The position numbers and the translations under genes were made by a program. This document shows, piece after piece, positions 1 through 64,000 of a stretch of 64,000 bases of DNA. Location: positions 124,001 through 188,000 of the forward strand of contig NZ_JACFXU010000018.1 of assembly GCF_014077625.1 (NCBI RefSeq), given 5' to 3'. The notes under the pieces are model-generated. The model saw only the letters and a program-made list of their open reading frames with translations. It searched no databases and was not told where the DNA came from. The stretch comes from Sediminihaliea albiluteola (lineage in GTDB: Bacteria > Pseudomonadota > Gammaproteobacteria > Pseudomonadales > Halieaceae). Position 1 is the stretch's first letter. Each line of letters starts with the position of its first letter.

Positions 1-161
1 TTTGGGGTAGTGAGTTTTGGCGATTGGCTACTAAAAAGGAGGGGGTTTTATTCTAATCAATTGATTTAATTAGATAAATTTAGGTTGGAGGTCTGGCCGG
101 GCCTTTAGCTAACTCTTGGGTTGGTGAGCTGTTTTGATGTGGACTTATTCTAAGGCTTCGT
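1..161. other. Left-edge sequence, no gene assigned
   Basis: This stretch lies downstream of the minus-strand protease gene. Two plus-strand frames are open from the left edge to stops near positions 54 and 69, so the very end of an upstream gene could be present, but about 20 codons are too few to recognise. No convincing terminator hairpin was seen for the protease gene. Confidence 0.3.
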
Positions 162-2132
162 TCATTGGGCTTGGGGCCTGTCCTGTCTCAGCTCGTCAAT
201 AAGTGCTTTTTCCTGCATATATTGATGATGCCAATTGATGCTAGATGAGCCTTGCTTTTGAGTGGGCGAAGAGCGCTCGATGTGGGCTTTAACTCCCCAG
301 CGCCGGTCTTCGCTTAAGCCTTTTTCACTCTCTTCACCGCGGAACATCTTGTCCAAACCGGGGAGAGTGGGGCTGCCGTCATCAAGGATAATTGCAGGCC
401 CCTCGTAGTGTTGAATGTTGTCGATATCTTGTTCGATTATCATGTCTTCGTTGCCGCAGCCGCGTTGTCCGAGTGTCACGGCACGGGTGGCGCTAACGTA
501 ACCATTGCCCTGTTGAAAAGGGCTATAGGTCAGCATGCCATCGTGGTTTATGGCCAGTTCAGCGCTAGATGTTAATTTGCACTTCAGGTCGTCGGGGCTC
601 AGGTCTGGCTCAAGCTGTAGCAGTAGGGCAGCAATGCCGCTAACCACTGCGCTAGCTTGGGAAGTGCCCGTCATAACGAATTCGCCATTACTTAAAAGGT
701 AATCAGGATGTTCATTGGTTAGTTCTGCCCCCGGACGTATGATGCCTGATATGTGGCCGCCTGGCGCAACCAAGTCGGGTTTAATGTGGCCGCTGGGTGT
801 CGGGCCCCGTGAGGAAAAGTCGGGGATGTAGTCGTCATCACGCTCAGCGACAGTCCATGAGTCAGTGACTGCGCCAACTGTAATAATGTAGGGCAAATTC
901 CCTGGCGAGCCGATAGACATGTTGTCAGGTCCTTCATTGCCAGCTGCGGCTACCACGGCGATGCCCTGGCTCCAAGCTTGCATTAATGCCTGATTGATCG
1001 GATCAAGCCAATAGGGCCAGCGTGGACGCGCAGCGAAGGATAGGTTGAGGACTCGAATATTCAGGGCTTCACGCTGATCCACTACCCATTGAATACCTCT
1101 GACAATATCTAAAAAGTCACCTTGGCCGGCTTTGTTGAAGGCTTTGACTGTGACAATGTCGGCATCGGGTGCAATACCTTGATAAGAGCCCGTTGCTTTG
1201 CCATCTCGAATGACTGGGGCGCTATTAGCCACAATGCTTGTCATATGGGTGCCGTGGCCGCTCTCGTCGAAAATTTCGCTATCGACTCGGTCCAGGATGG
1301 CGTCATAGCGGCCTCGTACGCGGGCCTTGCCAGAAGTGTTTTCGAGTAAGTACTGCTGTTCCCATAGCCCAGAGTCGAGCACTGCTACTGTGACCCCCGA
1401 ACCTGTAATGCCAAGCTTATGTAGTGCGCTGGCACCCACTTCAGTGGGAAAGTAGCTATCATCGCCGTAGCGATCATAGCCAGGGATAGACTCGGCTATA
1501 CAGCCACCGCTGAATGCTGCGCTGAGGTGGATCTCGCGCTGCTTGACTGCTGCGCTGTTGGCTCTGTGGCCAGTAAAACTCAGTACTAGGTCGCTTTGCT
1601 TATACAGTAGGTTGGCGGGATTGTCTGCTGGCGGGACGGTCAGGTGGTAAGGGCTTTTGGCATGTTTTTTGTTAAATGCGATGGGCGTACCAGCGAAGTA
1701 AATGCTCTCTAGTTGGCCTAGGCGTTCTGGCCACTCGATCTGCAGTTCAGTGAGCATCACGGTGTCGCGGCCTTTGTTGAACAGAGGCCAGCGGAGCTCA
1801 GCACCGGTGATTTGTAGCTCGAGTGCACCGCCGACATTACAGCTTTCTTGCTCAGGCTCTGGCGGTGCAAGAGACAGGTCATCAATGTGCCGGGTGATCA
1901 GCCCTGATTCGAGAATATTATTAAGTTGGCTGCGGCTTACTAGTGCGCCAACGGCATTAATAATATGCAAGTCATGAGTGAGTTGGCCGCCTTCTCGTTT
2001 TACTAGTGCGGCCAGCTCGCTACTGGATTGCCCCTGCAGCATAACGCGTAAAGTGTCGTCTGAGGCATGCCCTAAGCTGGGTAGGCACATTAAGAAAAAA
2101 ACAGACAAGAGCTGGCTTGAGCGGGCGATCAT
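162..2132 (-). CDS. Secreted subtilisin-like serine protease (S8 family)
   Basis: A 656-aa exported endopeptidase. A signal peptide covers about residues 1-23 and is followed by an I9-inhibitor-like propeptide (about 25-90). The S8 catalytic domain runs from about 240 to 560 with Asp253 (VAVLDSG), His293 (GHGTH), oxyanion Asn399 (AAAGNEG) and Ser491 (GTSQAS, where GTSMA is usual). Between propeptide and catalytic domain is an extra segment of about 120 residues bounded by Cys98 and Cys211 that I do not recognise. The gene starts 11 bp after the stop of the upstream GGDEF-EAL gene, so it is probably the last gene of that transcript. Secretion through the type II system encoded in the same window is possible but is inference. 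Confidence 0.88.
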   Translation of the reverse strand: MIARSSQLLSVFFLMCLPSLGHASDDTLRVMLQGQSSSELAALVKREGGQLTHDLHIINAVGALVSRSQLNNILESGLITRHIDDLSLAPPEPEQESCNVGGALELQITGAELRWPLFNKGRDTVMLTELQIEWPERLGQLESIYFAGTPIAFNKKHAKSPYHLTVPPADNPANLLYKQSDLVLSFTGHRANSAAVKQREIHLSAAFSGGCIAESIPGYDRYGDDSYFPTEVGASALHKLGITGSGVTVAVLDSGLWEQQYLLENTSGKARVRGRYDAILDRVDSEIFDESGHGTHMTSIVANSAPVIRDGKATGSYQGIAPDADIVTVKAFNKAGQGDFLDIVRGIQWVVDQREALNIRVLNLSFAARPRWPYWLDPINQALMQAWSQGIAVVAAAGNEGPDNMSIGSPGNLPYIITVGAVTDSWTVAERDDDYIPDFSSRGPTPSGHIKPDLVAPGGHISGIIRPGAELTNEHPDYLLSNGEFVMTGTSQASAVVSGIAALLLQLEPDLSPDDLKCKLTSSAELAINHDGMLTYSPFQQGNGYVSATRAVTLGQRGCGNEDMIIEQDIDNIQHYEGPAIILDDGSPTLPGLDKMFRGEESEKGLSEDRRWGVKAHIERSSPTQKQGSSSINWHHQYMQEKALIDELRQDRPQAQ

Positions 2133-2143
2133 GTGACAGGAAT

Positions 2144-3952
2144 CTAACGTTTTGAAAGGCTGCTGAGCAACTGACTGTAGTTCTGCTGCAGAAGATCAGG
2201 GACCTCTTCAGCGCGGACGGGATAAGAAAAGTAGTAGCCTTGCAGTAGGTCGCATTGTTTGTGCAGAAGGTAGCTCAGTTGCTCCTCGGTTTCGATGCCT
2301 TCTGCAATGACTTTCAACTTTAAGCTTTTAGATAAAGCGAGAATTGCGTCGACAATGGCTGCACCGTCTAGGCTGTCTAGGTCTGCCACAAAACTTTGAT
2401 CTATCTTTAGCGTATCGATAGGGAAGCGCTTCAAGTAGCTTAGAGACGAATAGCCCGTACCAAAATCGTCTACAGCTAAGGACAGACCAATGGACTTCAA
2501 CTGCTGTAACTTGGTGATGTTGGTTTGAGCGTCAGTCATAATTGCGCTTTCGGTCAGCTCTAACTCCAGCCGCTCTGGTGTCAAGCCAGTCTGCTTAATA
2601 ATAGAGGCTATGCGCTCGGCGAGCTGAGCTTGTTTAAATTGGACCGGTGAAATGTTCACACTGACTACAAAGTCATCAAATCCTTGTGTTTTCCAGTCTT
2701 TACAGTGCCGGGCCACCTCTTTAATGACCCATTCGCCGAGTTCAATAATCTGGCCGGTACGCTCAGCTAAAGGAATGAAATCACCGGGCGGTACGGCTCC
2801 GAGCCTAGGATGATTCCAGCGAACCAGTGCTTCTATGCCAACCGCAGTGCCGGTGATTTTGGAAACCTGTGGTTGGTAATGCAACTCTAGCTCATCACTT
2901 TTCAGGGCATGTCTCAGTTCTTCTTCTAGTTTGAGCTGTTCAACCGCTTTGGAGTTCATTGTTTCGTTATAGAAGCGGTAGCAAGCTCTTCCTTCTGACT
3001 TGGCAGCGTACATCGCTGTATCAGCATTGCGTATTAAGCTATCGGGGGTGCTGCCATCTTGTGGAAATAGTGCGATGCCAATACTTGGTGTCACCACTGG
3101 GTTGTGGGACCGTAGCGCGATGGGCTCGGATAATATTTTTAAGATCCGCTTGGCAACGCTTTCAACCTGAGCTGCATTTTCGATGTCGGAGAGCACGACC
3201 GTAAACTCATCGCCGCCAAGTCGTGCAATCTCAGTGCCCATTGGCTCGCTATCATTGAGTGCTTCGTTGGCGGCAAAGTAGTTAATTACATCGTCTTCCC
3301 TCAGCTCCATGCTGAGGCGCTTGGCAATCTCAACCAATAAACGGTCGCCGCGGCCGTGGCCTATTGAGTCATTGATACGCTTAAAGTGGTCGAGGTCAAT
3401 GAACAAAAGCGCTGCTTGGCTGTTGTTGCGATGGCTTTGTCTGAGGGTTCGCGTGAGCTGCTCATTAAAGCTGCGCCGGTTGGGCAGGTTGGTGAGGGGG
3501 TCGTAATAGGCGAGGTAGCGAAGTCGGTCCTCTTGCCTTTTGAGCGCGTTAAAGGCATCGCTAGCGCGCAGCATATATTGTACATCACGACCCAAAAGCG
3601 ACCAGTTTACCGGCTTGGTTTTGTACTGAGTGGCACCCGCTTCAAAGCCTTTATCAATGGATTCACGGTCGTCGGAGCCAGTTACAATCATAATTGGGAT
3701 AGTTGCACCCATTGGCATTTGACGAATGCGCCGACAGACCTCCAAGCCACTCATGCCCGGCATTTCAACATCGAGAAAAATTAAGTCTGGGCGTTCCCGC
3801 TCAAACACCTTAATAGTATCTGGCCCATTGCTCGCTTCAACAACGGTCATGCCTTCTGCTTCGAGGCACTGCCGTGTCAGCAGACGGACATTAACATCAT
3901 CATCGCTGACGAGGATTTTGGAGCGAAGCCGTGGTTCGATACGAGATGGCAT
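2144..3952 (-). CDS. Response regulator with GGDEF and EAL domains
   Basis: A 602-aa cytoplasmic c-di-GMP signalling protein. The N-terminal receiver domain (about 12-130) has the acidic pocket SDDD at 16-19 and the phospho-acceptor Asp61 (FLDVEMPG). A GGDEF domain (about 150-320) keeps RLGGDEF, and an EAL domain (about 335-590) keeps EALVRW, SVNIS, ELTES, DDFGTGYSS, TLKID, AEGIET and LQGYYF. Both enzymatic halves therefore look intact: diguanylate cyclase plus phosphodiesterase, with the net activity not predictable from sequence. No histidine kinase is adjacent. It lies between a second GGDEF-EAL gene and the secreted protease on the same strand. Confidence 0.93.
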   Translation of the reverse strand: MPSRIEPRLRSKILVSDDDVNVRLLTRQCLEAEGMTVVEASNGPDTIKVFERERPDLIFLDVEMPGMSGLEVCRRIRQMPMGATIPIMIVTGSDDRESIDKGFEAGATQYKTKPVNWSLLGRDVQYMLRASDAFNALKRQEDRLRYLAYYDPLTNLPNRRSFNEQLTRTLRQSHRNNSQAALLFIDLDHFKRINDSIGHGRGDRLLVEIAKRLSMELREDDVINYFAANEALNDSEPMGTEIARLGGDEFTVVLSDIENAAQVESVAKRILKILSEPIALRSHNPVVTPSIGIALFPQDGSTPDSLIRNADTAMYAAKSEGRACYRFYNETMNSKAVEQLKLEEELRHALKSDELELHYQPQVSKITGTAVGIEALVRWNHPRLGAVPPGDFIPLAERTGQIIELGEWVIKEVARHCKDWKTQGFDDFVVSVNISPVQFKQAQLAERIASIIKQTGLTPERLELELTESAIMTDAQTNITKLQQLKSIGLSLAVDDFGTGYSSLSYLKRFPIDTLKIDQSFVADLDSLDGAAIVDAILALSKSLKLKVIAEGIETEEQLSYLLHKQCDLLQGYYFSYPVRAEEVPDLLQQNYSQLLSSLSKR

Positions 3953-4045
3953 GGGCGTTTTTAGTCTAAGTCAAGCAATATGGTGGTAGCTAAGGCTAAC
4001 ACGCGTCGGGCGGTTAGGCCTAGGGGGGAGTAGCTTGGCTGGCAG

Positions 4046-5743
4046 CTAAGGGTTAGTGGAATAGGCTTTTATACGCTGCTGTTCGAGAAATCGTGGCAAG
4101 TGCTGCAAGGGGATTGCGGGGCTATAGTAAAAGCCTTGGACTTGATGACATTGCTGCTGACGCAAGAAGGCTACTTGCTCGTAGGTTTCGGTGCCTTCGG
4201 CAATCACTACAATACCGAGCTCTTGCGCCATTTTAATGATCATGGAACACACAGCGGCTTGCTGAGTGTTTTGGGGCAGTTCGCGTACGAAGGTAGCGTC
4301 CACCTTGAGTGAAGCGATTGGCAGGGTGGTCAGATGTGAAAGTTGGGAGAAACCGGTACCAAAATCATCCAGTGAGAAGGAGATTCCCAGCTCTTTAAGT
4401 TCATTCATCCGGGCCTTGATAGCATTGGGATTCTGTAAGACAGTGCTTTCAGTTAACTCAAACTCGAGTCGTTTAGCGTTGGCGCCGGTATCGCTTAAGA
4501 TACTTTTAACCACGCTGGGGAAGAGTTTATCTTGGAGTTGAGAGAACGACACATTGACGCCTATATCTATCTGCCCTAAGCCCTGTTCAGCTAAGCAGTT
4601 CAGAGCTTTGCATGCCTGCCAGATAACCTGGTAGCCAAGGCTCTTCATCAGTCCAATATCTTCACATTCATTAAGAAACTCGAGTGGCTCTAGTAGGCCG
4701 CGCTGGGGATGGTTCCAGCGTAACAATGCCTCTAGTCCAACTAAGCGTTCGCTACTCAGGTCGATACGTGGCTGGTAATAGAGTTCAAACTGGGCATTGT
4801 GAATGGCACTGCGTAATTCAGTAGCCAAGTTGCTACGCATAGAGACTTGCTCAGCGAGCTGTCTATCGTAATAGGTATGCTTGCGGTCCTTAAGTGATTT
4901 GGAATGAAGCATAGCCTTGCGGGCTGCTTCCATGGGGTCGATTTGCTCTTGCTCCAACTCGGAAAACAGGGTGAGGCCCAAGCTGGTATTGACCACGACT
5001 GGCTGCTCGTTGAGGGTGATGGGAATGGTCAGAGCCAGTAAAATATTATTGGCTAACTCTTCGATATGTTCAGCTGACTCTGCTTCTTCAATTAGAACGG
5101 CAAACTCGTCGCCATTCAGGCGGGCTAGGCAGTCCCGGTGACCCAGCTTGTCGGTGATGCGATCAGCCAAAGTCTTAATCAATAAGTCGCCATTCTGCTC
5201 ACCGTAGTGGTCATTAATATGGGCAAAGTTATCGACGTTGAAATACAGTAGTGCGGAAGTAAGTTTATGCTGCTGTGAGCGCTCCACGGCGCGCTTTAAC
5301 AGGGGGCGAAAGCCTATGCGATTGAGTGCGCCGCTAAGGCTGTCGTAGCTCGACATAAGGTCAATGGTTCGCCGGGCCTGCTTGAGCTGGATACTGTAAT
5401 CCACTACGCGCTGCACTAGAGCATCGTAGAGTTGTCCTCGAAGGAGGTAGTCCTGTAGTCCCAGCTCAGCTATGCGGCGGGCTGTGTCGCAATCATCAAG
5501 CAATACGATAATGGCAGTGGCAGAGTTGTTCTTTTGCGCTAGACGCAGCAGGTATTCGGTTTCGGGGCTTTCAGCAATGATTGCTGCTTTTATGCTTGGG
5601 TCTAGTAGTACCTCAATTGGCCGTTCAATAGATGTGGAGCTGATGACAAAGTAGGTATTAGTTTGCGCTTGCTGCAGGCATTTCGAGAGCTGCAAGTGGT
5701 CGCTTGGCTTATCAGAGATTATTAAAATGCTATTTCGACCCAC
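4046..5743 (-). CDS. GGDEF-EAL protein with degenerate receiver-like N-terminus
   Basis: A 565-aa protein. Residues 1-125 look like a receiver fold (ILIISDKPSDHL at the start, IIVLLDD mid-domain), but no clear phospho-acceptor Asp stands in the usual place. The GGDEF-type domain reads RLNGDEF, so the first glycine of the signature is Asn. The EAL domain has EALLRWNHP, GVNVS, ELTES, DDFGTGFSQ, SLKVD, AEGTET and VQGFYY, the full set of catalytic and metal-binding positions. I infer a phosphodiesterase whose GGDEF half may be regulatory. The start is GTG, supported by GGAG six bases upstream; the ATG nearby is in another frame. It is the first gene of the three-gene minus-strand set. Confidence 0.9.
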   Translation of the reverse strand: MGRNSILIISDKPSDHLQLSKCLQQAQTNTYFVISSTSIERPIEVLLDPSIKAAIIAESPETEYLLRLAQKNNSATAIIVLLDDCDTARRIAELGLQDYLLRGQLYDALVQRVVDYSIQLKQARRTIDLMSSYDSLSGALNRIGFRPLLKRAVERSQQHKLTSALLYFNVDNFAHINDHYGEQNGDLLIKTLADRITDKLGHRDCLARLNGDEFAVLIEEAESAEHIEELANNILLALTIPITLNEQPVVVNTSLGLTLFSELEQEQIDPMEAARKAMLHSKSLKDRKHTYYDRQLAEQVSMRSNLATELRSAIHNAQFELYYQPRIDLSSERLVGLEALLRWNHPQRGLLEPLEFLNECEDIGLMKSLGYQVIWQACKALNCLAEQGLGQIDIGVNVSFSQLQDKLFPSVVKSILSDTGANAKRLEFELTESTVLQNPNAIKARMNELKELGISFSLDDFGTGFSQLSHLTTLPIASLKVDATFVRELPQNTQQAAVCSMIIKMAQELGIVVIAEGTETYEQVAFLRQQQCHQVQGFYYSPAIPLQHLPRFLEQQRIKAYSTNP

Positions 5744-6003
5744 TCATGTCTCCAGGTGATTTTCTCAGTGCCTGTTAGTAGGAGATCTGAGTTGTGCGAT
5801 CAACCTAGGGGGTGACTGTGGGTGGCCGCAAATTGTCATCAACATCAACTTATACACACCTTGTTAGCTAGTTTCTAGGCTATTTTTACAATAGTGCTGA
5901 GCTGATGACGGGATCGTGAAATAAGTCACACTAACACTTAAGTTTGCCAGCTTGATCGTGAGGCTGTAAAAAGCATCTGTAAATGACTTCACAGGATCTC
6001 ATT

Positions 6004-7677
6004 ATGTTTTACCGACAATTTATCTTGCTGCTTAGCGCTTGTTTGGCATGTGCGGCAGCTTTTTCAAATCCCCTAGCGCTGGACACAGATATCGATCCAC
6101 AGCGCCTATCAGATATTGTTAAAACGCTGGCCTCTGACGAGTTCGAGGGCCGTGCACCCGGTACTGCCGGGGAAGAAAAGACGATTGCTTATTTGGTGGA
6201 GCAATTTAAGGCACTCGGTTTGAAGCCTGCGGGTACTTCTGGTGCTTGGACGCAGTCGGTGCCAATGCTACATACCACCATTGAGCAGCCCGATAAGCTG
6301 GCTTTCTCTGCCACTGACAAGTCACTTCAGTTGATTCAGGGTGAAAATATCGAAATCAGCACCTTGCATGATGTCGACGCAATTAACTTTGATTCCGCGC
6401 CTGTGGTCTTTGTTGGCTTTGGTGTTGATGCCCCGGAGCGTGACTGGGACGACTTTGGTGATATTGATTTGCGTGGCAAGGTGGCGATTTTTTTGGTTAA
6501 CGACCCAGATTTCTCGGCTTCGCCTGAGGAGCCAGTAGCTGGGCGCTTTGGTGATCGACGAATGACTTATTACGGTCGCTGGGCCTATAAGTTTGAAGAA
6601 GCTGCCCGGCGCGGGGCGCTTGCGGCCTTGGTGATTCACGAAACTGAGGCGGCTGGTTACGGCTGGAGCGTGGCGGCCTCTTCACCTGGAGATAATATTG
6701 CCCTAGCTGAGAGCTCTGGCGCCGAGCCACCGGTAATGCTGCAGGGTTGGTTAAAATATGAGGCCGCTGAAAGCTTATTTGAAATGGCCGGGCTAGATTT
6801 GTCGCAGCAGCGCAAGCAAGCCCGCAGCCCAGATTTTAAGGCCATGCCTCTTAAAGGCCTAAGCATGAATGCTGAGCTGAAGGTGAAAACTGAGCAGTTT
6901 GAGAGTCAGAACGTGCTGGCTATGCTGCCCGGAACCACCCGCAGTGATGAGTACCTTATGGTGTCTTCGCACTGGGATGCTTTTGGATTGGGGGTGCCAG
7001 ATGAACAGGGTCGTACAGTGCGCCCCGGTGCTAACGACGATGCTTTGGGTACCGCCGGTGTACTGGAGCTAGCGCGAGTGCTTAAGCAGGGGGAGCCCCT
7101 GCAGCGCAGCGTACTGTTTGCGGTCTGGACCGGGGAAGAAAGTGGCTTGCTGGGCTCCAAAGCCTACGCTGAAAAACCCTTGTATCCACTGGAAAAAACC
7201 GCTGCAAACTTTACTTTAGATATCCTACAAACAGCCGGCTTAGCACGTGATGTGATTCTGGTGGGTGAGGGGCAAAGTGAGCTCGAAGATGATTTGGCTG
7301 CCGCTGCGGCGCAGCAGGGTCGAGTCGTGACGCCGGAAACTCTGCCAGAAAATGGTCTGTTTTTCCGCGCGGACCATTTCTCTATGGCTAAGCAAGGTGT
7401 GCCCGTATTGCTGATGATGGGCATAGCCGGCGGCGCCGACCTTGTTGAAGGTGGGCGCGAGGCTGGAGAGCAGTGGATTGCCGACTATGTGGGCAACTGC
7501 TACCACAAAACCTGTGACGCTTGGGATGAAAACTGGAACCTCGACGGCGCTGTGCAAGATATTAATGCCTTCGAAATTATTATCCGCGACCTGGCAAACT
7601 CTGAGCGCTGGCCAGAGTGGAAGAGCGGATCAGAGTTTAAGGCTATTCGAGACGCGAGTGCAGCGGCACGCCCCTAA
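6004..7677 (+). CDS. Secreted M28-family zinc aminopeptidase
   Basis: About 557 aa from the chosen ATG, which follows AGGA and gives a clean signal peptide (FILLLSACLACAAAFS); an in-frame ATG at 5983 would put seven polar residues before it. A PA-type insert (about 130-270) precedes the M28 core. Likely zinc ligands are His in SSHWDAFG (about 323), the Asp pair in GANDDALG (about 345), the Glu pair in WTGEESGLLG (about 378) and His in RADHFSMAKQGVP. It should remove N-terminal residues from peptides in the periplasm or medium. It ends one base before the convergent gene on the other strand. Confidence 0.88.
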   Translation: MFYRQFILLLSACLACAAAFSNPLALDTDIDPQRLSDIVKTLASDEFEGRAPGTAGEEKTIAYLVEQFKALGLKPAGTSGAWTQSVPMLHTTIEQPDKLAFSATDKSLQLIQGENIEISTLHDVDAINFDSAPVVFVGFGVDAPERDWDDFGDIDLRGKVAIFLVNDPDFSASPEEPVAGRFGDRRMTYYGRWAYKFEEAARRGALAALVIHETEAAGYGWSVAASSPGDNIALAESSGAEPPVMLQGWLKYEAAESLFEMAGLDLSQQRKQARSPDFKAMPLKGLSMNAELKVKTEQFESQNVLAMLPGTTRSDEYLMVSSHWDAFGLGVPDEQGRTVRPGANDDALGTAGVLELARVLKQGEPLQRSVLFAVWTGEESGLLGSKAYAEKPLYPLEKTAANFTLDILQTAGLARDVILVGEGQSELEDDLAAAAAQQGRVVTPETLPENGLFFRADHFSMAKQGVPVLLMMGIAGGADLVEGGREAGEQWIADYVGNCYHKTCDAWDENWNLDGAVQDINAFEIIIRDLANSERWPEWKSGSEFKAIRDASAAARP

Positions 7678-7678
7678 A

Positions 7679-8176
7679 CTATTGCTTGATAGGCTCGCAG
7701 CTAAATACCGGAATATCGCGGTCGGTGCGAGCCTGATACTCATCAAAGTCGGGGTAGAGTGATAGCAGGTGCGGCCACAGCGCCGCTTTTTCCTCAGCGC
7801 TGATTTGTCGCGCTCGGTAATGCTGCTCGGCTCCATCAACCATGATTTGAATCTCTGGATTGGCTTTGACATTGTAATACCAAGCAGGGTTACCGGGCAT
7901 GCCACCCTGTGAGGCTACTAGGAGCTTGTTGTCGCCGTGAGGTAGGTGAATCAGCGCCACACGTCTGATTCTGCTAGATTTAGCACCGCGGGTGGTGACC
8001 ACGCAAACAGGAAAACCGCCGATGAACTTATTCATTAGTTTGCCTTTAGTGGCGCGAAATACCGCCACTTGCAAGCGCGTGGCCCAGCGCAGAAAGAAAC
8101 GTATGAGTGGTAATTGAGCCTCGGGGTAGGGCTTGGTATCCTCTCGGCGAGTTTTTACGTAGTCAAACTTAGTCAT
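7679..8176 (-). CDS. Nitroreductase/deazaflavin-dependent (DUF385-type) protein
   Basis: 165 aa. The middle part (VVTTRGAKSSRIRRVALIHLPHGDNKLLVASQGGMPGNPAWYYN, spread over about 58-105) is the hallmark of the split-barrel F420H2-dependent quinone reductase-like/DUF385 family. Most gammaproteobacteria lack F420, so the cofactor may be FMN or another flavin; that is inference. Substrate unknown. The gene is monocistronic: it converges with the M28 peptidase gene with one base between stops and diverges from nadA. Confidence 0.75.
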   Translation of the reverse strand: MTKFDYVKTRREDTKPYPEAQLPLIRFFLRWATRLQVAVFRATKGKLMNKFIGGFPVCVVTTRGAKSSRIRRVALIHLPHGDNKLLVASQGGMPGNPAWYYNVKANPEIQIMVDGAEQHYRARQISAEEKAALWPHLLSLYPDFDEYQARTDRDIPVFSCEPIKQ

Positions 8177-8255
8177 TTAATCATCCACAAAGTCTCGGCA
8201 TTTAAGCTGGCAACCTTACGATAGAGTGATACGCAAGCCAAGCGCAGCTAAGCTG

Positions 8256-8264
8256 TGGTAGAAT
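8256..8264 (+). promoter_or_regulatory. Candidate extended -10 promoter of nadA
   Basis: TGG followed by TAGAAT forms an extended -10 element about 40 bp before the nadA start. The -35 region 17 bp upstream is poor, which is common with extended -10 promoters. This is a pattern match only. Confidence 0.35.
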
Positions 8265-8302
8265 GCCTAAATCCCATCCCTTAGAAAACCGCAGTTTGTA
8301 GT

Positions 8303-9376
8303 ATGAGTCTAGCCTCTGAGAAACTTGAAGCCATTCGGGTCCAGGTGCAGCAGCACCTTGATCACGCTGAAAGCAAGCAACTTACACCGCAACAAGAAAC
8401 CGCTTTAAAAGAGCGTATCAAACAGCGTCTGAAGGAAGAGAACGCTGTGATTGTTGCGCACTATTACACCGCGCCGGTTATTCAGGCTCTTGCTGAAGAG
8501 ACTGGTGGCTGTGTGTCCGATTCACTCGAAATGGCCCGTTTTGGCCATGATCACGATGCCACCACTCTTGTGGTTGCCGGGGTTAAGTTTATGGGGGAAA
8601 CCGCCAAGATCCTGACCCCCAATAAGCGAGTGCTGATGCCAACCTTGGAAGCTACCTGCTCGCTGGATCTGGGCTGTCCGATCGACGCCTTTTCGGCGTT
8701 CTGTGACCAGCACCCGGATCGAAAGGTAGTGGTCTATGCCAACACCTCAGCTGCTGTTAAAGCCCGGGCAGACTGGGTGGTGACCTCCAGTATTGCGCTG
8801 GATGTGGTCGAGCATCTCAGTGCCCAAGGTGAAAAAATCCTCTGGGCACCTGACCGACACTTGGGCGACTATGTGCGCCGTGAGACCGGTGCTGACATGA
8901 TTATGTGGGACGGTGCCTGCATTGTGCATGAGGAGTTTAAAGCTCGTGGCATTGCCGATCTGAAGGAAGTCTATCCCGATGCGGCGGTCTTAGTGCACCC
9001 GGAGTCCCCGGCATCTGTGCTTGAGTTGGCCGATCGAGTGGGTTCTACCACGCAGATTATTCGCGCTGCTCAAGAGCTACCAAATAAGCGTTTTATCGTG
9101 GCTACCGATCAGGGCATCTTTTATAAGTTGCAGCAGATGGCGCCAGATAAAGAGTTTATTATCGCGCCCACCGCTGGTAACGGTGGCAGTTGCAGCAGCT
9201 GTGCTAATTGCCCTTGGATGGCGATGAACGAGTTGGAGGCGCTGGCCAATGTGTTTGACCAGAGTCATAACGAAGTATTCGTCGATCCGCAGCTAGGTGA
9301 GCGTGCCATGGTGCCACTGCGTCGCATGTTGGACTTTGCGGCTGAGCTTAAAGTCCAGGTCAAAGGCAACGCTTAA
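8303..9376 (+). CDS. nadA: Quinolinate synthase NadA
   Basis: 357 aa, the usual length of the family. It condenses iminoaspartate (from NadB) with dihydroxyacetone phosphate to make quinolinate for NAD synthesis, in the cytoplasm. Visible family marks are AHYYTAP near residue 54, [12 protein letters not shown], the cluster Cys in [28 protein letters not shown], and the C-terminal [13 protein letters not shown] that supplies [4Fe-4S] ligands. nadB and nadC are not in the window. The start ATG is supported by alignment of the N-terminus to proteobacterial NadA. Confidence 0.96.
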
Positions 9377-9386
9377 GACCTTCCTA

Positions 9387-9409
9387 ACCCGCGCTCAGTG
9401 GGCGCGGGT
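9387..9409. terminator. Hairpin between convergent nadA and bepA-like genes
   Basis: Arms ACCCGCGC and GCGCGGGT flank a 7-nt loop. It sits in the 36-bp gap between two convergent genes. The U-tract is weak on both sides, so it may be an imperfect bidirectional terminator. Confidence 0.5.
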
Positions 9410-9412
9410 AGT

Positions 9413-10942
9413 TTAGATCTCCATCTGCTGTCGCAGGTCGGCAATATCCTGTAAACGCTGAGTGATACGTGCCGTGGTCGGATAATCTTTGCCGGTGAGC
9501 TTAAGTGCGTAATTCAGCTGCTTTTCAGCCTGATCGAGTATGCCTTTGCGGATAAAGTACTCTGCACGGGACTGGTGCAGACCAATGATATTGCCTGATA
9601 GCCCCTGCACCTCTGCTAGCAAATACCACAGTGCGGGGTCATTCGCTTTGCGCTTGCTTTGCTCGAGGAGTACCTCTTCAGCTACGTGGGCCTTTTGGTC
9701 GCGCATCAGAGCCTTGGCGTAGGTCATGGTGAGGGGGTGGTTGCCAGGAGAGCGCTTCAGGCGCTGCGCTAGCTTCTGCACTGCCTCAGCAGGCTGGTTG
9801 CGCGCTAGGTCAATTTCAGCACTGGCAATAACATACTCTAGCCGAGTGGGATCGTCTGCCCGTAGACTATCGAGCTCCAGGCTGGCTTCCTCTGTGCGTC
9901 CAGCGTCAGTCAGTGCGAGTACCAGACCGTAGCGGGCTGCCTCAACTGAGCGCGTGCTGCCCTCGAGCTCACCTCTAAATTTTTGCACTGCCTCGGTGGG
10001 GGTGTCGGCCAGTTGATTGGCCACTCTAGCCCGCATCAGATGGTATTGCAGGCTCGGTTGTGGACTTTGTTTGGGGTACTGCCGGGCGCGGTTGCGGGTG
10101 TCGGCAATACGGTTTTCCGATAGCGGGTGGCTGCGCAGAAATTCCGGAATACGGTTGCCGCCGGCATAGCGACTCGCCTGTAGCATGCGTTCGAACATGC
10201 CGGGCGCAGCGTGGGGGTCAAATCCCGCGTCCACTAGGGTTTGCATGCCTACCCGGTCGGCTTCGGCTTCGGCGCTGCGGCTGTAGCGCAAGGCGGAGTC
10301 CTGAGCTGCGGCTTGAGCGGCAGAGAGCGCGGCCATCCCAGCTTCACTGCCGGTGGTGGCTAGCAGCACAAAGCCGGCTAACATAGCGGCGAGGTTCAGT
10401 GGCTGCTGATTTTTAGCAAACTCGACCCGTCTAGAAAAGTGGCGCTGACTGAGGTGGGCAATCTCGTGGGAGAGCACGGTGGCTAGTTCATCTTCACTTT
10501 GGGCGTAAAGCAGTAAGCCATTGTGAACACCGATGATGCCGCCAGGTACCGCAAAAGCGTTAATTGTTGGGTTGTCGACCACTACCAATTCTATGCGTCG
10601 ATCTTCCAGTTGGCTGTGTGTGACTAGGCGGTAAATCAGGTTTTCTAGGTAGTCAAAGAGCAGCGGGTCGTCGACGGTGCGCGCTTGGCTGCGAAAAATA
10701 CGCAACCAGGTGCGGCCCAGTTGGTGCTCGTACTCGGTCGAAAATAGGCTGGTACTGGCTTCGCCCAGGTTGGGTAGTTTGAGATTTTCTGTCGCCTGTA
10801 CAGTACTGCTCTGCGTACTGGCTACCAATAGGCTAAGTGCCAGTGGCAGGCTGCGGGCCCATTGGCGTAGAGAGATAGATAGCAGAGTAGTTTTGAACAC
10901 CTTGGGAAGTTTTATCCAGTAAGCTGTAAGGGAGTCTAGCAT
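9413..10942 (-). CDS. bepA: Periplasmic M48 metalloprotease with TPR repeats (BepA/YfgC-like)
   Basis: 509 aa. A long N-terminus carries an export signal (hydrophobic stretch LPLALSLLVAS near residue 35-45). The M48 catalytic domain has HEIAH (LSHEIAHLSQRHF) and the third zinc ligand in EAEADRVGMQ. The C-terminal half is TPR-like alpha-helical repeats (about 300-500). In E. coli BepA (487 aa) assists assembly of the LPS transporter LptD with the BAM complex and degrades misassembled protein; I infer the same role. The N-terminal extension before the signal is slightly long, so a later start is possible. The gene diverges from tusA. Confidence 0.88.
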   Translation of the reverse strand: MLDSLTAYWIKLPKVFKTTLLSISLRQWARSLPLALSLLVASTQSSTVQATENLKLPNLGEASTSLFSTEYEHQLGRTWLRIFRSQARTVDDPLLFDYLENLIYRLVTHSQLEDRRIELVVVDNPTINAFAVPGGIIGVHNGLLLYAQSEDELATVLSHEIAHLSQRHFSRRVEFAKNQQPLNLAAMLAGFVLLATTGSEAGMAALSAAQAAAQDSALRYSRSAEAEADRVGMQTLVDAGFDPHAAPGMFERMLQASRYAGGNRIPEFLRSHPLSENRIADTRNRARQYPKQSPQPSLQYHLMRARVANQLADTPTEAVQKFRGELEGSTRSVEAARYGLVLALTDAGRTEEASLELDSLRADDPTRLEYVIASAEIDLARNQPAEAVQKLAQRLKRSPGNHPLTMTYAKALMRDQKAHVAEEVLLEQSKRKANDPALWYLLAEVQGLSGNIIGLHQSRAEYFIRKGILDQAEKQLNYALKLTGKDYPTTARITQRLQDIADLRQQMEI

Positions 10943-11015
10943 TGTACGCTAGCGCTGATGCCAGACCATAGCGGCAACTGCTAAGAGTGATTCTGCCAGG
11001 AAAAGTTCAGCTCTG

Positions 11016-11044
11016 TTGGGCGCGCCTCGGCTAATGGCTATACT
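11016..11044 (+). promoter_or_regulatory. Candidate sigma70 promoter for the tusA-perM-M16 transcript
   Basis: TTGGGC and TATACT are separated by 17 bp, about 34 bp upstream of the tusA start, which also has AGGAG at 11060-11064. Spacing and -10 agree well with a housekeeping promoter. Confidence 0.5.
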
Positions 11045-11077
11045 GAGCGCCGCCTTAATAGGAGAAACTACAGTAGT

Positions 11078-11311
11078 ATGAGCGAGTCAGAGATTCAGGA
11101 AGTGGATGCTACCGGCCTGCAATGTCCCATGCCATTATTAATGGCTAAGCGCGCCCTAAACACTATGCACAGCGGTGAGCGCCTGCGAGTTCTGTCGACC
11201 GATCAGGGATCACAGCGAGATTTTCGTGTATTTGCTGAGCAATCGGGTCACATCTTGCTCGCCTCGGATGAACGAGACGGGCTGTATATTCATTTGTTGC
11301 GGAAGTCTTGA
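11078..11311 (+). CDS. TusA-family sulfurtransferase-like protein
   Basis: 77 aa. The SirA/TusA signature is complete: DATGLQCPMPLLMAKRAL at about residues 9-26, with the conserved CPMP cysteine that carries persulfide sulfur. TusA proteins relay sulfur for tRNA thiolation and molybdenum-cofactor synthesis; this paralog sits next to a permease and a protease, so its exact acceptor is unclear. It is the first gene of a three-gene plus-strand transcript; the next gene begins five bases after its stop. Confidence 0.88.
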   Translation: MSESEIQEVDATGLQCPMPLLMAKRALNTMHSGERLRVLSTDQGSQRDFRVFAEQSGHILLASDERDGLYIHLLRKS

Positions 11312-11316
11312 TCTAA

Positions 11317-12414
11317 ATGCTTGAGATATTTAATAAATGGTATCGGCGCTACCTATTCGAAGAAGAATCGGTTTTACTGCTAGTACTGCTCACCCTAGCA
11401 GTGGCGGTGTTAATGACTATCGGCGATATTTTGGCGCCGGTCTTGGCTGCGCTGATCTTGGCCTATCTAATGCAGGGCCTAGCTTCAGGGATGCAGCGTC
11501 TCGGCTTACCGCAGTGGCTGGGAGTGAGTGTGGCCTTTATCGTATTTATTGGCGCATTCTTTGGTTTCATTTTTGGTCTGCTGCCCTTGGCTTGGCGCCA
11601 GTTACTGACACTTGCTGGAGAGATGCCTCGCATGTTGGAGCAGGGGCGACACTTGTTAATCGTCCTGCCGGAGCGCTACCCCGACTTTGTTAGCCAGCAG
11701 CAAATAAATCATGTGCTGTCTTTGGCCCAGAGTGAGTTGGCTGGTTTGGGGCAGACCTTGGTGACCAAGTCGCTGACCACCATTCCCAGTATCGTCAGCT
11801 TGCTGGTCTACATCATTTTAATTCCTATTTTGGTGTTCTTTTTCCTTAAGGATAGGCAGCAGCTTATTAGCTGGTGCAGTACATTCCTGCCCAGTGAGCG
11901 CCCCTTGCTGCGTCGTATTTGGGGTGAAATGAACACGCAAGTGGCTAACTATGCTCGTGGGAAGGTATTAGAAATCATCATTGTGGGAGCGACAAGCTAT
12001 GCTTGCTTTGCTTGGATGGGCTTGAATTATGCCGCCTTACTGGCATTGCTAGTGGGTCTCTCGGTTATCATTCCTTATATCGGTGCGGCAATAGTAACGG
12101 TGCCAGTGCTAGCTGTGGCTTACCTGCAGTGGGGCTTGGCCAGTGAATTTTATTACTTAATGCTGGTCTACTTCATTATTCAGGGCTTAGATGGCAACGT
12201 ATTGGTGCCGCTGCTGTTTTCGGAAGCGGTCAACCTGCACCCAGTCGCTATTATCTTAGCGGTACTGTTTTTTGGCGGTATTTGGGGGCTCTGGGGGGTG
12301 TTTTTTGCCATCCCGCTAGCTACCTTGATCAAAGCTATTATCAACGCTTGGCCCACACCTGCCGATGAAACAGTGCTGGTGGAGCCCGAGAAAATCGAAC
12401 AAGTAACGGAGTAA
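11317..12414 (+). CDS. AI-2E family transporter (PerM-like permease)
   Basis: 365 aa inner-membrane protein with about seven to eight hydrophobic segments, including LVLLTLAVAVLMTIGDILAPVLAALILAYLMQG at the start and paired helices around residues 225-330 (GLSVIIPYIGAAIVTVP and ILAVLFFGGIWGLWGVFFAIPLA, each a family hallmark). Members export autoinducer-like or other small solutes, or act as ion antiporters; the substrate here is not predictable. In many gammaproteobacteria perM adjoins a BepA-type protease and tusA, exactly as here. Confidence 0.88.
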   Translation: MLEIFNKWYRRYLFEEESVLLLVLLTLAVAVLMTIGDILAPVLAALILAYLMQGLASGMQRLGLPQWLGVSVAFIVFIGAFFGFIFGLLPLAWRQLLTLAGEMPRMLEQGRHLLIVLPERYPDFVSQQQINHVLSLAQSELAGLGQTLVTKSLTTIPSIVSLLVYIILIPILVFFFLKDRQQLISWCSTFLPSERPLLRRIWGEMNTQVANYARGKVLEIIIVGATSYACFAWMGLNYAALLALLVGLSVIIPYIGAAIVTVPVLAVAYLQWGLASEFYYLMLVYFIIQGLDGNVLVPLLFSEAVNLHPVAIILAVLFFGGIWGLWGVFFAIPLATLIKAIINAWPTPADETVLVEPEKIEQVTE

Positions 12415-12417
12415 TCA

Positions 12418-15279
12418 ATGCCGATAACGAAACTGCTGCAGGGCGCTAAGCCGCTGTTGATGCTTTCTATTGCATTTAGTCTGGTGGCCTGCGCCACCCT
12501 GCGAGCCCCAGGCGTTGTGCCGCAACAAAGCCCTAACGACGACTATCAGTACCGCCTGGTGGAGCTGGATAATCAGATGCAAGTGCTACTGATCTCCGAT
12601 CCAGATACTCCCAAAGCCGCAGCGGCACTAGATGTCTTGGTCGGTAGTGGTGATAACCCAGAGGGGCGTGCGGGGCTGGCGCATTTCCTCGAGCATATGT
12701 TGTTTTTGGGCACTGATAAATACCCCGAGCCTGCTGAGTATGAGGAGTACATCACCGAACACGGGGGCAGCCGCAACGCTTACACCAGTTTTGAGCACAC
12801 TAACTATTTCTTCGATGTAAATGCTGATCACCTGCCGGAAGCCTTAGATCGCTTTGCGCAGTTCTTTATCGCACCGCGCTTTGATGCCCAGTACGTCGAG
12901 CGGGAAATGAATGCGGTTCAGGCTGAGTATCAGATGGGCCTGAAGAGTGACCCTCGTCGCGGCCTTGATGTTTTGCAAGAGGTGATGAACCCGGAGCACC
13001 CCTTCAGCCAGTTTTCTGTGGGTAGCTTGGAAACCTTGGCTGATCGCCCCGATGCGCCAATCAGAGATGACTTGCTGCGCTTTTATCAAAAGCATTATTC
13101 CGCCAATGCCATGCGCCTAGTAGTGATGGGTAAGCAGTCGCTGAATGAGCTGCAAGACTTAGTGACGCCAATTTTTTCTGAGGTACCTAATCGAGACTAC
13201 CAGGCCCAGGAGATTGAGGTGCCACTGTTTAGTGAGGGAAGTTTGCCGCTGTTGGTTAAGGTGAAGCCTCAGGCGACCCTGCGTCAGCTGGAGATCTCGT
13301 TCCCGGTTCCTGATTATCGCCAGCGCTATCAGGCTCAGCCTCTGTCCTATTTAGGCAACCTTGTTGGGCATGAAGGTGAGGGGAGTTTGTTGTCTCAGCT
13401 TAAGACTGAGGGACTGGCTGAGAGCCTGTCGGCTGGATCTGGTTTGGCTTGGCGAGGTGGTGCGCTGTTTAGCCTGAATGTGGCCCTCACTGAGCGCGGT
13501 GTGCAGGATTATGATCGCGTCTTGCAACTGGTGTTTGCCTATCTCGATATGCTCCGTGAGGAGGGGCCGCAGCAGTGGCTGTATGAAGAGCAGTCACAGC
13601 TGTCAGCACTGCGCTTTCGCTTTAAAGAGGCGCGGGAGCCCATTAATTATGTCAGTGCGGTGGCCAACCGAATGCATTACTACGCGATGCAAGATGTGTT
13701 GCAGGGCCCCTATCTTATGACTGACTACGACCCGGCTCTACTGCAGGACTTGTTAGCTAATGTGGTTGCTGAAAATGCCGTGGTGACTTTGCACGACCAA
13801 AGTGTGCAAACCAATCAGCTGAGCCAATACTATGAAGTGCCTTACGCGAAGCATAAATTGGAGCTTGAGCAGCTCAATGCCTCGCGCAGCAGTACAGTTG
13901 AGGCTGATTTGCATCTGCCGGCCCCCAACGACTTTATTGCTGAAGATGTGTCGCTGGTAAAACTGGACAAGCCAGTTCCGGCAACGCCACAGCCTTTTGT
14001 TCAGGGTGCCAGGCAAACCTTATGGTTTCTGCAAGACGATGAGTTTCGTCTGCCCAAGGGCGCTACCTACGTGAACTTCCGCTCACCTCTAGTAGGGCAG
14101 ACGGCCCAGCAAAGCGCAGCCGCAGGGCTTTATACCGCCATGCTGAAAGACGCAGTCAATGAGTTTGCCTACCCGGCTTTGTTGGCAGGATTGAACTTTG
14201 ATCTCTATAAACACGCGCAAGGAATTAGCTTGCGTATAAGTGGTTATAACGATCGCCAGGCCTTGCTCTTGGAGCGTCTCTTGGCGGCAGTGCAAGCGCC
14301 GGAGTTTGAGCAGGCGCGCTTTATGAATATTCGTGCAGATATGATTCGTGGTCTACAAAACTCGGTGGCCAAGCGGCCTTCAAGTCAGGTCATTGATCGC
14401 TTGCGCGAAGCCCTGCTTTACGGAGAGTGGGGTGAGCAAGCCTTGATTGAAGCCTTGCAGGATATGACCTTGCCTGAACTCGAGCGCTATGCAGCTGAGT
14501 TTTGGTCAACAGCTACTGCTGAATCTCTGATCTACGGTAATTATTCGCGGTCGGTGGTAGATGAGGTGGCTGCCAGTGTTGGCGTGTTGCTGAGCGATAA
14601 GCCAGCACCGGCGTTGCCTGCGCTGCAAGTTCTGCGACTCGCCGAGGGAGAGTCTTTGCAATACGCCGTTGAGGTACCGCACGATGACTCAGTAATCGCT
14701 TGGTACCTGCAGGGCAATGGCGATACTTGGCGGGATCGAGCGGCAACTGCGCTTAGTGCCCAGGTGATCAAGTCGGGCTTTTTCCAGCAGCTGCGAACAG
14801 AGCAGCAGTTAGGCTATGTGGTAGCCGCTATTCCTTGGTCACAGCTTGATGTGCCGGGTTTGCTACTGCTGATTCAGTCATCCAACACCAGTGCGCCGGA
14901 GGTTGCTTCTGCTATTGATCAGTTTATGAAGGCGGTGCCAGCGGTGATCAGCGCAGAGCAATTTGAGCGACACCAGAAAGCCTTGCTACATGACATTACG
15001 CGTCCAGATAAAAACCTGTGGGAGCGAGCAGAGTTTTTCTGGCAGTCAATCGCTAAGAAACAGTACGACTTTGCTGGCCGTGAACGCCTTGCAGCGGCTG
15101 TGGAGGAGTTGAGTTTAGAGGATTGGCAGGCTTATTATCAGCAAGTGTTCCTCGATCAGCCGCACTCGCTGCAAGTGGTTGCGCCCGGGCGTTGGCAGAG
15201 TTTGCCAGCAGTGGCTGTTGAGCCCTTGCGCGATGCTGCAGATATCAAGCAGGGGCATGCGGTATATACAGTTCAATAA
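12418..15279 (+). CDS. Lipoprotein M16 (pitrilysin/insulinase) zinc protease
   Basis: 953 aa. The lipobox LVAC with Cys25 marks it as a lipoprotein; Ala at +2 suggests outer-membrane sorting. The inverted zinc motif HFLEH (HFLEHMLFLGTDKYP) sits near residue 90, and the downstream Glu ligand lies in the NAVQAEYQ helix. Four M16 half-domains follow, in the single-chain pitrilysin layout. It should degrade peptides in the periplasm. It starts three bases after the permease stop and is the last gene of the transcript, followed by a strong terminator. Confidence 0.92.
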   Translation: MPITKLLQGAKPLLMLSIAFSLVACATLRAPGVVPQQSPNDDYQYRLVELDNQMQVLLISDPDTPKAAAALDVLVGSGDNPEGRAGLAHFLEHMLFLGTDKYPEPAEYEEYITEHGGSRNAYTSFEHTNYFFDVNADHLPEALDRFAQFFIAPRFDAQYVEREMNAVQAEYQMGLKSDPRRGLDVLQEVMNPEHPFSQFSVGSLETLADRPDAPIRDDLLRFYQKHYSANAMRLVVMGKQSLNELQDLVTPIFSEVPNRDYQAQEIEVPLFSEGSLPLLVKVKPQATLRQLEISFPVPDYRQRYQAQPLSYLGNLVGHEGEGSLLSQLKTEGLAESLSAGSGLAWRGGALFSLNVALTERGVQDYDRVLQLVFAYLDMLREEGPQQWLYEEQSQLSALRFRFKEAREPINYVSAVANRMHYYAMQDVLQGPYLMTDYDPALLQDLLANVVAENAVVTLHDQSVQTNQLSQYYEVPYAKHKLELEQLNASRSSTVEADLHLPAPNDFIAEDVSLVKLDKPVPATPQPFVQGARQTLWFLQDDEFRLPKGATYVNFRSPLVGQTAQQSAAAGLYTAMLKDAVNEFAYPALLAGLNFDLYKHAQGISLRISGYNDRQALLLERLLAAVQAPEFEQARFMNIRADMIRGLQNSVAKRPSSQVIDRLREALLYGEWGEQALIEALQDMTLPELERYAAEFWSTATAESLIYGNYSRSVVDEVAASVGVLLSDKPAPALPALQVLRLAEGESLQYAVEVPHDDSVIAWYLQGNGDTWRDRAATALSAQVIKSGFFQQLRTEQQLGYVVAAIPWSQLDVPGLLLLIQSSNTSAPEVASAIDQFMKAVPAVISAEQFERHQKALLHDITRPDKNLWERAEFFWQSIAKKQYDFAGRERLAAAVEELSLEDWQAYYQQVFLDQPHSLQVVAPGRWQSLPAVAVEPLRDAADIKQGHAVYTVQ

Positions 15280-15336
15280 AGCCACTGCTTAGCTAAGACG
15301 TGCTGTAAATTTACTACATTTTGCGCTCAGTCTAAG

Positions 15337-15371
15337 AGGCTCAGTGACGCGAGGTCGCTGGGCCTTTTTTA
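15337..15371 (+). terminator. Rho-independent terminator after the M16 protease gene
   Basis: A 12-bp stem (arms 15337-15348 and 15354-15365, fully paired when two G-U pairs are allowed) with a 5-nt loop is followed by a run of T. It closes the tusA-perM-M16 transcript. Confidence 0.85.
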
Positions 15372-15604
15372 CAGTTTTTATAGGTCTGTTTTTGAAGCTA
15401 GAAGGGTTCCAATAAGGAACTATTGTTTCAATTTATAATAAGATGCTGTAGTATTTTTACATTCGACCTGAGCTTTTAGGCTGGAAGGCGGCAAGCAAGG
15501 GCGTTGTGACCTATACTGGCAAGGTGTGCCGCGGCAAGCTAGGTTCTATAATGACATTAGCCGCGACCAGCATCTCGCGCATCAACGTTAGGAGCGTATT
15601 CGGT
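15372..15604 (+). promoter_or_regulatory. aceE leader and promoter region
   Basis: About 230 bp separate the terminator from the aceE start; with the terminator it forms a gene-free stretch of 325 bp. It contains a perfect TATAAT at 15434-15439 without a good -35, and just upstream a short palindrome, GTTCC-AATAA-GGAAC (15406-15420), placed where an operator would overlap a -35 region. No match to the E. coli PdhR site was seen. An open frame covers 15506-15604 in phase with aceE but is judged untranslated. Confidence 0.35.
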
Positions 15605-18256
15605 ATGACAGAAGACAAGGATCCCATCGAGACACGGGAGTGGTTGGAAGCGCTGGACTCAGTACTAAAATACAGTGGGCCAGAGAGGGCGAGCTGGTTG
15701 CTGATGGAGCTGGCAAAGCACGCCACTGAAACCGGTGTTCGCTTGCCGGCTGCCATTACTACCCCTTTCCGCAACACCATAGACCCTGCTGACGAGAAGG
15801 TCATGCCCGGCGATTTGTTTATGGAGCGCAAGATTCGTTCCCTCGTGCGCTGGAATGCGGTGGCCATGGTGATGCGGGCCAACGATAACGATGAGGGCTT
15901 GGGTGGGCATATCTCTAGCTTCTCCTCCAGTGCGACCCTCTACGATGTGGGCTACAACTATTTCTTCCGTGGCACCGAAGGCGGCCACCCCGGCGACCTG
16001 GTGTTCTATCAAGGGCACAGTGCCCCGGGTATGTATGCGCGCTCCTACTTGGAGGGCCGTTTCAACGAAGAGCAGCTGGATAACTTCCGCCGCGAGGTCG
16101 ATGGCAATGGCTTGTCTTCCTATCCCCACCCTTGGTTAATGCCCGATTACTGGCAGTTCCCCACGGTCTCGATGGGCTTAGGCCCGATTCAAGCGATTTA
16201 TCAAGCGCACGTTATGAAATACCAGCAGAGCCGCGGCTTGGTTGATCACGGTGACCGCAATGTGTGGTGTTTCCTCGGTGATGGCGAGTGCGATGAGCCA
16301 GAATCATTAGGTGCTATATCTAAAGCTGGCCGTGAAAACCTAGGCAACCTGATCTTTGTGGTGAACTGTAACCTGCAGCGCCTAGACGGTCCGGTGCGCG
16401 GTAACGGCAAGATCATCCAAGAGCTGGAAGGTATCTTCCGCGGTGCTGGCTGGGACGTATTGAAGGTAGTCTGGGGTCGCAAGTGGGATCAGCTACTGGA
16501 GAATGATGAGAGTGGTCTGCTGCAAAAGCGCATGGACGAAGTCTGTGATGGCGAGCTGCAGAACTACAAGTACAACGGCGGCGCCTATACCCGTGAGCAC
16601 TTCTTCGGTAAGTACCCTGAAACCTTAGAGTTGGTTAAAGACCTGTCCGACGATGACATCATGTACTTGAACCGCGGTGGTCACGACCCTTATAAAGTCT
16701 ATGCTGCCTATGCCGCAGCGGTGGCTCAAAAAGAGCGCCCGACAGTGATTTTGGCGATGACCGTTAAGGGCTATGGTACCGGCGAAGCAGGTGAAGCGGA
16801 TAACGAAACTCACTCTCTTAAAAAGCTAGACTTTGACAGCCTTAAAGCTTTCCGCGATCGCTTTAATATTCCTATCTCTGATGATGAGCTTAAAGACGTT
16901 CCTTATTACCGTCCGGCGCCAGACAGCCCAGAAATGCGCTATATGCGCAAGCGCCGCGAGGAGTTGGGTGGGCCAATTCCCGTGCGGCGCAGTGAGGCGA
17001 AGGTGCTGACCACACCGCCTTTGTCGACTTTTGATAATCAGTTGAAGGGCAGTGGCAAGCGTCAAATCTCCACCACGATGGCCTTCGTACGGATGCTGTC
17101 GAACTTGGTGAAAGACAAAGAAATTGGCGAGCGCGTAGTGCCGATTATTCCCGATGAGGCGCGTACCTTTGGTATGGAAGGCATGTTCCGTCAGCTCGGT
17201 ATTTACTCGGCGGTAGGGCAGCGCTATACCCCACAGGATTCCGGCCAGATCATGTTCTATAAAGAGGACAAGAAAGGGCAGATCCTGGAAGAAGGTATTA
17301 ATGAGCTCGGTGCATTCTCTGCTTGGCTTGCGGCGGCAACTTCTTACAGCAACAGTGATTACCCAATGGTGCCGTTCTACATCTTCTACTCGATGTTCGG
17401 CTTCCAGCGTATTGGTGATATGGCCTGGGCAGCAGGCGATAGCCAAGCACGTGGCTTCCTGATCGGGGCAACGGCAGGGCGCACCACGCTGAATGGTGAG
17501 GGCTTGCAGCACCAGGATGGGCATAGCCACTTGCTGGCCAGTACCATTCCTAACTGCGTCAGTTATGACCCAGCTTACGCTTATGAATTGGCCGTCATTA
17601 TTCAGGATGGCCTGCGGCGCATGCACCAGGAGTGTGAAAACAAGTTCTATTACGTCACCACGATGAATGAGAACTACGTTCAGCCAGAGATGCCCCAGGG
17701 TGTAGAGGAGGGCATTATTAAAGGTATGTACCTGCTCAAGCGCTCACCAGTGACAACTGGGCCGCGGGTACAGTTGATGGGCTCCGGCACCATTTTGCGT
17801 GAAGTGATTGCAGCTGCTGAAATGTTAGAAGCAGACTACAAAGTGGCAGTAGATATTTGGAGTCTTACCAGCATCAACGAGCTGCAGCGCGAAGGTAAAG
17901 CAGCGGTACGCTGGAATATGTTGAACCCTGAGAAACCCGCTCGAGTGCCTTACGTGACAGCATTATTGCAGGATCACGAAGGTCCCTGTGTCGTGGCGAC
18001 AGACTATATGAAATCCTACGCTGATCAGTTGCGTGAGTTCATTCCTGGCTCCTTCACTGCACTGGGAACCGATGGCTTTGGCCGTAGCGACACGCGCGAC
18101 AAGCTGCGTAAGTTCTTTGAGGTAAGCAGAGAATACGTGGTTATTGCAGCGCTGAAGTCGCTAGTGGATGAGGGTGAGTTGGAGTTGTCTGTGCTGCTCG
18201 AGGCCATCCGCACACTGGGAATATCTCCCGATAAGGTGGACCCGCTGTCTGTATAA
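15605..18256 (+). CDS. aceE: Pyruvate dehydrogenase E1 component AceE
   Basis: 883 aa from the chosen ATG (E. coli protein 887 aa). Thiamine-diphosphate-dependent decarboxylation of pyruvate and acetylation of the E2 lipoyl group. The N-terminus KDPIETREWLEALDSV matches the AceE start, which is why the in-frame upstream starts at 15506 and 15551 were rejected; TAGGAG stands ten bases before this ATG. The ThDP/Mg motif GDGECDEPES lies near residue 225 with NCN about 30 residues later. It is the homodimeric alpha2-type E1 of gram-negative bacteria. aceF follows 39 bp downstream; no lpd (E3) gene is linked, so E3 must come from elsewhere. Confidence 0.97.
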   Translation: MTEDKDPIETREWLEALDSVLKYSGPERASWLLMELAKHATETGVRLPAAITTPFRNTIDPADEKVMPGDLFMERKIRSLVRWNAVAMVMRANDNDEGLGGHISSFSSSATLYDVGYNYFFRGTEGGHPGDLVFYQGHSAPGMYARSYLEGRFNEEQLDNFRREVDGNGLSSYPHPWLMPDYWQFPTVSMGLGPIQAIYQAHVMKYQQSRGLVDHGDRNVWCFLGDGECDEPESLGAISKAGRENLGNLIFVVNCNLQRLDGPVRGNGKIIQELEGIFRGAGWDVLKVVWGRKWDQLLENDESGLLQKRMDEVCDGELQNYKYNGGAYTREHFFGKYPETLELVKDLSDDDIMYLNRGGHDPYKVYAAYAAAVAQKERPTVILAMTVKGYGTGEAGEADNETHSLKKLDFDSLKAFRDRFNIPISDDELKDVPYYRPAPDSPEMRYMRKRREELGGPIPVRRSEAKVLTTPPLSTFDNQLKGSGKRQISTTMAFVRMLSNLVKDKEIGERVVPIIPDEARTFGMEGMFRQLGIYSAVGQRYTPQDSGQIMFYKEDKKGQILEEGINELGAFSAWLAAATSYSNSDYPMVPFYIFYSMFGFQRIGDMAWAAGDSQARGFLIGATAGRTTLNGEGLQHQDGHSHLLASTIPNCVSYDPAYAYELAVIIQDGLRRMHQECENKFYYVTTMNENYVQPEMPQGVEEGIIKGMYLLKRSPVTTGPRVQLMGSGTILREVIAAAEMLEADYKVAVDIWSLTSINELQREGKAAVRWNMLNPEKPARVPYVTALLQDHEGPCVVATDYMKSYADQLREFIPGSFTALGTDGFGRSDTRDKLRKFFEVSREYVVIAALKSLVDEGELELSVLLEAIRTLGISPDKVDPLSV

Positions 18257-18295
18257 ACGACAGGTCTAAACTCTAGGCTGAAAAGGATACCGCAC

Positions 18296-19984
18296 GTGGC
18301 GAAACAAGAAGTTATAGTACCGGATATCGGTGGTGCCGAGGGCGCTGAGGTCATTGAGCTGTTGGTGGCTGTGGGTGACACCGTAGAAGTTGAACAGGGC
18401 TTAATCGTCCTGGAGTCTGACAAGGCCTCCATGGAGATTCCCTCCTCGCACAGTGGCACAGTGCTTGAAATGAGAGTGGCTGAAGGCGATGAGTTAGCCG
18501 AGGGTGCCACTATTTTAGTGCTGGAGGTCGAAGCTGACTCGAGCTCGGCAGAGGAAGAGCCATCTGAGCAGGGCGGCGCCGCAGAGGAAGAGGCGCCGAG
18601 CGAGACATCAGCCGCCGCAGAGCCCAGTGCTGATGCGGACGCTGCGGAGGAGGCACCGGCGAGCTCCAGTGGCGAGAGTGTTGAGACAATCGTGCCAGTG
18701 CCCGATATCGGCACCGATGACGCTGTCGATCTGATCGAAATCTCCGTTGCTGTTGGCGATCAGGTTGCCGAGGGCGATTCGCTGGTAGTGCTGGAGTCTG
18801 ATAAAGCCTCTATGGAAGTGCCATCGCCCAGCGCCGGTGAGGTGCTGGAAATCTTAGTTAAAGAGGGCGATAGCGTGAGTCAGGGTGACCCCCTGCTCAA
18901 GATGAAAGTGAGTGCAGCGGCTGAAGCTAAGCCCGAGTCACAGGAATCGCCTGAGCCTGCAGCAGCCACTGAGCCCGCTGAGCGTGCAGCAAGTGCGGCA
19001 GCAGCGAAAGCCTCAGCTCCAGCTCCAGCTAAAGCCTCAGCATCTGCTAGCGCTGACAGTTCAAGCGCCGCTGCTAACACTGGTGGCTCTGTGTATGCAG
19101 GGCCGGCAGTGCGCAAGATGGCACGGGAACTCGGCGTTGATATGCAGCGCATTAAAGCGACTGGCCCGCGAGGACGAATCCTCAAAGAAGATCTACAATC
19201 CTACGTCAAGGATGCACTAACAGCTAAGCAGGCTGGCGTGGCTGGCGCGGGTATTCCGCCTATCCCAGAAGTGGACTTTAGCGCTTTTGGTGAAGTGGAA
19301 GTGCTGCCCCGCAGCAAGCTGGACAAGCTCACCGCTAACAATATGCAGCGCAACTGGCTCAACGTGCCCCACGTTACGCAGTTTGATGAAGCAGATATTA
19401 CCGAGCTGGAAGCATTCCGTAACAGCCTCAAGGCTGAAGCTGAGCAGCGCGGCACCAAGCTGACGCCACTACCGTTTTTGCTTAAAGCCTGTGCCATCGC
19501 TCTGCGGGACAACCCTAAGTTTAATGCCTCGCTATCGGCCGATGGGGAAGACTTGGTATACAAAAAATATACCCACATCGGTATGGCAGTAGAAACACCT
19601 GCCGGCTTGATGGTGCCAGTGATCCGTGATGTGGATCAAAAGACCCTGTGGCAACTGGCAGAGGAAGTGTTGGAGTTGGCTGGCAAAGCCCGCGATCGAA
19701 AACTTAAGCCGGCTGAAATGCAGGGCGGCTGTTTTACAATCTCCAGTCTGGGTGGCATTGGTGGCACCGGCTTCACCCCTATTGTCAGTGCGCCGGAAGT
19801 TGGCATCCTTGGTGTGTCTCGCGCCCAAGTTAAACCGCAGTGGGATGGCGAGCAGTTTCAGCCACGCACCATGCTGCCAGTGTCGCTGTCTTACGATCAC
19901 CGGGTAATTAACGGTGGTGATGCAGGGCGCTTCTGTAGCCAGTTGGTGTCTTTGCTTGGCGACATTCGCAAGCTGCTGTTGTAA
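18296..19984 (+). CDS. aceF: Pyruvate dehydrogenase E2, dihydrolipoamide acetyltransferase AceF
   Basis: 562 aa with a GTG start preceded by AAAAGGAT. There are two lipoyl domains (about 3-76 and 137-210), each with the lipoylated Lys in ESDKASME, joined by Ala/Glu-rich flexible linkers. A peripheral-subunit-binding domain follows (about 262-300, GPAVRKMARELGVD and GPRGRILKEDL), then the acetyltransferase core (about 325-562) ending in SYDHRVINGGDAGRF. The active-site HRVIDG motif has Asn for Asp, a variant I recall from Azotobacter/Pseudomonas E2. It forms the core of the cytoplasmic complex with AceE. Confidence 0.96.
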   Translation: MAKQEVIVPDIGGAEGAEVIELLVAVGDTVEVEQGLIVLESDKASMEIPSSHSGTVLEMRVAEGDELAEGATILVLEVEADSSSAEEEPSEQGGAAEEEAPSETSAAAEPSADADAAEEAPASSSGESVETIVPVPDIGTDDAVDLIEISVAVGDQVAEGDSLVVLESDKASMEVPSPSAGEVLEILVKEGDSVSQGDPLLKMKVSAAAEAKPESQESPEPAAATEPAERAASAAAAKASAPAPAKASASASADSSSAAANTGGSVYAGPAVRKMARELGVDMQRIKATGPRGRILKEDLQSYVKDALTAKQAGVAGAGIPPIPEVDFSAFGEVEVLPRSKLDKLTANNMQRNWLNVPHVTQFDEADITELEAFRNSLKAEAEQRGTKLTPLPFLLKACAIALRDNPKFNASLSADGEDLVYKKYTHIGMAVETPAGLMVPVIRDVDQKTLWQLAEEVLELAGKARDRKLKPAEMQGGCFTISSLGGIGGTGFTPIVSAPEVGILGVSRAQVKPQWDGEQFQPRTMLPVSLSYDHRVINGGDAGRFCSQLVSLLGDIRKLLL

Positions 19985-20045
19985 AACAGCAGCCATCATC
20001 CCCATAACAGGCCAGTGAGCGTGTTGCTCTATGCTACACTTCTTC

Positions 20046-20065
20046 GCTGCCACTGCAGTGGCAGC
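20046..20065. promoter_or_regulatory. Perfect 20-bp palindrome upstream of fabV
   Basis: GCTGCCACTG followed directly by its reverse complement CAGTGGCAGC. It lies in the aceF-fabV gap, 44 bp before the fabV ATG, and begins about six bases after a possible extended -10 (TGC then TACACT, ending at 20040). No T-run follows, so it is not a terminator. It could be an operator at the start site or a 5'-UTR hairpin. Confidence 0.5.
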
Positions 20066-20108
20066 CTTGCTGCTGTGTTTAAAATGACCGTTTCAGGAAG
20101 CAATTTAG

Positions 20109-21299
20109 ATGATCATTAAGCCTCGCGTACGTGGATTTTTATGTACCACCACTCACCCGGTTGGCTGTGCCGCCAATGTGCGCAACCAGATTGATTATGT
20201 TAAGGCACAGGGCTCTATTGAGAATGGCCCGCAGCGCGTGCTGGTGATTGGTGCCTCCACCGGTTATGGCTTGGCTTCGCGTATTACCGCAGCCTTTGGC
20301 TCGGGGGCTTCCACCTTGGGGATTTTCTTTGAAAAAGAAGGTACCGAGCGCAAGCCAGGTACGGCTGGCTGGTATAACTCCGCCGCTTTCCACCGCTACG
20401 CTGAAGAAGCGGGGCTCTATGCCAAAAGTATCAACGGCGACGCCTTTAGTGACGAGATCAAAAGCAAAACCATCGAGACTATTCGTAAAGATTTGGGCCA
20501 AGTAGATTTAGTGGTCTACAGCTTGGCGGCACCGCGTCGGCAGCACCCTGTAACCGGCGTGGTTCATAACTCGACTCTGAAACCTATAGGTCAAGATACG
20601 GTGCAGCGCGGGGTTAATACCGACAAAGAAGAGATACAGGACTATCATCTAGAAGCGGCCACTCAGGAAGAAATCGATAACACCGTAGCAGTGATGGGCG
20701 GTGAAGATTGGCAGATGTGGATTGATGCACTAGATGAGGCTGGCGTCCTGGCTGATGGTGCAAAAACCACCGCTTACACCTATATCGGTGAGAAGTTGAC
20801 CTGGGATATCTACTGGCACGGTACCATTGGTGCGGCTAAGAAAGACTTAGACAAGCGAGTGCTCGATATTCGCAAACGTCTCGCTGATCGCGGTGGTGAT
20901 GCGCGGGTGTCGGTACTTAAGGCAGTGGTCACTCAGGCCAGTGCAGCAATCCCTGCAATGCCCATTTACCTAGCTATCTTGTTCAAGGTGATGAAAGAGC
21001 GGGGCGTGCATGAGGGTTGTATTGAGCAGATCGACGGTCTGTTCAGGGAATCCCTCTATGCTGATCAACCCCAGCTTGATGAAGATGGACGCTTGCGTGC
21101 TGACGGCAAAGAGCTGTCATCCGAAGTGCAGGAAGCTGTGGCCGAGGTCTGGGAGCGTATCGATAGCGATAACCTGCATGAGGTATCAGATTTTGTGGGT
21201 TACAAACGCGAGTTCCTGCAACTCTTTGGCTTTGAGGTAGAGGGTGTTGATTACGATGCGGATGTCGACCCTGTAGTGCCTATTAAAAATATGGTGTAA
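20109..21299 (+). CDS. fabV: Enoyl-ACP (trans-2-enoyl-CoA) reductase FabV
   Basis: 396 aa, the usual FabV length. It reduces the enoyl group with NADH in the last step of each fatty-acid elongation cycle. The N-terminal [20 protein letters not shown] is family-typical; the nucleotide-binding [12 protein letters not shown] lies near residue 48; the active-site pattern Tyr-X8-Lys is present ([10 protein letters not shown]). FabV enzymes are intrinsically triclosan-resistant in Vibrio and Pseudomonas, so the same is plausible here. AGGAAG stands eight bases before the start. The next gene begins five bases after the stop. Confidence 0.96.
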
Positions 21300-21304
21300 G
21301 GCAG

Positions 21305-22144
21305 ATGTTGGAGCATGGCATACCCTATGCCCTCAACGACCGGGTGCGGCGCTTAGTGGCGCCCAACCCAGGCATGATGACCGGGCCTGGTACGAACACC
21401 TATCTGTTAGGTAAAGAAGCAATTGCTGTGCTGGACCCCGGTCCAGCGATAGCAGAGCATATCGAGGCCATCCTTAAGGCTGGAGATGGCCGTATTCGAT
21501 GGATTATTTGCACCCATACCCACCCCGATCATTCACCTGCCTGGCAGGCGGTGGCCGAGGCCACTGGTGCCGAAGTGCTTGGTGCTCTACCCGCGGACGA
21601 TCGTTTTCAGGACGATACCTTTCAGCCGACGCAGGAGTTGCAGCACAATGATCTTCTAGAGACAGCGGACTTTCGGCTGCGCGCAGTACATACCCCAGGT
21701 CACGTCAGCAATCATTTCTGCTTTTTTCTTGAAGAAGAGGGCATGCTGTTCGCTGGCGACCATATTATGAAAGACTCGACAGTGGTTATTGTGCCGCCCG
21801 GTGGCGACATGAAAGCCTACGTGGAGTCTTTGCAGCTATTGCTTGATTACCCATTGCAGTCCATCGCCCCGGGCCACGGTGACTTAATCCTAGAGCCTCG
21901 TGCTGAGGTGGCGCATTTGGTTGAGCACCGCATGGCGCGCGAGCGCAAAGTGCTGGCAGGCCTTCAGCAGTTGGGCTGCGTGGACACCGATGCGCTGGTT
22001 AAAGTGGTTTACGATGATGTAGACAGCTCACGTCATGAGTGGGCTAAGTTGTCTTTGGCGGCACATTTGATCAAACTCTTGCAAGAAGGCCACGTGCGTC
22101 GCGATGACGACCAGCGCTGGGAGCTGCTTACGCCGACAACTTAA
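21305..22144 (+). CDS. Metallo-beta-lactamase-fold hydrolase (LACTB2-like)
   Basis: 279 aa. The metal-binding motif HxHxDH is seen as THTHPDHS near residue 75, with further ligands in HTPGHVSNHFCF (about 133), FAGDHIM (about 155) and SIAPGHGDLI (about 196), followed by a C-terminal winged-helix-like region (about 215-279), an arrangement typical of the LACTB2-type branch. Members hydrolyse thioesters or RNA; the substrate is not known. It is translationally close to fabV (five-base gap), which suggests a link to acyl-chain metabolism, but that is inference. Confidence 0.83.
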   Translation: MLEHGIPYALNDRVRRLVAPNPGMMTGPGTNTYLLGKEAIAVLDPGPAIAEHIEAILKAGDGRIRWIICTHTHPDHSPAWQAVAEATGAEVLGALPADDRFQDDTFQPTQELQHNDLLETADFRLRAVHTPGHVSNHFCFFLEEEGMLFAGDHIMKDSTVVIVPPGGDMKAYVESLQLLLDYPLQSIAPGHGDLILEPRAEVAHLVEHRMARERKVLAGLQQLGCVDTDALVKVVYDDVDSSRHEWAKLSLAAHLIKLLQEGHVRRDDDQRWELLTPTT

Positions 22145-22199
22145 GATCGCCGAAGCAGACCGCAATATAAAATAACAATGTAGTACAGCGGAGATGTAG

Positions 22200-23831
22200 A
22201 TGAACGGTTTGATGATGAATTCAGCCCTCACAGTAACCTCAATCTTGAGGCATGCTGAGAGGGTAAACGGCAGTACCGAAATAGTCTCAGTTACCAGAGA
22301 CAACCCACGCCATCGCTATACATATGCCGAGTCTTTTGCCCGCGCTCGGCAGTTGGCAAATGCCCTGGCGAGCTGGGAGCTGGAGCGTGGTGATCGCATC
22401 GCGACTCTGGCCTGGAATGATTACCGGCACTTTGAAACCTATTACGCCTCAGCCTGCAGTGGCTATGTCTGCCACACTATTAACCCGCGCCTGTTTCCTG
22501 AGCAACTGGTCTATATCATCAACCATGCCGAGGATCGCTACGTTTTTCTGGATCCAGATTTTATGCCTCTGGCGGAGGCGATAGCTGACCAGTGCCCGAC
22601 GGTAAAAGCGTGGGTGGTACTGAGCTCAGAAAGCCATATGCCGGAAACCTCACTGGCCAATGTGCTGTGCTACGAGACATTGCTGCAGCAGTTTGACAGT
22701 GACTTTGAGTGGCCTGAGCTGGACGAAGAAGAGCCCTGTGCACTGTGCTACACCTCAGGCACTACCGGCAACCCCAAGGGGGTGCTCTATTCGCATCGCT
22801 CGACCCTATTGCACGCTTATGGCGCAATGATGCCCGATGGCATCTCTTTTTCAGGTCATGATGTGGTGTTGCCCATTGTGCCGATGTTTCATGTGAATGC
22901 CTGGGGAATTCCCTATTCTGCACCTATGGCGGGCGCTAAAATCGTGTTTCCCGGCAATAAGATGGGCGACGGGGAAGTACTGGCGGCCTTGATCAACGAA
23001 GAAAAGGTCACCAAGTCCGCGGGGGTCCCTACAGTTTGGTTAGCTTTGCTCGCCCACCTCAAGTCTAGCGGTGAGCGTATTGATAGTTTGAAACGTATTA
23101 TTGTCGGTGGTGCCGCTTGTCCTTTATCAGTGATGGAGGATTTAGATCACTACGGCGTCGAGTCCCGTGTTGGCTGGGGCATGACTGAGACCAGTCCACT
23201 GGGAACCGTTAACGCAAGCGCCGAGTTTCGCGATAGCTACAGTGAGGAGGAGTTTGCCAAGCTGCGCCTTAAGGCTGGGCGGCCAGTATTTGGCGTTGAA
23301 GTAAAAATTGTCGATGACGCGGATCAAGAGTTGCCTTGGGATGGCGTGACTTACGGCAGTTTACTGGTGCGCGGTCCTTGGGTTTGTTCAGGCTATTTCC
23401 GCATGGACAAGAGCGATGCACACCGCGCTGATGGCTGGTTTGAAACGGGTGACGTAGCGACTATTGATGCCAATGGCTATGTCGCAATCACTGACCGCAC
23501 CAAGGATGTTATTAAATCCGGGGGTGAGTGGATTTCATCGATTGAAGTAGAAAACATCGCTACAGATCACCCTAAAGTTGCGGAAGCTGCGGTGATTGGT
23601 CAGCCCCATCCGAAGTGGAGTGAACGCCCCTTGCTAGTGGTGGTGCGCTCATCTGAGGGGCAAGACTTGACTGTAGAAGAGATGCTGGCCTGGTTTGACG
23701 GCAAGATTGCCAAATGGTGGAAGCCAGATGCAGTGGAGTTTGTGGATGAGCTGCCTCATGGGGCGACCGGCAAGATTCAGAAAATGAGTCTGCGTGAGCA
23801 GTTCAAGGATTATAAATTTCCTGAGGTCTAA
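22200..23831 (+). CDS. Fatty-acyl-CoA ligase (AlkK-like, AMP-binding)
   Basis: 543 aa. ATP-dependent activation of a carboxylic acid to its CoA thioester through an acyl-AMP. The signature P-loop is YTSGTTGNPKG (about 183-193), then GWGMTETSP (about 327), DGWFETGDVA (about 411), TDRTKDVIKSGGEWIS (about 430) and the catalytic Lys in GATGKIQK near the C-terminus. Overall it resembles medium-chain AlkK-type ligases (about 540-550 aa). GGAG is suitably placed before the ATG. It is followed by a bidirectional terminator. Confidence 0.88.
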   Translation: MNGLMMNSALTVTSILRHAERVNGSTEIVSVTRDNPRHRYTYAESFARARQLANALASWELERGDRIATLAWNDYRHFETYYASACSGYVCHTINPRLFPEQLVYIINHAEDRYVFLDPDFMPLAEAIADQCPTVKAWVVLSSESHMPETSLANVLCYETLLQQFDSDFEWPELDEEEPCALCYTSGTTGNPKGVLYSHRSTLLHAYGAMMPDGISFSGHDVVLPIVPMFHVNAWGIPYSAPMAGAKIVFPGNKMGDGEVLAALINEEKVTKSAGVPTVWLALLAHLKSSGERIDSLKRIIVGGAACPLSVMEDLDHYGVESRVGWGMTETSPLGTVNASAEFRDSYSEEEFAKLRLKAGRPVFGVEVKIVDDADQELPWDGVTYGSLLVRGPWVCSGYFRMDKSDAHRADGWFETGDVATIDANGYVAITDRTKDVIKSGGEWISSIEVENIATDHPKVAEAAVIGQPHPKWSERPLLVVVRSSEGQDLTVEEMLAWFDGKIAKWWKPDAVEFVDELPHGATGKIQKMSLREQFKDYKFPEV

Positions 23832-23848
23832 CTTACTGCAGTACAAAT

Positions 23849-23883
23849 AAAAACGGCCCGCTGCATTGCAGCGGGCCGTTTTT
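23849..23883. terminator. Bidirectional rho-independent terminator
   Basis: Perfect 15-bp arms (23851-23865 and 23867-23881) form a GC-rich stem flanked by an A-run on the left and a T-run on the right. It separates the convergent acyl-CoA ligase and TonB-dependent receptor genes and would stop transcription from both sides. Confidence 0.92.
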
Positions 23884-23901
23884 ATTGGAGCAGCGTTATT
23901 C

Positions 23902-26205
23902 CTAGTAGCGGAAACGCAGGTCCAGACCGTAAGTACGCGGCTGCATAAAGGTGAAGGCAGTCATACCGATACGGTAGTTCGCTGAGTCTTCGTCAGTCAG
24001 GTTTTTAGCCCACAGAGCTACCTGCCACTCACCACCGAGCATTTGAACATAGTCCAAGCTGATGCGTGCGTTCAGCGTGCCAAAGTCATCGACCAGCACT
24101 TCACCTTCGTTGGTGTTGGACAGAGCATACTGATCATCCTGCCAGGAGTAGTCCAGGTGTGCTTTAAGCTCACCCAGGTCGTTCAGAGGCAGGTTGTAGT
24201 CGACAGCTACGCTGTAGGCGTGCTCTGGTGACCAAGCCAATACAGTGGTTTTGGTGCGGTCAGAGCCGTCGGGGAAAATCGCGTCCTTGATTTTAGAATC
24301 AAGATAAGCGTAGTTGACGCTGACTTGGAAGTTAGCGCTGATAGCTGCCAACAGGTCAATTTCTAGGCCGCGAATTTCAGCTTCGCCAGAGTTGAAAATA
24401 CTGACGATATTGGGGGCTCTGACTGGGTCAGGTAGGTAGTCGAGGATAACATCGTCGATGTTGGTCTGGAATACCGCGGCGTTGAGGCGCACGCGATTGT
24501 CCAGCAGCTCTGACTTAACACCTAGCTCATAGCTGACCAATGTTTCCTGGTCGAAAGTCTCAGAGAAGTCCAAGGCTTTAGGGCTGGAGCCGCCGGAGCG
24601 GAATGCCGTAGCAACGGTCGCATAGGTCGATACAGAGTCAGTCCAGCTGTAGTTGAGGTTCAGCTTCCAGTCATCCTGATCGAGGCTGCTGCTGTTGCTG
24701 CCTGGGTTAAGCGTGCCCCACAGCAGTGCATCGGTAGTGCGCGAGGCGCTGCGATCGTCTTCAGTGTAGCGGGCGCCAAAAGTCACATCCAAGCGATCAT
24801 CAAGAATGTCAGGGGTCCAAGTCGCCTGGCCGTAGATGGCGTAGGACTCTACTTCACTATCGACGGTGAACTCACCTAGGTAGGCTGGGTAGAACATTGG
24901 GTCCAGCACATTACACACCGGGGGAGCAGCACCAAAGGCGCCAGATACACAGGGGCCGTTGCTATCAAAAGCGATCAAGCCAGTGGTGTCGACCAGCGCG
25001 CGATCGAGGAACTGTTGCTCGGCAGCAGAGCCTTCTTCTTTCAAGTAGTACAAGCCACCGACATACTTCCAGCGCTCGGTCATGCCGCTGAGCTGGAACT
25101 CTTGCGTGTACTGCTCGTGCTCGGTGATGGTGTGAATTTCAAGGCCTGATGCGCCGCCGAAAGCATTGGCGAAGTTCTGTGACAAGTTGTCATCAAAGGC
25201 GCGGTAGCCGGTGATGGACTTGAAGCTCAGGAAGTCGTTGATGTCGTACTGCACAGTCAGTGACTGGCCGCGTGTCTTAGTGGTGGTTATGGGCAGGTTG
25301 TAAGCGCGACGCTGACCAGTGTTGGCATCGAATGTTTTTTCCAGACGGTCGCCATAGCTAGCGCTAATATCACCGCCAGCAATGTTCAGGCCGGCACCGG
25401 TGTCACCCGCGTACTGGAAGTAGGGCGCGGTAGTGTCCATGTCGGAGTAGTCAAAGCTGTAATCAATGATCAAGTCATCTACCTGGTCGTAGCGCAGGGC
25501 GATGCGCAGCCCTTTTTTGTCTTCCAGGTAGAAATCGTTGTACTCGCCGCCGGCGATTTTGCCAGCGCCGCCATTCTTAACCCAGCCATCACGCTCGCTC
25601 AAAGCGACAGACACAGAGGACTTAACGCCGACAACAGTTGGCAGGTCAACGCTGGTGACGGAACGCTTATAACCGTAGTTACCAGCAGTGAAGGTTTGGT
25701 CTAGGGCGAATTCACCGCTGGGCTTTTTGGTCACAAAGCTGATTGCACCGGCAGTCGTGTTGCGCCCGTAGAGAGTGCCCTGGGGGCCGCGCAGAATTTC
25801 GATGCGCTCTAAATCGCTTAGGTCAGCCAGTACACCGGTGTTGCGGCCAGCGTAGACGCCGTCATAGTAAACCCCAACGGTGTTGTCTTTGGTCAAGATG
25901 ATGGAGTCGGTGTTGCCAATGCCGCGAATAAAGTAGGCCAGGTTGTTGCTGCTGGTGGGGTAGGCTGGCGTTTGCAGGCTGGGGGTAGCCAGACCGATAT
26001 CTTTAACGTTGTTCAGGCCCATGCTCTCAATCGCTTCGCTGTTGAAGGCGCTAATTGAGATGGGGGTGTCCTGCAGTGATTCACTGCGTTTCTGAGCGGT
26101 GACGATCACTTCTTCCAGCGCCTGGGCGGCGAGGTTTTGGGTCATCAGGCCGGAGGCCAAGGCCACGGCTAGTGTGAGGCCGTGTCGGGTGAAGGGGTGG
26201 CGCAT
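23902..26205 (-). CDS. TonB-dependent outer-membrane receptor
   Basis: 767 aa. Signal peptide (about 1-27, ending in LAAQA), TonB-box-like segment LEEVIVTAQKR, plug domain (about 40-160) with PISISAF, RGIGNTDS, VGVYYDGVYAGR and ILRGPQGTLYGRNTTAGAI, then a 22-strand type beta-barrel ending in the aromatic C-terminus DLRFRY. Substrate is not deducible from sequence alone. The IVTAQKR-type N-terminus and this subfamily are common in hydrophobic-compound degraders. It is transcribed away from the steroid operon from the same intergenic region, so uptake of a steroid or bile-acid-like ligand is a reasonable guess. Confidence 0.9.
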   Translation of the reverse strand: MRHPFTRHGLTLAVALASGLMTQNLAAQALEEVIVTAQKRSESLQDTPISISAFNSEAIESMGLNNVKDIGLATPSLQTPAYPTSSNNLAYFIRGIGNTDSIILTKDNTVGVYYDGVYAGRNTGVLADLSDLERIEILRGPQGTLYGRNTTAGAISFVTKKPSGEFALDQTFTAGNYGYKRSVTSVDLPTVVGVKSSVSVALSERDGWVKNGGAGKIAGGEYNDFYLEDKKGLRIALRYDQVDDLIIDYSFDYSDMDTTAPYFQYAGDTGAGLNIAGGDISASYGDRLEKTFDANTGQRRAYNLPITTTKTRGQSLTVQYDINDFLSFKSITGYRAFDDNLSQNFANAFGGASGLEIHTITEHEQYTQEFQLSGMTERWKYVGGLYYLKEEGSAAEQQFLDRALVDTTGLIAFDSNGPCVSGAFGAAPPVCNVLDPMFYPAYLGEFTVDSEVESYAIYGQATWTPDILDDRLDVTFGARYTEDDRSASRTTDALLWGTLNPGSNSSSLDQDDWKLNLNYSWTDSVSTYATVATAFRSGGSSPKALDFSETFDQETLVSYELGVKSELLDNRVRLNAAVFQTNIDDVILDYLPDPVRAPNIVSIFNSGEAEIRGLEIDLLAAISANFQVSVNYAYLDSKIKDAIFPDGSDRTKTTVLAWSPEHAYSVAVDYNLPLNDLGELKAHLDYSWQDDQYALSNTNEGEVLVDDFGTLNARISLDYVQMLGGEWQVALWAKNLTDEDSANYRIGMTAFTFMQPRTYGLDLRFRY

Positions 26206-26436
26206 AAGTCAAATACTCCTGAGTGGATGAGCCGAACTTCGGGAGGCTCCCGAAAATTAAGCGGTACGATCTTGCCAGAGCAGAGTGCGATAGAATAGGA
26301 CTAAGAGAGCAAATATTTACAATATTCGTAGTTTTTAGGAAAAAAATTTACGAAAAGCGCTTGTTGGAAGTGATTTGGCTATCTAATATGTGTGCTGGAA
26401 ATACATCTTTTAATGCCGCTCGCAGGATTTTTCGCC
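26206..26436. promoter_or_regulatory. Divergent control region between the receptor and the steroid operon
   Basis: A 231-bp A+T-rich gap separates two divergent starts. It holds an imperfect inverted repeat at about 26327-26352 (CGTA...TTTTT and AAAAA...TTACG arms), a plausible site for a transcription factor such as the Lrp/AsnC proteins encoded nearby. No consensus -35/-10 pair stood out. Confidence 0.3.
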
Positions 26437-28020
26437 ATGACAGCTCCGGATATGATGAGTAAAACCGTACCCCAAGTGGTGGCGGAGGCAGCAATAAAGC
26501 ACGGTGACAGCCTTGCTCTACGCGATGGTAGCGTTGAGCTAAGCTACACTGAGATTAACCAAGCCCGTTTGCAGGCCGCCCGAGCCCTAGCGGCAAAAGG
26601 CTTGCGCAAGGGCGATTGCATCGCCATCTGGGCACCTAATATGTACCAGTGGATCATCACTGCATTGGGTGCACAAACTTTGGGTGGCGTGATGGTGCCG
26701 CTCAATACCCGCCTCAAGGGCAGCGAAGCTGCCTATATTTTGCGCAGCAGTGGCGCGCGCTGGCTGTTCACAGTGCCAGAGTTTTTGGGCAACCATTACC
26801 CAGACATGTTGCAGGGCGAAGACCTGCCAGCTCTAGAAGGGATGGTCATGCTGGAAGGAAGCGAGGTCAAAGGCACTGAGTCCTGGACAGACTTTCTGGC
26901 TCATGCCGAAGCGGTTGAAGAAGCCGAGGTTGAGGCGCGAGCAGCAGAACTGGACCCGCAAGATACCCTCGATATTTTATTTACCTCTGGCACCACCGGC
27001 AGCCCCAAAGGTGTGATTACTAGTCATGCCCAAAACTTACAGAGCTTTGCTATTTGGAGTGCCACCGTTGGCTTGGGCGCAGATGATAATTATTTGATTA
27101 TCAATCCATTTTTCCACGCCTTTGGCTATAAGGCGGGCTGGTTAGCAGCGCTGATCAGCGGCGCCTGCATATTGCCGGTACGCAGTTTTGATGTCGATGC
27201 TGTGCTCGAGCAGATTGCTCGGGATCGCGTGTCGGTAATCCCAGGGCCGCCGACAATTTATCAGTCGCTGCTGGCACACCCGCGGCGGGAAGACTACGAT
27301 TTAAGCAGTTTACGCCTTGCGGTGACTGGAGCTGCACCGGTGCCGGTGTCGCTCGTTAAGCAGATGCGCGAAGTGCTCGGTTTCCAAACAGTAGTGACAG
27401 CCTACGGCCTCACTGAAACCTGTGGTGTGGTATCCATCTGTCGCCCTGATGATAGCGCAGAGCGTATCTCACACACTTCTGGTCGTGCGATGCCAGGTGT
27501 GGAAATGAAATGTGTCGATAGCGAAGGCAATACGGTCCCTGCTGGTGAAGAAGGCGAGATCTGGTGCCGTGGCTTTAACGTGATGCAGGGCTACCTCGAT
27601 AGCCCAGAGGAAACTGCCGCCACCATGAGCGATGATGGCTGGTTGAAGACCGGTGATGTAGGCGTGATGGATGAAGATGGCTATGTGCGCATCACCGACC
27701 GCATCAAGGACATGTTTATTGTCGGCGGTTTTAACTGCTACCCGGCAGAAATCGAAAACATTTTGTGCAACATGCCCGGCGTGGCCCGTGCCGCTGTAAT
27801 TGGTGCGCCAGATGAACGCTTGGGTGAAGTGGCCCGCGCTTACCTGGTGCTGGTTGATGGCGTGACGCTGGATGAGGCTGAGGTCATTGCTTGGTCTAGG
27901 CAAAATATGGCGAACTATAAAGTCCCACGCTCAGTGCGCTTTTTAGACGCGTTGCCGGTGAATGCTGGCGGCAAAGTGCTAAAAAATGAACTGCGCGACA
28001 TGATGGTTGCAGAGGGTTGA
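26437..28020 (+). CDS. fadD3: FadD3-like HIP:CoA ligase (AMP-binding)
   Basis: About 527 aa. The start ATG at 26437 is chosen because AGGA stands nine bases upstream; in-frame starts back to 26392 lack one. FadD3 activates 3a-alpha-H-4-alpha(3'-propanoate)-7a-beta-methylhexahydro-1,5-indanedione (HIP), the steroid C/D-ring fragment, to HIP-CoA. Visible motifs are FTSGTTGSPKG, TAYGLTETCG, GWLKTGDVG, DRIKDMFIVGGFNCYPAEIE and the catalytic Lys in NAGGKVLK. The assignment to HIP rests mainly on context: it heads a train containing ipdA, ipdB and ipdC. Its stop overlaps the start of the next gene. Confidence 0.82.
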   Translation: MTAPDMMSKTVPQVVAEAAIKHGDSLALRDGSVELSYTEINQARLQAARALAAKGLRKGDCIAIWAPNMYQWIITALGAQTLGGVMVPLNTRLKGSEAAYILRSSGARWLFTVPEFLGNHYPDMLQGEDLPALEGMVMLEGSEVKGTESWTDFLAHAEAVEEAEVEARAAELDPQDTLDILFTSGTTGSPKGVITSHAQNLQSFAIWSATVGLGADDNYLIINPFFHAFGYKAGWLAALISGACILPVRSFDVDAVLEQIARDRVSVIPGPPTIYQSLLAHPRREDYDLSSLRLAVTGAAPVPVSLVKQMREVLGFQTVVTAYGLTETCGVVSICRPDDSAERISHTSGRAMPGVEMKCVDSEGNTVPAGEEGEIWCRGFNVMQGYLDSPEETAATMSDDGWLKTGDVGVMDEDGYVRITDRIKDMFIVGGFNCYPAEIENILCNMPGVARAAVIGAPDERLGEVARAYLVLVDGVTLDEAEVIAWSRQNMANYKVPRSVRFLDALPVNAGGKVLKNELRDMMVAEG

Positions 28021-28496
28021 GTAACCCCGTTGCCATTGATAGCCACCTGTATTTGGATGAGGTGGACCATCAGATTATCGCTTTGCTGCGAGAAGATGGC
28101 CGTCTACCCTTTCGTGCTATTGCGCGGCAGCTGGGCTTGACCGAGGCAACGGTGCGCGGGCGTGTCAGACGCCTCGAGGACTCCAACACTATGCGAGTGG
28201 TGGCCGTCACAGATATCGAAGTGTCTGGCTACAACATGTTATTGTCAGTCGGTGTGCAGGTGGAAAATCGCACGCCAGAAAGTGTGGCGAGAAGTATGGC
28301 GGAGATTCCAGAGGTTTTCTCCGTCAACGTGGTGGTGGGGACGCACGATATCGAAGCCCTCGTTGTGGCCGAAGATCAGGCTGCACTGCATACACTGTTA
28401 TCGGACCGTTTGGCGAAACTGCCAGGGGTGCGGCGCCTGACGCCATCATTAGCCGTAGATGTACTTAAGAATCAGCCTGACTGGGTGCCATTGTGA
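28017..28496 (+). CDS. Lrp/AsnC-family regulator 1 of the steroid operon
   Basis: 159 aa. N-terminal winged HTH (about 12-60: DHQIIALLREDGRLPFRAIARQ and LTEATVRGRVRRLE) and C-terminal RAM/ligand-sensing domain (about 75-150). The start is TTG inside the overlap TTGA with the fadD3 stop; no ATG or GTG lies nearby in frame, and a later TTG at 28053 is an alternative. AsnC-type proteins bind small ligands and act as dimers to octamers. Its place inside the operon suggests it controls this pathway, perhaps sensing an acyl-CoA. No TetR-type KstR2 gene is present in the window. Confidence 0.85.
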   Translation: MSNPVAIDSHLYLDEVDHQIIALLREDGRLPFRAIARQLGLTEATVRGRVRRLEDSNTMRVVAVTDIEVSGYNMLLSVGVQVENRTPESVARSMAEIPEVFSVNVVVGTHDIEALVVAEDQAALHTLLSDRLAKLPGVRRLTPSLAVDVLKNQPDWVPL

Positions 28497-28960
28497 CCCG
28501 GCGCAGGTTGGACGATGTGGATCGCGCGATCGTCAATCGATTGTCTCAGGATGCGCGTACCAGTAACCGCCAGATTGCTGCAGAGCTGGGTGTCACCGAA
28601 GGTACAGTGCGCGCCCGCGTGAAGCGGATGGAGGAAAAGAAACAGATTCGTATTACCGCCTTCACCAATATCGATCGCTTCCGCGATGTGTGCTTGGCCT
28701 ATATTTGGGTTGAGGTTGAGCGCACTTCACAGGTGCGGGAGGTGGCTCGCAAGATGGCGACCATCCGCGAATTGGGCTTTGTCGGCGAAATGTTAGGCCG
28801 TTCAGATATACTCGCCATTACTATGGTGCGCGATCACGAGCACTTGGCGGAATTTGTTTACGGTCAAATCAGTTCGATTCCAGGAGTGCGTCGTACCGAA
28901 AGCACTTTAGGGGTCAATTTTGTGAAACACGATTACCGCATGGCGCGGATCGTTCAGTAA
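28493..28960 (+). CDS. Lrp/AsnC-family regulator 2 of the steroid operon
   Basis: 155 aa with a GTG start overlapping the previous stop (GTGA), so the two regulators are translationally coupled. Winged HTH (about 5-50: DRAIVNRLSQDARTSNRQIA and VTEGTVRARVKRMEE) and RAM domain (about 65-145). The two proteins resemble each other in layout (for example xTExTVRxRVxRxE) and probably arose by duplication; coupled synthesis would favour a heteromer, which is inference. ipdA begins 37 bp downstream. Confidence 0.87.
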   Translation: MTRRRLDDVDRAIVNRLSQDARTSNRQIAAELGVTEGTVRARVKRMEEKKQIRITAFTNIDRFRDVCLAYIWVEVERTSQVREVARKMATIRELGFVGEMLGRSDILAITMVRDHEHLAEFVYGQISSIPGVRRTESTLGVNFVKHDYRMARIVQ

Positions 28961-28997
28961 CGCTCATAGCAACGTGTAATGTAATCAGGGAACAGTT

Positions 28998-29873
28998 ATG
29001 GACAAACGACTCAGCGCCGCGGACGCGGTAGCACAGATTAGCGACGGCATGACCATCGGCATGGGTGGTTGGGGGCCACGGCGCAAGCCGATGGCGCTAG
29101 TGCGGGAAATCCTGCGCTCCGACCTTAAAGACTTGACCATCGTAGCCTACGGTGGCGCCGATGTTGGCATGCTCTGCGCTTCAGGCAAAGTGAAGAAGGT
29201 TATTTTTGCCTTCGTATCACTGGACTTTATTCCTCTGGAGCCCTATTTCCGTCAGGCACGTCAGAACGGTGCCGTTGAAGTGATGGAAATTGACGAAGGC
29301 ATGCTGCTGCTGGGCTTGCGCGCAGCGGCATGGGGCATGCCTTACATTCCTACAGAAGTGGGCCTGGGTACAGACGTGATCACTCACAACCCAGAAATTA
29401 AAGTAATCGACAGCCCCTACGATGACAAAGAGTGGGTTGCCATGCCTGCGATTAAGCTGGATGTGGCTCTGATTCACGCCGATCGCGCCGATGCTCGCGG
29501 TGTTTGTCAAATCGAAGGACCAGACCACTACTTAGATGACTGGTTTGTGCGCGCAGCAGACACCACTATTGTGTCCTGCGAAGAAATTGTCGATACCGAT
29601 TATTTCCACGACCCAATCCGTGCCCGTCAAGTGTTCTGGGAGCGCAGCGAGACTACCACTGTGGTTGAAATTCCCGGTGGTGCCCACCCGAGCTCCTGCA
29701 ATCCGCAGTACGGCTTTGACGTGCCACACTTTAAGACCTACGTCGCAAGCGCTAAAGAAGAGGGTGGCTTTGCCGCCTACTGTGAGAAGTTCTTGGGCAA
29801 AGATGAAGCAGAATACCAAGAGCGCGTGGGTGGCCTAGACGCTATCCGCAATATCGCATTACCCATTTACTAA
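28998..29873 (+). CDS. ipdA: IpdA-like alpha subunit of COCHEA-CoA hydrolase (CoA-transferase fold)
   Basis: 291 aa (mycobacterial IpdA is about the same length). The fold is that of class I CoA-transferase alpha subunits: DGMTIGMGGWGPRRKPMALV near the N-terminus, VAYGGADVGML, and a conserved acidic patch EIDEGMLLLGLRAAAWGMPYIPT around residues 98-120. In M. tuberculosis IpdA/IpdB do not transfer CoA but open the last steroid ring by hydrolysing a cyclic beta-diketone CoA ester. The next gene, 20 bp downstream, encodes the partner IpdB. Confidence 0.87.
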   Translation: MDKRLSAADAVAQISDGMTIGMGGWGPRRKPMALVREILRSDLKDLTIVAYGGADVGMLCASGKVKKVIFAFVSLDFIPLEPYFRQARQNGAVEVMEIDEGMLLLGLRAAAWGMPYIPTEVGLGTDVITHNPEIKVIDSPYDDKEWVAMPAIKLDVALIHADRADARGVCQIEGPDHYLDDWFVRAADTTIVSCEEIVDTDYFHDPIRARQVFWERSETTTVVEIPGGAHPSSCNPQYGFDVPHFKTYVASAKEEGGFAAYCEKFLGKDEAEYQERVGGLDAIRNIALPIY

Positions 29874-29893
29874 ACGGCGAAGGAGTTAATACC

Positions 29894-30694
29894 ATGACCG
29901 CAGCAACAGAATATACCCTTGCCGAATTGTGCATCGTGGCCTGTGCCGAAGCATTTCGTGACGATGGTGAAAAACTCGCAACTGGCATTGGCGTGGTTCC
30001 TCGCCTGGCCGCTAGCTTGGCAATGAAAACCTTTAACCCCGATATGATGATGACGGATTCCGAAGCATTTATGCTGAGCGAGCCCAACCCACTGGGTGAT
30101 CGCGGCGCGGACTTCGTGCAGAAGAATGAGTCGTGGATGGGTTTTTCACGCATTTTTGACAACGTGTGGGGCCGCAAGCGTCACGCCATGCTTGGACCCA
30201 CTCAGATTGACCGTTTTGGCCAGACCAACACCTCAGCTCTGGGCGGTACCTATGAGCAGCCCAAAGTGATGATGCTGGGCGCACGGGGTTTCCCTGGCAA
30301 CTCAATTTCGCACCGCAACAGCTTCTTTGTGCCCTCGCACAATACGCGTGTATTCATCGAAGGCGAGTGTGATTACGTTTCCTCTATCGGTTACAACCCA
30401 GCCCGTCTACCAAAAGGTCACAGCTTGGAAGATGTGGACATTCACCGCATCGTTACCGACCTCTGTGTGATGGACTTCGGCGGCCCCGATCATCAACTGC
30501 GCGTGCTTTCACTTCACCCTGGGGTGACAGCGGAGCAGGTGAAGGAAAATACTGGCTTTGAACTGTGCATGCCGGAAAACCTGCCCACCACAGCTGCGCC
30601 AACCGTAGAGCAGTTGGAAATTATCGCCGGTTTGGATCCGCACAATCAGCGGGCCTACCAGATCAAAGATAACCCACCCGGAAACCGCGGCTAA
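29894..30694 (+). CDS. ipdB: IpdB-like beta subunit of COCHEA-CoA hydrolase
   Basis: 266 aa. It has the class I CoA-transferase beta-subunit fold (TGIGVVPRLAASLA, PDMMMTDSEAFMLSE, MLGPTQIDRFGQTNTS, GARGFPGNS, DLCVMDF). It pairs with IpdA in steroid ring C/D degradation; the AGGAG ribosome site at the gap shows separate initiation right after ipdA. The context with fadD3, ipdC and an echA20-like gene is what distinguishes it from ordinary acetoacetate- or glutaconate-CoA transferases. Confidence 0.86.
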   Translation: MTAATEYTLAELCIVACAEAFRDDGEKLATGIGVVPRLAASLAMKTFNPDMMMTDSEAFMLSEPNPLGDRGADFVQKNESWMGFSRIFDNVWGRKRHAMLGPTQIDRFGQTNTSALGGTYEQPKVMMLGARGFPGNSISHRNSFFVPSHNTRVFIEGECDYVSSIGYNPARLPKGHSLEDVDIHRIVTDLCVMDFGGPDHQLRVLSLHPGVTAEQVKENTGFELCMPENLPTTAAPTVEQLEIIAGLDPHNQRAYQIKDNPPGNRG

Positions 30695-30711
30695 AAAGGT
30701 GCGTTGAAAGT

Positions 30712-31785
30712 ATGAACTTGGATACCCGTCTCACCGAGTTACTAGGTTGCCGCTACCCCATTGTGCAAACCGCAATGGGCTGGGTGGCAGATCCCAATCT
30801 AGTGGCCGGAAGTTGTAATGCCGGAGGCTTTGGCTTTTTGGCTGGCGCCACCATTCCGCCGCAGGAAATGGAGCGCGACATACTGCGTGTGAAGGAACTG
30901 ACCGATAAGCCTTTCGGGGTTAACTTCCACATGTACCAGCCCAACGCGGCCGACATCGTGGATATGGTCATTCGCCACGGAGTGCGCGCAGTGTCTTACT
31001 CGCGTTCGCCGGGTCCCGAGTTCATCCGCAAGTTAAAAGATGCCGGTGTGGTCTGCATGCCAACTGTCGGCTTGCCCAAGCACGCCATCAAAGCCGTTGA
31101 ATTAGGCGCTGATGTGGTGACGGTGCAGGGCGGCGAAGGCGGCGGTCATACCGGTGCTGTACCGACAACGCTACTGATTCCGCAGGTCATTGATGCGGTG
31201 GGCGGCAAAGTCCCCGTAGTGGCCGCAGGTGGCTTCAAAGATGGTCGCGGTTTAGTTGCGGCCATGGCTTGGGGCGCCGACGGCATTGCCATGGGTACGC
31301 GCTTTTTGCTGACTAAGGAAAGCCCGGTACCCAACGCAACTCTGGAGCGTTATCTAGCCTGTAAAGATCCGGCGCAGATTATTCGTTCGACAGCGATGGA
31401 CGGCTTGCCACAGCGCATGATTATGAACGAGCTGCTAGCCGAGCTAGAAAAAGCTGGAGCACTGAAGAAATTATGGATTGCCATCCAAAATGGCTTGGCT
31501 TTTCGTAAGCACACCGGAGCAAGCCTTGGCAGCCTGCTTAAGTCTGCAGTGGCGATGCGCGGTGCTGGCGACTTGACTGCCGCCCAGGCCATTATGTCGG
31601 CTAACGCGCCGATGATTATTCAGAAAGCAATGGTTGACGGCCACCCCGAGGAGGGCGTTTTGCCCAGCGGGCAAGTGGCAGGTGTCATCGATACTTTGCT
31701 GAGCTGTGAAGAGCTGATTAGCGGTATTGCCGCAGAGGCGGAGCAGCGTTTAGCGCAGCTTGCCGCGCGCGCCGCAACTAACTAA
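30712..31785 (+). CDS. ipdC: IpdC-like flavin oxidoreductase (nitronate monooxygenase family)
   Basis: 357 aa TIM-barrel protein of the nitronate monooxygenase/2-nitropropane dioxygenase family. FMN-binding features are VQTAMGWVADPNLVAGSCNAGGFGFLAG at the N-terminus, VTVQGGEGGGHTG (about 140-152) and VPVVAAGGFKDGRGLVAAMAWGADGIAMGTRF (about 163-195). Plain nitronate oxidation is unlikely here: the homolog IpdC in the mycobacterial cholesterol pathway acts as a flavin-dependent oxidoreductase on a ring C/D CoA ester. Its stop is 10 bp before the next start. Confidence 0.82.
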   Translation: MNLDTRLTELLGCRYPIVQTAMGWVADPNLVAGSCNAGGFGFLAGATIPPQEMERDILRVKELTDKPFGVNFHMYQPNAADIVDMVIRHGVRAVSYSRSPGPEFIRKLKDAGVVCMPTVGLPKHAIKAVELGADVVTVQGGEGGGHTGAVPTTLLIPQVIDAVGGKVPVVAAGGFKDGRGLVAAMAWGADGIAMGTRFLLTKESPVPNATLERYLACKDPAQIIRSTAMDGLPQRMIMNELLAELEKAGALKKLWIAIQNGLAFRKHTGASLGSLLKSAVAMRGAGDLTAAQAIMSANAPMIIQKAMVDGHPEEGVLPSGQVAGVIDTLLSCEELISGIAAEAEQRLAQLAARAATN

Positions 31786-31795
31786 GGAAGAGACA

Positions 31796-32548
31796 ATGAC
31801 AGCAGTGTTTAACACAAGTATCAGCGAAGGTATTGCCGAGCTGGTACTGAACAAGCCACCAGTAAATGCTTTTGATTCAGCGGGCTGGTTTGCCATTGCG
31901 GCAGAGATTGACGCACTGGGTGCAAACGATGAGGTGAATGTGATTGTCATCGCCGCAGAAGGTAAAGGCTTTTGCGCCGGCGTTGATATCAAAGAGTTGG
32001 CCGCTGAACCTAACCGTATTGTCGATGTAAACAAGGGCAACTACGAAACTTTCCGTGCTATTCACCGCAATCCCAAGCCAGTCATTATTGCCCTGCACGG
32101 CTTTGTGCTCGGTGGTGGTATTGGCATGGCTGGCGCTGCCGATATCTTGGTAGCTTCTGACTGTGCCCGCTTTGGTGTACCCGAAATCGATCGCGGCGCG
32201 ATGGGTGGCGGCGCTCACTTGCAGCGTCTGTTCCCCGTGCAAAAAGTCCGCTACATGTACTTCACCGGTGAGTTCATTGATGCCGCTGAAGCTTACCGCT
32301 TAGGTGCCATCGAAAAAGTCGTTCCCCGCGATGAGTTGCGTGATGCTGCTCGGGAAATTGCCGCCAAGATAGCTGCCAAGTCTCCGGCCATGGTGAAGCT
32401 CGCCAAAGAGGCGCTGACCGGTATTGAAGACGGCAACCTGGAAGACAAATATCGTTGGGAGCAGGGCTTCACCCTAGAAGCCTACACCATGGGCGATTCG
32501 CAGGAATCCCGCGATGCCTTCGTACAAAAACGCGATGCTAAGTTTTAA
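31796..32548 (+). CDS. echA20: EchA20-like ring-D-opening crotonase
   Basis: 250 aa from the ATG preceded by AAGGAAGAG; an in-frame start at 31760 lies within the previous gene and is rejected. Crotonase fold: oxyanion-hole segments EGKGFCAGVDIKEL (about 57-70) and ALHGFVLGGGIGMAGAADI (about 99-117), then EIDRGAMGGGAHLQRLFP. EchA20 in M. tuberculosis hydrolytically opens ring D of HIEC-CoA to give COCHEA-CoA, the IpdAB substrate. I infer this role from operon position; a simple enoyl-CoA hydratase is the alternative. Confidence 0.78.
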   Translation: MTAVFNTSISEGIAELVLNKPPVNAFDSAGWFAIAAEIDALGANDEVNVIVIAAEGKGFCAGVDIKELAAEPNRIVDVNKGNYETFRAIHRNPKPVIIALHGFVLGGGIGMAGAADILVASDCARFGVPEIDRGAMGGGAHLQRLFPVQKVRYMYFTGEFIDAAEAYRLGAIEKVVPRDELRDAAREIAAKIAAKSPAMVKLAKEALTGIEDGNLEDKYRWEQGFTLEAYTMGDSQESRDAFVQKRDAKF

Positions 32549-32560
32549 TACGGACCAGAT

Positions 32561-33724
32561 ATGAAGCTGAACTTTACAGAGCAACAAAACGCCTTTCGCG
32601 AGGAAATCCGCACGTGGCTGGCTGAGAATGTGCCAGCGGAGCCGCTGAAAACCTTCGACACTGAGGAAGGCTTCCAGCAGCACCGCGAGTGGGAAGCCAC
32701 TTTGAATAAAGGTCGCTGGGGCATGGTGACCTGGCCAGAAGATCTCGGTGGTCGCGCCTGCGATCTCATTGAATGGCTGATTTTTGAAGAAGAGTACTAC
32801 CGCGCTGGCGCGCCTTTGCGCGTTAACCAGAACGGTATTTTCCTGCTTGGCCCCACCTTGATGGAGTACGGCACACAGGAGCAAAAAGAGCGCTTCCTGC
32901 CTCGCATGGCCACCGGCGAAGACGTCTGGGCCCAAGGTTGGTCTGAGCCCAATGCAGGCTCTGATATGGCGGCGATCCGCTCCACTGCCAAGCGCGAAGG
33001 CGACAAATACATCATCAATGGTCAAAAAACCTGGTCTACCCGTGCGGTATGGGCTGACTGGTTGTTTGGCATGTTCCGCACTGATCCCGAGTCTGAGCGC
33101 CATCGCGGTTTGACCTTTATTTTGGTGCCCCTCGATACACCCGGAATCACCGTGCGCCCAATCCCTCAACTAGACGGTCTGCCAGGTTTTGCCGAAATCT
33201 TCTTTGATAATGTCGAAGTGGATGTCAGCAACCGCCTCGGTGATGAAGGTGCTGGTTGGAGTGTGGCCATGGCCACTGCCGGTTTTGAGCGCGGCTTGAT
33301 GTTGCGTTCACCTGCGCGCTTCCAAGAGACCGCGCGCCGCTTGGTCGAGCTCTATCGTGCTAATCAGGCTTCAGCGGATCGCGACCCAGGGGTTCGCGAT
33401 GCGGTGATTCGCGCCTGGATGGATGCCGAGAGCTACTGCTTGAGCACTTACCAGACAGCTTGCCGCTTGAGCCAAGGTGGCAAAATTGGCGCTGAGTCCT
33501 CCACTAACAAGATCTTCTGGTCAGAGCTAGACCAGAACATGCACGGCACTGCGATGAGTCTGCTGGGCGCTAGGGCAGAATTGCTGCCTCACGCACCGGA
33601 TGCTCAGGGTGTCGGCACTTGGCTGGATGGCTGGATGTTTGCTCAGTCTGGGCCGATCTATGCTGGTACCAACGAAATTCAACGCAATATCATCGCCGAG
33701 CGTATGCTGGGCATGCCGCGCTAG
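32561..33724 (+). CDS. fadE30: FadE30-like acyl-CoA dehydrogenase
   Basis: 387 aa, the length of mycobacterial FadE30. FAD-dependent alpha,beta-dehydrogenation of an acyl-CoA. The family pattern is clear: WPEDLGGRA (about 65), QGWSEPNAGSDMAAIRSTA (about 125-145), INGQKTWSTRA, and the C-terminal GPIYAGTNEIQRNIIAERMLGMPR. FadE30 takes the propionyl side chain of HIP-CoA-type esters; the assignment is by operon position after the fadD3-ipdABC-echA20 set. It is followed, 21 bp later, by a second dehydrogenase gene. Confidence 0.78.
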   Translation: MKLNFTEQQNAFREEIRTWLAENVPAEPLKTFDTEEGFQQHREWEATLNKGRWGMVTWPEDLGGRACDLIEWLIFEEEYYRAGAPLRVNQNGIFLLGPTLMEYGTQEQKERFLPRMATGEDVWAQGWSEPNAGSDMAAIRSTAKREGDKYIINGQKTWSTRAVWADWLFGMFRTDPESERHRGLTFILVPLDTPGITVRPIPQLDGLPGFAEIFFDNVEVDVSNRLGDEGAGWSVAMATAGFERGLMLRSPARFQETARRLVELYRANQASADRDPGVRDAVIRAWMDAESYCLSTYQTACRLSQGGKIGAESSTNKIFWSELDQNMHGTAMSLLGARAELLPHAPDAQGVGTWLDGWMFAQSGPIYAGTNEIQRNIIAERMLGMPR

Positions 33725-33745
33725 GTTTTTTTAAAGAGAATCACT

Positions 33746-34792
33746 ATGGATTTTACATTTAGCGAAGACCAGCTCCTGTTCCGCGATTCGGTGCGGGATT
33801 TTCTGGTCAATGAAGTGACCCCAGAGCGAGTGCGTGCCAGCTGGGAAAAGGATGACGGCCGCGATGCAGAACTGTGGCAGCAACTGGCCGAGCTGGGTTT
33901 ATGCGGAATGACCGTGCCTGAAGACTTTGGCGGTCTGGGCATGAACGAACTGGACTTTGTGCTGCTGGCCCAGGAGTGCGGTTATGTGGCACTGCCTGAG
34001 CCGCTGGTCAATACGGCTTTAGTTGCGGTACCTGTACTGAGCCGGCTAGGTGGCGAAGCTGCCAGCGAATACTTGCCGCGTATTGCCAGCGGTGAATTGC
34101 GCGTGGCTGTTGGCTGTAGCGAAAATGGCTTGGTCGAAGATGCAGCTCAGGCCGGCCTGTTGCTGTGGGCTGAGCCAGAGGCATTTTATGTGCTGACTGC
34201 CGAGCAATTCAGCACACGCTACAACCCCTCAGTCGACCCTTCGCGACGTTTATATGCCGTAGAGCTGGGCAGTGATGCTAAGCCTGTGGCCACTGGCGAT
34301 CAGGCCCAAGCCTTGTATCAGGCGGTCTTGGATCGCGGTGCACTGGGCGCCGCTGCTCAGGCACTGGGCTTGGCCCAGCGCATGATAGACATCTCTGTGC
34401 AGTACAGCTCAGAGCGCCAGCAGTTTGGCAAGCCGATTGGCAGCTTCCAAGCAGTGAAGCACCACATGGCCAACGTGGCGGTGCGTTTGGAATATGCCAA
34501 AGCGCCGGTACACCGCGCCGCTTATGCCTTGGCAGAAGATGCCGCGGGCGCCAGTGAGGCAGTGTCCCACGCCAAGCTGGTAGCTTGTGAAGCAGCTAAT
34601 TTAGCCGCTAAAAACAGCATTCAGGTGCACGGCGCAATGGGCTATACCTGGGAAGTAGATCTGCACATTTTCATGAAGAAAGCCTGGGCCCTTGCAGGTA
34701 GCTTTGGTGATACCGGCTTCCACAAGCAGCGCATCGCCGAGCATATCTTTGCCGACGGCGCAGCGCTCGGTGCGGGAACGACCTTTGCGTAA
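33746..34792 (+). CDS. Acyl-CoA dehydrogenase subunit, short form
   Basis: 348 aa, shorter than the usual 380-400. The N-terminal alpha domain (TFSEDQLLFRDSVRDFL, VPEDFGGLGMNELD) and C-terminal helices (SERQQFGKPIGSFQAVKHHMANVAV, IQVHGAMGYTWEVDLH, FMKKAWAL) are intact; the middle beta-domain is abbreviated. In steroid degraders such short proteins pair with a full-length partner in alpha2beta2 dehydrogenases, so the gene just upstream is the likely partner. Substrate uncertain. Confidence 0.8.
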   Translation: MDFTFSEDQLLFRDSVRDFLVNEVTPERVRASWEKDDGRDAELWQQLAELGLCGMTVPEDFGGLGMNELDFVLLAQECGYVALPEPLVNTALVAVPVLSRLGGEAASEYLPRIASGELRVAVGCSENGLVEDAAQAGLLLWAEPEAFYVLTAEQFSTRYNPSVDPSRRLYAVELGSDAKPVATGDQAQALYQAVLDRGALGAAAQALGLAQRMIDISVQYSSERQQFGKPIGSFQAVKHHMANVAVRLEYAKAPVHRAAYALAEDAAGASEAVSHAKLVACEAANLAAKNSIQVHGAMGYTWEVDLHIFMKKAWALAGSFGDTGFHKQRIAEHIFADGAALGAGTTFA

Positions 34793-34921
34793 CAAGCTGT
34801 CGAGTGTTTAAGCCACTAGAGTGGGCTGACACTGGCGACAGTCGCGCAGAATAATTGTGACAGACAGCGGTAGATAGTTATCGCTGCTGCTTTGAATTGA
34901 CGTTTTGAGAGGAAGCAAACC

Positions 34922-36070
34922 ATGGCAGACGCCTACATAGTAGATGCATTACGCTCACCCACTGGGCGCCGTAAAGGCGGTCTCTCTGAGGTTCACGGTG
35001 CCGATTTAGGCGCTCATGTGCTGCGTGCACTGGTGGAGCGCAACGGCATTCCCGACAACGAATACGACGACGTGATGTTCGGCTGTGTGGATGCCATTGG
35101 CCCGCTGGCGGGTGACATCGCTCGCACGGCTTGGCTTGCTGCTGGCTTGTCCGATGAAGTGCCTGGCACAACGATCGACCGCCAGTGTGGCTCCTCTCAG
35201 CAGGCGGTGCACTTTGCTGCCCAAGCTGTGATGTCTGGAGTTAACGATGTGGTCATCGCCGGTGGCGTACAGACCATGACCCAGATTCCGATTTCTTCGG
35301 CGATGATTGCGGCAGAGCCACTGGGCTTTTCCGATCCTTTCTCTGGCAGCCAAGGCTGGGTAGCGCGCTACGGTGATGTGCCGGTCTCTCAGTTTAAGTC
35401 GGCACAGATGATCGCTGACAAGTGGAACCTGAGCCGTGAGCAGATGGAAGCTTTTGCCCTGGAATCTCACACCCGTGCTCTGAAGGCGATTGCAGAAGGC
35501 CGCTTCGATCGTGAAATCGTCCCCATGAACGGCGTGACGATGGACGAAACACCGCGCAACACCTCGATGGAAAAAATGGCCGAGTTGCAGCCGCTGGAAG
35601 AGGGTGGCTCGATCACTGCTGCCGTTGCCAGTCAGACTTGTGATGCATCCTCAGCCATGCTGATTGTGTCCGAGGCGGCTCTGAAGCGTTACAACCTGAC
35701 GCCTCGAGCTCGCATTGCACACATGAGCGTGCGCGCTGAAGACCCCATTTGGATGCTGACAGCGCCCATTCCTGCCACCGCTTACGCGCTGAAAAAGGCT
35801 GGCATGAAGCTGGAAGACATCGACCTGGTTGAAATCAACGAAGCTTTTGCTTCGGTGGCCATGGCTTGGATGAAAGAGACCGGCTATCCCCACGAAAAAA
35901 TGAATGTGAACGGCGGCGCGATTGCCCTGGGCCACCCACTGGGTGCAACCGGCACTAAGCTAATGACCACTCTGCTGCACGAATTAGAGCGCACTGGCGG
36001 CCGCTATGGTCTGCAGACCATGTGCGAAGGCGGTGGTCAGGCCAACGTCACCATTATTGAACGCTTGTAA
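34922..36070 (+). CDS. fadA6: FadA6-like thiolase
   Basis: 382 aa thiolase. Nucleophilic Cys in [17 protein letters not shown] (about 90), [10 protein letters not shown], the NEAF motif (about 310), [14 protein letters not shown] (about 341) with the catalytic His, and the second Cys in [11 protein letters not shown] near the C-terminus. It should split a beta-ketoacyl-CoA in the lower HIP pathway; FadA6 is the counterpart in the mycobacterial KstR2 regulon. A 129-bp gap with small hairpins precedes it, so it may start a new transcription unit. RBS GAGAGGAAG is good. Confidence 0.83.
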
Positions 36071-36083
36071 GGAAGAGATTGTT

Positions 36084-36971
36084 ATGACTGGGATTTGTGA
36101 AGGACGCGTCGTTATCATTACTGGAGCCGGTGGCGGCCTCGGCGCAGCACACGCTCGCGTACTGGCCTCTGAAGGCGCTAGCGTGATTGTCAACGACATC
36201 AACGAAGCAGCCGCCCAAGCAGTTGTCGATGAGATCACGGCAGCCGGCGGTTCCGCGGTAGTGAATACCTCTGACATCACTAATTACGACGACAGCATCA
36301 ATGCGGTTAAACAAGCTATCGATACCTTCGGCGGCTTGCACGCTGTGGTGAACAACGCTGGCGTCAACCGCGATCGCATGTTTGCTTCGATGACAGAAGC
36401 TGAGTGGGACACCATCATGGCGGTGCACCTGAAAGGCCACTTCTGCATCTCTTCGCACGCGGTGCACTACTGGCGCGGTCTGTCTAAAGAAGGCCAGGCA
36501 GTGGACGCACGCATCATCAACACCACCTCTGGTGCTGGCTTGCAGGGTTCTATCGGCCAATCTAACTATGCCGCCGCTAAGGCAGGCATCGCCGCGTTGA
36601 CTCTAAACCAAGCAGCAGAGCTAGGCCGCTACGGCATCACTGCGAATGCTTTTGCACCTGCAGCGCGCACCGGCATGACCACCGCTGTTGAAGAAATGGC
36701 AGCGCGCATGGCCAAGCCCGAAGATGGCAGCTTTGATTACTGGGCGCCGGAAAACGTTTCCTCGCTGGTAGCTTACTTGGTCTCTACAGACTCCAGTGAT
36801 GTCACTGGCCGAGTCTTTGAGGCCGAGGGTGGCAAAATTTCTATCGCTGATGGCTGGCGCACTACCCAAGGTGTCGACAAAGGCGCTCGCTGGGAGCCGG
36901 CTGAAGTGAAAGACGCTGTGGCCAAGTTGCTGGCTGAAGAAGTGCCTGCACAGAAAGTATACGGAACCTAA
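36084..36971 (+). CDS. SDR dehydrogenase, MFE2/HSD17B4-like (Rv3548c-type)
   Basis: 295 aa; the start after AAGGAAGAG is preferred to in-frame upstream codons inside the thiolase gene. NAD(P)-binding ITGAGGGLGAAHARVLASEGA (about 12-32), NNAGVNRDRMF (about 91), catalytic Ser in NTTSGAGLQGS and YAAAKAG (Tyr-X3-Lys, about 172). The C-terminal extension past 250 is longer than in small SDRs and resembles the hydroxyacyl-CoA dehydrogenase part of multifunctional enzyme 2. It likely oxidises a 3-hydroxyacyl-CoA intermediate. Confidence 0.82.
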   Translation: MTGICEGRVVIITGAGGGLGAAHARVLASEGASVIVNDINEAAAQAVVDEITAAGGSAVVNTSDITNYDDSINAVKQAIDTFGGLHAVVNNAGVNRDRMFASMTEAEWDTIMAVHLKGHFCISSHAVHYWRGLSKEGQAVDARIINTTSGAGLQGSIGQSNYAAAKAGIAALTLNQAAELGRYGITANAFAPAARTGMTTAVEEMAARMAKPEDGSFDYWAPENVSSLVAYLVSTDSSDVTGRVFEAEGGKISIADGWRTTQGVDKGARWEPAEVKDAVAKLLAEEVPAQKVYGT

Positions 36972-36977
36972 TCCACT

Positions 36978-38147
36978 ATGGAATTTACCTTTACCGACGA
37001 ACAGTTGATGATCCGCGATACGGCCGAGGCCTTTCTCGCGGAAGTGTCTACCAGTGAAGCGGTGCGCGCCGCCATGGTTACTGAAGCGGGTTACGACCCG
37101 CAACTGTGGCAGCGTGTCTGCGAAGAAATGTTCTGGCAGGCCATTCATATACCAGAAGAATACGGTGGTATGGGACTGGGCTATGTTGAATTAGTCGCCA
37201 TGCTGGAGCAGATGGGACGCTACCTGTTCTGCTCACCTTTCTTCTCTACCGTATGCCTTGGCGTTAACGCGCTGTTAGTGGCTGCTAATGACGAACAGAA
37301 AGCGCAGTACTTGCCGGAAATTGTAGCGGGTAAAACAGCGACCCTAGCCTTTGCTTCTGCCAACGGCGGCTGGGCCAGCGATAGCGTGACAGCGACCTTC
37401 AGCGCCACTGACAATGGTTTTGTCTTAGATGGCAGCTATCGCTATGTCACTGATGGCCACAGCGCAGACTTGCTCATCGTTGCTGCTCGTGAAGCGGGCA
37501 GCGAAGGTGAGCAGGGCATCAGCTTATTCGTGTTGCCGGCTGATAGCGCAGGTGTTAGCCGCCGCTGGTTGCCGACCATGGATCAAACCCGCAAGCAGGC
37601 CGAGCTGAATTTTGAGCAGGTCGCTGTTCCAGCCTCAGCGCTGCTGGGTGAGTCCGGTCAAGCCGGAGCGCAGCTGGAGCAAATCCTCGATTTGGCACGG
37701 GTGGCAATCGCCGCCGATCAAGTCGGTGGCACGCAGCAAGCGCTGGATATCACCGTGGAATATCTGCAGGAGCGCCAGCAGTTTGGCCGCGTGATTGCTT
37801 CTTACCAAGCGGTTAAGCACAAAGCGGCAGACATGATGTTAAAAGCCGAAGCAGGGCGTTCAGCACTGTACTACGCAGCTTGCGTGGCTGATGAGTCACT
37901 GCAGGGCGGCCCACTCGCGGACCAGCTCAGCGAGGCGGCAAGCATCGCTAAAGCTTACTGCTCTGAGGCCTACTTCTTTAATGCCGGCTGTGGCATTCAA
38001 TTGTTCGGCGGCGTGGGCTTTACCTCCGAGTACGACATACAGCTGTATTTCAAGCGCGCTAAATCCACTGAGACTTTTCTCGGCGATGCCAGCTGGCATC
38101 GTGAGCGCTTGGCACGACAGTTACTGGATGGGGAGAGTGCGGCATGA
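36978..38147 (+). CDS. Acyl-CoA dehydrogenase subunit
   Basis: 389 aa. TFTDEQLMIRDTAEAFLAEV at the N-terminus, IPEEYGGMGLGYVELVAMLEQMG (about 56-78), LQERQQFGRVIASYQAVKHKAADMM (about 255-280) and IQLFGGVGFTSEYDIQLYFKRAKS near the C-terminus. It starts six bases after the SDR stop, and its stop overlaps the next dehydrogenase start (ATGA). The coupled pair suggests a heteromeric alpha2beta2 enzyme like the FadE31-33 type; which subunit carries the catalytic base cannot be settled by eye. Confidence 0.82.
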   Translation: MEFTFTDEQLMIRDTAEAFLAEVSTSEAVRAAMVTEAGYDPQLWQRVCEEMFWQAIHIPEEYGGMGLGYVELVAMLEQMGRYLFCSPFFSTVCLGVNALLVAANDEQKAQYLPEIVAGKTATLAFASANGGWASDSVTATFSATDNGFVLDGSYRYVTDGHSADLLIVAAREAGSEGEQGISLFVLPADSAGVSRRWLPTMDQTRKQAELNFEQVAVPASALLGESGQAGAQLEQILDLARVAIAADQVGGTQQALDITVEYLQERQQFGRVIASYQAVKHKAADMMLKAEAGRSALYYAACVADESLQGGPLADQLSEAASIAKAYCSEAYFFNAGCGIQLFGGVGFTSEYDIQLYFKRAKSTETFLGDASWHRERLARQLLDGESAA

Positions 38148-39331
38148 AATTAAGTTTCAGCGCAGAAGACGAACAGTTTCGTGAAGAAGTGGCCTCTTGG
38201 CTGGCAGCCAACTTGGTCGGTGAGTTCGAGTGTGTCCGTGGCCGCGGTGGCCCAGGTGATGAGCACCAGCTGGTAGAGGAGCGCAAAGCCTGGGAGCGCA
38301 AGCTTCACGAAGGCGGTTGGACTTGCATTGGCTGGCCCAAAGAGTACGGCGGCCGCAGCGCCAGTATCGAACAGCAAGTGATCTTTAATGAAGAGTATGC
38401 CCGCGCCGGTGGCCCTGGGCGTATTGGCCACATTGGCGAGACCCTCGCCGGCCCAACGATCATCGCATTTGGTAGCGAAGAGCAAAAGGCTAAGTACCTA
38501 CCCGGTATTTTGCGCGGTGAAGAGTTTTGGTGTCAGGGTTACTCTGAGCCCAGCGCCGGTTCCGACCTGGCCAACGTAAAAACCAAAGCTGTGTTCGATG
38601 AAGCCAGTGGCAAGTGGCGCATCAATGGCCAGAAAGTATGGACCTCCCTCGCGCACGAATCTGAATACTGTTTTGTGATCGCACGAACTGATCCGCAATC
38701 CGTGGGCCACAAGGGCCTGGGCTTTTTCCTGGTCGCTATGGATCAGCCGGGGGTCACGGTACGTCCTATTGAGCAGATCACCGGTACTTCAGAGTTTAAC
38801 GAAGTATTTTTCGATGACGCTGAGTGCGATGCCAGCGATATCGTCGGGGAGCCGGGCGAGGGCTGGAAAGTCGCCATGGGCCTACTGGGCTTTGAGCGCG
38901 GCGTATCAACGCTCGGCCAGCAGATGCTGTTCCAAAACGAGTTCGATGCCATTATCAAGCTGGCTAAAGAGAACGGCGCAGCACAGAACCCCGCTTTGCG
39001 CCACCGCATAGCTGAGGCTCATATCGGTTTGCGCATCATGCGCTACAACAGCATGCGTATGCTCTCTGGCGGTGCCGATGGCAGCCTGCAAAAAGAAGCG
39101 ATGATTTACAAGCTGTACTGGGCCAGCTGGCACCGCAATTTGGGCAAGCTAGCGATGGATGTGATGGGTCAGGAAAGTGAAATACTGGAAGATGCACCCT
39201 ACGAGCTCAATCGCTTGCAGTCGATGTATCTCTTTACTCGCTCAGATACCATCTACGGCGGCACCAACCAGATTCAGCGCAACATTATCGCCGAACGTGC
39301 TCTGGGTATGCCCAGAGAGCCCCGCGGCTAA
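38144..39331 (+). CDS. Acyl-CoA dehydrogenase, full-length partner
   Basis: 395 aa. SFSAEDEQFREEVASWLAANL, GWPKEYGGRSASIEQQ, QGYSEPSAGSDLANVKT (about 128-145), INGQKVWTSLAHESEY, and C-terminal DTIYGGTNQIQRNIIAERALGMP. It is translationally coupled to the preceding dehydrogenase by a 4-bp overlap. The N-terminal part resembles the FadE30-type gene upstream, so the two pairs (at 32561/33746 and here) look like duplicated modules for two different dehydrogenation steps. Confidence 0.84.
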   Translation: MKLSFSAEDEQFREEVASWLAANLVGEFECVRGRGGPGDEHQLVEERKAWERKLHEGGWTCIGWPKEYGGRSASIEQQVIFNEEYARAGGPGRIGHIGETLAGPTIIAFGSEEQKAKYLPGILRGEEFWCQGYSEPSAGSDLANVKTKAVFDEASGKWRINGQKVWTSLAHESEYCFVIARTDPQSVGHKGLGFFLVAMDQPGVTVRPIEQITGTSEFNEVFFDDAECDASDIVGEPGEGWKVAMGLLGFERGVSTLGQQMLFQNEFDAIIKLAKENGAAQNPALRHRIAEAHIGLRIMRYNSMRMLSGGADGSLQKEAMIYKLYWASWHRNLGKLAMDVMGQESEILEDAPYELNRLQSMYLFTRSDTIYGGTNQIQRNIIAERALGMPREPRG

Positions 39332-39349
39332 ACAAGGGAAATTACTCAC

Positions 39350-40141
39350 ATGGCATTAAAAGAACCACCACCCTACGTCCCCGGTCACAACTTGCTGGCC
39401 GGTAAATCTGTGTTGATCACCGCTGCCGCCGGCGCTGGTATCGGTTTTGCCGCTGCCACTCGCGCTGCAGAAGAGGGCGCTCGCGCGGTGATGATCAGTG
39501 ACATTCACCAAGGCCGTCTTGACAAGGCTGTTGCGACACTGAAAGAAAGCACCGGACTGGAAGCGGTCTATGGCAAGATAGCAAACGTCACTGACGAAGC
39601 TGATGTGCAAGCACTGGTTGATGCAGCAGAGTCCCAGATGGGCGGTGTCGATGTGCTGATCAACAACGCCGGCCTTGGTGGCACCAAGTTGCTGGTGGAT
39701 ATGGAAGACGACGAGTGGTCGCGGGTGATTGATATCACCTTGACTGGCACCATGCGTATGACTCGCGCCATGCTGAAAAAAATGCAGCCCCGCGGTGCCG
39801 GTGTCATTGTTAACAACGCTTCGGTATTGGGTTGGCGCGCACAGAAAGAACAGTCTCACTACGCCGCGGCTAAAGCTGGCGTGATGGCACTGACTCGCTG
39901 TGCTGCATTGGAAGCTGCCGATCACGGCGTGCGAATTAATGCGGTATCGCCATCTATTGCCTTCCACGAGTTCTTGAAGAAAACCACTCCGATGGAGTTG
40001 CTGCAAGAACTGGCGTCAAAAGAAGCCTTTGGTCGCGCGGCAGAAGTCTGGGAAGTGGCCAACGTGATGATGTTCTTGGCCTCTGATTATTCAGGCTATA
40101 TGACCGGGGAAGTGGTGTCCTGCTCTAGTCAGCGGGCTTAA
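39350..40141 (+). CDS. ipdF: IpdF-like SDR dehydrogenase
   Basis: 263 aa. Unusual nucleotide-binding loop ITAAAGAGIGFAAATRAAEEGA (about 23-44), which is the form I associate with mycobacterial IpdF (Rv3559c, about 262 aa) rather than the common TGAxxGIG. NNAGLGGT (about 104), catalytic Ser in NNASVLGW and Tyr-X3-Lys in HYAAAKAG (about 167). It probably oxidises the hydroxyacyl-CoA formed during HIP side-chain beta-oxidation. It starts 18 bases after the dehydrogenase stop. Confidence 0.72.
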   Translation: MALKEPPPYVPGHNLLAGKSVLITAAAGAGIGFAAATRAAEEGARAVMISDIHQGRLDKAVATLKESTGLEAVYGKIANVTDEADVQALVDAAESQMGGVDVLINNAGLGGTKLLVDMEDDEWSRVIDITLTGTMRMTRAMLKKMQPRGAGVIVNNASVLGWRAQKEQSHYAAAKAGVMALTRCAALEAADHGVRINAVSPSIAFHEFLKKTTPMELLQELASKEAFGRAAEVWEVANVMMFLASDYSGYMTGEVVSCSSQRA

Positions 40142-40231
40142 GTAGCCGCCTAGAACAACAGGCAATGATTTACTAAGATCGGGAATATTCCACACACTCA
40201 AACGTAATCAACTAGTATATCGAGGATTCCA

Positions 40232-41434
40232 ATGAGAGAAGCAGTTATTGTTAGCACCGCTCGCACGCCGATCGGTAAAGCATTTCGCGGTGCCTTCAAC
40301 GACACCGAAGCGCCCGCGCTGGGCGGCCACGTCGTTCGTGCGGCAGTAGAGCGTGCCGGTGTTGACCCTAGCATGGTCGACGACGTCATCATGGGTGCTG
40401 CTGCTCAGCAGGGTACTCAGGCTTATAACCTGGGCCGCTTGTGTGGCATCGCCGGTGGCCTGCCCGACACCACTTCTGGTATGACCATGGACCGTCAGTG
40501 CTCCTCTGGCCTGATGACCATCGCTACCGCTGCTAAATCTATTATGTGCAACGAGTACGATGTCGCTGTGGCCGGTGGCCTGGAGTCCATCTCACTGGTG
40601 CAAACCAAGCACAAAAACAGCTACCGCAACGTGTCCAAAACCGTATTGGATATCTCTCCGCGGGCTTACATCCAGATGATTGAAACCGCTGAGATCGTCT
40701 CAGAGCGCTACGGCATCAGCCGCGATGCACAGGACGAGTACTCGCTGCAGAGCCAGCTGCGTACCGCCGCAGCACAGGAAGCAGGCGCATTCGACGATGA
40801 AATCGTGCCGATGACCGCGACTAAGGCTGTATTCAATCGCGAAACCAAAGAAACCACTTACGAAACTGTGACCCTAGAGAAAGACGAAGGTAACCGTCCT
40901 TCAACCACTCTGGAAGGTTTGCAGTCTCTTGAGCCGGTATTCAAAGGCGGCGAGTTCGTATCACAGGGCCAATTCATCACTGCCGGTAACGCCTCACAGC
41001 TTTCCGATGGTGCTTCTGCTTGTGTCTTGATGGACCGCCAGTTGGCAGAGCGTCAGGGCCTGGAGCCGCTGGGTATTTATCGCGGTGTTGCCGTGGCCGG
41101 TTGTGCACCAGACGAAATGGGTATTGGCCCAGTATTTGCTATCCCCCGCTTGCTGCAGCGTCACAACCTCACAGTTGACGATATCGGTCTGTGGGAGCTT
41201 AACGAAGCCTTCGCTTGCCAGGTTATCTACTGCCGCGATCAGTTGGGCATTGATAACGAAAAGCTGAACGTGAACGGCGGTGCGATCTCAATCGGTCACC
41301 CCTTTGGCATGAGCGGCTCGCGCATGGTCGGTCACGCGCTGATCGAAGGTAAGCGTCGCGGTGTGCGCTATGTAGTAGTCACCATGTGCATCGGTGGCGG
41401 CATGGGTGCAGCAGGTCTGTTTGAGGTGGCCTAA
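40232..41434 (+). CDS. Acetyl-CoA acyltransferase (thiolase)
   Basis: 400 aa thiolase. Nucleophilic Cys in [14 protein letters not shown] (about 90), NEAFACQ (about 328), [22 protein letters not shown] (about 350-371) and [14 protein letters not shown] at the C-terminus. It is distinct from the FadA6-like enzyme 5 kb upstream and more like general FadA-type degradative thiolases. A 90-bp gap precedes it; RBS CGAGGA. It is the last gene of the catabolic block and may release acetyl-CoA or propionyl-CoA from the opened ring product. Confidence 0.88.
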
Positions 41435-41516
41435 GGCCTCACTCTAAGCTCCATGGCGGCGGCTTTGGCCGCCGCTGTGGTGGCAGCTTGCTGTGCTACA
41501 ATGGCGTCGTGTTGGG

Positions 41517-41540
41517 CTCGGCTTAAAGTCGGGTTTTTTT
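41517..41540 (+). terminator. Weak terminator between the steroid operon and gspE
   Basis: Arms CTCGGC and GTCGGG pair with two G-U pairs around a TTAAA loop and are followed by seven T. A stronger GC hairpin at 41456-41475 lies just upstream but has no T-run. Together they probably end transcription of the thiolase gene. Confidence 0.5.
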
Positions 41541-41561
41541 ACAATCGAATAGACGGCGTGT

Positions 41562-43307
41562 ATGAGCAAAATTGGCGAGCTGCTAGTTCAACAAAATAAA
41601 ATTTCTGAGCGGGATGTGGAACGCACCCTGCTAGCCCAGAATGAAATGGGCGACCTATTTGGCCAGGTCTTGGTCAAGTTGGGCTTGGTGTCAGATCTGG
41701 ATGTGGCGCAGGCCTTGAGCGAGCAGCTCGATATTCCTTTACAGGCGGCCGCCGACTACCCCGAACAAGCCATCAAGCTCGATGGCGTGGCGCAAGATTT
41801 CCTCTTTAGCAATGCTGTGGTGCCAGTTGCGCTTACTGATGAGACAGTGACCTTTGCTGCCACAGTGCCACAAGATCCTTTTATCGCCAAAGCCTTGGCG
41901 ATGGCTCTGGATAGGCCAGTTAAAATCGTGCTTGGCCTAGAGAGCGATATCAACAAAGCGCTGCAGCAACACCTGCAGGCAGATGACTCAGAGCAAGATG
42001 ACGAGCTGAGTGATCAGTTCAGCGGCCAGAGCGACGATGAGTTCATTGAGCACCTGCGCGACCTAGCCAGTGAAGCGCCGGTCATTCGCTTAGTGAACCA
42101 AATTATCCACCGCGCGGTGGATATGGGCGCCTCGGACATTCATATTGAGCCCTTTGAAGATGGGCTACAGCTGCGCTATCGGGTGGATGGCGTGTTGCAG
42201 GACTCCCGTGAAATGCCCGCGGCTAATTTAGGGCCAGCGATTGCCTCGCGCATTAAGCTGCTGTCGCATATGAATATTGCCGAGCGCCGCCTGCCCCAAG
42301 ATGGTCGTATTATGACCCGTGTGAAAGGGCATGAGATCGACCTGCGGGTGTCTACCATCCCCACTGTGCACGGCGAAAGTATTGTGATGCGCGTGCTGGA
42401 CCGGGGCAGTATCCGCCTCAGTCTCACCTCGATGGGCTTTAGTGAAGATACCCTCAAGCGCTATCAGGGCTTGCTCGATAGCCCCCACGGCGTGCTTTTG
42501 GTCACCGGCCCAACCGGCTCCGGTAAAACCACCACGCTGTACGCGTCCTTGGCATCGCTGGATTCAGAGAGCCTGAAAATCATTACCGTGGAAGATCCGG
42601 TGGAATACCAGTTGGATGGTGTGAACCAAATTCAGGTACAGCCCCAGATTGAGCTGAGCTTTGCCCGCGCCCTGCGCGCCATTTTGCGTCAAGACCCAGA
42701 CATCATCATGATCGGTGAGATGCGCGATACAGAAACCGCCCAGATCGGCGTGCAGTCAGCACTGACTGGTCACCTCGTGCTCTCAACCCTGCACACCAAT
42801 ACCGCAGCGGGCGCCATTACCCGCTTGGAAGACATGGGAGTCGAGCGCTATCTGATCACTTCCTCGGTCAACGGCGTGTTGGCCCAGCGCTTGGTGCGAA
42901 CACTCTGCAAACACTGTAAGACTGCAGTCGAATTGTCGCCGGAAGCTATCCGCCGCTACGGTTTAAAGCCCTTTTTAGCTGAAGGCCAAAGCAGCGTTTA
43001 TCAGGCCAAAGGCTGCGAACACTGCCTGCAGTCTGGCTACGCTGGCCGTACCTCCATTCACGAGTTGTTCGTGCTGGATGAGGCCATGCACCGAGTGATC
43101 ATGTCCGGTGCCGATGCCACCTTGCTACACGCGGCAGCGCGCAAGCAAGGCATGATTACACTCTACGAAGACGGGCTGCGCAAAGTCGTTAAAGGCGACA
43201 CATCCTTAGAAGAAGTGATGCGCGTCACCCAAGATCAGAGTGAGTCGGAAGACGAATCCGCTGTTGCTACTGCGCAACTCAGTGATCTTGAAAGTTCTAC
43301 GGTCTGA
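41562..43307 (+). CDS. gspE: Type II secretion ATPase GspE
   Basis: 581 aa cytoplasmic hexameric ATPase that drives pseudopilus assembly. N-terminal GspE domains (about 1-150) dock to GspL. The ATPase core has Walker A GPTGSGKTTT (about 316-325), the Asp box DPVEYQ, Walker B IIMIGEMRDTETA (about 384) and the His box STLHTN. A four-cysteine zinc element, CKHC (about 449) and CEHC (about 487), is typical of GspE/PilB. It is the first gene of an 11-gene operon whose order matches Xanthomonas xpsE-D. Confidence 0.96.
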   Translation: MSKIGELLVQQNKISERDVERTLLAQNEMGDLFGQVLVKLGLVSDLDVAQALSEQLDIPLQAAADYPEQAIKLDGVAQDFLFSNAVVPVALTDETVTFAATVPQDPFIAKALAMALDRPVKIVLGLESDINKALQQHLQADDSEQDDELSDQFSGQSDDEFIEHLRDLASEAPVIRLVNQIIHRAVDMGASDIHIEPFEDGLQLRYRVDGVLQDSREMPAANLGPAIASRIKLLSHMNIAERRLPQDGRIMTRVKGHEIDLRVSTIPTVHGESIVMRVLDRGSIRLSLTSMGFSEDTLKRYQGLLDSPHGVLLVTGPTGSGKTTTLYASLASLDSESLKIITVEDPVEYQLDGVNQIQVQPQIELSFARALRAILRQDPDIIMIGEMRDTETAQIGVQSALTGHLVLSTLHTNTAAGAITRLEDMGVERYLITSSVNGVLAQRLVRTLCKHCKTAVELSPEAIRRYGLKPFLAEGQSSVYQAKGCEHCLQSGYAGRTSIHELFVLDEAMHRVIMSGADATLLHAAARKQGMITLYEDGLRKVVKGDTSLEEVMRVTQDQSESEDESAVATAQLSDLESSTV

Positions 43308-43315
43308 GTCAGTAA

Positions 43316-44521
43316 ATGCCACACTTTAGTTACAAAGCTATCGGGCGAGATGGCAAAACAGTCGACGGCAGTATCGAAGCGGATGGGCTCGAGATCGCCT
43401 CTCGCCAATTGCGCAGCCAGGGTTTCACACTACTTAAGATAGAACCTGGCACGGGCGCCGCTGGGGCAGTGCGTAAAAGTGCTAAAGCGCCCGGTCGGCA
43501 GGAAGTCTTATCGATGACATCTGAGCTGGCGGTGTTATTGCGCGCCGGTTTGCCACTAGATCGCGCTTTAAAAGTGCTCATTGACATGGCTGCTGAGCCG
43601 GCGCTGAACGAGCTACTCAGCGAGCTACTCAAAGACGTCAAAGGCGGTAAAGCGCTGAGTCAGGCTCTGCTCGCTCACGAGCAGGTATTTGGCTCCTTTT
43701 ATATCAACATGGTGCGCTCAGGTGAGGCCAGCGGTCAGCTGTCCGCCGTGCTCGACCGCTTAGTAGAGTACTTAGAAAACGCCAAAGCCAACCGCGACAG
43801 CGTAGTATCAGCTCTTATCTACCCGGCCATCTTGTTGGTGGTGTCGCTGCTCTCCATCGTGTTGATGCTGGGCTTTGTGGTGCCGCAGTTTGAGAGTTTG
43901 TTTGAGGATATGGGGGAGGGGCTACCGGCTCTAACCCAGGCAGTGATCAGCGGTGCTGATTTTATTAAAGACTGGGGCTGGTTAGTGCTGATAGGCCTCA
44001 TTGGCGGTGGCCTATATTTGCGCAGCTGGCTGCGCACGGATGCTGGTAGGGCGAGCTTTCACCGCCGCTTGTTGAAGCTGCCGTTAGCGGGCGGGATTAT
44101 TTTTGAGTTTGAGGTGTCCAAGTTTGCACGTACTGTCGGCACCCTCTTGGGTAATGGCGTGTCCCTGCTCAAGGCGATCTCCATTGCTATCGACACCGTA
44201 GAAAACACCGTCATTCGCGATGCCTTAATGGTCTTGCCGCCAGCGGTCAAAGCCGGCCAGCGCATGTCAGTCGCGCTGGAGGAAACCGGTCTGTTTACCC
44301 CCATGGTGATACAGATGACTCGAGTCGGGGAAGAGTCAGGTAGCTTGGGGCACATGATGCTGGAATTAGCCAAGGTATTTGATGATCACGTACAGTCTGG
44401 GGTTAAGCGCGGCCTGACCTTGCTGGAGCCGGTGCTTATATTGGGCATGGGAGCGGTGATCGCAGTCATTATTATTGCTATTTTAATGGGTATTTTATCG
44501 GTCAATGATCTGGCAGCGTAA
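43316..44521 (+). CDS. gspF: Type II secretion inner-membrane platform protein GspF
   Basis: 401 aa polytopic membrane protein with the two T2SF repeats and three transmembrane helices (about 165-190, 215-233 and 375-398). Family motifs include LAVLLRAGLPLDRAL (about 70-84), MVRSGEASGQL (about 130) and the second-repeat copy MTRVGEESGSL (about 336). GspF connects the GspE motor to the pseudopilus. It starts eight bases after gspE. Confidence 0.95.
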   Translation: MPHFSYKAIGRDGKTVDGSIEADGLEIASRQLRSQGFTLLKIEPGTGAAGAVRKSAKAPGRQEVLSMTSELAVLLRAGLPLDRALKVLIDMAAEPALNELLSELLKDVKGGKALSQALLAHEQVFGSFYINMVRSGEASGQLSAVLDRLVEYLENAKANRDSVVSALIYPAILLVVSLLSIVLMLGFVVPQFESLFEDMGEGLPALTQAVISGADFIKDWGWLVLIGLIGGGLYLRSWLRTDAGRASFHRRLLKLPLAGGIIFEFEVSKFARTVGTLLGNGVSLLKAISIAIDTVENTVIRDALMVLPPAVKAGQRMSVALEETGLFTPMVIQMTRVGEESGSLGHMMLELAKVFDDHVQSGVKRGLTLLEPVLILGMGAVIAVIIIAILMGILSVNDLAA

Positions 44522-44558
44522 TGGCTGGGGTCTTTCATTAGGAACAGAGAGGTAAAGC

Positions 44559-45014
44559 ATGAGTTTCACAAGCCACATGACTAGCGCAAGTTCACAGCGG
44601 CGTCGTTCGCAGCAGGGTTTTACCTTGATGGAGCTGCTAGTAGTCCTCGCCATACTCGGTTTGTTGATGAGCTTAGTGGGGCCGCGAGTGCTGAATCAGT
44701 TGGGTGGGGCTAAAACCAAGACTGCTGCTATTCAGATAAAAGATTTAGAGCAGTCATTGGAAATGTATAAATTGGATGTAGGGCGCTTTCCCTCAACCGA
44801 TGAGGGCTTAAAAGCCTTAGTCCGCAAGCCGGCGAATGCCGCGGGCTGGAATGGCCCCTACCTCAAGTCCAACGAAGTGCCACTGGACCCCTGGAACAAC
44901 GAATACCATTATAAATACCCAGGTGAAAAGGGCGAGATAGACATCTTCACCTATGGGCAGAATGGGGTGCCCGGTGGTGAAGGAGAGGATGCCGATGTGG
45001 GTAACTGGCGTTAG
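44559..45014 (+). CDS. gspG: Major pseudopilin GspG
   Basis: 151 aa. The prepilin peptidase site is QQG/FTLMELL (cleavage after residue 21, Glu5 of the mature protein present), followed by one hydrophobic helix. The mature domain carries the GspG-type core YKLDVGRFPSTDEGLKALV and the calcium-loop region WNGPYLKSNEVPLDPWNNEY, with a C-terminal GADxxG-like end. It forms the pseudopilus shaft. No prepilin peptidase (gspO/pilD) is in the window. Confidence 0.95.
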   Translation: MSFTSHMTSASSQRRRSQQGFTLMELLVVLAILGLLMSLVGPRVLNQLGGAKTKTAAIQIKDLEQSLEMYKLDVGRFPSTDEGLKALVRKPANAAGWNGPYLKSNEVPLDPWNNEYHYKYPGEKGEIDIFTYGQNGVPGGEGEDADVGNWR

Positions 45015-45483
45015 TTGCAGCGCTAAACTTCGCCCGGCTGGGCAGTCGCGGGGCTTTACTCTGATTGAATTGATGGCGGCGCTAGCTATCGCCGCGATCG
45101 TGCTGGCGGTGGCTGTGCCGGCCACTGTTCGTGTCTATGACTCGATGCGTTATCGTGAAAGCGTGCGTGATGTGCTGTCCTTTTTCACCACGGCGCGTTA
45201 TCAGGCAGTTAGCACTGGCCGCGTGCAAGATGTAGAGGTGGTGCCAGACAAAGGTTTACTGCGCCTCGGCGACAAAAGCGCCAAGGTAGCCTCCAACATG
45301 AACTTAACAGTGCATGCTGCGCGTGAGCTGAATCGCTCTGATACCGGTGTTATTCGTTTTTATCCGGATGGTGGTAGTTCGGGAGGTGGGGTCGATATTG
45401 AAAGTAATCGCGGTACAGGCATTAGCATTAAAGTCGATTGGCTAATGGGCAGAGTATCCCAAGAGAGCTATGCCATTGAATAA
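44995..45483 (+). CDS. gspH: Minor pseudopilin GspH
   Basis: 162 aa from the ATG at 44995, which has AAGGAG nine bases upstream; the in-frame ATG at 44989 would leave only three bases and is rejected. It overlaps the end of gspG by 20 bases. Type III signal SRG/FTLIELMAALAI with Glu5, then a beta-rich GspH domain. Minor pseudopilins H-I-J-K cap the pseudopilus tip. Confidence 0.88.
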   Translation: MWVTGVSCSAKLRPAGQSRGFTLIELMAALAIAAIVLAVAVPATVRVYDSMRYRESVRDVLSFFTTARYQAVSTGRVQDVEVVPDKGLLRLGDKSAKVASNMNLTVHAARELNRSDTGVIRFYPDGGSSGGGVDIESNRGTGISIKVDWLMGRVSQESYAIE

Positions 45484-45868
45484 AGTCGGGCGACAGCAGA
45501 CGGGCTTTTCCCTGCTAGAAATGGTGGTGGCAATGGTGATTCTGAGCCTGTCACTTAGCGTTTTATACCAGGCCACCAGTGGCGCCACGCGCAATGTACG
45601 TGTTGATGAGCGCTATGCTTTCGCGGTGGAACTTGCTCGCTCTTTACTGGCTGACTCCGCCCAAGTGCCGCGCAGCGGTTATCAAGCTGCTGGGGAAACC
45701 TCAGGTGGCTTTCGCTGGACGGTAGAGACACATCCCATAGTGACAGGTAAAAAGCAGTTAGATCCTGGCTTATTACAAGACATTAAGGTTGTCGTGTCTT
45801 GGAATGACGGCAAAGAGCGCAGCTTTGAGCTTGTTTCAGTTGTGCAGGGACGCAGTAAAAAACCGTGA
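45470..45868 (+). CDS. gspI: Minor pseudopilin GspI
   Basis: 132 aa, overlapping gspH by 14 bases. Signal QTG/FSLLEMVVAMVILS with Glu5 and a hydrophobic helix, then a short C-terminal beta domain (FRWTVETHPI, DIKVVVSW) as in GspI. It forms the tip complex with GspJ and GspK. Confidence 0.88.
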   Translation: MPLNKVGRQQTGFSLLEMVVAMVILSLSLSVLYQATSGATRNVRVDERYAFAVELARSLLADSAQVPRSGYQAAGETSGGFRWTVETHPIVTGKKQLDPGLLQDIKVVVSWNDGKERSFELVSVVQGRSKKP

Positions 45869-46479
45869 GAAAGCGCGTTCCAAGCCTACCCAAAGACACT
45901 AGCCGCGGCTTTACCTTAGTCGAGGTAGTGGTTGCCCTAGCGGTTTTATCTTTAATTATGCTGGCCACTGTCTCTGCGCTACGCACCTTTGCTAACACGC
46001 AAACTTCCCTCGATCGTGTCATTGAGCGCATCGATGAAACCCGAACCGTCAGTTCATTTTTGCGTTCCCTAGTTGCCTCGGCGGCGCAGGGGCAGTATGA
46101 AGGCGGCCTTACTCTAGGTGGGCCGCCAGAAAATAGTTCGTTTTTTTTCGCTGATGAGTCATTCATGACTTGGAAGGCCACGGTGCTGTTTGGTGAAAAT
46201 TTTGGTGGCACCTATTTATTGCGAGTGCAGCGACAGGGTGACGCCTTAGTTTTGCTGTGGCAGGAGCCAAGTAACGATAACAGCAATGTCGACTGGAGCG
46301 ATGCTGCTTCGCGGCAGCTTATTTCTGGGCTGCAGGAGTTTTCCCTTGCTTTTCGCCCTAATTTTGTCGATGACTGGGTCACTAAGTGGGAACCTGGGGC
46401 GCCGCCGGCACTGGTCCGCTTGCGCATTAAAACCCGCGACCGCTACTGGCCGGATTTAGTCATGGAGTTGCCATGGTAG
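45865..46479 (+). CDS. gspJ: Minor pseudopilin GspJ
   Basis: 204 aa with a GTG start overlapping the gspI stop (GTGA). Signal SRG/FTLVEVVVALAVLS with Glu5. The length and C-terminal portion (VRLRIKTRDRYWPDLVMEL) fit GspJ. Tip-complex component. Confidence 0.87.
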   Translation: MRKRVPSLPKDTSRGFTLVEVVVALAVLSLIMLATVSALRTFANTQTSLDRVIERIDETRTVSSFLRSLVASAAQGQYEGGLTLGGPPENSSFFFADESFMTWKATVLFGENFGGTYLLRVQRQGDALVLLWQEPSNDNSNVDWSDAASRQLISGLQEFSLAFRPNFVDDWVTKWEPGAPPALVRLRIKTRDRYWPDLVMELPW

Positions 46480-47318
46480 TTGCAATCGCGGCGGAATATT
46501 CAGCGGCTCCCAAGCGTCTACCTAACAAGCAGGGCGGAGTTGCACTGGCAATTGTGCTGTGGTTTTTGGCCGGCATGTCGCTTCTTGTGGCAGGCATTGT
46601 TCACATGGGGCGTATGGATGTAAAAATGGCACAAGTGCATTCATCCCAAGCCAAGGTTGTTGCTGCTGGTGATGGTGCCATACACTTGATGATGGCTACT
46701 TTTCTGCGCGATCCGTCTCGGCGAGATCAAGAGCAGTTGCAGTTATCTGCCAATTTCGAGCTAGGTGCTTTGCCAGTTCGGGTACGAATGGTCCCAGCAT
46801 CAGGTTTAGTGGATATATATCATGCGCCGCCCAATTTGCTCGCCGCCCTGTTTGCCGCACGTGGTGCTTTGGAGCCTGCTGAGGCAGAGCAACTGGCCAA
46901 GAGTGTGTTAGAGTTGCGCGCACGAACTTTTTCAAAGTTAGTGAGCCCTGAAGATTTACTGCGAGTGCCGGGCTTTAACCGCGCTTTGCTGGATGCTCTG
47001 CGTGACGATATTCGTGCGGTTCAAGGCGGCGGGGGGCTGAGTTGGGCCAAAGCCCCAGCTGAGGTGTTAGCAGCATTGGAGCAAGTCGACCCGCAGCGTG
47101 TTGCGGCCATAGCGGCTAAGCGTGATGCCACAGAGCTAGGCCAAGAGATGGCTGCGGGTGAGTCGCTGTTTCGAGTCGACGCCATCGTCGATTTAGGTGG
47201 TCAGCAGTGGCTGCGACGCCGCTGGGTAAAAATGGAGTCTGGTGGTAGTGGAGGTTCGGAGCTGCCCTGGAGTTTTATGCGTACAGAATCGCCAAGAGTG
47301 GCGGGCAACGGGATATAG
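46473..47318 (+). CDS. gspK: Minor pseudopilin GspK
   Basis: 281 aa, overlapping gspJ by seven bases. The N-terminus KQGGVALAIVLWFLAGMSLLVAGIV is a pseudopilin helix lacking Glu5, as is normal for GspK. The large globular part contains the GspK domain (VDIYHAPPNLLAALF, SPEDLLRVPGFNRALLDAL). It caps the pseudopilus. Confidence 0.88.
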   Translation: MVVAIAAEYSAAPKRLPNKQGGVALAIVLWFLAGMSLLVAGIVHMGRMDVKMAQVHSSQAKVVAAGDGAIHLMMATFLRDPSRRDQEQLQLSANFELGALPVRVRMVPASGLVDIYHAPPNLLAALFAARGALEPAEAEQLAKSVLELRARTFSKLVSPEDLLRVPGFNRALLDALRDDIRAVQGGGGLSWAKAPAEVLAALEQVDPQRVAAIAAKRDATELGQEMAAGESLFRVDAIVDLGGQQWLRRRWVKMESGGSGGSELPWSFMRTESPRVAGNGI

Positions 47319-47327
47319 GTAGCAAGC

Positions 47328-48344
47328 ATGCTCGATGCTAGCCAGCAATGGCAGCTATTTGGCTTTGATATGAGAAACCTAGGCCGCTATTGGCAGCAGG
47401 CCTGGGCCGAGTTTCTGTGGGGTGACCAGTCGCCTCTGCGGCCTCGCCTCGACGAAGTTGTGCTGCTCGAAAGTGAGTCTGGGAGTGAATACTATCAGGC
47501 CGGAAGGTCAGTGCAGCCAACAGCCACTGATTGCCAAGCTCTGCTGTTGCCCGATGATTTGGTTTTATTTAAGCGCTTGCGGGTTCCAGTGGCTGCGGAA
47601 GCAGAGCTCGCTGCGGTAGTCGCCTTGGAAGTCAGTTCCAGTAGCCCTTTTCTTGCTGATGACACAGGCTATGGTTGGACTCGCATAGGCCGAGATGAAC
47701 AACACATTCATCTGCAGTTGGCCATTGTTTCACTGAGTGCAAGCATGCGTTATATCGGCCGAGTCTACGATATTCACGATCTGCAAGCTCGCGAGCTCTG
47801 GGCCCGCAGCGAAGGTGAGCCTATAGTGATTCAGGGCTTTGGTGAGACTAAGCGTTTGCAGCGTTATAAACGCCGCTTATTGCGTATTAGCGCTCTGCTG
47901 GGGCTGTGTGCGCTTGCACTATTGGGCATGCTTTCCCTAGCGGCAGGCAGCAGCTATATCGAGATGCGCTATTACAATGCCCTTAATGAAAGCGTCAGTG
48001 CGCAAGCTCGTGATGCTGCCAATATGCGCGCGGCCTTACTCGATGCCAACGAAACTATTCGAGTAGTGAATGAAATTTCAGCTACTTATCCAAGCCCTCA
48101 CGTAGAGCTGGCCAAGCTCACTCATTTACTGGGGGACGATGCCTATATCGTCCAGTATTTGCAGCAGGGCGAAGGTCTGCGCATTAGGGGGCGAGCTATT
48201 GATGCGGCCTCAGTAGTTCAGAAGCTGACCTCAGCGCCTGGCTACGCCGAGGTCAATTCCCCTCAGGCAATTACCGCCGTGGGCAATACCGGGCTGCAGC
48301 AGTTCTCTCTTAATATCCAGCTTAAAGCAGGGGCTGATTCATGA
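47328..48344 (+). CDS. gspL: Type II secretion assembly protein GspL
   Basis: 338 aa. An actin-like cytoplasmic domain (about 1-180) that binds GspE, one transmembrane helix (about 188-212, ISALLGLCALALLGMLSLAAG) and a periplasmic ferredoxin-like domain. The cytoplasmic part is shorter than in E. coli GspL, as in xps-type systems. Nine bases separate it from gspK. Confidence 0.86.
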   Translation: MLDASQQWQLFGFDMRNLGRYWQQAWAEFLWGDQSPLRPRLDEVVLLESESGSEYYQAGRSVQPTATDCQALLLPDDLVLFKRLRVPVAAEAELAAVVALEVSSSSPFLADDTGYGWTRIGRDEQHIHLQLAIVSLSASMRYIGRVYDIHDLQARELWARSEGEPIVIQGFGETKRLQRYKRRLLRISALLGLCALALLGMLSLAAGSSYIEMRYYNALNESVSAQARDAANMRAALLDANETIRVVNEISATYPSPHVELAKLTHLLGDDAYIVQYLQQGEGLRIRGRAIDAASVVQKLTSAPGYAEVNSPQAITAVGNTGLQQFSLNIQLKAGADS

Positions 48345-48904
48345 GCTGGTTGCGCGACAAGCGACTTTATTCGGCCCTGCTTGTGGCCACGCTGCTATTG
48401 CCACTAGGTTTATTTTTCTACCTTGTCTTTAGCGTATTGGGTATGCGCGCAAGTTACGAGGCGCAAATAGATCAGCTTGCGCCGCGCATCGCTCGTATGC
48501 AGGGCTTGATTGAGCGTCAAGATGTACTGGCTGACTCCACCCAGCGCATTGATAGCGAAGTGGCCAGCTTGGTTTATCCCGGCAGCGACGACCGCGCTGC
48601 GGTTTCAGCTTCGCTGCAGAAGTTGGTGCGAGAAATATTAAGCGATGCCGAGATGAAGGTGATCAATAGCCAAATCTTGTCGGTGATTGAGGATCAAGGT
48701 TTTGACCGCATCTCGGTTAGCCTCGCCGCAACCGGTGAGCTAGCAGCTCTTGATTTAGCTCTGAGTGATATTGCGGCTTTGCGGCCCTTAGTCATGGTGG
48801 AGGTGCTTAATGTTAAGCCCCAGTCAGTTCGCTCAGGGGATAAAGGCTCGCCTCAAAAAATATCAGTATCGATGCAAGTTTTCAGCTTAAGGCAGTCGCT
48901 ATGA
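48341..48904 (+). CDS. gspM: Type II secretion protein GspM
   Basis: 187 aa with a 4-bp ATGA overlap with gspL. A single N-terminal transmembrane helix (about 10-33) is followed by a coiled segment and a periplasmic ferredoxin-like domain. It stabilises GspL in the inner-membrane platform. Sequence conservation is low; identification rests on topology and gene order. Confidence 0.8.
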   Translation: MSWLRDKRLYSALLVATLLLPLGLFFYLVFSVLGMRASYEAQIDQLAPRIARMQGLIERQDVLADSTQRIDSEVASLVYPGSDDRAAVSASLQKLVREILSDAEMKVINSQILSVIEDQGFDRISVSLAATGELAALDLALSDIAALRPLVMVEVLNVKPQSVRSGDKGSPQKISVSMQVFSLRQSL

Positions 48905-49551
48905 CTTGGTTCGCCCCGCTGCGACAGCGTTACCGGATTACTAGCGAACCGCTGCGCAGTGAGCGTCGCGTGGAGCTATTAACTTTGGCATTTATTGCCG
49001 TGCTTGTTGTGCAGGTTATAGTGCTGATGTTGAAGGCTTTTACCACGCCGAGTGTCGAGCCAATACTGCCCGCTGAGGATTCACTGGCAGTGGGGGCCTT
49101 GAGTGGCTTGCAGGGGATTAGCCAAGAGCAAAGTGCAGAGCTGCGCGCTAGGCCGATGTTTTGGCAGTCTCGGCGCCCCTATGAGGCACCACCGCCAGAA
49201 GTGAAAGCGCCCCAAGAGGAAAAAAAGGCGGCGGCCGAGCTAAAAGGCGTTAAATTGCTGGGCGTGTTTGGCAGTGGCGACAATGCGGGCGTTATTGCGC
49301 TGGTTAAGGGTAAGCGCCAGAGAGTACTGCAAGGCGGTGACTTATCTGGCTGGACCCTACGAGAAGTGAGCCCGAAAGAAGTCACTCTTGTGAACGGCGC
49401 ACGGCGCGAAATCTTGGCACTAGAGCGCCTGCCTGTCACCGGTACAGTGTTAGAGGTCGACGCGCGTCAAGAGGCAGAAACTGCCGAGCCTGAGGCTGAT
49501 ACGCTGAGACCTCAGCGGGAGCCGCAAACACTGAGTCTTGGTGGGCAGTGA
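48901..49551 (+). CDS. gspN: GspC/XpsN-type T2SS connector protein
   Basis: 216 aa with a 4-bp overlap with gspM. One transmembrane helix (about 26-50), a Pro/Glu/Lys-rich linker (APPPEVKAPQEEKKAA) and a homology-region-like domain (about 112-175: LKGVKLLGVFGSGDNAGVIALVKGKRQRVLQGGDLSGWTL, in parts). This is the inner-membrane protein that contacts the secretin; in the EFGHIJKLM-N-D order it takes the place that GspC has in other systems. Confidence 0.78.
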   Translation: MTWFAPLRQRYRITSEPLRSERRVELLTLAFIAVLVVQVIVLMLKAFTTPSVEPILPAEDSLAVGALSGLQGISQEQSAELRARPMFWQSRRPYEAPPPEVKAPQEEKKAAAELKGVKLLGVFGSGDNAGVIALVKGKRQRVLQGGDLSGWTLREVSPKEVTLVNGARREILALERLPVTGTVLEVDARQEAETAEPEADTLRPQREPQTLSLGGQ

Positions 49552-49612
49552 TTTATTTTATCCGATGGGCTTCAATGCCTGAGATTATTCAAGACAAGTT
49601 TAAGGAAGACCT

Positions 49613-51805
49613 ATGCTGCTGAGGTGGCCTGTTACTGTCATTACGCTGAGCCTGCTGCTGAGCAGTTGTGCCTCCATGTCTCCCGCTCAAAAGGAGCCTG
49701 TAGTTCAAAGTGCTGCCACAGAGCAGAGGGCACAAGAGCTCAGCCAACAAAGTAAGCAGCTCAGTAAGAGCGCTGCCGAATTGGCAGATTCTGCTGAGAA
49801 GCTGGATCGCGTGCAGCCAGTGATTTATCGCGGCACAGACCGACAAATCAGAATGCCCGCTGCTGAAGAGCCGGTGCGCTTAGTTGGTAAAGATGTCAGC
49901 TTAAACTTTGAGGATGCCCCCTTGGCGGAGGTGGTGCATGCTGTGTTGGGCGATATTTTGGCGCTCGATTATATTGTCGACCGACCAATCAAGGGCAAGG
50001 TCACGCTGCGCACTCGCACCCCTATCCCACGCGATCAGTTGATGGAGGTGGTGGAATCGCTGCTAAAAGCCAACAACGTACTGATGGTGCGCGGCAGTGA
50101 TGGGCGCTACCTGATTACAGGGGCTGATCGTGCACGTAATTTGCGTCCCGATTTGTCTGCTGCAGGTGAAGGCGGTGTTGGGTACAGCACCATAGTAGTG
50201 CCGCTGCAGTACATTAGCGCTAGCAATATGGCCGAGATTTTAAGGCCGGTAGTTGAAGAGTCTTCTTTGCTGCGGGTCGATAATACTCGCAATCTGTTGA
50301 TCCTTGCAGGCACTCAAGCGCAGTTAGATGGCTGGCTCGAGATGGTTAAAACTTTTGATATGGATGTGCTGGAGGGCATGTCTGTCGGGCTGTTCCCACT
50401 CGAGCACAGCGGAGTGGAGTCCACTGCTAAAGTCTTAATGTCGATGCTCGACCAGAGTGGCAAAAATGGCCAGGCCGGTGACTTTGGTCAATTGGTGCGC
50501 ATCATCCCGATTAAGCGCTTGAATAGCTTGATGGTGGTCACACCGCGCGCCCATTATTTAAAAACTGTCAGTACTTGGATTGAGCGTCTGGACGCAGAAC
50601 CGGCAGCTAACTTTGAGCGCCGCCTCTATGTTTATCCGGTTCAAAACACAACGGCTAAGCGCCTGGCGGACCTGCTCACTAAAATCTATAGCGGTAGTGG
50701 CAGTAAGTCTGGCAGTAGCAGCCAAACATCCACTGGCTTTGGTGGCCAAGACGCAGTGGCGCCTGGTTTGAGTAGTGAGTCAATTGGCTCCTCATCTTCC
50801 TCTTCTTCTGGTAGTAGCTCCAACATGACGACGAGCTTTTCTAATAAAGGAAGTAGTGGCGGGGGCATATCCAGCGCCAGCGTGGGCCTTGGCGACGACG
50901 ATGATGTTATCTCCGACGTGCGAATCGTCGCGGATGATGAGAACAACTCATTAATGATCTACGCCACGGGTAAAGAGTATAAAATTATCGAAACTGCCTT
51001 GCAGCAGCTGGACGCGGTGGCAACTCAAGTGGTGATTGAGGCTTCTATATTAGAGGTCACGCTTACCGATGAGCTCAAATATGGTCTCGAATGGAGCTTT
51101 AAAGAAGGCCTGGGTGGGGATTATACTGGCGCCGGTATGCTTGATACGGGTGGCCAAGGGATTGGTGCGCTTGCGCCCGGTTTCTCTTACGCGGTCACCA
51201 GCGCTGCCGATAATTTCTCTGCGGTACTCAACGCTCTGTCTTCGGATTCCTTAATCAACGTGATATCAACACCTTCGGTAATGGTGCTGGATAACCACGA
51301 AGCCTACATTCATGTAGGTGACCAGGTGCCAGTTAAGTCTGCCACCACCATTTCTGAAGGCGGTACGACCCTGCAAAGCGTCAACTACCGCGATACCGGT
51401 GTAAAGCTGACTGTGCGCCCCTCAGTGAATGCGGGGCGCTTAGTGACGATGGATGTGGCGCAGTCAGTCACAGATGTGGGCACGGTTGACCCCGCAACAG
51501 AGCAGCGCTCATTTTTAGAGCGCAATATTATGACTCGCGTAGCGGTGCGTTCAGATGAGTCAGTGGTGCTCGGTGGCTTGATTCGAGAAAATGCCTCAGC
51601 AGGTGACTCGGGTGTGCCTTTCTTGCACAAGATCCCCGTACTCGGTGCTTTGTTTGGTGCTAAGTCGAGCAGCAACAACCGTACCGAGTTAATTGTGATT
51701 ATTACCCCGCGGGTGATTTCCAATGAAAGCGAGCTAAGGGATATTAGTAAAGAGATGCGCTCGCGAATGCGCAATATGGATCTAATTAATTACGTGTCCG
51801 ATTAG
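49613..51805 (+). CDS. gspD: Type II secretion secretin GspD (lipidated)
   Basis: 730 aa outer-membrane channel. A lipobox LSSC with Cys19 gives a lipoprotein signal, as in XpsD and HxcQ. A Gln/Ser-rich linker follows, then N0 (about 85-155), N1-N3 (about 160-430) and the secretin core (about 450-710) with VVIEASILEVTL, STPSVMVLDN and VPVKSATT. Within N3 lies a Ser/Gly-rich insert (about 355-425). The C-terminus after ITPRVI has a short amphipathic tail. AAGGAAG precedes the ATG. It ends the operon. Confidence 0.94.
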   Translation: MLLRWPVTVITLSLLLSSCASMSPAQKEPVVQSAATEQRAQELSQQSKQLSKSAAELADSAEKLDRVQPVIYRGTDRQIRMPAAEEPVRLVGKDVSLNFEDAPLAEVVHAVLGDILALDYIVDRPIKGKVTLRTRTPIPRDQLMEVVESLLKANNVLMVRGSDGRYLITGADRARNLRPDLSAAGEGGVGYSTIVVPLQYISASNMAEILRPVVEESSLLRVDNTRNLLILAGTQAQLDGWLEMVKTFDMDVLEGMSVGLFPLEHSGVESTAKVLMSMLDQSGKNGQAGDFGQLVRIIPIKRLNSLMVVTPRAHYLKTVSTWIERLDAEPAANFERRLYVYPVQNTTAKRLADLLTKIYSGSGSKSGSSSQTSTGFGGQDAVAPGLSSESIGSSSSSSSGSSSNMTTSFSNKGSSGGGISSASVGLGDDDDVISDVRIVADDENNSLMIYATGKEYKIIETALQQLDAVATQVVIEASILEVTLTDELKYGLEWSFKEGLGGDYTGAGMLDTGGQGIGALAPGFSYAVTSAADNFSAVLNALSSDSLINVISTPSVMVLDNHEAYIHVGDQVPVKSATTISEGGTTLQSVNYRDTGVKLTVRPSVNAGRLVTMDVAQSVTDVGTVDPATEQRSFLERNIMTRVAVRSDESVVLGGLIRENASAGDSGVPFLHKIPVLGALFGAKSSSNNRTELIVIITPRVISNESELRDISKEMRSRMRNMDLINYVSD

Positions 51806-51911
51806 TACGGCCGAAAGATAGAGTAAATAATTAAATGAGTGCGTAGTCTACTTGAGTTGTAGCTTTGCCATCGTATAATCGCGCCGACCTAACTAGGCTA
51901 TTTGGGGTAAT

Positions 51912-52367
51912 ATGTTATATAAATTGAATGTGAAACTGGGAAAAATACTGTACTTAATAGTGCTTACTGCTGCGTTAACAGCGTGCGCAGGGCCGTCTAA
52001 TAAGCCCGTGGTATTTGACGAAGAGCAGCGCCAAGCCCTGCTGGAGCGAGTGACTGAGCGCTGGCGAGCATTAGAGCAAGGGGATTACGCGACAAGTTGG
52101 GAGTACACCTCGCCAGCTTTTCGAAAGGCATTTCCTAAGAATTTATACCTTAAAAAGTTCTCATACGCCGTGCGTTGGGAGTTGACAGGCGTGGACGTGC
52201 TTAACTATGATGACGAAGCAGTTGTGGCGAGTGTGGTTGTTGGGGTCATGTCCCATCCAACTAAACTAACCTCTGCAGCTTCTCAAGCAGTGGGTGCTAT
52301 ACCCCGCGAGCTACGCGAAAGATGGGTTTTCGTGGATGGCGAGTGGTGGTACAGTGCAAACTATTAA
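51912..52367 (+). CDS. Small lipoprotein of unknown function
   Basis: 151 aa. N-terminal hydrophobic segment and lipobox LTAC with Cys25 (mature +2 Ala). The rest (EQRQALLERVTERWRALEQGDY, WEYTSPAFRKAFP, ERWVFVDGEWWYSANY in pieces) has the look of an NTF2/SnoaL-like small alpha+beta fold, where a helix pair is followed by a curved sheet; this is a visual impression only. It stands alone between gspD and the abundant exported protein gene. I do not recognise the family. Confidence 0.7.
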   Translation: MLYKLNVKLGKILYLIVLTAALTACAGPSNKPVVFDEEQRQALLERVTERWRALEQGDYATSWEYTSPAFRKAFPKNLYLKKFSYAVRWELTGVDVLNYDDEAVVASVVVGVMSHPTKLTSAASQAVGAIPRELRERWVFVDGEWWYSANY

Positions 52368-52409
52368 TAATTGCTAGTAAAAACTGGCAATTTTGAGTGG
52401 GTTGTTCGG

Positions 52410-52439
52410 TTGACAGCTGGCCTCAGCTGGTAATAATAG
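52410..52439 (+). promoter_or_regulatory. Strong candidate promoter for the 513-aa exported protein
   Basis: A consensus -35 TTGACA at 52410-52415 stands 15-18 bp before overlapping -10 candidates (TAATAATAG at 52431-52439). The start codon lies about 55 bp downstream behind TAGGAG. Confidence 0.55.
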
Positions 52440-52494
52440 CGCTAGCAACGTGAAGAAATTATGTTGTACAAAGACTAACTTAGGAGTCTCCTTT

Positions 52495-54036
52495 ATGAAT
52501 AACACTTTTAAACCACTGGGTCTTGCTGCTGCAGTAGCCGCTGCAACTGTAGGCTATGTAGGTGCGGCTCAGGCTACAGAGTTGGCGGGTAACTCGTCAC
52601 TTGGTGACTTGGCCCTGATCCCCTATTACACTGTTAACGATGGCTACGCCACTGGTATGTCAATTGTTAATACTTCTGATCGCACACAGGTGATTAAAGT
52701 TCGTCTGCGTCGAGCTGTAGACTCTATGGATGCACTTGACTTTAGTGTTGTGCTGTCGCCAGAAGACGTATACACCGGTACTATCGCAGCTAAAGGCGAT
52801 GATATTGTGTTTGTCTCCAATGACAATAGCTGTACTGCTCCAGCGATGCCGGCGGGTGGCTTTAAAATGCCTGGTATCTATCGTGATGGCGCAGAAGAAG
52901 GTTATGTAGAAATTATTTCAATGGGTTCGCCAGTTAGTGAAGATGAGCCTATTGCTAAAGCTGCTTTGCACGATTCAGACGGTGTTCCAGCTAACTGTAC
53001 GCTAGTTCGCGATAACTTCTACGTGACTGAATATGATCCCACTGCCACCAAGACTGGCTTTACGCCTAAAAAACGTGGTGTTATTAACTCCGCGTTGACA
53101 GCTCAGCGATCGAAAGTTGATAGCGATACGCTGGTTCTTAACGAGTACAACGAAGCTCCAGACTCATTAAAAGTTTCTTACTTTATTAAGTCCGATGAGA
53201 CTGGTCTTGAGTTCGGAAACAACGCCGTGCACTTCTCTGGTCACATGGATGGTGCATCCATGACTAACCAAGAGCAAGGTGTGTTTGCTGGTGACCTGCA
53301 AGGTTTTGACCATCCAGACCTGAACGGTGGTGCGCCTTTGTCGTTTATGGGTGGCACAGCCAATGCTGCTTCACGTGGCTTGTATGAAGGTGTGCGTACA
53401 GCAATTGGTGCAGAACAGGTTATCAACGATTGGTCAGCTAACGATAGTGGTGCCTTCAGTGTTGATACGGACTGGGTTGTCACTGTGCCAGGTCAGTATC
53501 TGATGCTTGATCTTCCACAGTACCTGAACTCTTTGATTGACGAAGACGAGCTGTGTAATCCGGGCCTAGTTGCTAACCATAAGGCAACTGATCCAGAGGA
53601 TCGCACATGTGACTTCCGTGATATTCCTTTGAAAGCTGACTTCACAGTCTATGACCGGGAAGAGCGAAGCAAAGTGGTAGAGCCAGGTGAGCTGGTGGTA
53701 TCTCCTGCCATACCAGATCCTGAACATGTGGTATCTCTCGACCAAGAAGTGAACGTCATCGAGTGGGGTAACAGCCCGGTTCTAGGCACTGCCAAGGCTA
53801 TCAAGGTGCCCAAGCCTGAAGGTGCAGTATTTGGCTGGTCAAACCTAACTGTCACTCAATCTGCTGATAAAGAGCAGGCAATTTGTGACTTTACAAGTGA
53901 TGGTGTTCTTTGTGAAGTAACAGAGTCTCCGGTTCCAATGGTAGGCTTTGTTGCTTGGCAGCGTAACTTCGATACATTGCCTGAAGCTAACTATGGCCGT
54001 ATCGTAGAGCACAGCTATGTTGTAAGTGCTGAGTAA
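52495..54036 (+). CDS. Exported surface-type protein of unknown function
   Basis: 513 aa from the ATG preceded by TAGGAG (eight-base spacing); an in-frame GTG at 52450 is rejected. Signal peptide 1-29 (ends GAAQA/TE). The mature N-terminus GDLALIPYYTVNDGYATGMSIVNTSDRTQVIKVRLR (in parts, about 38-75) and LDFSVVLSPEDVYTG recall a family of cell-surface proteins annotated as hypothetical in marine proteobacteria. Cysteines come in spaced pairs, no transmembrane helix follows the signal, and the protein is acidic. Promoter, Shine-Dalgarno and terminator are all strong, pointing to high expression. Export through the adjacent type II system is possible. Function unknown. Confidence 0.82.
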   Translation: MNNTFKPLGLAAAVAAATVGYVGAAQATELAGNSSLGDLALIPYYTVNDGYATGMSIVNTSDRTQVIKVRLRRAVDSMDALDFSVVLSPEDVYTGTIAAKGDDIVFVSNDNSCTAPAMPAGGFKMPGIYRDGAEEGYVEIISMGSPVSEDEPIAKAALHDSDGVPANCTLVRDNFYVTEYDPTATKTGFTPKKRGVINSALTAQRSKVDSDTLVLNEYNEAPDSLKVSYFIKSDETGLEFGNNAVHFSGHMDGASMTNQEQGVFAGDLQGFDHPDLNGGAPLSFMGGTANAASRGLYEGVRTAIGAEQVINDWSANDSGAFSVDTDWVVTVPGQYLMLDLPQYLNSLIDEDELCNPGLVANHKATDPEDRTCDFRDIPLKADFTVYDREERSKVVEPGELVVSPAIPDPEHVVSLDQEVNVIEWGNSPVLGTAKAIKVPKPEGAVFGWSNLTVTQSADKEQAICDFTSDGVLCEVTESPVPMVGFVAWQRNFDTLPEANYGRIVEHSYVVSAE

Positions 54037-54059
54037 TTACAGCCATTAGCTAAAACTAA

Positions 54060-54091
54060 AAACCGACACCTTTGATGGTGTCGGTTTTTTT
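54060..54091 (+). terminator. Rho-independent terminator after the exported protein gene
   Basis: An 11-bp perfect stem (AAACCGACACC and its complement, 54060-54070 and 54077-54087) with a 6-nt loop and a run of eight T. It ends the single-gene transcript. Confidence 0.93.
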
Positions 54092-54119
54092 GTATCTACA
54101 ATATAAATTTGGTAGCGAA

Positions 54120-55031
54120 ATGTCAGATATTAAGCAACAGTTTTTCCTGTTATTTTTTGTGGTCGCTTTGACGTTTTCAGGCAATGGATTGGCCAGTATT
54201 GAGGTGGTTCGAGATCAAGGTACTGCAATAACTGCAGCAGAATTAGATTATTTAGTCAGTAAGTGGACTAGGCAAATGAGAGACTCTGCTCAGCGTGATA
54301 AAGGAGATCGTTTAGAGCTCCTGAATATGAGTTTGAGTAATAAAAAGTTGTCAAAGGAAGCTGATAAAATCAACCCCGAAAAAGACGGTGAGTTGTACTG
54401 GGATTACATGGTTCGTTTACAAACGCTAAAGCGTAACTTTGTGCTTGAGAAATTTGTGGCGCAATTGAATATACCTGAGATGGATCAGCTTGCTAAAGAG
54501 CGTTACACCACGCAGAAAGAAAAATATGCAAAAATCCCTGAAACGCGTATTTCTTCTCATATATTGTTTTCTTCGCCACCTGGCTTACCGAGGGATGGTG
54601 TGTTGAGCAAAGCTGCAGAAGTATTAGATCAGCTGCGTTCTGGCGCGAGTTTTGAAGAACTTGTTGTTGAGTACTCAGAAGATCCTGGGAGCAAGAATAA
54701 AGGCGGAAAATTCGACCGATGGGTTTCTTTGGGCCAGCCTGGTGTTTCTCCACCTTATACTGGTGGCCTCTTTGAAATAAAGGAGATTGGCGGATATTCG
54801 GATCTGGTGCAGACTGAGTTTGGTGTTCATATCATTCGGCTGGATGGTATTAAAGAAGAGGGATTTAAGCCATTTGAAGATGTAAGAGAAGGGATTATTG
54901 CGGAACTTGAGAATGAGTATAAAAAACTTGCAATAAAAGACTACATCAGTACGTTTCAAATTACTGATGAAGCCTATATAAACGAACCTGAGCTGGAAAA
55001 AATTCTCAACAAGTACCCTGGCCTCGATTAA
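54120..55031 (+). CDS. Parvulin-type peptidyl-prolyl isomerase, exported
   Basis: 303 aa from the ATG at 54120; the in-frame start at 54072 falls inside the terminator. Signal peptide about 1-26 (QFFLLFFVVALTFSGNGLAS). A helical region (about 30-130) precedes one PPIC domain (about 135-240: SSHILFSSPPG, LRSGASFEELVVEYSEDPGSKNKGGKFDRW, FGVHIIRLDG in parts). A periplasmic foldase related to SurA/PrsA; SurA itself has two parvulin domains, this has one. Its position just after the abundant exported protein suggests a dedicated chaperone; that is inference. The region from here on is visibly more A+T-rich. Confidence 0.87.
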   Translation: MSDIKQQFFLLFFVVALTFSGNGLASIEVVRDQGTAITAAELDYLVSKWTRQMRDSAQRDKGDRLELLNMSLSNKKLSKEADKINPEKDGELYWDYMVRLQTLKRNFVLEKFVAQLNIPEMDQLAKERYTTQKEKYAKIPETRISSHILFSSPPGLPRDGVLSKAAEVLDQLRSGASFEELVVEYSEDPGSKNKGGKFDRWVSLGQPGVSPPYTGGLFEIKEIGGYSDLVQTEFGVHIIRLDGIKEEGFKPFEDVREGIIAELENEYKKLAIKDYISTFQITDEAYINEPELEKILNKYPGLD

Positions 55032-55038
55032 TAAAAAA

Positions 55039-55968
55039 GTGATAAAGGCGCAGCCATCAGTAGCGATTTTGCTCGCGACTTATAATGGCGCGCCTTTTTT
55101 ATTCCAGCAATTAGAATCTATTGCAAATCAGTCGTACTCTAATTGGTATCTTTATGCATCAGATGATGGCTCGACTGATGTCACACTTAAATTGCTTGAG
55201 AAATGGCAAGACGGTTTTGGAAATACGCGTGTACAGTGTCGTGCAGGCCCTAGTCTAGGTTTTGTTGCTAATTTCCTTAGCCTTATTTGTGCAGAAGAAA
55301 TAGAAGCTGATTATTACGCTTTTTCAGATCAGGATGATATTTGGGACACCGACAAGCTGAGCAGAGCTGTGGCGGAGCTTGAAAAGCTTCCACAAGGTAT
55401 ACCAGCACTGTATTGTTCGAGAACACGTAGCATTGACTCTCAGGGGCGTCTAATAGGCCTATCTCCGGCTTTCAATCGTCAACCCGGCTTTGCCAATGCT
55501 TTAGTGCATAACATCGCTGCAGGTAATACCATGCTTCTTAATGCAGAGGCTTGCAGTCTAGTGCGAGCCTTAGGCGTTGTGGATGTGCCTGCTCATGATT
55601 GGTGGGTGTATTTGCTTGTTTCCGGAGCTGGAGGCGCAGTCATCTTCGATTCAAAACCTAGTTTGAGTTATCGGCAGCATGACGATAATCAAATAGGGGA
55701 TAATAGTGGTTTTATTACCCGCATCAAACGCTATTATTTAGCGCTTTTAGGGCGCAATAGGCGCTGGAGTGATCAACACTTAAACGCTTTGCAAGCCGCT
55801 TTGCCTCTGCTTGAGAAAAATAACCGTCGTTTACTTGAGCAGTTTTCTGATGCCCGCAACTTGCCCTTTTTTAGCCGAATAGCAGCAATGATTCGTTTAG
55901 GGATTTATGCCCAAACTTTTTCGGGCCGCTGTGGCTTGATCCTAGCAATTATACTAAAAAGGCTATAA
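55039..55968 (+). CDS. Family 2 glycosyltransferase
   Basis: 309 aa with a GTG start seven bases after the foldase stop. GT-A fold: SVAILLATYNGAPFLFQQLESI (about 7-28), ASDDGSTDVT (about 40) and the DxD-type motif FSDQDDIWDTDKL (about 95). This is the rhamnosyltransferase-like GT2 subgroup common in O-antigen and exopolysaccharide clusters. No transmembrane helix, so it is probably a peripheral cytoplasmic enzyme. Donor and acceptor unknown. It leads a glycan cluster with the sulfotransferase genes that follow. Confidence 0.87.
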   Translation: MIKAQPSVAILLATYNGAPFLFQQLESIANQSYSNWYLYASDDGSTDVTLKLLEKWQDGFGNTRVQCRAGPSLGFVANFLSLICAEEIEADYYAFSDQDDIWDTDKLSRAVAELEKLPQGIPALYCSRTRSIDSQGRLIGLSPAFNRQPGFANALVHNIAAGNTMLLNAEACSLVRALGVVDVPAHDWWVYLLVSGAGGAVIFDSKPSLSYRQHDDNQIGDNSGFITRIKRYYLALLGRNRRWSDQHLNALQAALPLLEKNNRRLLEQFSDARNLPFFSRIAAMIRLGIYAQTFSGRCGLILAIILKRL

Positions 55969-56027
55969 GACATTGGGCATAATACCAGAATCAAAAACTC
56001 ACTTCATATTAACGAAGAATTTGATAG

Positions 56028-59000
56028 ATGAAGGATCAAAAAAAGCTAGTGGTTGTTCTTGGTGCCCATCGGTCGGGCACTTCACTTTGTGCTGCAGCTA
56101 TGCAGTACTTGGGAGCGAATCTATGTTTGCCTGATGATTATCGCAATGAGGAAAACAGTAAAGGTTTCTTTGAACATCCTGATTTTGTAGAGTTCAATGA
56201 TGCATTATTGGCTCACCTTGGTGGTGTTTGGGATAACCCAATTTTTAATGGTAGTGAAGCACTAGCGGCTCAATCGCCTGTGAGCATAACACCCTGGCGC
56301 AAAGCAGGGGTGGAACTGATCCGCCAGCTATTTGGTAATAAGAAGTTATGTGCAATAAAAGATCCGCGACTCTGTCAGCTGCTGGACTTTTGGCATCCAC
56401 TCTTTCAGCAGGCTGGTTTTGCAGCTAGTCAGCTGCGCTATGTGCATGTACTTCGTGACCCTGTAGAGGTTGCTCTGTCACAGCAGCAGCGCGCACGCAA
56501 AAATCCTGCATATTATGAGGTGGGACATCAACTCGCCGAGGGTGCAGCCCTGTGGTTGTCGCTGACTGCACAAGCCCTGCATTCAGCAAGGTCATTGCCT
56601 ACTTTCTACTTGAATTACCGTCAGCTTATGGATCGACCGGAAGAGTGCTTACGGGCCATCGCAGAGTTTACTGAGTTGGAGTTTTTTCCTGAGACAGCAC
56701 GAGAGTTTGCGCAGGAATTTGTCGATGGCAAGCTCTACCGCAGCGAACGAAGTGACGATGGTGTACAGAGGCTCGACAAAGAGTTGCCGCAGCTATTTGA
56801 ATTTTTCACTGAGCTGCAGCCATTGTGGGAGTCTCAAAGTGCGCAAGGGGTCGAGTCGGCTTTAAATATTTATAGACGTTCTGATACCAGTGAGAGGTTG
56901 GCAGATATTGCAGTGCCTGCGCTGTCGCGACTGAGTATTGGCTGTAGAGAGTCGAGGCTTGCGCAATTAATTAAGTCCGATGAGCTTGAATCACTGACCC
57001 GGCAGCGGGATGAGTTCGCATCAGTGGTACAGCCGCTAAGAGCTGAAGTGAAGGCCTTAGAGGGAGGTCTAAGCGAATTAAACCAACAGCATACAGATCT
57101 AAAGACAGCATACGAAAATATAGAAAGTGATCATCAGAATATTTTGAGCTTGTTGCGGCGCAGCAGCGAAGAAAATACAAGGCTTGAGGCAGATTGCGCA
57201 CACTTAATGCGTGAGCGCAGCACACTGGAATCCACCATCAGAGATATACAGAAATCGCTATCTTGGCGTATAACCCAACCACTTCGGTGCTTGAGATCCT
57301 GGCAGTTGCAATTACAGGACTCAGCTGGGGGTGCCTGGAGGCAATTTCGTCTGCGCGCCATACAGAATTATCATCGGCTAAGTATTCGTCATCCGTCGCT
57401 GGCTTGGAATTTGCGACGCTTACTACGTCCGGTATTCCGGGGTATTGGCCGCTTGTTAGATAAGAGTTCACAGTCCAGCGAAAGATTTAACCGGGTCAGC
57501 GGAAACCTACTTGAACCCCTCTTATATCAGCAGTATGAGACAAATGAAGCTTATGCTCCGCTTATTAGCGTTATCGTCCCAAATTATAATCACGCTGAGT
57601 TCCTGACGCTGCGTTTAGATTCAATTTACTCCCAGAGCTACCCCAATATAGAAGTGATTTTATTGGACGATGCCTCTACGGATGACAGTGTTTCTATTCT
57701 TGAGGACTATCAACGGCGTTATTCTTCAAATACTCGCCTGATTTGTAATGAAAAAAACTCTGGTGGGGTGTTTCACCAATGGCAGCGTGGTTTAGAAGCA
57801 GCCAATAGCGATATAGTATGGATTGCGGAAAGCGATGACTGGTGTAGTGATAATTTTCTCGAGTCACTTGTACCGTATTTTGAGAATGAAGCAGTGCAGC
57901 TGGCTTATGCTCGTACCGTGTTCATGGATGGCGATGGAGATGAGCAAATTTGGTCGATTAATGAGTATTTACACGATATAGACCCGGAGCGGTGGAATAG
58001 CGAAATACTTACTACGGGCGCAAATATTGTTCGGGAAGCTTTCGCACAGAAAAACATAATCCCAAACGTGAGTTCCGCAATTTTTCGCAACCCACGCAGT
58101 TTAGAGATTATGCACGATCCGAAATGGGAGACAATGCGTATATGTGGTGACTGGGTTCTATATTTGCACTTACTGCGTGGAGGGATGTTGGCATATTCAC
58201 CGGTTGCTTGTAACTACTATCGTATTCATGGTCAAAACACTTCGGTATCAGCTTACGCAGATGATGCTTTTTACCGAGAGCACGAGCTGGTGGCAGAAAC
58301 CCTGATAAAATATTTTGGTCTCGATAAAAATGCTCTGGAGCAACTTCGTGAAAATTTGATCATACATTGGAGGCAGACCCGTCCAAATGATCCGGTAGAG
58401 GGCTTAGACATTTGTTTTAGCTTAAATGATATTCGAAAGAGAGTTGGTTCGCGTTCTCCCAACTTGCTAATGGCTTCTTATGCTTTCTGTGCGGGTGGAG
58501 GGGAAACTTTTCCGGTGAGTTTGGCCAACCTGATGAAAGCTCAAGGATACAATGTTACATATTTGGATTGTGCTCAGGAAGAGCGTAATGAAGGGGTGCG
58601 GAAGCGTTTGAGGCCCGATATCCCTGTGGTATCAGATTACTCACAAATTGAACGGATCGTGCAGGATTTTAATATCGATATTATTCACTCGCACCATGCC
58701 TGGGTGGATAGCACGGTCTTAGATGTGTTACCTGAAAAGTCTTTCTGTAAGACGGTTGTTACATTGCATGGTATGTATGAAACGATTAATGAGGTAGATC
58801 TCAAAGGAATTTTGCCTCGATTGGTAAAGCGCACGGCACGGCTAATTTATGTAGCTGAAAAGAATTTAGGTGCTATTGATAGTTTAGGTCTTAGACAACA
58901 GGCAAGGCTTCAGCGAATTGATAATGCACTCGAACATGAAGCTTATGTGCCTGTAACTCGAGGAGCGCTTCAGATCCCTGATAGTGCCTTTATTTTGACA

Positions 59001-59537
59001 CTAGTCAGTCGTGGAATGGAAGAAAAAGGCTGGGCAGAGGGGATTCAAGCGGTGGCTCTTGCTAGGGAGCTTTCAGGTAATGACATTCACTTAGTTCTTG
59101 TTGGGGATGGCCCAGAATATGAGAGACTTAAGAGCGAGAAGCTGCCTGCGTTCGTTCATTTAGAGGGTTTTCAGAGTAATGTGCGCGGATATTTCGCTGT
59201 TGCTGATCTTGGGTTTTTGCCCTCGCGTTTTAAAGGGGAGAGTTTTCCCCTAGTCATAATTGAGTGTCTGCAGGTGGGGCGCCCTATGATGGCGACAAAT
59301 ATAGGTGAAATATCATATATGCTCGAAAGCCAGGAAGGATTGGCCGGTGTACTGTTGGAGCTTGATGGAGACGATTTAGATATCGAAGCTATGGCGCAAG
59401 CTATAGCTGAAGTAAGCGAGCAATCCGAAATTTATGAAGGTCTTGTCCGCAGGGTACCAATTGCAGCGAATAAGTTTGATCCTGTGATTCTTGCGGCCAA
59501 ACATGATGAGACCTATCGTGCTGCACTAGCAGAGTGA
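56028..59537 (+). CDS. Sulfotransferase-GT2-GT4 fusion protein
   Basis: 1169 aa. Domain order: a PAPS sulfotransferase (about 5-290) with the 5'-phosphosulfate loop GAHRSGTS (12-19) and a 3'-phosphate motif VLRDPVEVALSQQ (about 141); a coiled coil (about 317-407); a linker with SWRITQPLR, a short motif often seen between such modules; a GT2 domain (about 510-740) with VIVPNYNHAEF and LLDDASTDDS and the acidic site AESDDW; and a GT4 domain (about 810-1165) with SYAFCAGGGETFP, LVSRGMEEKGW, LVGDGPEYERL and PSRFKGESFPLVIIE. One chain could thus add two sugars and a sulfate to a surface glycan. No signal or membrane helix. Confidence 0.88.
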   Translation: MKDQKKLVVVLGAHRSGTSLCAAAMQYLGANLCLPDDYRNEENSKGFFEHPDFVEFNDALLAHLGGVWDNPIFNGSEALAAQSPVSITPWRKAGVELIRQLFGNKKLCAIKDPRLCQLLDFWHPLFQQAGFAASQLRYVHVLRDPVEVALSQQQRARKNPAYYEVGHQLAEGAALWLSLTAQALHSARSLPTFYLNYRQLMDRPEECLRAIAEFTELEFFPETAREFAQEFVDGKLYRSERSDDGVQRLDKELPQLFEFFTELQPLWESQSAQGVESALNIYRRSDTSERLADIAVPALSRLSIGCRESRLAQLIKSDELESLTRQRDEFASVVQPLRAEVKALEGGLSELNQQHTDLKTAYENIESDHQNILSLLRRSSEENTRLEADCAHLMRERSTLESTIRDIQKSLSWRITQPLRCLRSWQLQLQDSAGGAWRQFRLRAIQNYHRLSIRHPSLAWNLRRLLRPVFRGIGRLLDKSSQSSERFNRVSGNLLEPLLYQQYETNEAYAPLISVIVPNYNHAEFLTLRLDSIYSQSYPNIEVILLDDASTDDSVSILEDYQRRYSSNTRLICNEKNSGGVFHQWQRGLEAANSDIVWIAESDDWCSDNFLESLVPYFENEAVQLAYARTVFMDGDGDEQIWSINEYLHDIDPERWNSEILTTGANIVREAFAQKNIIPNVSSAIFRNPRSLEIMHDPKWETMRICGDWVLYLHLLRGGMLAYSPVACNYYRIHGQNTSVSAYADDAFYREHELVAETLIKYFGLDKNALEQLRENLIIHWRQTRPNDPVEGLDICFSLNDIRKRVGSRSPNLLMASYAFCAGGGETFPVSLANLMKAQGYNVTYLDCAQEERNEGVRKRLRPDIPVVSDYSQIERIVQDFNIDIIHSHHAWVDSTVLDVLPEKSFCKTVVTLHGMYETINEVDLKGILPRLVKRTARLIYVAEKNLGAIDSLGLRQQARLQRIDNALEHEAYVPVTRGALQIPDSAFILTLVSRGMEEKGWAEGIQAVALARELSGNDIHLVLVGDGPEYERLKSEKLPAFVHLEGFQSNVRGYFAVADLGFLPSRFKGESFPLVIIECLQVGRPMMATNIGEISYMLESQEGLAGVLLELDGDDLDIEAMAQAIAEVSEQSEIYEGLVRRVPIAANKFDPVILAAKHDETYRAALAE

Positions 59538-59575
59538 GAGTGGTAAAGGGGCGATCGTTTTTAGGAGACTGAATA

Positions 59576-60610
59576 ATGGGGCCTACCAAAATATTTGAAC
59601 GTATATACTTGCACGTGGGCCTTGGGAAAACTGGTAGTAGCTCAATTCAAAGAGCAGCCGTAGGCCAGCACGATCAGTTGCTTGATGTGCATGGCATTCA
59701 TTTTCCATTAATTGACGGGGATCCAAGGCCGTTTAATGGCAATCATACGCTATTTCTGAGCTCACTTTTTGGATCAAAACCCGAGCTTCAGCGTCCAAAT
59801 CAGCTGTATGGATTAGGCTCGTACGACGCAATTAGCAAAGCAAATGAAGATGTTTTGCGGCAGTTTGAGCAAGGGTTTCTTGCCACCAGTGCCACAAAAT
59901 TGCTTCTATCTGCTGAGGGAGTAGGTCACTATAGCCGAGGTCGTATGCAGCGCTTGGCTGATTGGTTATACACTTTTACAAGCGACGTTAGAGTAGTAGC
60001 TTGTTTAAGAAATCCCATCGACGCGCTCTCTAGTGAAATTCAGCAACGCTTGAAGACTGGTGCGATCTTGGAGAACCTGTATCGTGATCCGCCGCACTAT
60101 TCTTATAGGACGGTGCTTACAGACTTGGAAAGTGTTTTTGGTCGCAGTAGTTTTTTATTGTATGACTATGCCGATGCCATAGAGAGCAGAGGAGGTTTAG
60201 TTGCCGAGTTTTTTCGTCAGATTGGCTTATCTTTGAGCGGGATGGATGAGGTCTTGGATGGAGAGGTGGTCAATACAAGCATGAGTCAGGAGGGAGCCTT
60301 ACTTTTAAGTGCGCTTAATCGACAAAGGCCACTGTTTGTAAATGGCAGTGTTAATCCGTCCAGATCGCCAGAAGATGTACTAGAGTTTATTTCGATACCT
60401 GGGAAAAAATATCAAGCGCCTGAATGGGTATATCGTCAGTTGAGAAGTCAGGTGGAGCCTGAGTTGGCTTGGCTTTACTCAAATTATGGTCTTATTTTAC
60501 GTGAATTAAAGTCATTGCGGCCTAATCCTCTAAGCCGTCAATGGAGCGAGCAAAGCATCGATGCTCTCGCTCTTAAACTGAATGACTTAGGAAGGTTAAG
60601 GCGAGCCTAG
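59576..60610 (+). CDS. Sulfotransferase-like protein A
   Basis: 344 aa. The N-terminus IYLHVGLGKTGSSSIQRA (about 11-28) is the P-loop-like 5'-PAPS site of bacterial carbohydrate sulfotransferases, and RVVACLRNPIDALSSEIQQRL (about 139-159) carries the 3'-phosphate-binding Arg/Ser. AGGAG stands before the ATG. It follows the fusion protein by 38 bp. The acceptor is unknown; the context suggests a glycan. Confidence 0.8.
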   Translation: MGPTKIFERIYLHVGLGKTGSSSIQRAAVGQHDQLLDVHGIHFPLIDGDPRPFNGNHTLFLSSLFGSKPELQRPNQLYGLGSYDAISKANEDVLRQFEQGFLATSATKLLLSAEGVGHYSRGRMQRLADWLYTFTSDVRVVACLRNPIDALSSEIQQRLKTGAILENLYRDPPHYSYRTVLTDLESVFGRSSFLLYDYADAIESRGGLVAEFFRQIGLSLSGMDEVLDGEVVNTSMSQEGALLLSALNRQRPLFVNGSVNPSRSPEDVLEFISIPGKKYQAPEWVYRQLRSQVEPELAWLYSNYGLILRELKSLRPNPLSRQWSEQSIDALALKLNDLGRLRRA

Positions 60611-60640
60611 TTTTACTTATTCTCCACCACGCCCGCCCGT

Positions 60641-61711
60641 TTAGCTTAATTCATCTGTAAAGCGCCCAAGTTGGTTTGCTGTTTGTTTATGAAAGGGCTT
60701 AATAGAGTCGCGCTCTCTTTGTATAAAGCTTTGTAGTCGTTGGAAAAGCTTCGGGTATTTTTGTTGTAAAAACTTTGATATTGCAACACCTTCACTATGG
60801 GGTAAGGGGTTGCTATCCCATGGGTCATCTGGGTTTGGTAAAGGAGCATCAAATAATATCCCACTCGGGCGTCCCATATAGTTTATTGCAATTGATTCAT
60901 TGACTACAGTAGCGTGATCGAGGATCTTTATTCGATCATTTGGGGAAAGAATATCTCTTTGGGGGCGGGGAAATTTTTTTGCGTACTCAGCTAATGGGGC
61001 GTTAAATAAAACTGTTTGTTCACGATTATCTTCCAGCACATTGATTAAGCGTTTATATTCCATTGTGCTGTTGGAGAGGCGTGGATTGGCGTCCGCATGG
61101 TTATAGCTAAATGTTCGACCCGGCTCGACACCGTAGGCATGGTAAAGTAGGTCGCTGCGAATATCACCGTTGTGGAATTGAGTTTTTTCATAGGCTCGAA
61201 CTAAGATTTTGTCTGCTCCTAAAGCGTCCGCCCAAGGTTGAATCTTGTCTAGATAATTGAACCGGACAATTAGGTTGTCGAGTATATGGTGTAAATCCCG
61301 TTTTTGTGCGCCAGCTTTAACCTGTTGATTATAGGTGGCCATGATAATGTCATCTTGGCGTCGTAGATAAACTAATATTCTAATATCGAAGTGTTTTTTA
61401 ACTTCTGTGCAAAAAGCACTAATAGCTTCTGGGGTGGCCCAAGCGATCAATTCTGATGAGATAAGTATTTTATCTTCTTTGCATTGGCTCAGTTTGGGCG
61501 CCCATTGGTCAGGCGTTTGGAAATCCCATTGGCCAAGTAAAAACTTGGGAATATGAGGCGATAGAAGGTGGTGTGCATCTGACATGATGCCAGTCTTAGG
61601 ATACAAAATTCCAAGCTTCGATAAGGGGCGTCTATTTGCCCAAAAAAAGTTTTGCAGGGCAGTTGTTCCTGTTTTGCCCATGCCAATATGGATTGTTAAT
61701 TCTTTTGCCAT
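60641..61711 (-). CDS. Sulfotransferase-like protein B
   Basis: 356 aa on the opposite strand. TIHIGMGKTGTTALQNFFW (about 6-24) is the same P-loop-like motif as in protein A, and ILVYLRRQDDIIMATYNQQVKAG (about 112-134) is the 3'-phosphate site. The two are related but clearly different (the C-terminal halves do not align by eye). It converges with protein A, with 30 bp between stops, and diverges from the methyltransferase gene. Confidence 0.8.
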   Translation of the reverse strand: MAKELTIHIGMGKTGTTALQNFFWANRRPLSKLGILYPKTGIMSDAHHLLSPHIPKFLLGQWDFQTPDQWAPKLSQCKEDKILISSELIAWATPEAISAFCTEVKKHFDIRILVYLRRQDDIIMATYNQQVKAGAQKRDLHHILDNLIVRFNYLDKIQPWADALGADKILVRAYEKTQFHNGDIRSDLLYHAYGVEPGRTFSYNHADANPRLSNSTMEYKRLINVLEDNREQTVLFNAPLAEYAKKFPRPQRDILSPNDRIKILDHATVVNESIAINYMGRPSGILFDAPLPNPDDPWDSNPLPHSEGVAISKFLQQKYPKLFQRLQSFIQRERDSIKPFHKQTANQLGRFTDELS

Positions 61712-61930
61712 TTAAAGTAGATATTCCATCACAAAAGGTTCGAATTATACCCTAGGAGGTATTTCAGCGCATTAAGATAGCGTACCTTAGTCTTGTAGTT
61801 TCAGTTGCGGCTGTTGTTGACTATAATAGGCGCCCTCTCTATTGTTGCCCACCTGCATAGCTATGCGGTATAACTTTTAGCATAGCTCGAATCGATTTCA
61901 TCTCATGACAGTTGTTTACTGTGAGGCCCT
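61712..61930. promoter_or_regulatory. Divergent promoter region
   Basis: A 219-bp gap between divergent genes. It contains a perfect TATAAT at 61822-61827 facing the methyltransferase gene with a poor -35 (TTTCAG, 17 bp upstream), and a short A+T-flanked palindrome near 61748-61763. Nothing else was recognised. Confidence 0.3.
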
Positions 61931-62629
61931 ATGTCCGAAGATATTTTGGGATTAAACAGACATCCAGGTGACCACCATTATCGCGCTTTCGTAGGGCCAT
62001 CTGTGGACTATGATTTAGTTAGTGCAATGGCCTTTGGCCTTCTCACAGCATGTGGTTTGCGGCAGCATCATCGCTTATTAGATATTGGTTGTGGCTCGCT
62101 TCGTTTAGGGCGGCTCTTTATTCCATATTTGAATCAGGGTAATTACGTAGGTCTTGAACCCAACAAGTGGCTAGTCGAAGAGGGCTTGCGTTATGAGGTT
62201 GGAGACTCGCTTGTGAAGAATAGGTCTCCTTCCTTTGTTTATGGCAGCAGTCTTAGCGGGTGGGAAGGCAAGCGTGAGTTTGACTTTGCAGTTGCTCAAT
62301 CTATTTTTAGCCATACAGGTGCCGACTTATTGCTCCAGTGGCTTGTAGAAACTGCTGATGCCTTATCAGAAAGTGGGGTACTTTTCGCGACAATTATTGA
62401 AGGTGCTGAAGACTGCCGTGACTCAGGTTGGATTTATCCAGAGTGTGTTGAGTACCGGATTGAAACGATATCGCGGTGGGCGGAGGAAAATGGCTTACAA
62501 ACCCAAGTATTAGATTGGTACCACCCTCGACAAACGTGGTGTGCTTTTTATAAACCCGAGTTTGATCCGGGAGTGCTCAATGGAGGCTCGCCTTCTTGGA
62601 ACCACTTTGGAAGCCGTGCACAACCATGA
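61931..62629 (+). CDS. SAM-dependent methyltransferase
   Basis: 232 aa. Rossmann-fold class I methyltransferase: motif I LLDIGCGSLRLGRLF (about 49-63), the acidic post-I residue in YVGLEPNKWLVEEG (about 75-88), motif IV FDFAVAQSIFSHTG (about 116-130). Resembles methyltransferases found in capsule and O-antigen loci. The last bases overlap the next start (ATGA), so it is coupled to a sulfotransferase; both could modify the same glycan. Confidence 0.84.
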   Translation: MSEDILGLNRHPGDHHYRAFVGPSVDYDLVSAMAFGLLTACGLRQHHRLLDIGCGSLRLGRLFIPYLNQGNYVGLEPNKWLVEEGLRYEVGDSLVKNRSPSFVYGSSLSGWEGKREFDFAVAQSIFSHTGADLLLQWLVETADALSESGVLFATIIEGAEDCRDSGWIYPECVEYRIETISRWAEENGLQTQVLDWYHPRQTWCAFYKPEFDPGVLNGGSPSWNHFGSRAQP

Positions 62630-63534
62630 CGGAGCGCTTTTCTGACTTAGTTTATTTGAAGCAGTATCGTGTAATGGCTGAAGATACAGCGCCGATTGTT
62701 ATTGGTGGTGTAGGAGGTAGCGGAACGAGACTGGTCGCTAGTCTGCTGCCTGGCTTTGGGGTGGAACTGCCAGGCTTGATGAATGATGCGCTGGATAACA
62801 TGTGGTTTAGCTTGCTATTCGTGCGGCGCAGTATTTTGCTGAAACCACGCGCTGAGATTTCTGCTTTATGCTGGATGTTTTCTCGTTTAATGCGACATAA
62901 CGAAGCTGTGCCGGCTGAGCTGTTGTCAATGTTGAGTGAGGCTGCAGAATTTGATCGAGGACCAGCCCTAAATAAGGCCATGTTAAATGAGGCGCTAGAG
63001 TCGATTCTGAGCTTGCTTCCATCAGAGTCAGAAAAGGATTTGTCTTTGGAGACTCCGTGGGGTTGGAAGCAGCCTAATAGTCATGTCATGCTGCCTATGC
63101 TTAATCAGTACTTTCCAAATATGAAGTATATCTATGTTGCACGCAATGGTTTAGACATGGCATTTAGTGCTAATCAAAACCAGCTTCGATACTTTTGGGG
63201 GGATCTTTTGCTAGAGGGAGATTTTAGTGTTACGCCTAGGAACTCCTTGCGGTATTGGGTCGCTGCTTTTAAAAGGGTTTTAGGAGACAAGGCTTTGTTG
63301 GGTGATCGACTTCATATCCTGAATTTTGATGCGCTATGTGATCAGCCGGCTTCTGAATTGGCCCGCCTTAAGCAGTTTTTAGAGTTAGATGTTGATTCAG
63401 GTGTATTGAGCTCTCTCGCTGACTCAATAGTGAAGCCGGCGAGTCGAGGGCGGCACGCAAAACAAGATTGTTCGCAGTTTGATTCAGCTGATATTGATTT
63501 TGTGAGAGCGGCTGGATTCGATGTGCAGGTATAG
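62626..63534 (+). CDS. Sulfotransferase-like protein C
   Basis: 302 aa from the ATG that overlaps the methyltransferase stop; an in-frame TTG at 62596 lies inside the previous gene. PIVIGGVGGSGTRLVASLL (about 20-38) is the 5'-PAPS loop with the GSGT core; YIYVARNGLDMAFSANQNQL (about 167-186) is the 3'-phosphate motif. It is the fourth sulfotransferase domain within 7.5 kb. Confidence 0.8.
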   Translation: MTERFSDLVYLKQYRVMAEDTAPIVIGGVGGSGTRLVASLLPGFGVELPGLMNDALDNMWFSLLFVRRSILLKPRAEISALCWMFSRLMRHNEAVPAELLSMLSEAAEFDRGPALNKAMLNEALESILSLLPSESEKDLSLETPWGWKQPNSHVMLPMLNQYFPNMKYIYVARNGLDMAFSANQNQLRYFWGDLLLEGDFSVTPRNSLRYWVAAFKRVLGDKALLGDRLHILNFDALCDQPASELARLKQFLELDVDSGVLSSLADSIVKPASRGRHAKQDCSQFDSADIDFVRAAGFDVQV

Positions 63535-63586
63535 TGATTTATATTCCTAGCTTGCTTTTTATACTACGGTTCCGGGTGCGTAGACC

Positions 63587-64000
63587 TTGAGCCAAAACCA
63601 TATCCACTGGCGCTCTGCCATCCTCAACTGGCGTATGCTGGCTTGCATATTTATTGGCTTTGCCTCTGGTATGCCTTTGTATGTGCTGCTGCAGTTGGTT
63701 CCGGCTTGGTTGCGCGACGAAGGCGTTTCTCTTGTTGAGATAGGCTTATTTGCCCTAGTTGGCATTCCTTATACTTGGAAGTTCCTGTGGGCGCCCTTTA
63801 TGGATCGCTGGTCGCCGCCCTTGTTGGGGCGATTGGGTCGGCGCCGTGGGTGGATGTTGCTATGTCAGCTCGCTTTGCTGCTATCTATTGGCTTCTTAGG
63901 CCAGCTTGAGCCGGCAGTCTCAACAGCGGTAGTAGCCTGGGTGGCCTTATCAGTGGCGTTTTTCAGTGCTAGCCAGGATGTAGTGCTCGATGCTTTTCGC
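63587..64000 (+). CDS. ampG: AmpG-type muropeptide permease, 5' part
   Basis: 138 codons to the window edge, open at the right. IFIGFASGMPLYVLLQLVPAWLRDEGVSLVEIGLFALVGIPYTWKFLWAPFMDRW (in parts, about 21-75), GRRRGWMLLCQ and FFSASQDVVLDAFR match the N-terminus of the AmpG MFS permease, which imports GlcNAc-anhMurNAc peptides in cell-wall recycling and induces AmpC. A TAG stop stands two codons upstream, so the start is TTG at 63587 or ATG at 63635; the TTG gives an N-terminus of the expected length. Confidence 0.85.
   Translation, partial: MSQNHIHWRSAILNWRMLACIFIGFASGMPLYVLLQLVPAWLRDEGVSLVEIGLFALVGIPYTWKFLWAPFMDRWSPPLLGRLGRRRGWMLLCQLALLLSIGFLGQLEPAVSTAVVAWVALSVAFFSASQDVVLDAFR

Follow-up and report, generated by a model that had tools for sequence, protein, structure and literature searches.

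NpdA is the S-layer protein of Delftia acidovorans and Paracidovorax citrulli (PMC10765051, PMC3110197, PMC4572682). Its gene follows a type II secretion system (T2SS) cluster, and orthologues are listed for Haliea salexigens, Parahaliea mediterranea, and Pseudohaliea rubra (PMC10765051), three species common to that list and to the present analysis. In the A-layer/wbsalmo locus of Aeromonas salmonicida, T2SS and S-layer genes lie inside an O-antigen cluster whose further products include a WbbB of 1122 aa and a hypothetical protein bearing a sulfotransferase domain, and the layer is tethered to lipopolysaccharide (LPS) (PMC4483657). The WbbB proteins of ABC-dependent O-antigens join an N-terminal modifying domain, a possible coiled-coil spacer, and a C-terminal pair of glycosyltransferase (GT) domains (PMC11231755). 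Finally, in the marine gammaproteobacterium Pseudoalteromonas tunicata the gene of the S-layer protein Slr4 lies next to a T2SS cluster, and the available text mentions no glycan cassette (PMC7821379).

The locus analyzed here lies in a window of 64,000 nucleotides (the whole stretch of DNA studied) from Sediminihaliea albiluteola, a member of the Halieaceae. We consider it fairly probable that it is an S-layer locus coupled to an exchangeable cassette for a PAPS-dependent sulfated glycan. As in the NpdA system, an exported protein without a Pfam domain (0 families) is encoded downstream of a T2SS cluster, here with a lipoprotein gene intervening, and a second T2SS is found elsewhere in the genome. 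The mature mass is 52.4 kDa for the P. citrulli protein, and cleavage behind AQA, a position picked by eye, would leave about 52.3 kDa here. However, the neighbors of npdA described in the available text of PMC10765051 are gsp genes, with one additional gene in one species, and include no peptidyl-prolyl isomerase (PPIase), glycan, or sulfotransferase genes. The joint presence of T2SS, S-layer, and glycan genes resembles the A. salmonicida locus, but the cassette differs, Wzm and Wzt genes flank the S-layer genes in that species, and the available text says nothing of sulfation (PMC4483657). One fusion protein of our cassette is built like WbbB, with a sulfotransferase in place of the N-terminal Kdo-transferase or methyltransferase/kinase of WbbB/WbdD; those systems partner with a Wzt carrying a carbohydrate-binding domain (PMC11231755), whereas the cassette here holds no such transporter. 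The likeness to Slr4 is one of gene setting. Searches of the literature on the link between S-layers, T2SS, and sulfotransferases, on NpdA, on sulfotransferases of Halieaceae, and on Slr4, whose coverage leaves out most subscription journals, yielded no report of the locus among the matches listed.

The probable NpdA-family gene and its frame

A complete T2SS operon, read as E-F-G-H-I-J-K-L-M-C-D (41562..51805, forward strand, as are all features below except one), lies directly upstream of the lipoprotein and S-layer genes. GspD (TIGR02517, E 7.5e-136), GspE (PF00437, E 5.9e-143), and GspL (a match to PilN) were identified by profile, and the other letters follow from operon order and our reading of the ORFs. 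Two T2SS secretins score above the cut-off in the genome, the second on contig C6. Between gspD and the S-layer gene sits a conserved partner, a small lipoprotein of 151 aa (51912..52367) with weak matches to a lipobox (E 0.016) and to DUF4864 (E 0.0087). Homologues occur in Cocleimonas flava (E 3.8e-33) and, by profile (E 4.2e-18), at the locus of Comamonas odontotermitis.

The exported protein (52495..54036) has 513 aa and an N-terminal hydrophobic signal of Sec type, judged by eye; its longest ORF starts from GTG 52450 and encodes 528 aa. The homology comparison used the cell surface protein encoded downstream of gspD in C. odontotermitis, which is on the NpdA list, as a stand-in for NpdA of Delftia and P. 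citrulli, and the two families aligned with an hhalign probability of 99.9 (E 2.4e-35, 396 columns). By this comparison the protein probably belongs to the NpdA S-layer family, and it is predicted to form a lattice. The family is present in 60 of 100 Halieaceae genomes, S. albiluteola included. A PDB sequence search with the family profile gave nothing useful, and an AlphaFold2 model (pLDDT 84.1, pTM 0.85) yielded only weak partial matches in Foldseek. VIA-align placed residues 50-265 on TM1070 (Z 9.9, rmsd 2.4, 105 aligned) and, at Z 6.9, on the sensory rhodopsin transducer of Anabaena; galectins scored near Z 6. We take these matches to mean a common beta-sandwich and draw no function from them.

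Signals surround this gene. The interval 52410..52494 contains a predicted promoter, TTGACA-16-AATAAT (an 11/12 match), and a TTAGGAGTCTCCT motif at the ribosome-binding site. Promoter and motif are largely kept in 29 aligned Halieaceae loci. The promoter scan overall showed no excess (21 sites vs 18.1 in shuffles). The TTAGGAGTCTCCT motif is found exactly once in the genome and, with one mismatch allowed, at 5 sites, the same number as for a control pattern. A terminator with a 13-bp stem and a T tail (54058..54089) separates the gene from the PPIase and cassette, and a terminator occupies this place in 31 of the 31 loci checked, against 0.1 expected from mononucleotide shuffles. The terminator, promoter, GC, and Mantel sets left out two near-duplicate Haliea loci (L053 and L056), a distant subfamily (L072-L077 and L080), and a cut locus (L078); the promoter alignment additionally dropped L042 and L062, which the search expression did not match, and the GC comparison dropped L070, with its cassette under 2 kb. 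Past the terminator, an exported PPIC-type PPIase (54120..55031; PF13616, E 1.1e-14) is probably the foldase of the S-layer protein.

The sulfotransferase and glycosyltransferase cassette

Positions 54120-63534 encode the PPIase, three GT domains, four sulfotransferase domains, and one methyltransferase. The cluster runs on to about 70-74 kb in window numbering, 8-10 kb beyond the window, where a fifth sulfotransferase, a sulfatase, two GT2s, and a methyltransferase follow. The first GT2 (55039..55968; PF00535, E 3.4e-14) precedes a fusion protein of 1169 aa (56028..59537) in which Pfam domains delimit a sulfotransferase (Sulfotransfer_3, residues 8-219, E 3.5e-8), a GT2 (residues 514-648, E 4.5e-28), and a GT4 (PF13439, 1.3e-10 at 823-954; PF13692, 1.3e-17 at 990-1130). 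Residues G12, H14-S19, K111-R114, R143, and S151 are invariant in an alignment of 16 fusions. The possible coiled coil between sulfotransferase and GT2 corresponds to weak SMC/TMF matches only (residues 302-411), and its crude heptad score of 1.65 equals the 90% quantile of background in a scan that does not discriminate.

Three stand-alone sulfotransferases complete the set. The last (62626..63534; PF13469, E 1.9e-12), with the variant loop GVGGSGTR, follows a SAM-dependent methyltransferase (61931..62629; PF08242, E 6.4e-7). The other two, at 59576..60610 and, on the reverse strand, at 60641..61711, belong to one divergent family; neither had a significant Pfam match (best PF00685, at E 0.21 and 0.10, respectively), and PDB sequence searches gave no useful hit. 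In a 16-sequence alignment, the positions of an H-x-G-x-x-K-T loop and one later Arg are invariant and a Ser further on is nearly so; we take the loop to be the 5'-PSB and the Arg/Ser pair the 3'-PB, here and in the fusions. The family profile of the reverse-strand protein matched PF13469-type sulfotransferases at E 2e-5 (hhalign probability 77), and the 59576..60610 protein alone at just E 0.038 (probability 1.3). The AlphaFold2 model of the latter (pLDDT 80.7, pTM 0.82) aligned best with heparan-sulfate N- and 3-O-sulfotransferases, NDST1 on top (Z 14.7, rmsd 3.9, 229 aligned), and less well with cytosolic sulfotransferases (Z 8.0-9.2). Because motifs back both of the proteins that Pfam missed, with the profile match added for one and the modelled fold for the other, we accept the count of four sulfotransferase and three GT domains made in the first-pass annotation. 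Loop and Arg/Ser motifs, together with a fold assigned by Pfam (fusion and 62626..63534), by model (59576..60610), or by profile (60641..61711), mark the cassette proteins as predicted PAPS-dependent sulfotransferases. In several relatives the reverse-strand gene is co-directional and fused in frame with an ST4-like domain (ORFs of 650-660 aa). Relatives' cassettes also carry further sulfotransferase-like ORFs, for instance in L057 and L114, whose loops read KTAGSS and KNAGTT; these have no Pfam hit and were left uncounted. Sulfotransferases also abound outside the locus, a point against the main reading: among the matches listed, PF13469 hits number 11 in this genome and 4 to 41 in 40 relatives.

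The target of these enzymes could in principle be protein. RaxST in Xanthomonas is thought to sulfate protein directly, and the sulfotransferase genes here adjoin a gene for an exported protein whose tyrosines might be modified in the same way. However, the modelled enzyme aligns with glycosaminoglycan sulfotransferases at Z 13.3-14.7 but with tyrosylprotein sulfotransferases only at Z 8.1-8.5 (rmsd 6.3-7.6), one sulfotransferase is fused to two GT domains, and PAPS is cytoplasmic whereas the S-layer protein is exported. Direct protein sulfation thus seems to us very improbable.

A sulfated and methylated surface glycan, as first proposed, is the best reading of the cassette, based on sulfotransferase motifs and fold and on the genes for PAPS synthesis. 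An APS kinase gene (apsK) exceeds the cut-off and stands beside an ATP-sulfurylase gene, and the two predict a supply of PAPS in the cell. No wzy, flippase, or ABC exporter gene was found by Pfam in 54120-63534, as had been noted; genes of these types sit elsewhere in the genome, among them one for a Wzt-like ATPase of 243 aa with no Wzt_C visible. The earlier remark that sulfated bacterial glycans are scarce outside symbionts and mycobacteria seems overstated, given the published sulfated capsules of marine Cobetia and Vibrio (PMC11766843, PMC11641403).

Conservation and variation of the locus

We compared 40 other Halieaceae loci, of 59 available. Gene lists were incomplete, since the longest-ORF gene finder produced false reverse-strand frames in GC-rich loci (L052, L068, L160), and locus counts therefore add tblastn. 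The frame of gspD, lipoprotein, NpdA, and PPIase genes was recovered in 39, 38, 40, and 40 of the 40 loci, followed by highly variable content. In 33 of 40 loci a sulfotransferase gene begins no more than 1.5 kb beyond the PPIase, and 36 of 40 have one at some point downstream; none lies within 5 kb in 7 of 40. This synteny backs the proposed link between the cassette and its exported neighbor. Wzt_C transporters occur at the locus in L077 and L080 (2/40), and likewise in C. odontotermitis and two further genomes from the order (L134, L135); there the Wzt/Wzm-type export genes sit in place of the sulfotransferase or close by.

The linkage could nevertheless be incidental, if the site were a recombination hotspot beside groESL and the product of the cassette, whether O-polysaccharide, capsule, or glycolipid, had nothing to do with the S-layer. 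On the right, the window ends in the start of an MFS permease gene (63587..64000, gene end at 64864; PF13000, E 4.7e-9), and the flank MFS-FxsA-groESL recurs in relatives (MFS in 30, FxsA in 18, and groEL in 17 of 40 stretches). Cassettes are highly variable, with a median distance of 0.95 vs 0.42 for gspD, and similar sulfotransferase-GT fusions exist elsewhere in some genomes (among the best 38 hits in 100 genomes, 10 were not near NpdA, some of them at contig ends). We judge an incidental linkage improbable, because the close spacing of PPIase and sulfotransferase in 33 loci argues against it and the S-layer/PPIase/glycan linkage also appears in Cocleimonas and Comamonas, whose retrieved stretches showed no groESL flank. 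In Cocleimonas flava, lipoprotein, NpdA, and PPIase genes are followed by a sulfotransferase (PF13469, E 6.7e-13) and a sulfotransferase-headed fusion (custom profile), and two APS kinase genes lie on the opposite flank; the 21-kb stretch contains no T2SS, and the link there is with glycan genes only. The order in C. odontotermitis is T2SS, small protein, cell surface protein, PPIase, ABC transporter, methyltransferases, and GTs.

The region is A+T-richer than its flanks, as first described (GC 0.42-0.47 over 53-63 kb vs 0.49-0.57 before 52 kb), but the shift begins already in the lipoprotein and exported-protein genes. The exported-protein gene is A+T-richer than gspD in 28 of 30 loci and the PPIase gene in 29 of 30; since both are frame genes that are A+T-rich across loci, their low GC is no sign of transfer. 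Cassette GC is 0.453 here vs 0.523 for gspD, and is below that of gspD in 17 of 30 loci and not below in 13. The lateral acquisition suggested earlier is thus supported in part: low cassette GC is not general among the loci, a pattern compatible with exchange of cassettes but no proof of it, and the GC of the neighbor and PPIase is uninformative. In a partial Mantel test, cassette content correlated weakly with S-layer protein divergence beyond that of gspD (r 0.25) and as highly with that of the lipoprotein (0.30), which gives no ground for co-adaptation or for choosing between a tether and a glycoprotein.

Placement of the predicted glycan

The sulfated glycan might, as first proposed, be attached covalently to the S-layer protein, in the manner of haloarchaeal S-layer glycoproteins. 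The cassette is tightly linked to the S-layer and foldase genes, the genome holds two genes with matches to ligase/polymerase families, and sulfotransferases are published to modify a Halobacterium glycoprotein glycan (PMC11980604). Yet the part of the cassette inside the window yielded no oligosaccharyltransferase family, the 33-sequence alignment of S-layer proteins showed by eye no obvious conserved Ser/Thr-rich acceptor region, and the words 'glycosyl' and 'glycoprotein' do not occur in the available text of the NpdA paper (PMC10765051). We regard covalent attachment as rather doubtful. Because the neighbor is probably of the NpdA family and the A. salmonicida layer is LPS-tethered, a partner of LPS type is no less likely, and we give a predicted polysaccharide of that type, anchoring or surrounding the lattice, a somewhat better, nearly even chance.

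From gene identity, homology, conserved linkage, the conserved signals around the S-layer gene, and the PAPS genes, all of which were computed, we infer every biochemical step that follows. The NpdA-type protein would be produced abundantly, between a promoter and a terminator of its own, cross the inner membrane by Sec, fold with help from the adjoining PPIase, and be exported by the adjoining T2SS to assemble as a surface lattice. ATP sulfurylase and APS kinase would supply PAPS; cytoplasmic GTs would build a lipid-linked glycan that the sulfotransferases sulfate and that one or more methyltransferases, possibly also a PhyH oxygenase and an acyltransferase, decorate. General surface-polysaccharide machinery encoded elsewhere in the genome would carry the glycan out, to be displayed together with the S-layer.

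A bolder proposal, which we hold to be quite improbable as a whole, joins two ideas. The site behind the NpdA gene would be serotype-like, with GTs, sulfotransferases, methyltransferases, and sometimes a sulfatase swapped as cassettes against an unchanged export frame and coat protein, giving each lineage its own sulfation pattern; and the sulfotransferase-spacer-GT2-GT4 fusion would be a one-protein polymerase that ends chains with sulfate. A sulfate terminator is not among the chain terminators named in the available text of PMC11231755.

The locus suggests lipoprotein, PPIase, and glycan genes as partners of a recently described S-layer family whose neighbors, as named in the available text, are T2SS genes (PMC10765051). 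If an NpdA-type coat does pair with a variable sulfated glycan, it would be a bacterial counterpart of the sulfated haloarchaeal glycoproteins and may help explain the many sulfotransferases in Halieaceae genomes. Halieaceae are widespread in coastal seawater (PMC10100682), and the pairing, if true, would be a testable source of marine sulfated polysaccharide, with possible effects on contact with phages, grazers, and surfaces.

Identity and export of the probable S-layer protein

The genes between gspD and the PPIC-type peptidyl-prolyl isomerase (PPIase) gene encode a small lipoprotein and a 513-aa exported protein (52495..54036). The type II secretion (T2SS) operon upstream of the latter has, on our reading, the gene order E to M, C, D; its GspD and one other are the T2SS secretins of the genome that score above cut-off. 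We called the exported protein a member of the NpdA family of S-layer proteins on the strength of shared species, position behind a gsp cluster, homology in Comamonas and mature mass, with the Comamonas protein serving as the sequence compared. Records carrying the family include Haliea salexigens, Parahaliea mediterranea, Pseudohaliea rubra and others, and these three are named among NpdA carriers in a report that also places npdA after the gsp cluster and lists Comamonas odontotermitis (PMC10765051). On a plasmid of C. odontotermitis, a T2SS is followed by the gene of a related 'cell surface protein', whose relation to the 513-aa protein is firm at the level of sequence profiles (hhalign E 2.4e-35, 396 columns, 27% identity). 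With the cleavage site picked by eye, the mature protein would have a mass of about 52.3 kDa, compared with 52.4 kDa for P. citrulli NpdA (PMC10765051).

The family is present in 60 of 100 Halieaceae genomes, and its profile matched 9 of 194 genomes of the order (this one, six more Halieaceae and two of other families) and 16 of 369 of the class, our own being included in each count. One genome (G271; stretches L136 and L137) holds four further copies, three of them in tandem, with no T2SS beside them; the single non-tandem copy has a sulfotransferase (ST) gene about 2 kb off. In a more distant subfamily (L074:5279-6019, L077:5248-6174, L134 and L135), the S-layer and PPIase genes are separated by one more gene, for an exported-looking protein of some 230-310 aa; two were scanned, one giving a weak InlB-repeat-like match and the other none.

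A near-consensus sigma-70 promoter is predicted at 52410-52437, and the predicted 13-bp terminator spans 54058-54089. The weight of both lies in their conservation, because the totals of the two scans are no higher than those of shuffled sequence. All 31 loci tested have such a terminator after the S-layer gene, where mononucleotide shuffles would give 0.1, and in 29 of the 31 an ATG near the gene start has a Shine-Dalgarno-like match ahead of it. Across 29 alignable Halieaceae loci, the promoter, the GCTAGC-type palindromes that surround the -10 box and TTAGGAGTCTCC at the ribosome-binding site, here within 52395-52494, are largely conserved, the last of them almost without variation. The 13-base motif has one exact match in the genome; when one mismatch is permitted, it is no more frequent there than its control (5 versus 5). 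The TTAGGAGTCTCC and palindrome region is possibly a regulator site or an mRNA-stability element. These predicted signals fit a monocistronic, highly expressed coat protein.

Gene content of the putative glycan cassette

The first-pass annotation had listed a foldase, glycosyltransferases (GT), STs and a methyltransferase at 54120-63534, and this gene set was recovered: in order, the PPIase (54120-55031), a GT2, an 1169-aa ST-GT2-GT4 fusion (56028..59537), two divergent STs (59576..60610, and 60641..61711 on the minus strand), a methyltransferase and a further ST (62626..63534). Neither divergent ST has a significant Pfam match. Alignment of their family shows that the loop residues H-x-G-x-x-K-T and a downstream Arg are kept and that a Ser is nearly invariant; we take the loop and Arg-Ser motifs to be the 5'-PSB and 3'-PB, respectively. 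The family of the 60641 gene matches PF13469-type STs by profile (E 2e-5), and the 59576 protein on its own reaches only E 0.038. The model of the latter aligns best with heparan-sulfate sulfotransferases and one bacterial ST (Z 13.3-14.7), the remaining STs scoring 9.9 and below. In several relatives (L041-L046, L050 and L179), counterparts of the 60641 and 62626 STs share one reading frame of 650-660 aa; compared with these joined frames, the 60641 ST of the window is inverted and the methyltransferase lies between the two.

The cluster extends beyond this stretch, past the window end into the adjoining DNA (L010). It continues with an MFS permease and a fifth ST, whose PF13469 match (E 7.5e-6) scores 26.8 bits where the cut-off is 27. 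Next come a GT2, another methyltransferase, a sulfatase (L010:3616-5574, or 67616-69574 in window numbering; PF00884, E 1.1e-54), another GT2 and a PhyH dioxygenase. These are followed by genes resembling acyltransferase 3 and, once more, PhyH, and finally by ATL, DUF481, FxsA and groESL; both GT2s and all genes after the PhyH dioxygenase were named from reading the sequences. The sulfatase, which has a LamG-like C-terminal part and lies inside the sulfation cluster, possibly edits the glycan. The module of fifth ST, GT2, methyltransferase, sulfatase, GT2 and PhyH is common to L010 and the relative locus L048, and in part to other loci.

Linkage of probable coat and glycan genes

The coupling of an NpdA-type S-layer locus to sulfated-glycan genes is real and conserved, and it is its function that we infer; the papers listed by searches of an open-licence library included no account of this locus. 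Neighborhoods were fetched for 40 of the 59 further genomes that encode the S-layer protein. They contained gspD in 39, the lipoprotein in 38, and the S-layer and PPIase genes in all 40. With profiles seeded with STs of the window and its genome, an ST followed the PPIase in 36 of 40 loci, in 33 within 1.5 kb. Of the seven loci outside these 33, L078 stops at a contig end and six (L073-L077 and L080, all of the distant subfamily) have no ST there or one more than 8 kb away. In that subfamily, the PPIase is followed by a Wzt with Wzt_C and an ABC-2 permease in L077 and L080, first by a methyltransferase in L074, and directly by T2SS genes in L073. Two genomes from other families of the order likewise have Wzt_C transporters at the locus: in L135 they come after the PPIase, whereas in L134 they lie past the T2SS. 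In C. odontotermitis, too, they come after the PPIase. In Cocleimonas flava, a lipoprotein, S-layer protein and PPIase precede an ST-like ORF without Pfam match, a PF13469 ST and a fusion whose ST head was assigned by a custom profile; two APS kinases and a UDP-glucose dehydrogenase lie on the opposite side, and no T2SS was found within the 21-kb stretch.

The genes after the PPIase vary greatly (median cassette distance 0.95 versus 0.42 for gspD; 31 loci). The main types were the window's own, a GT2 plus ST-GT2-GT4, cassettes with ST-GT2 fusions of a different kind, and those with an ST and then a GT2 protein of about 730 aa.

Of the best 38 matches to a fusion profile in 100 genomes, 28 were no more than 12 kb from the S-layer gene, 27 of them no more than 3.3 kb; this count was favored by the make-up of the profile, which came from fusions of the fetched S-layer loci. 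One match was far off on the same contig, three were on other contigs and six were in genomes without a detected S-layer gene; at least one of these six (L174) is a fragment of a contig and shows the usual right flank. STs are also frequent in these genomes generally. Fusions away from the S-layer gene and this abundance count against a strict tie of the glycan to the coat.

Base composition

Lateral acquisition had been proposed from the A+T-richness of the region. The cassette has a GC of 0.453 versus 0.523 for gspD, which hints at exchange from a lower-GC relative; relatives' cassettes are not consistently A+T-rich (below gspD in 17 of 30 loci and by more than 3 points in 8, own locus included). 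The proposal does not extend to the left neighbors: the S-layer gene falls below gspD in 28 and the PPIase gene in 29 of the same 30 loci, so their low GC carries no such hint.

Sulfate supply, export and attachment of the predicted glycan

Adjacent ATP sulfurylase and APS kinase genes lie beside another ST on another contig of the genome. The second T2SS of the genome (contig C6:90885-96939 of G000, our genome; stretches L139 and L002) directly adjoins ATP sulfurylase, APS kinase and an ST gene. The cassette is devoid of export genes, as first noted; elsewhere in the genome, contig C9 carries an ABC-2 permease and an ATPase that lacks Wzt_C, together with a sugar transferase and proteins resembling a flippase and an O-antigen ligase, and contig C5 encodes a Wzy_C protein.

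The S-layer protein itself may be glycosylated, as the early reading of a protein-linked glycan had it. Given gspD, partial Mantel correlations with the cassette were 0.25 for the S-layer protein, 0.30 for the lipoprotein and 0.16 for the PPIase, a result that does not discriminate a tether from a glycoprotein. We favor a glycan that would be a polysaccharide holding or surrounding the S-layer, by analogy with the Wzt_C transporters of related loci and with Aeromonas salmonicida, where the T2SS genes for the S-layer lie within the O-antigen cluster and LPS holds the layer (PMC4483657).
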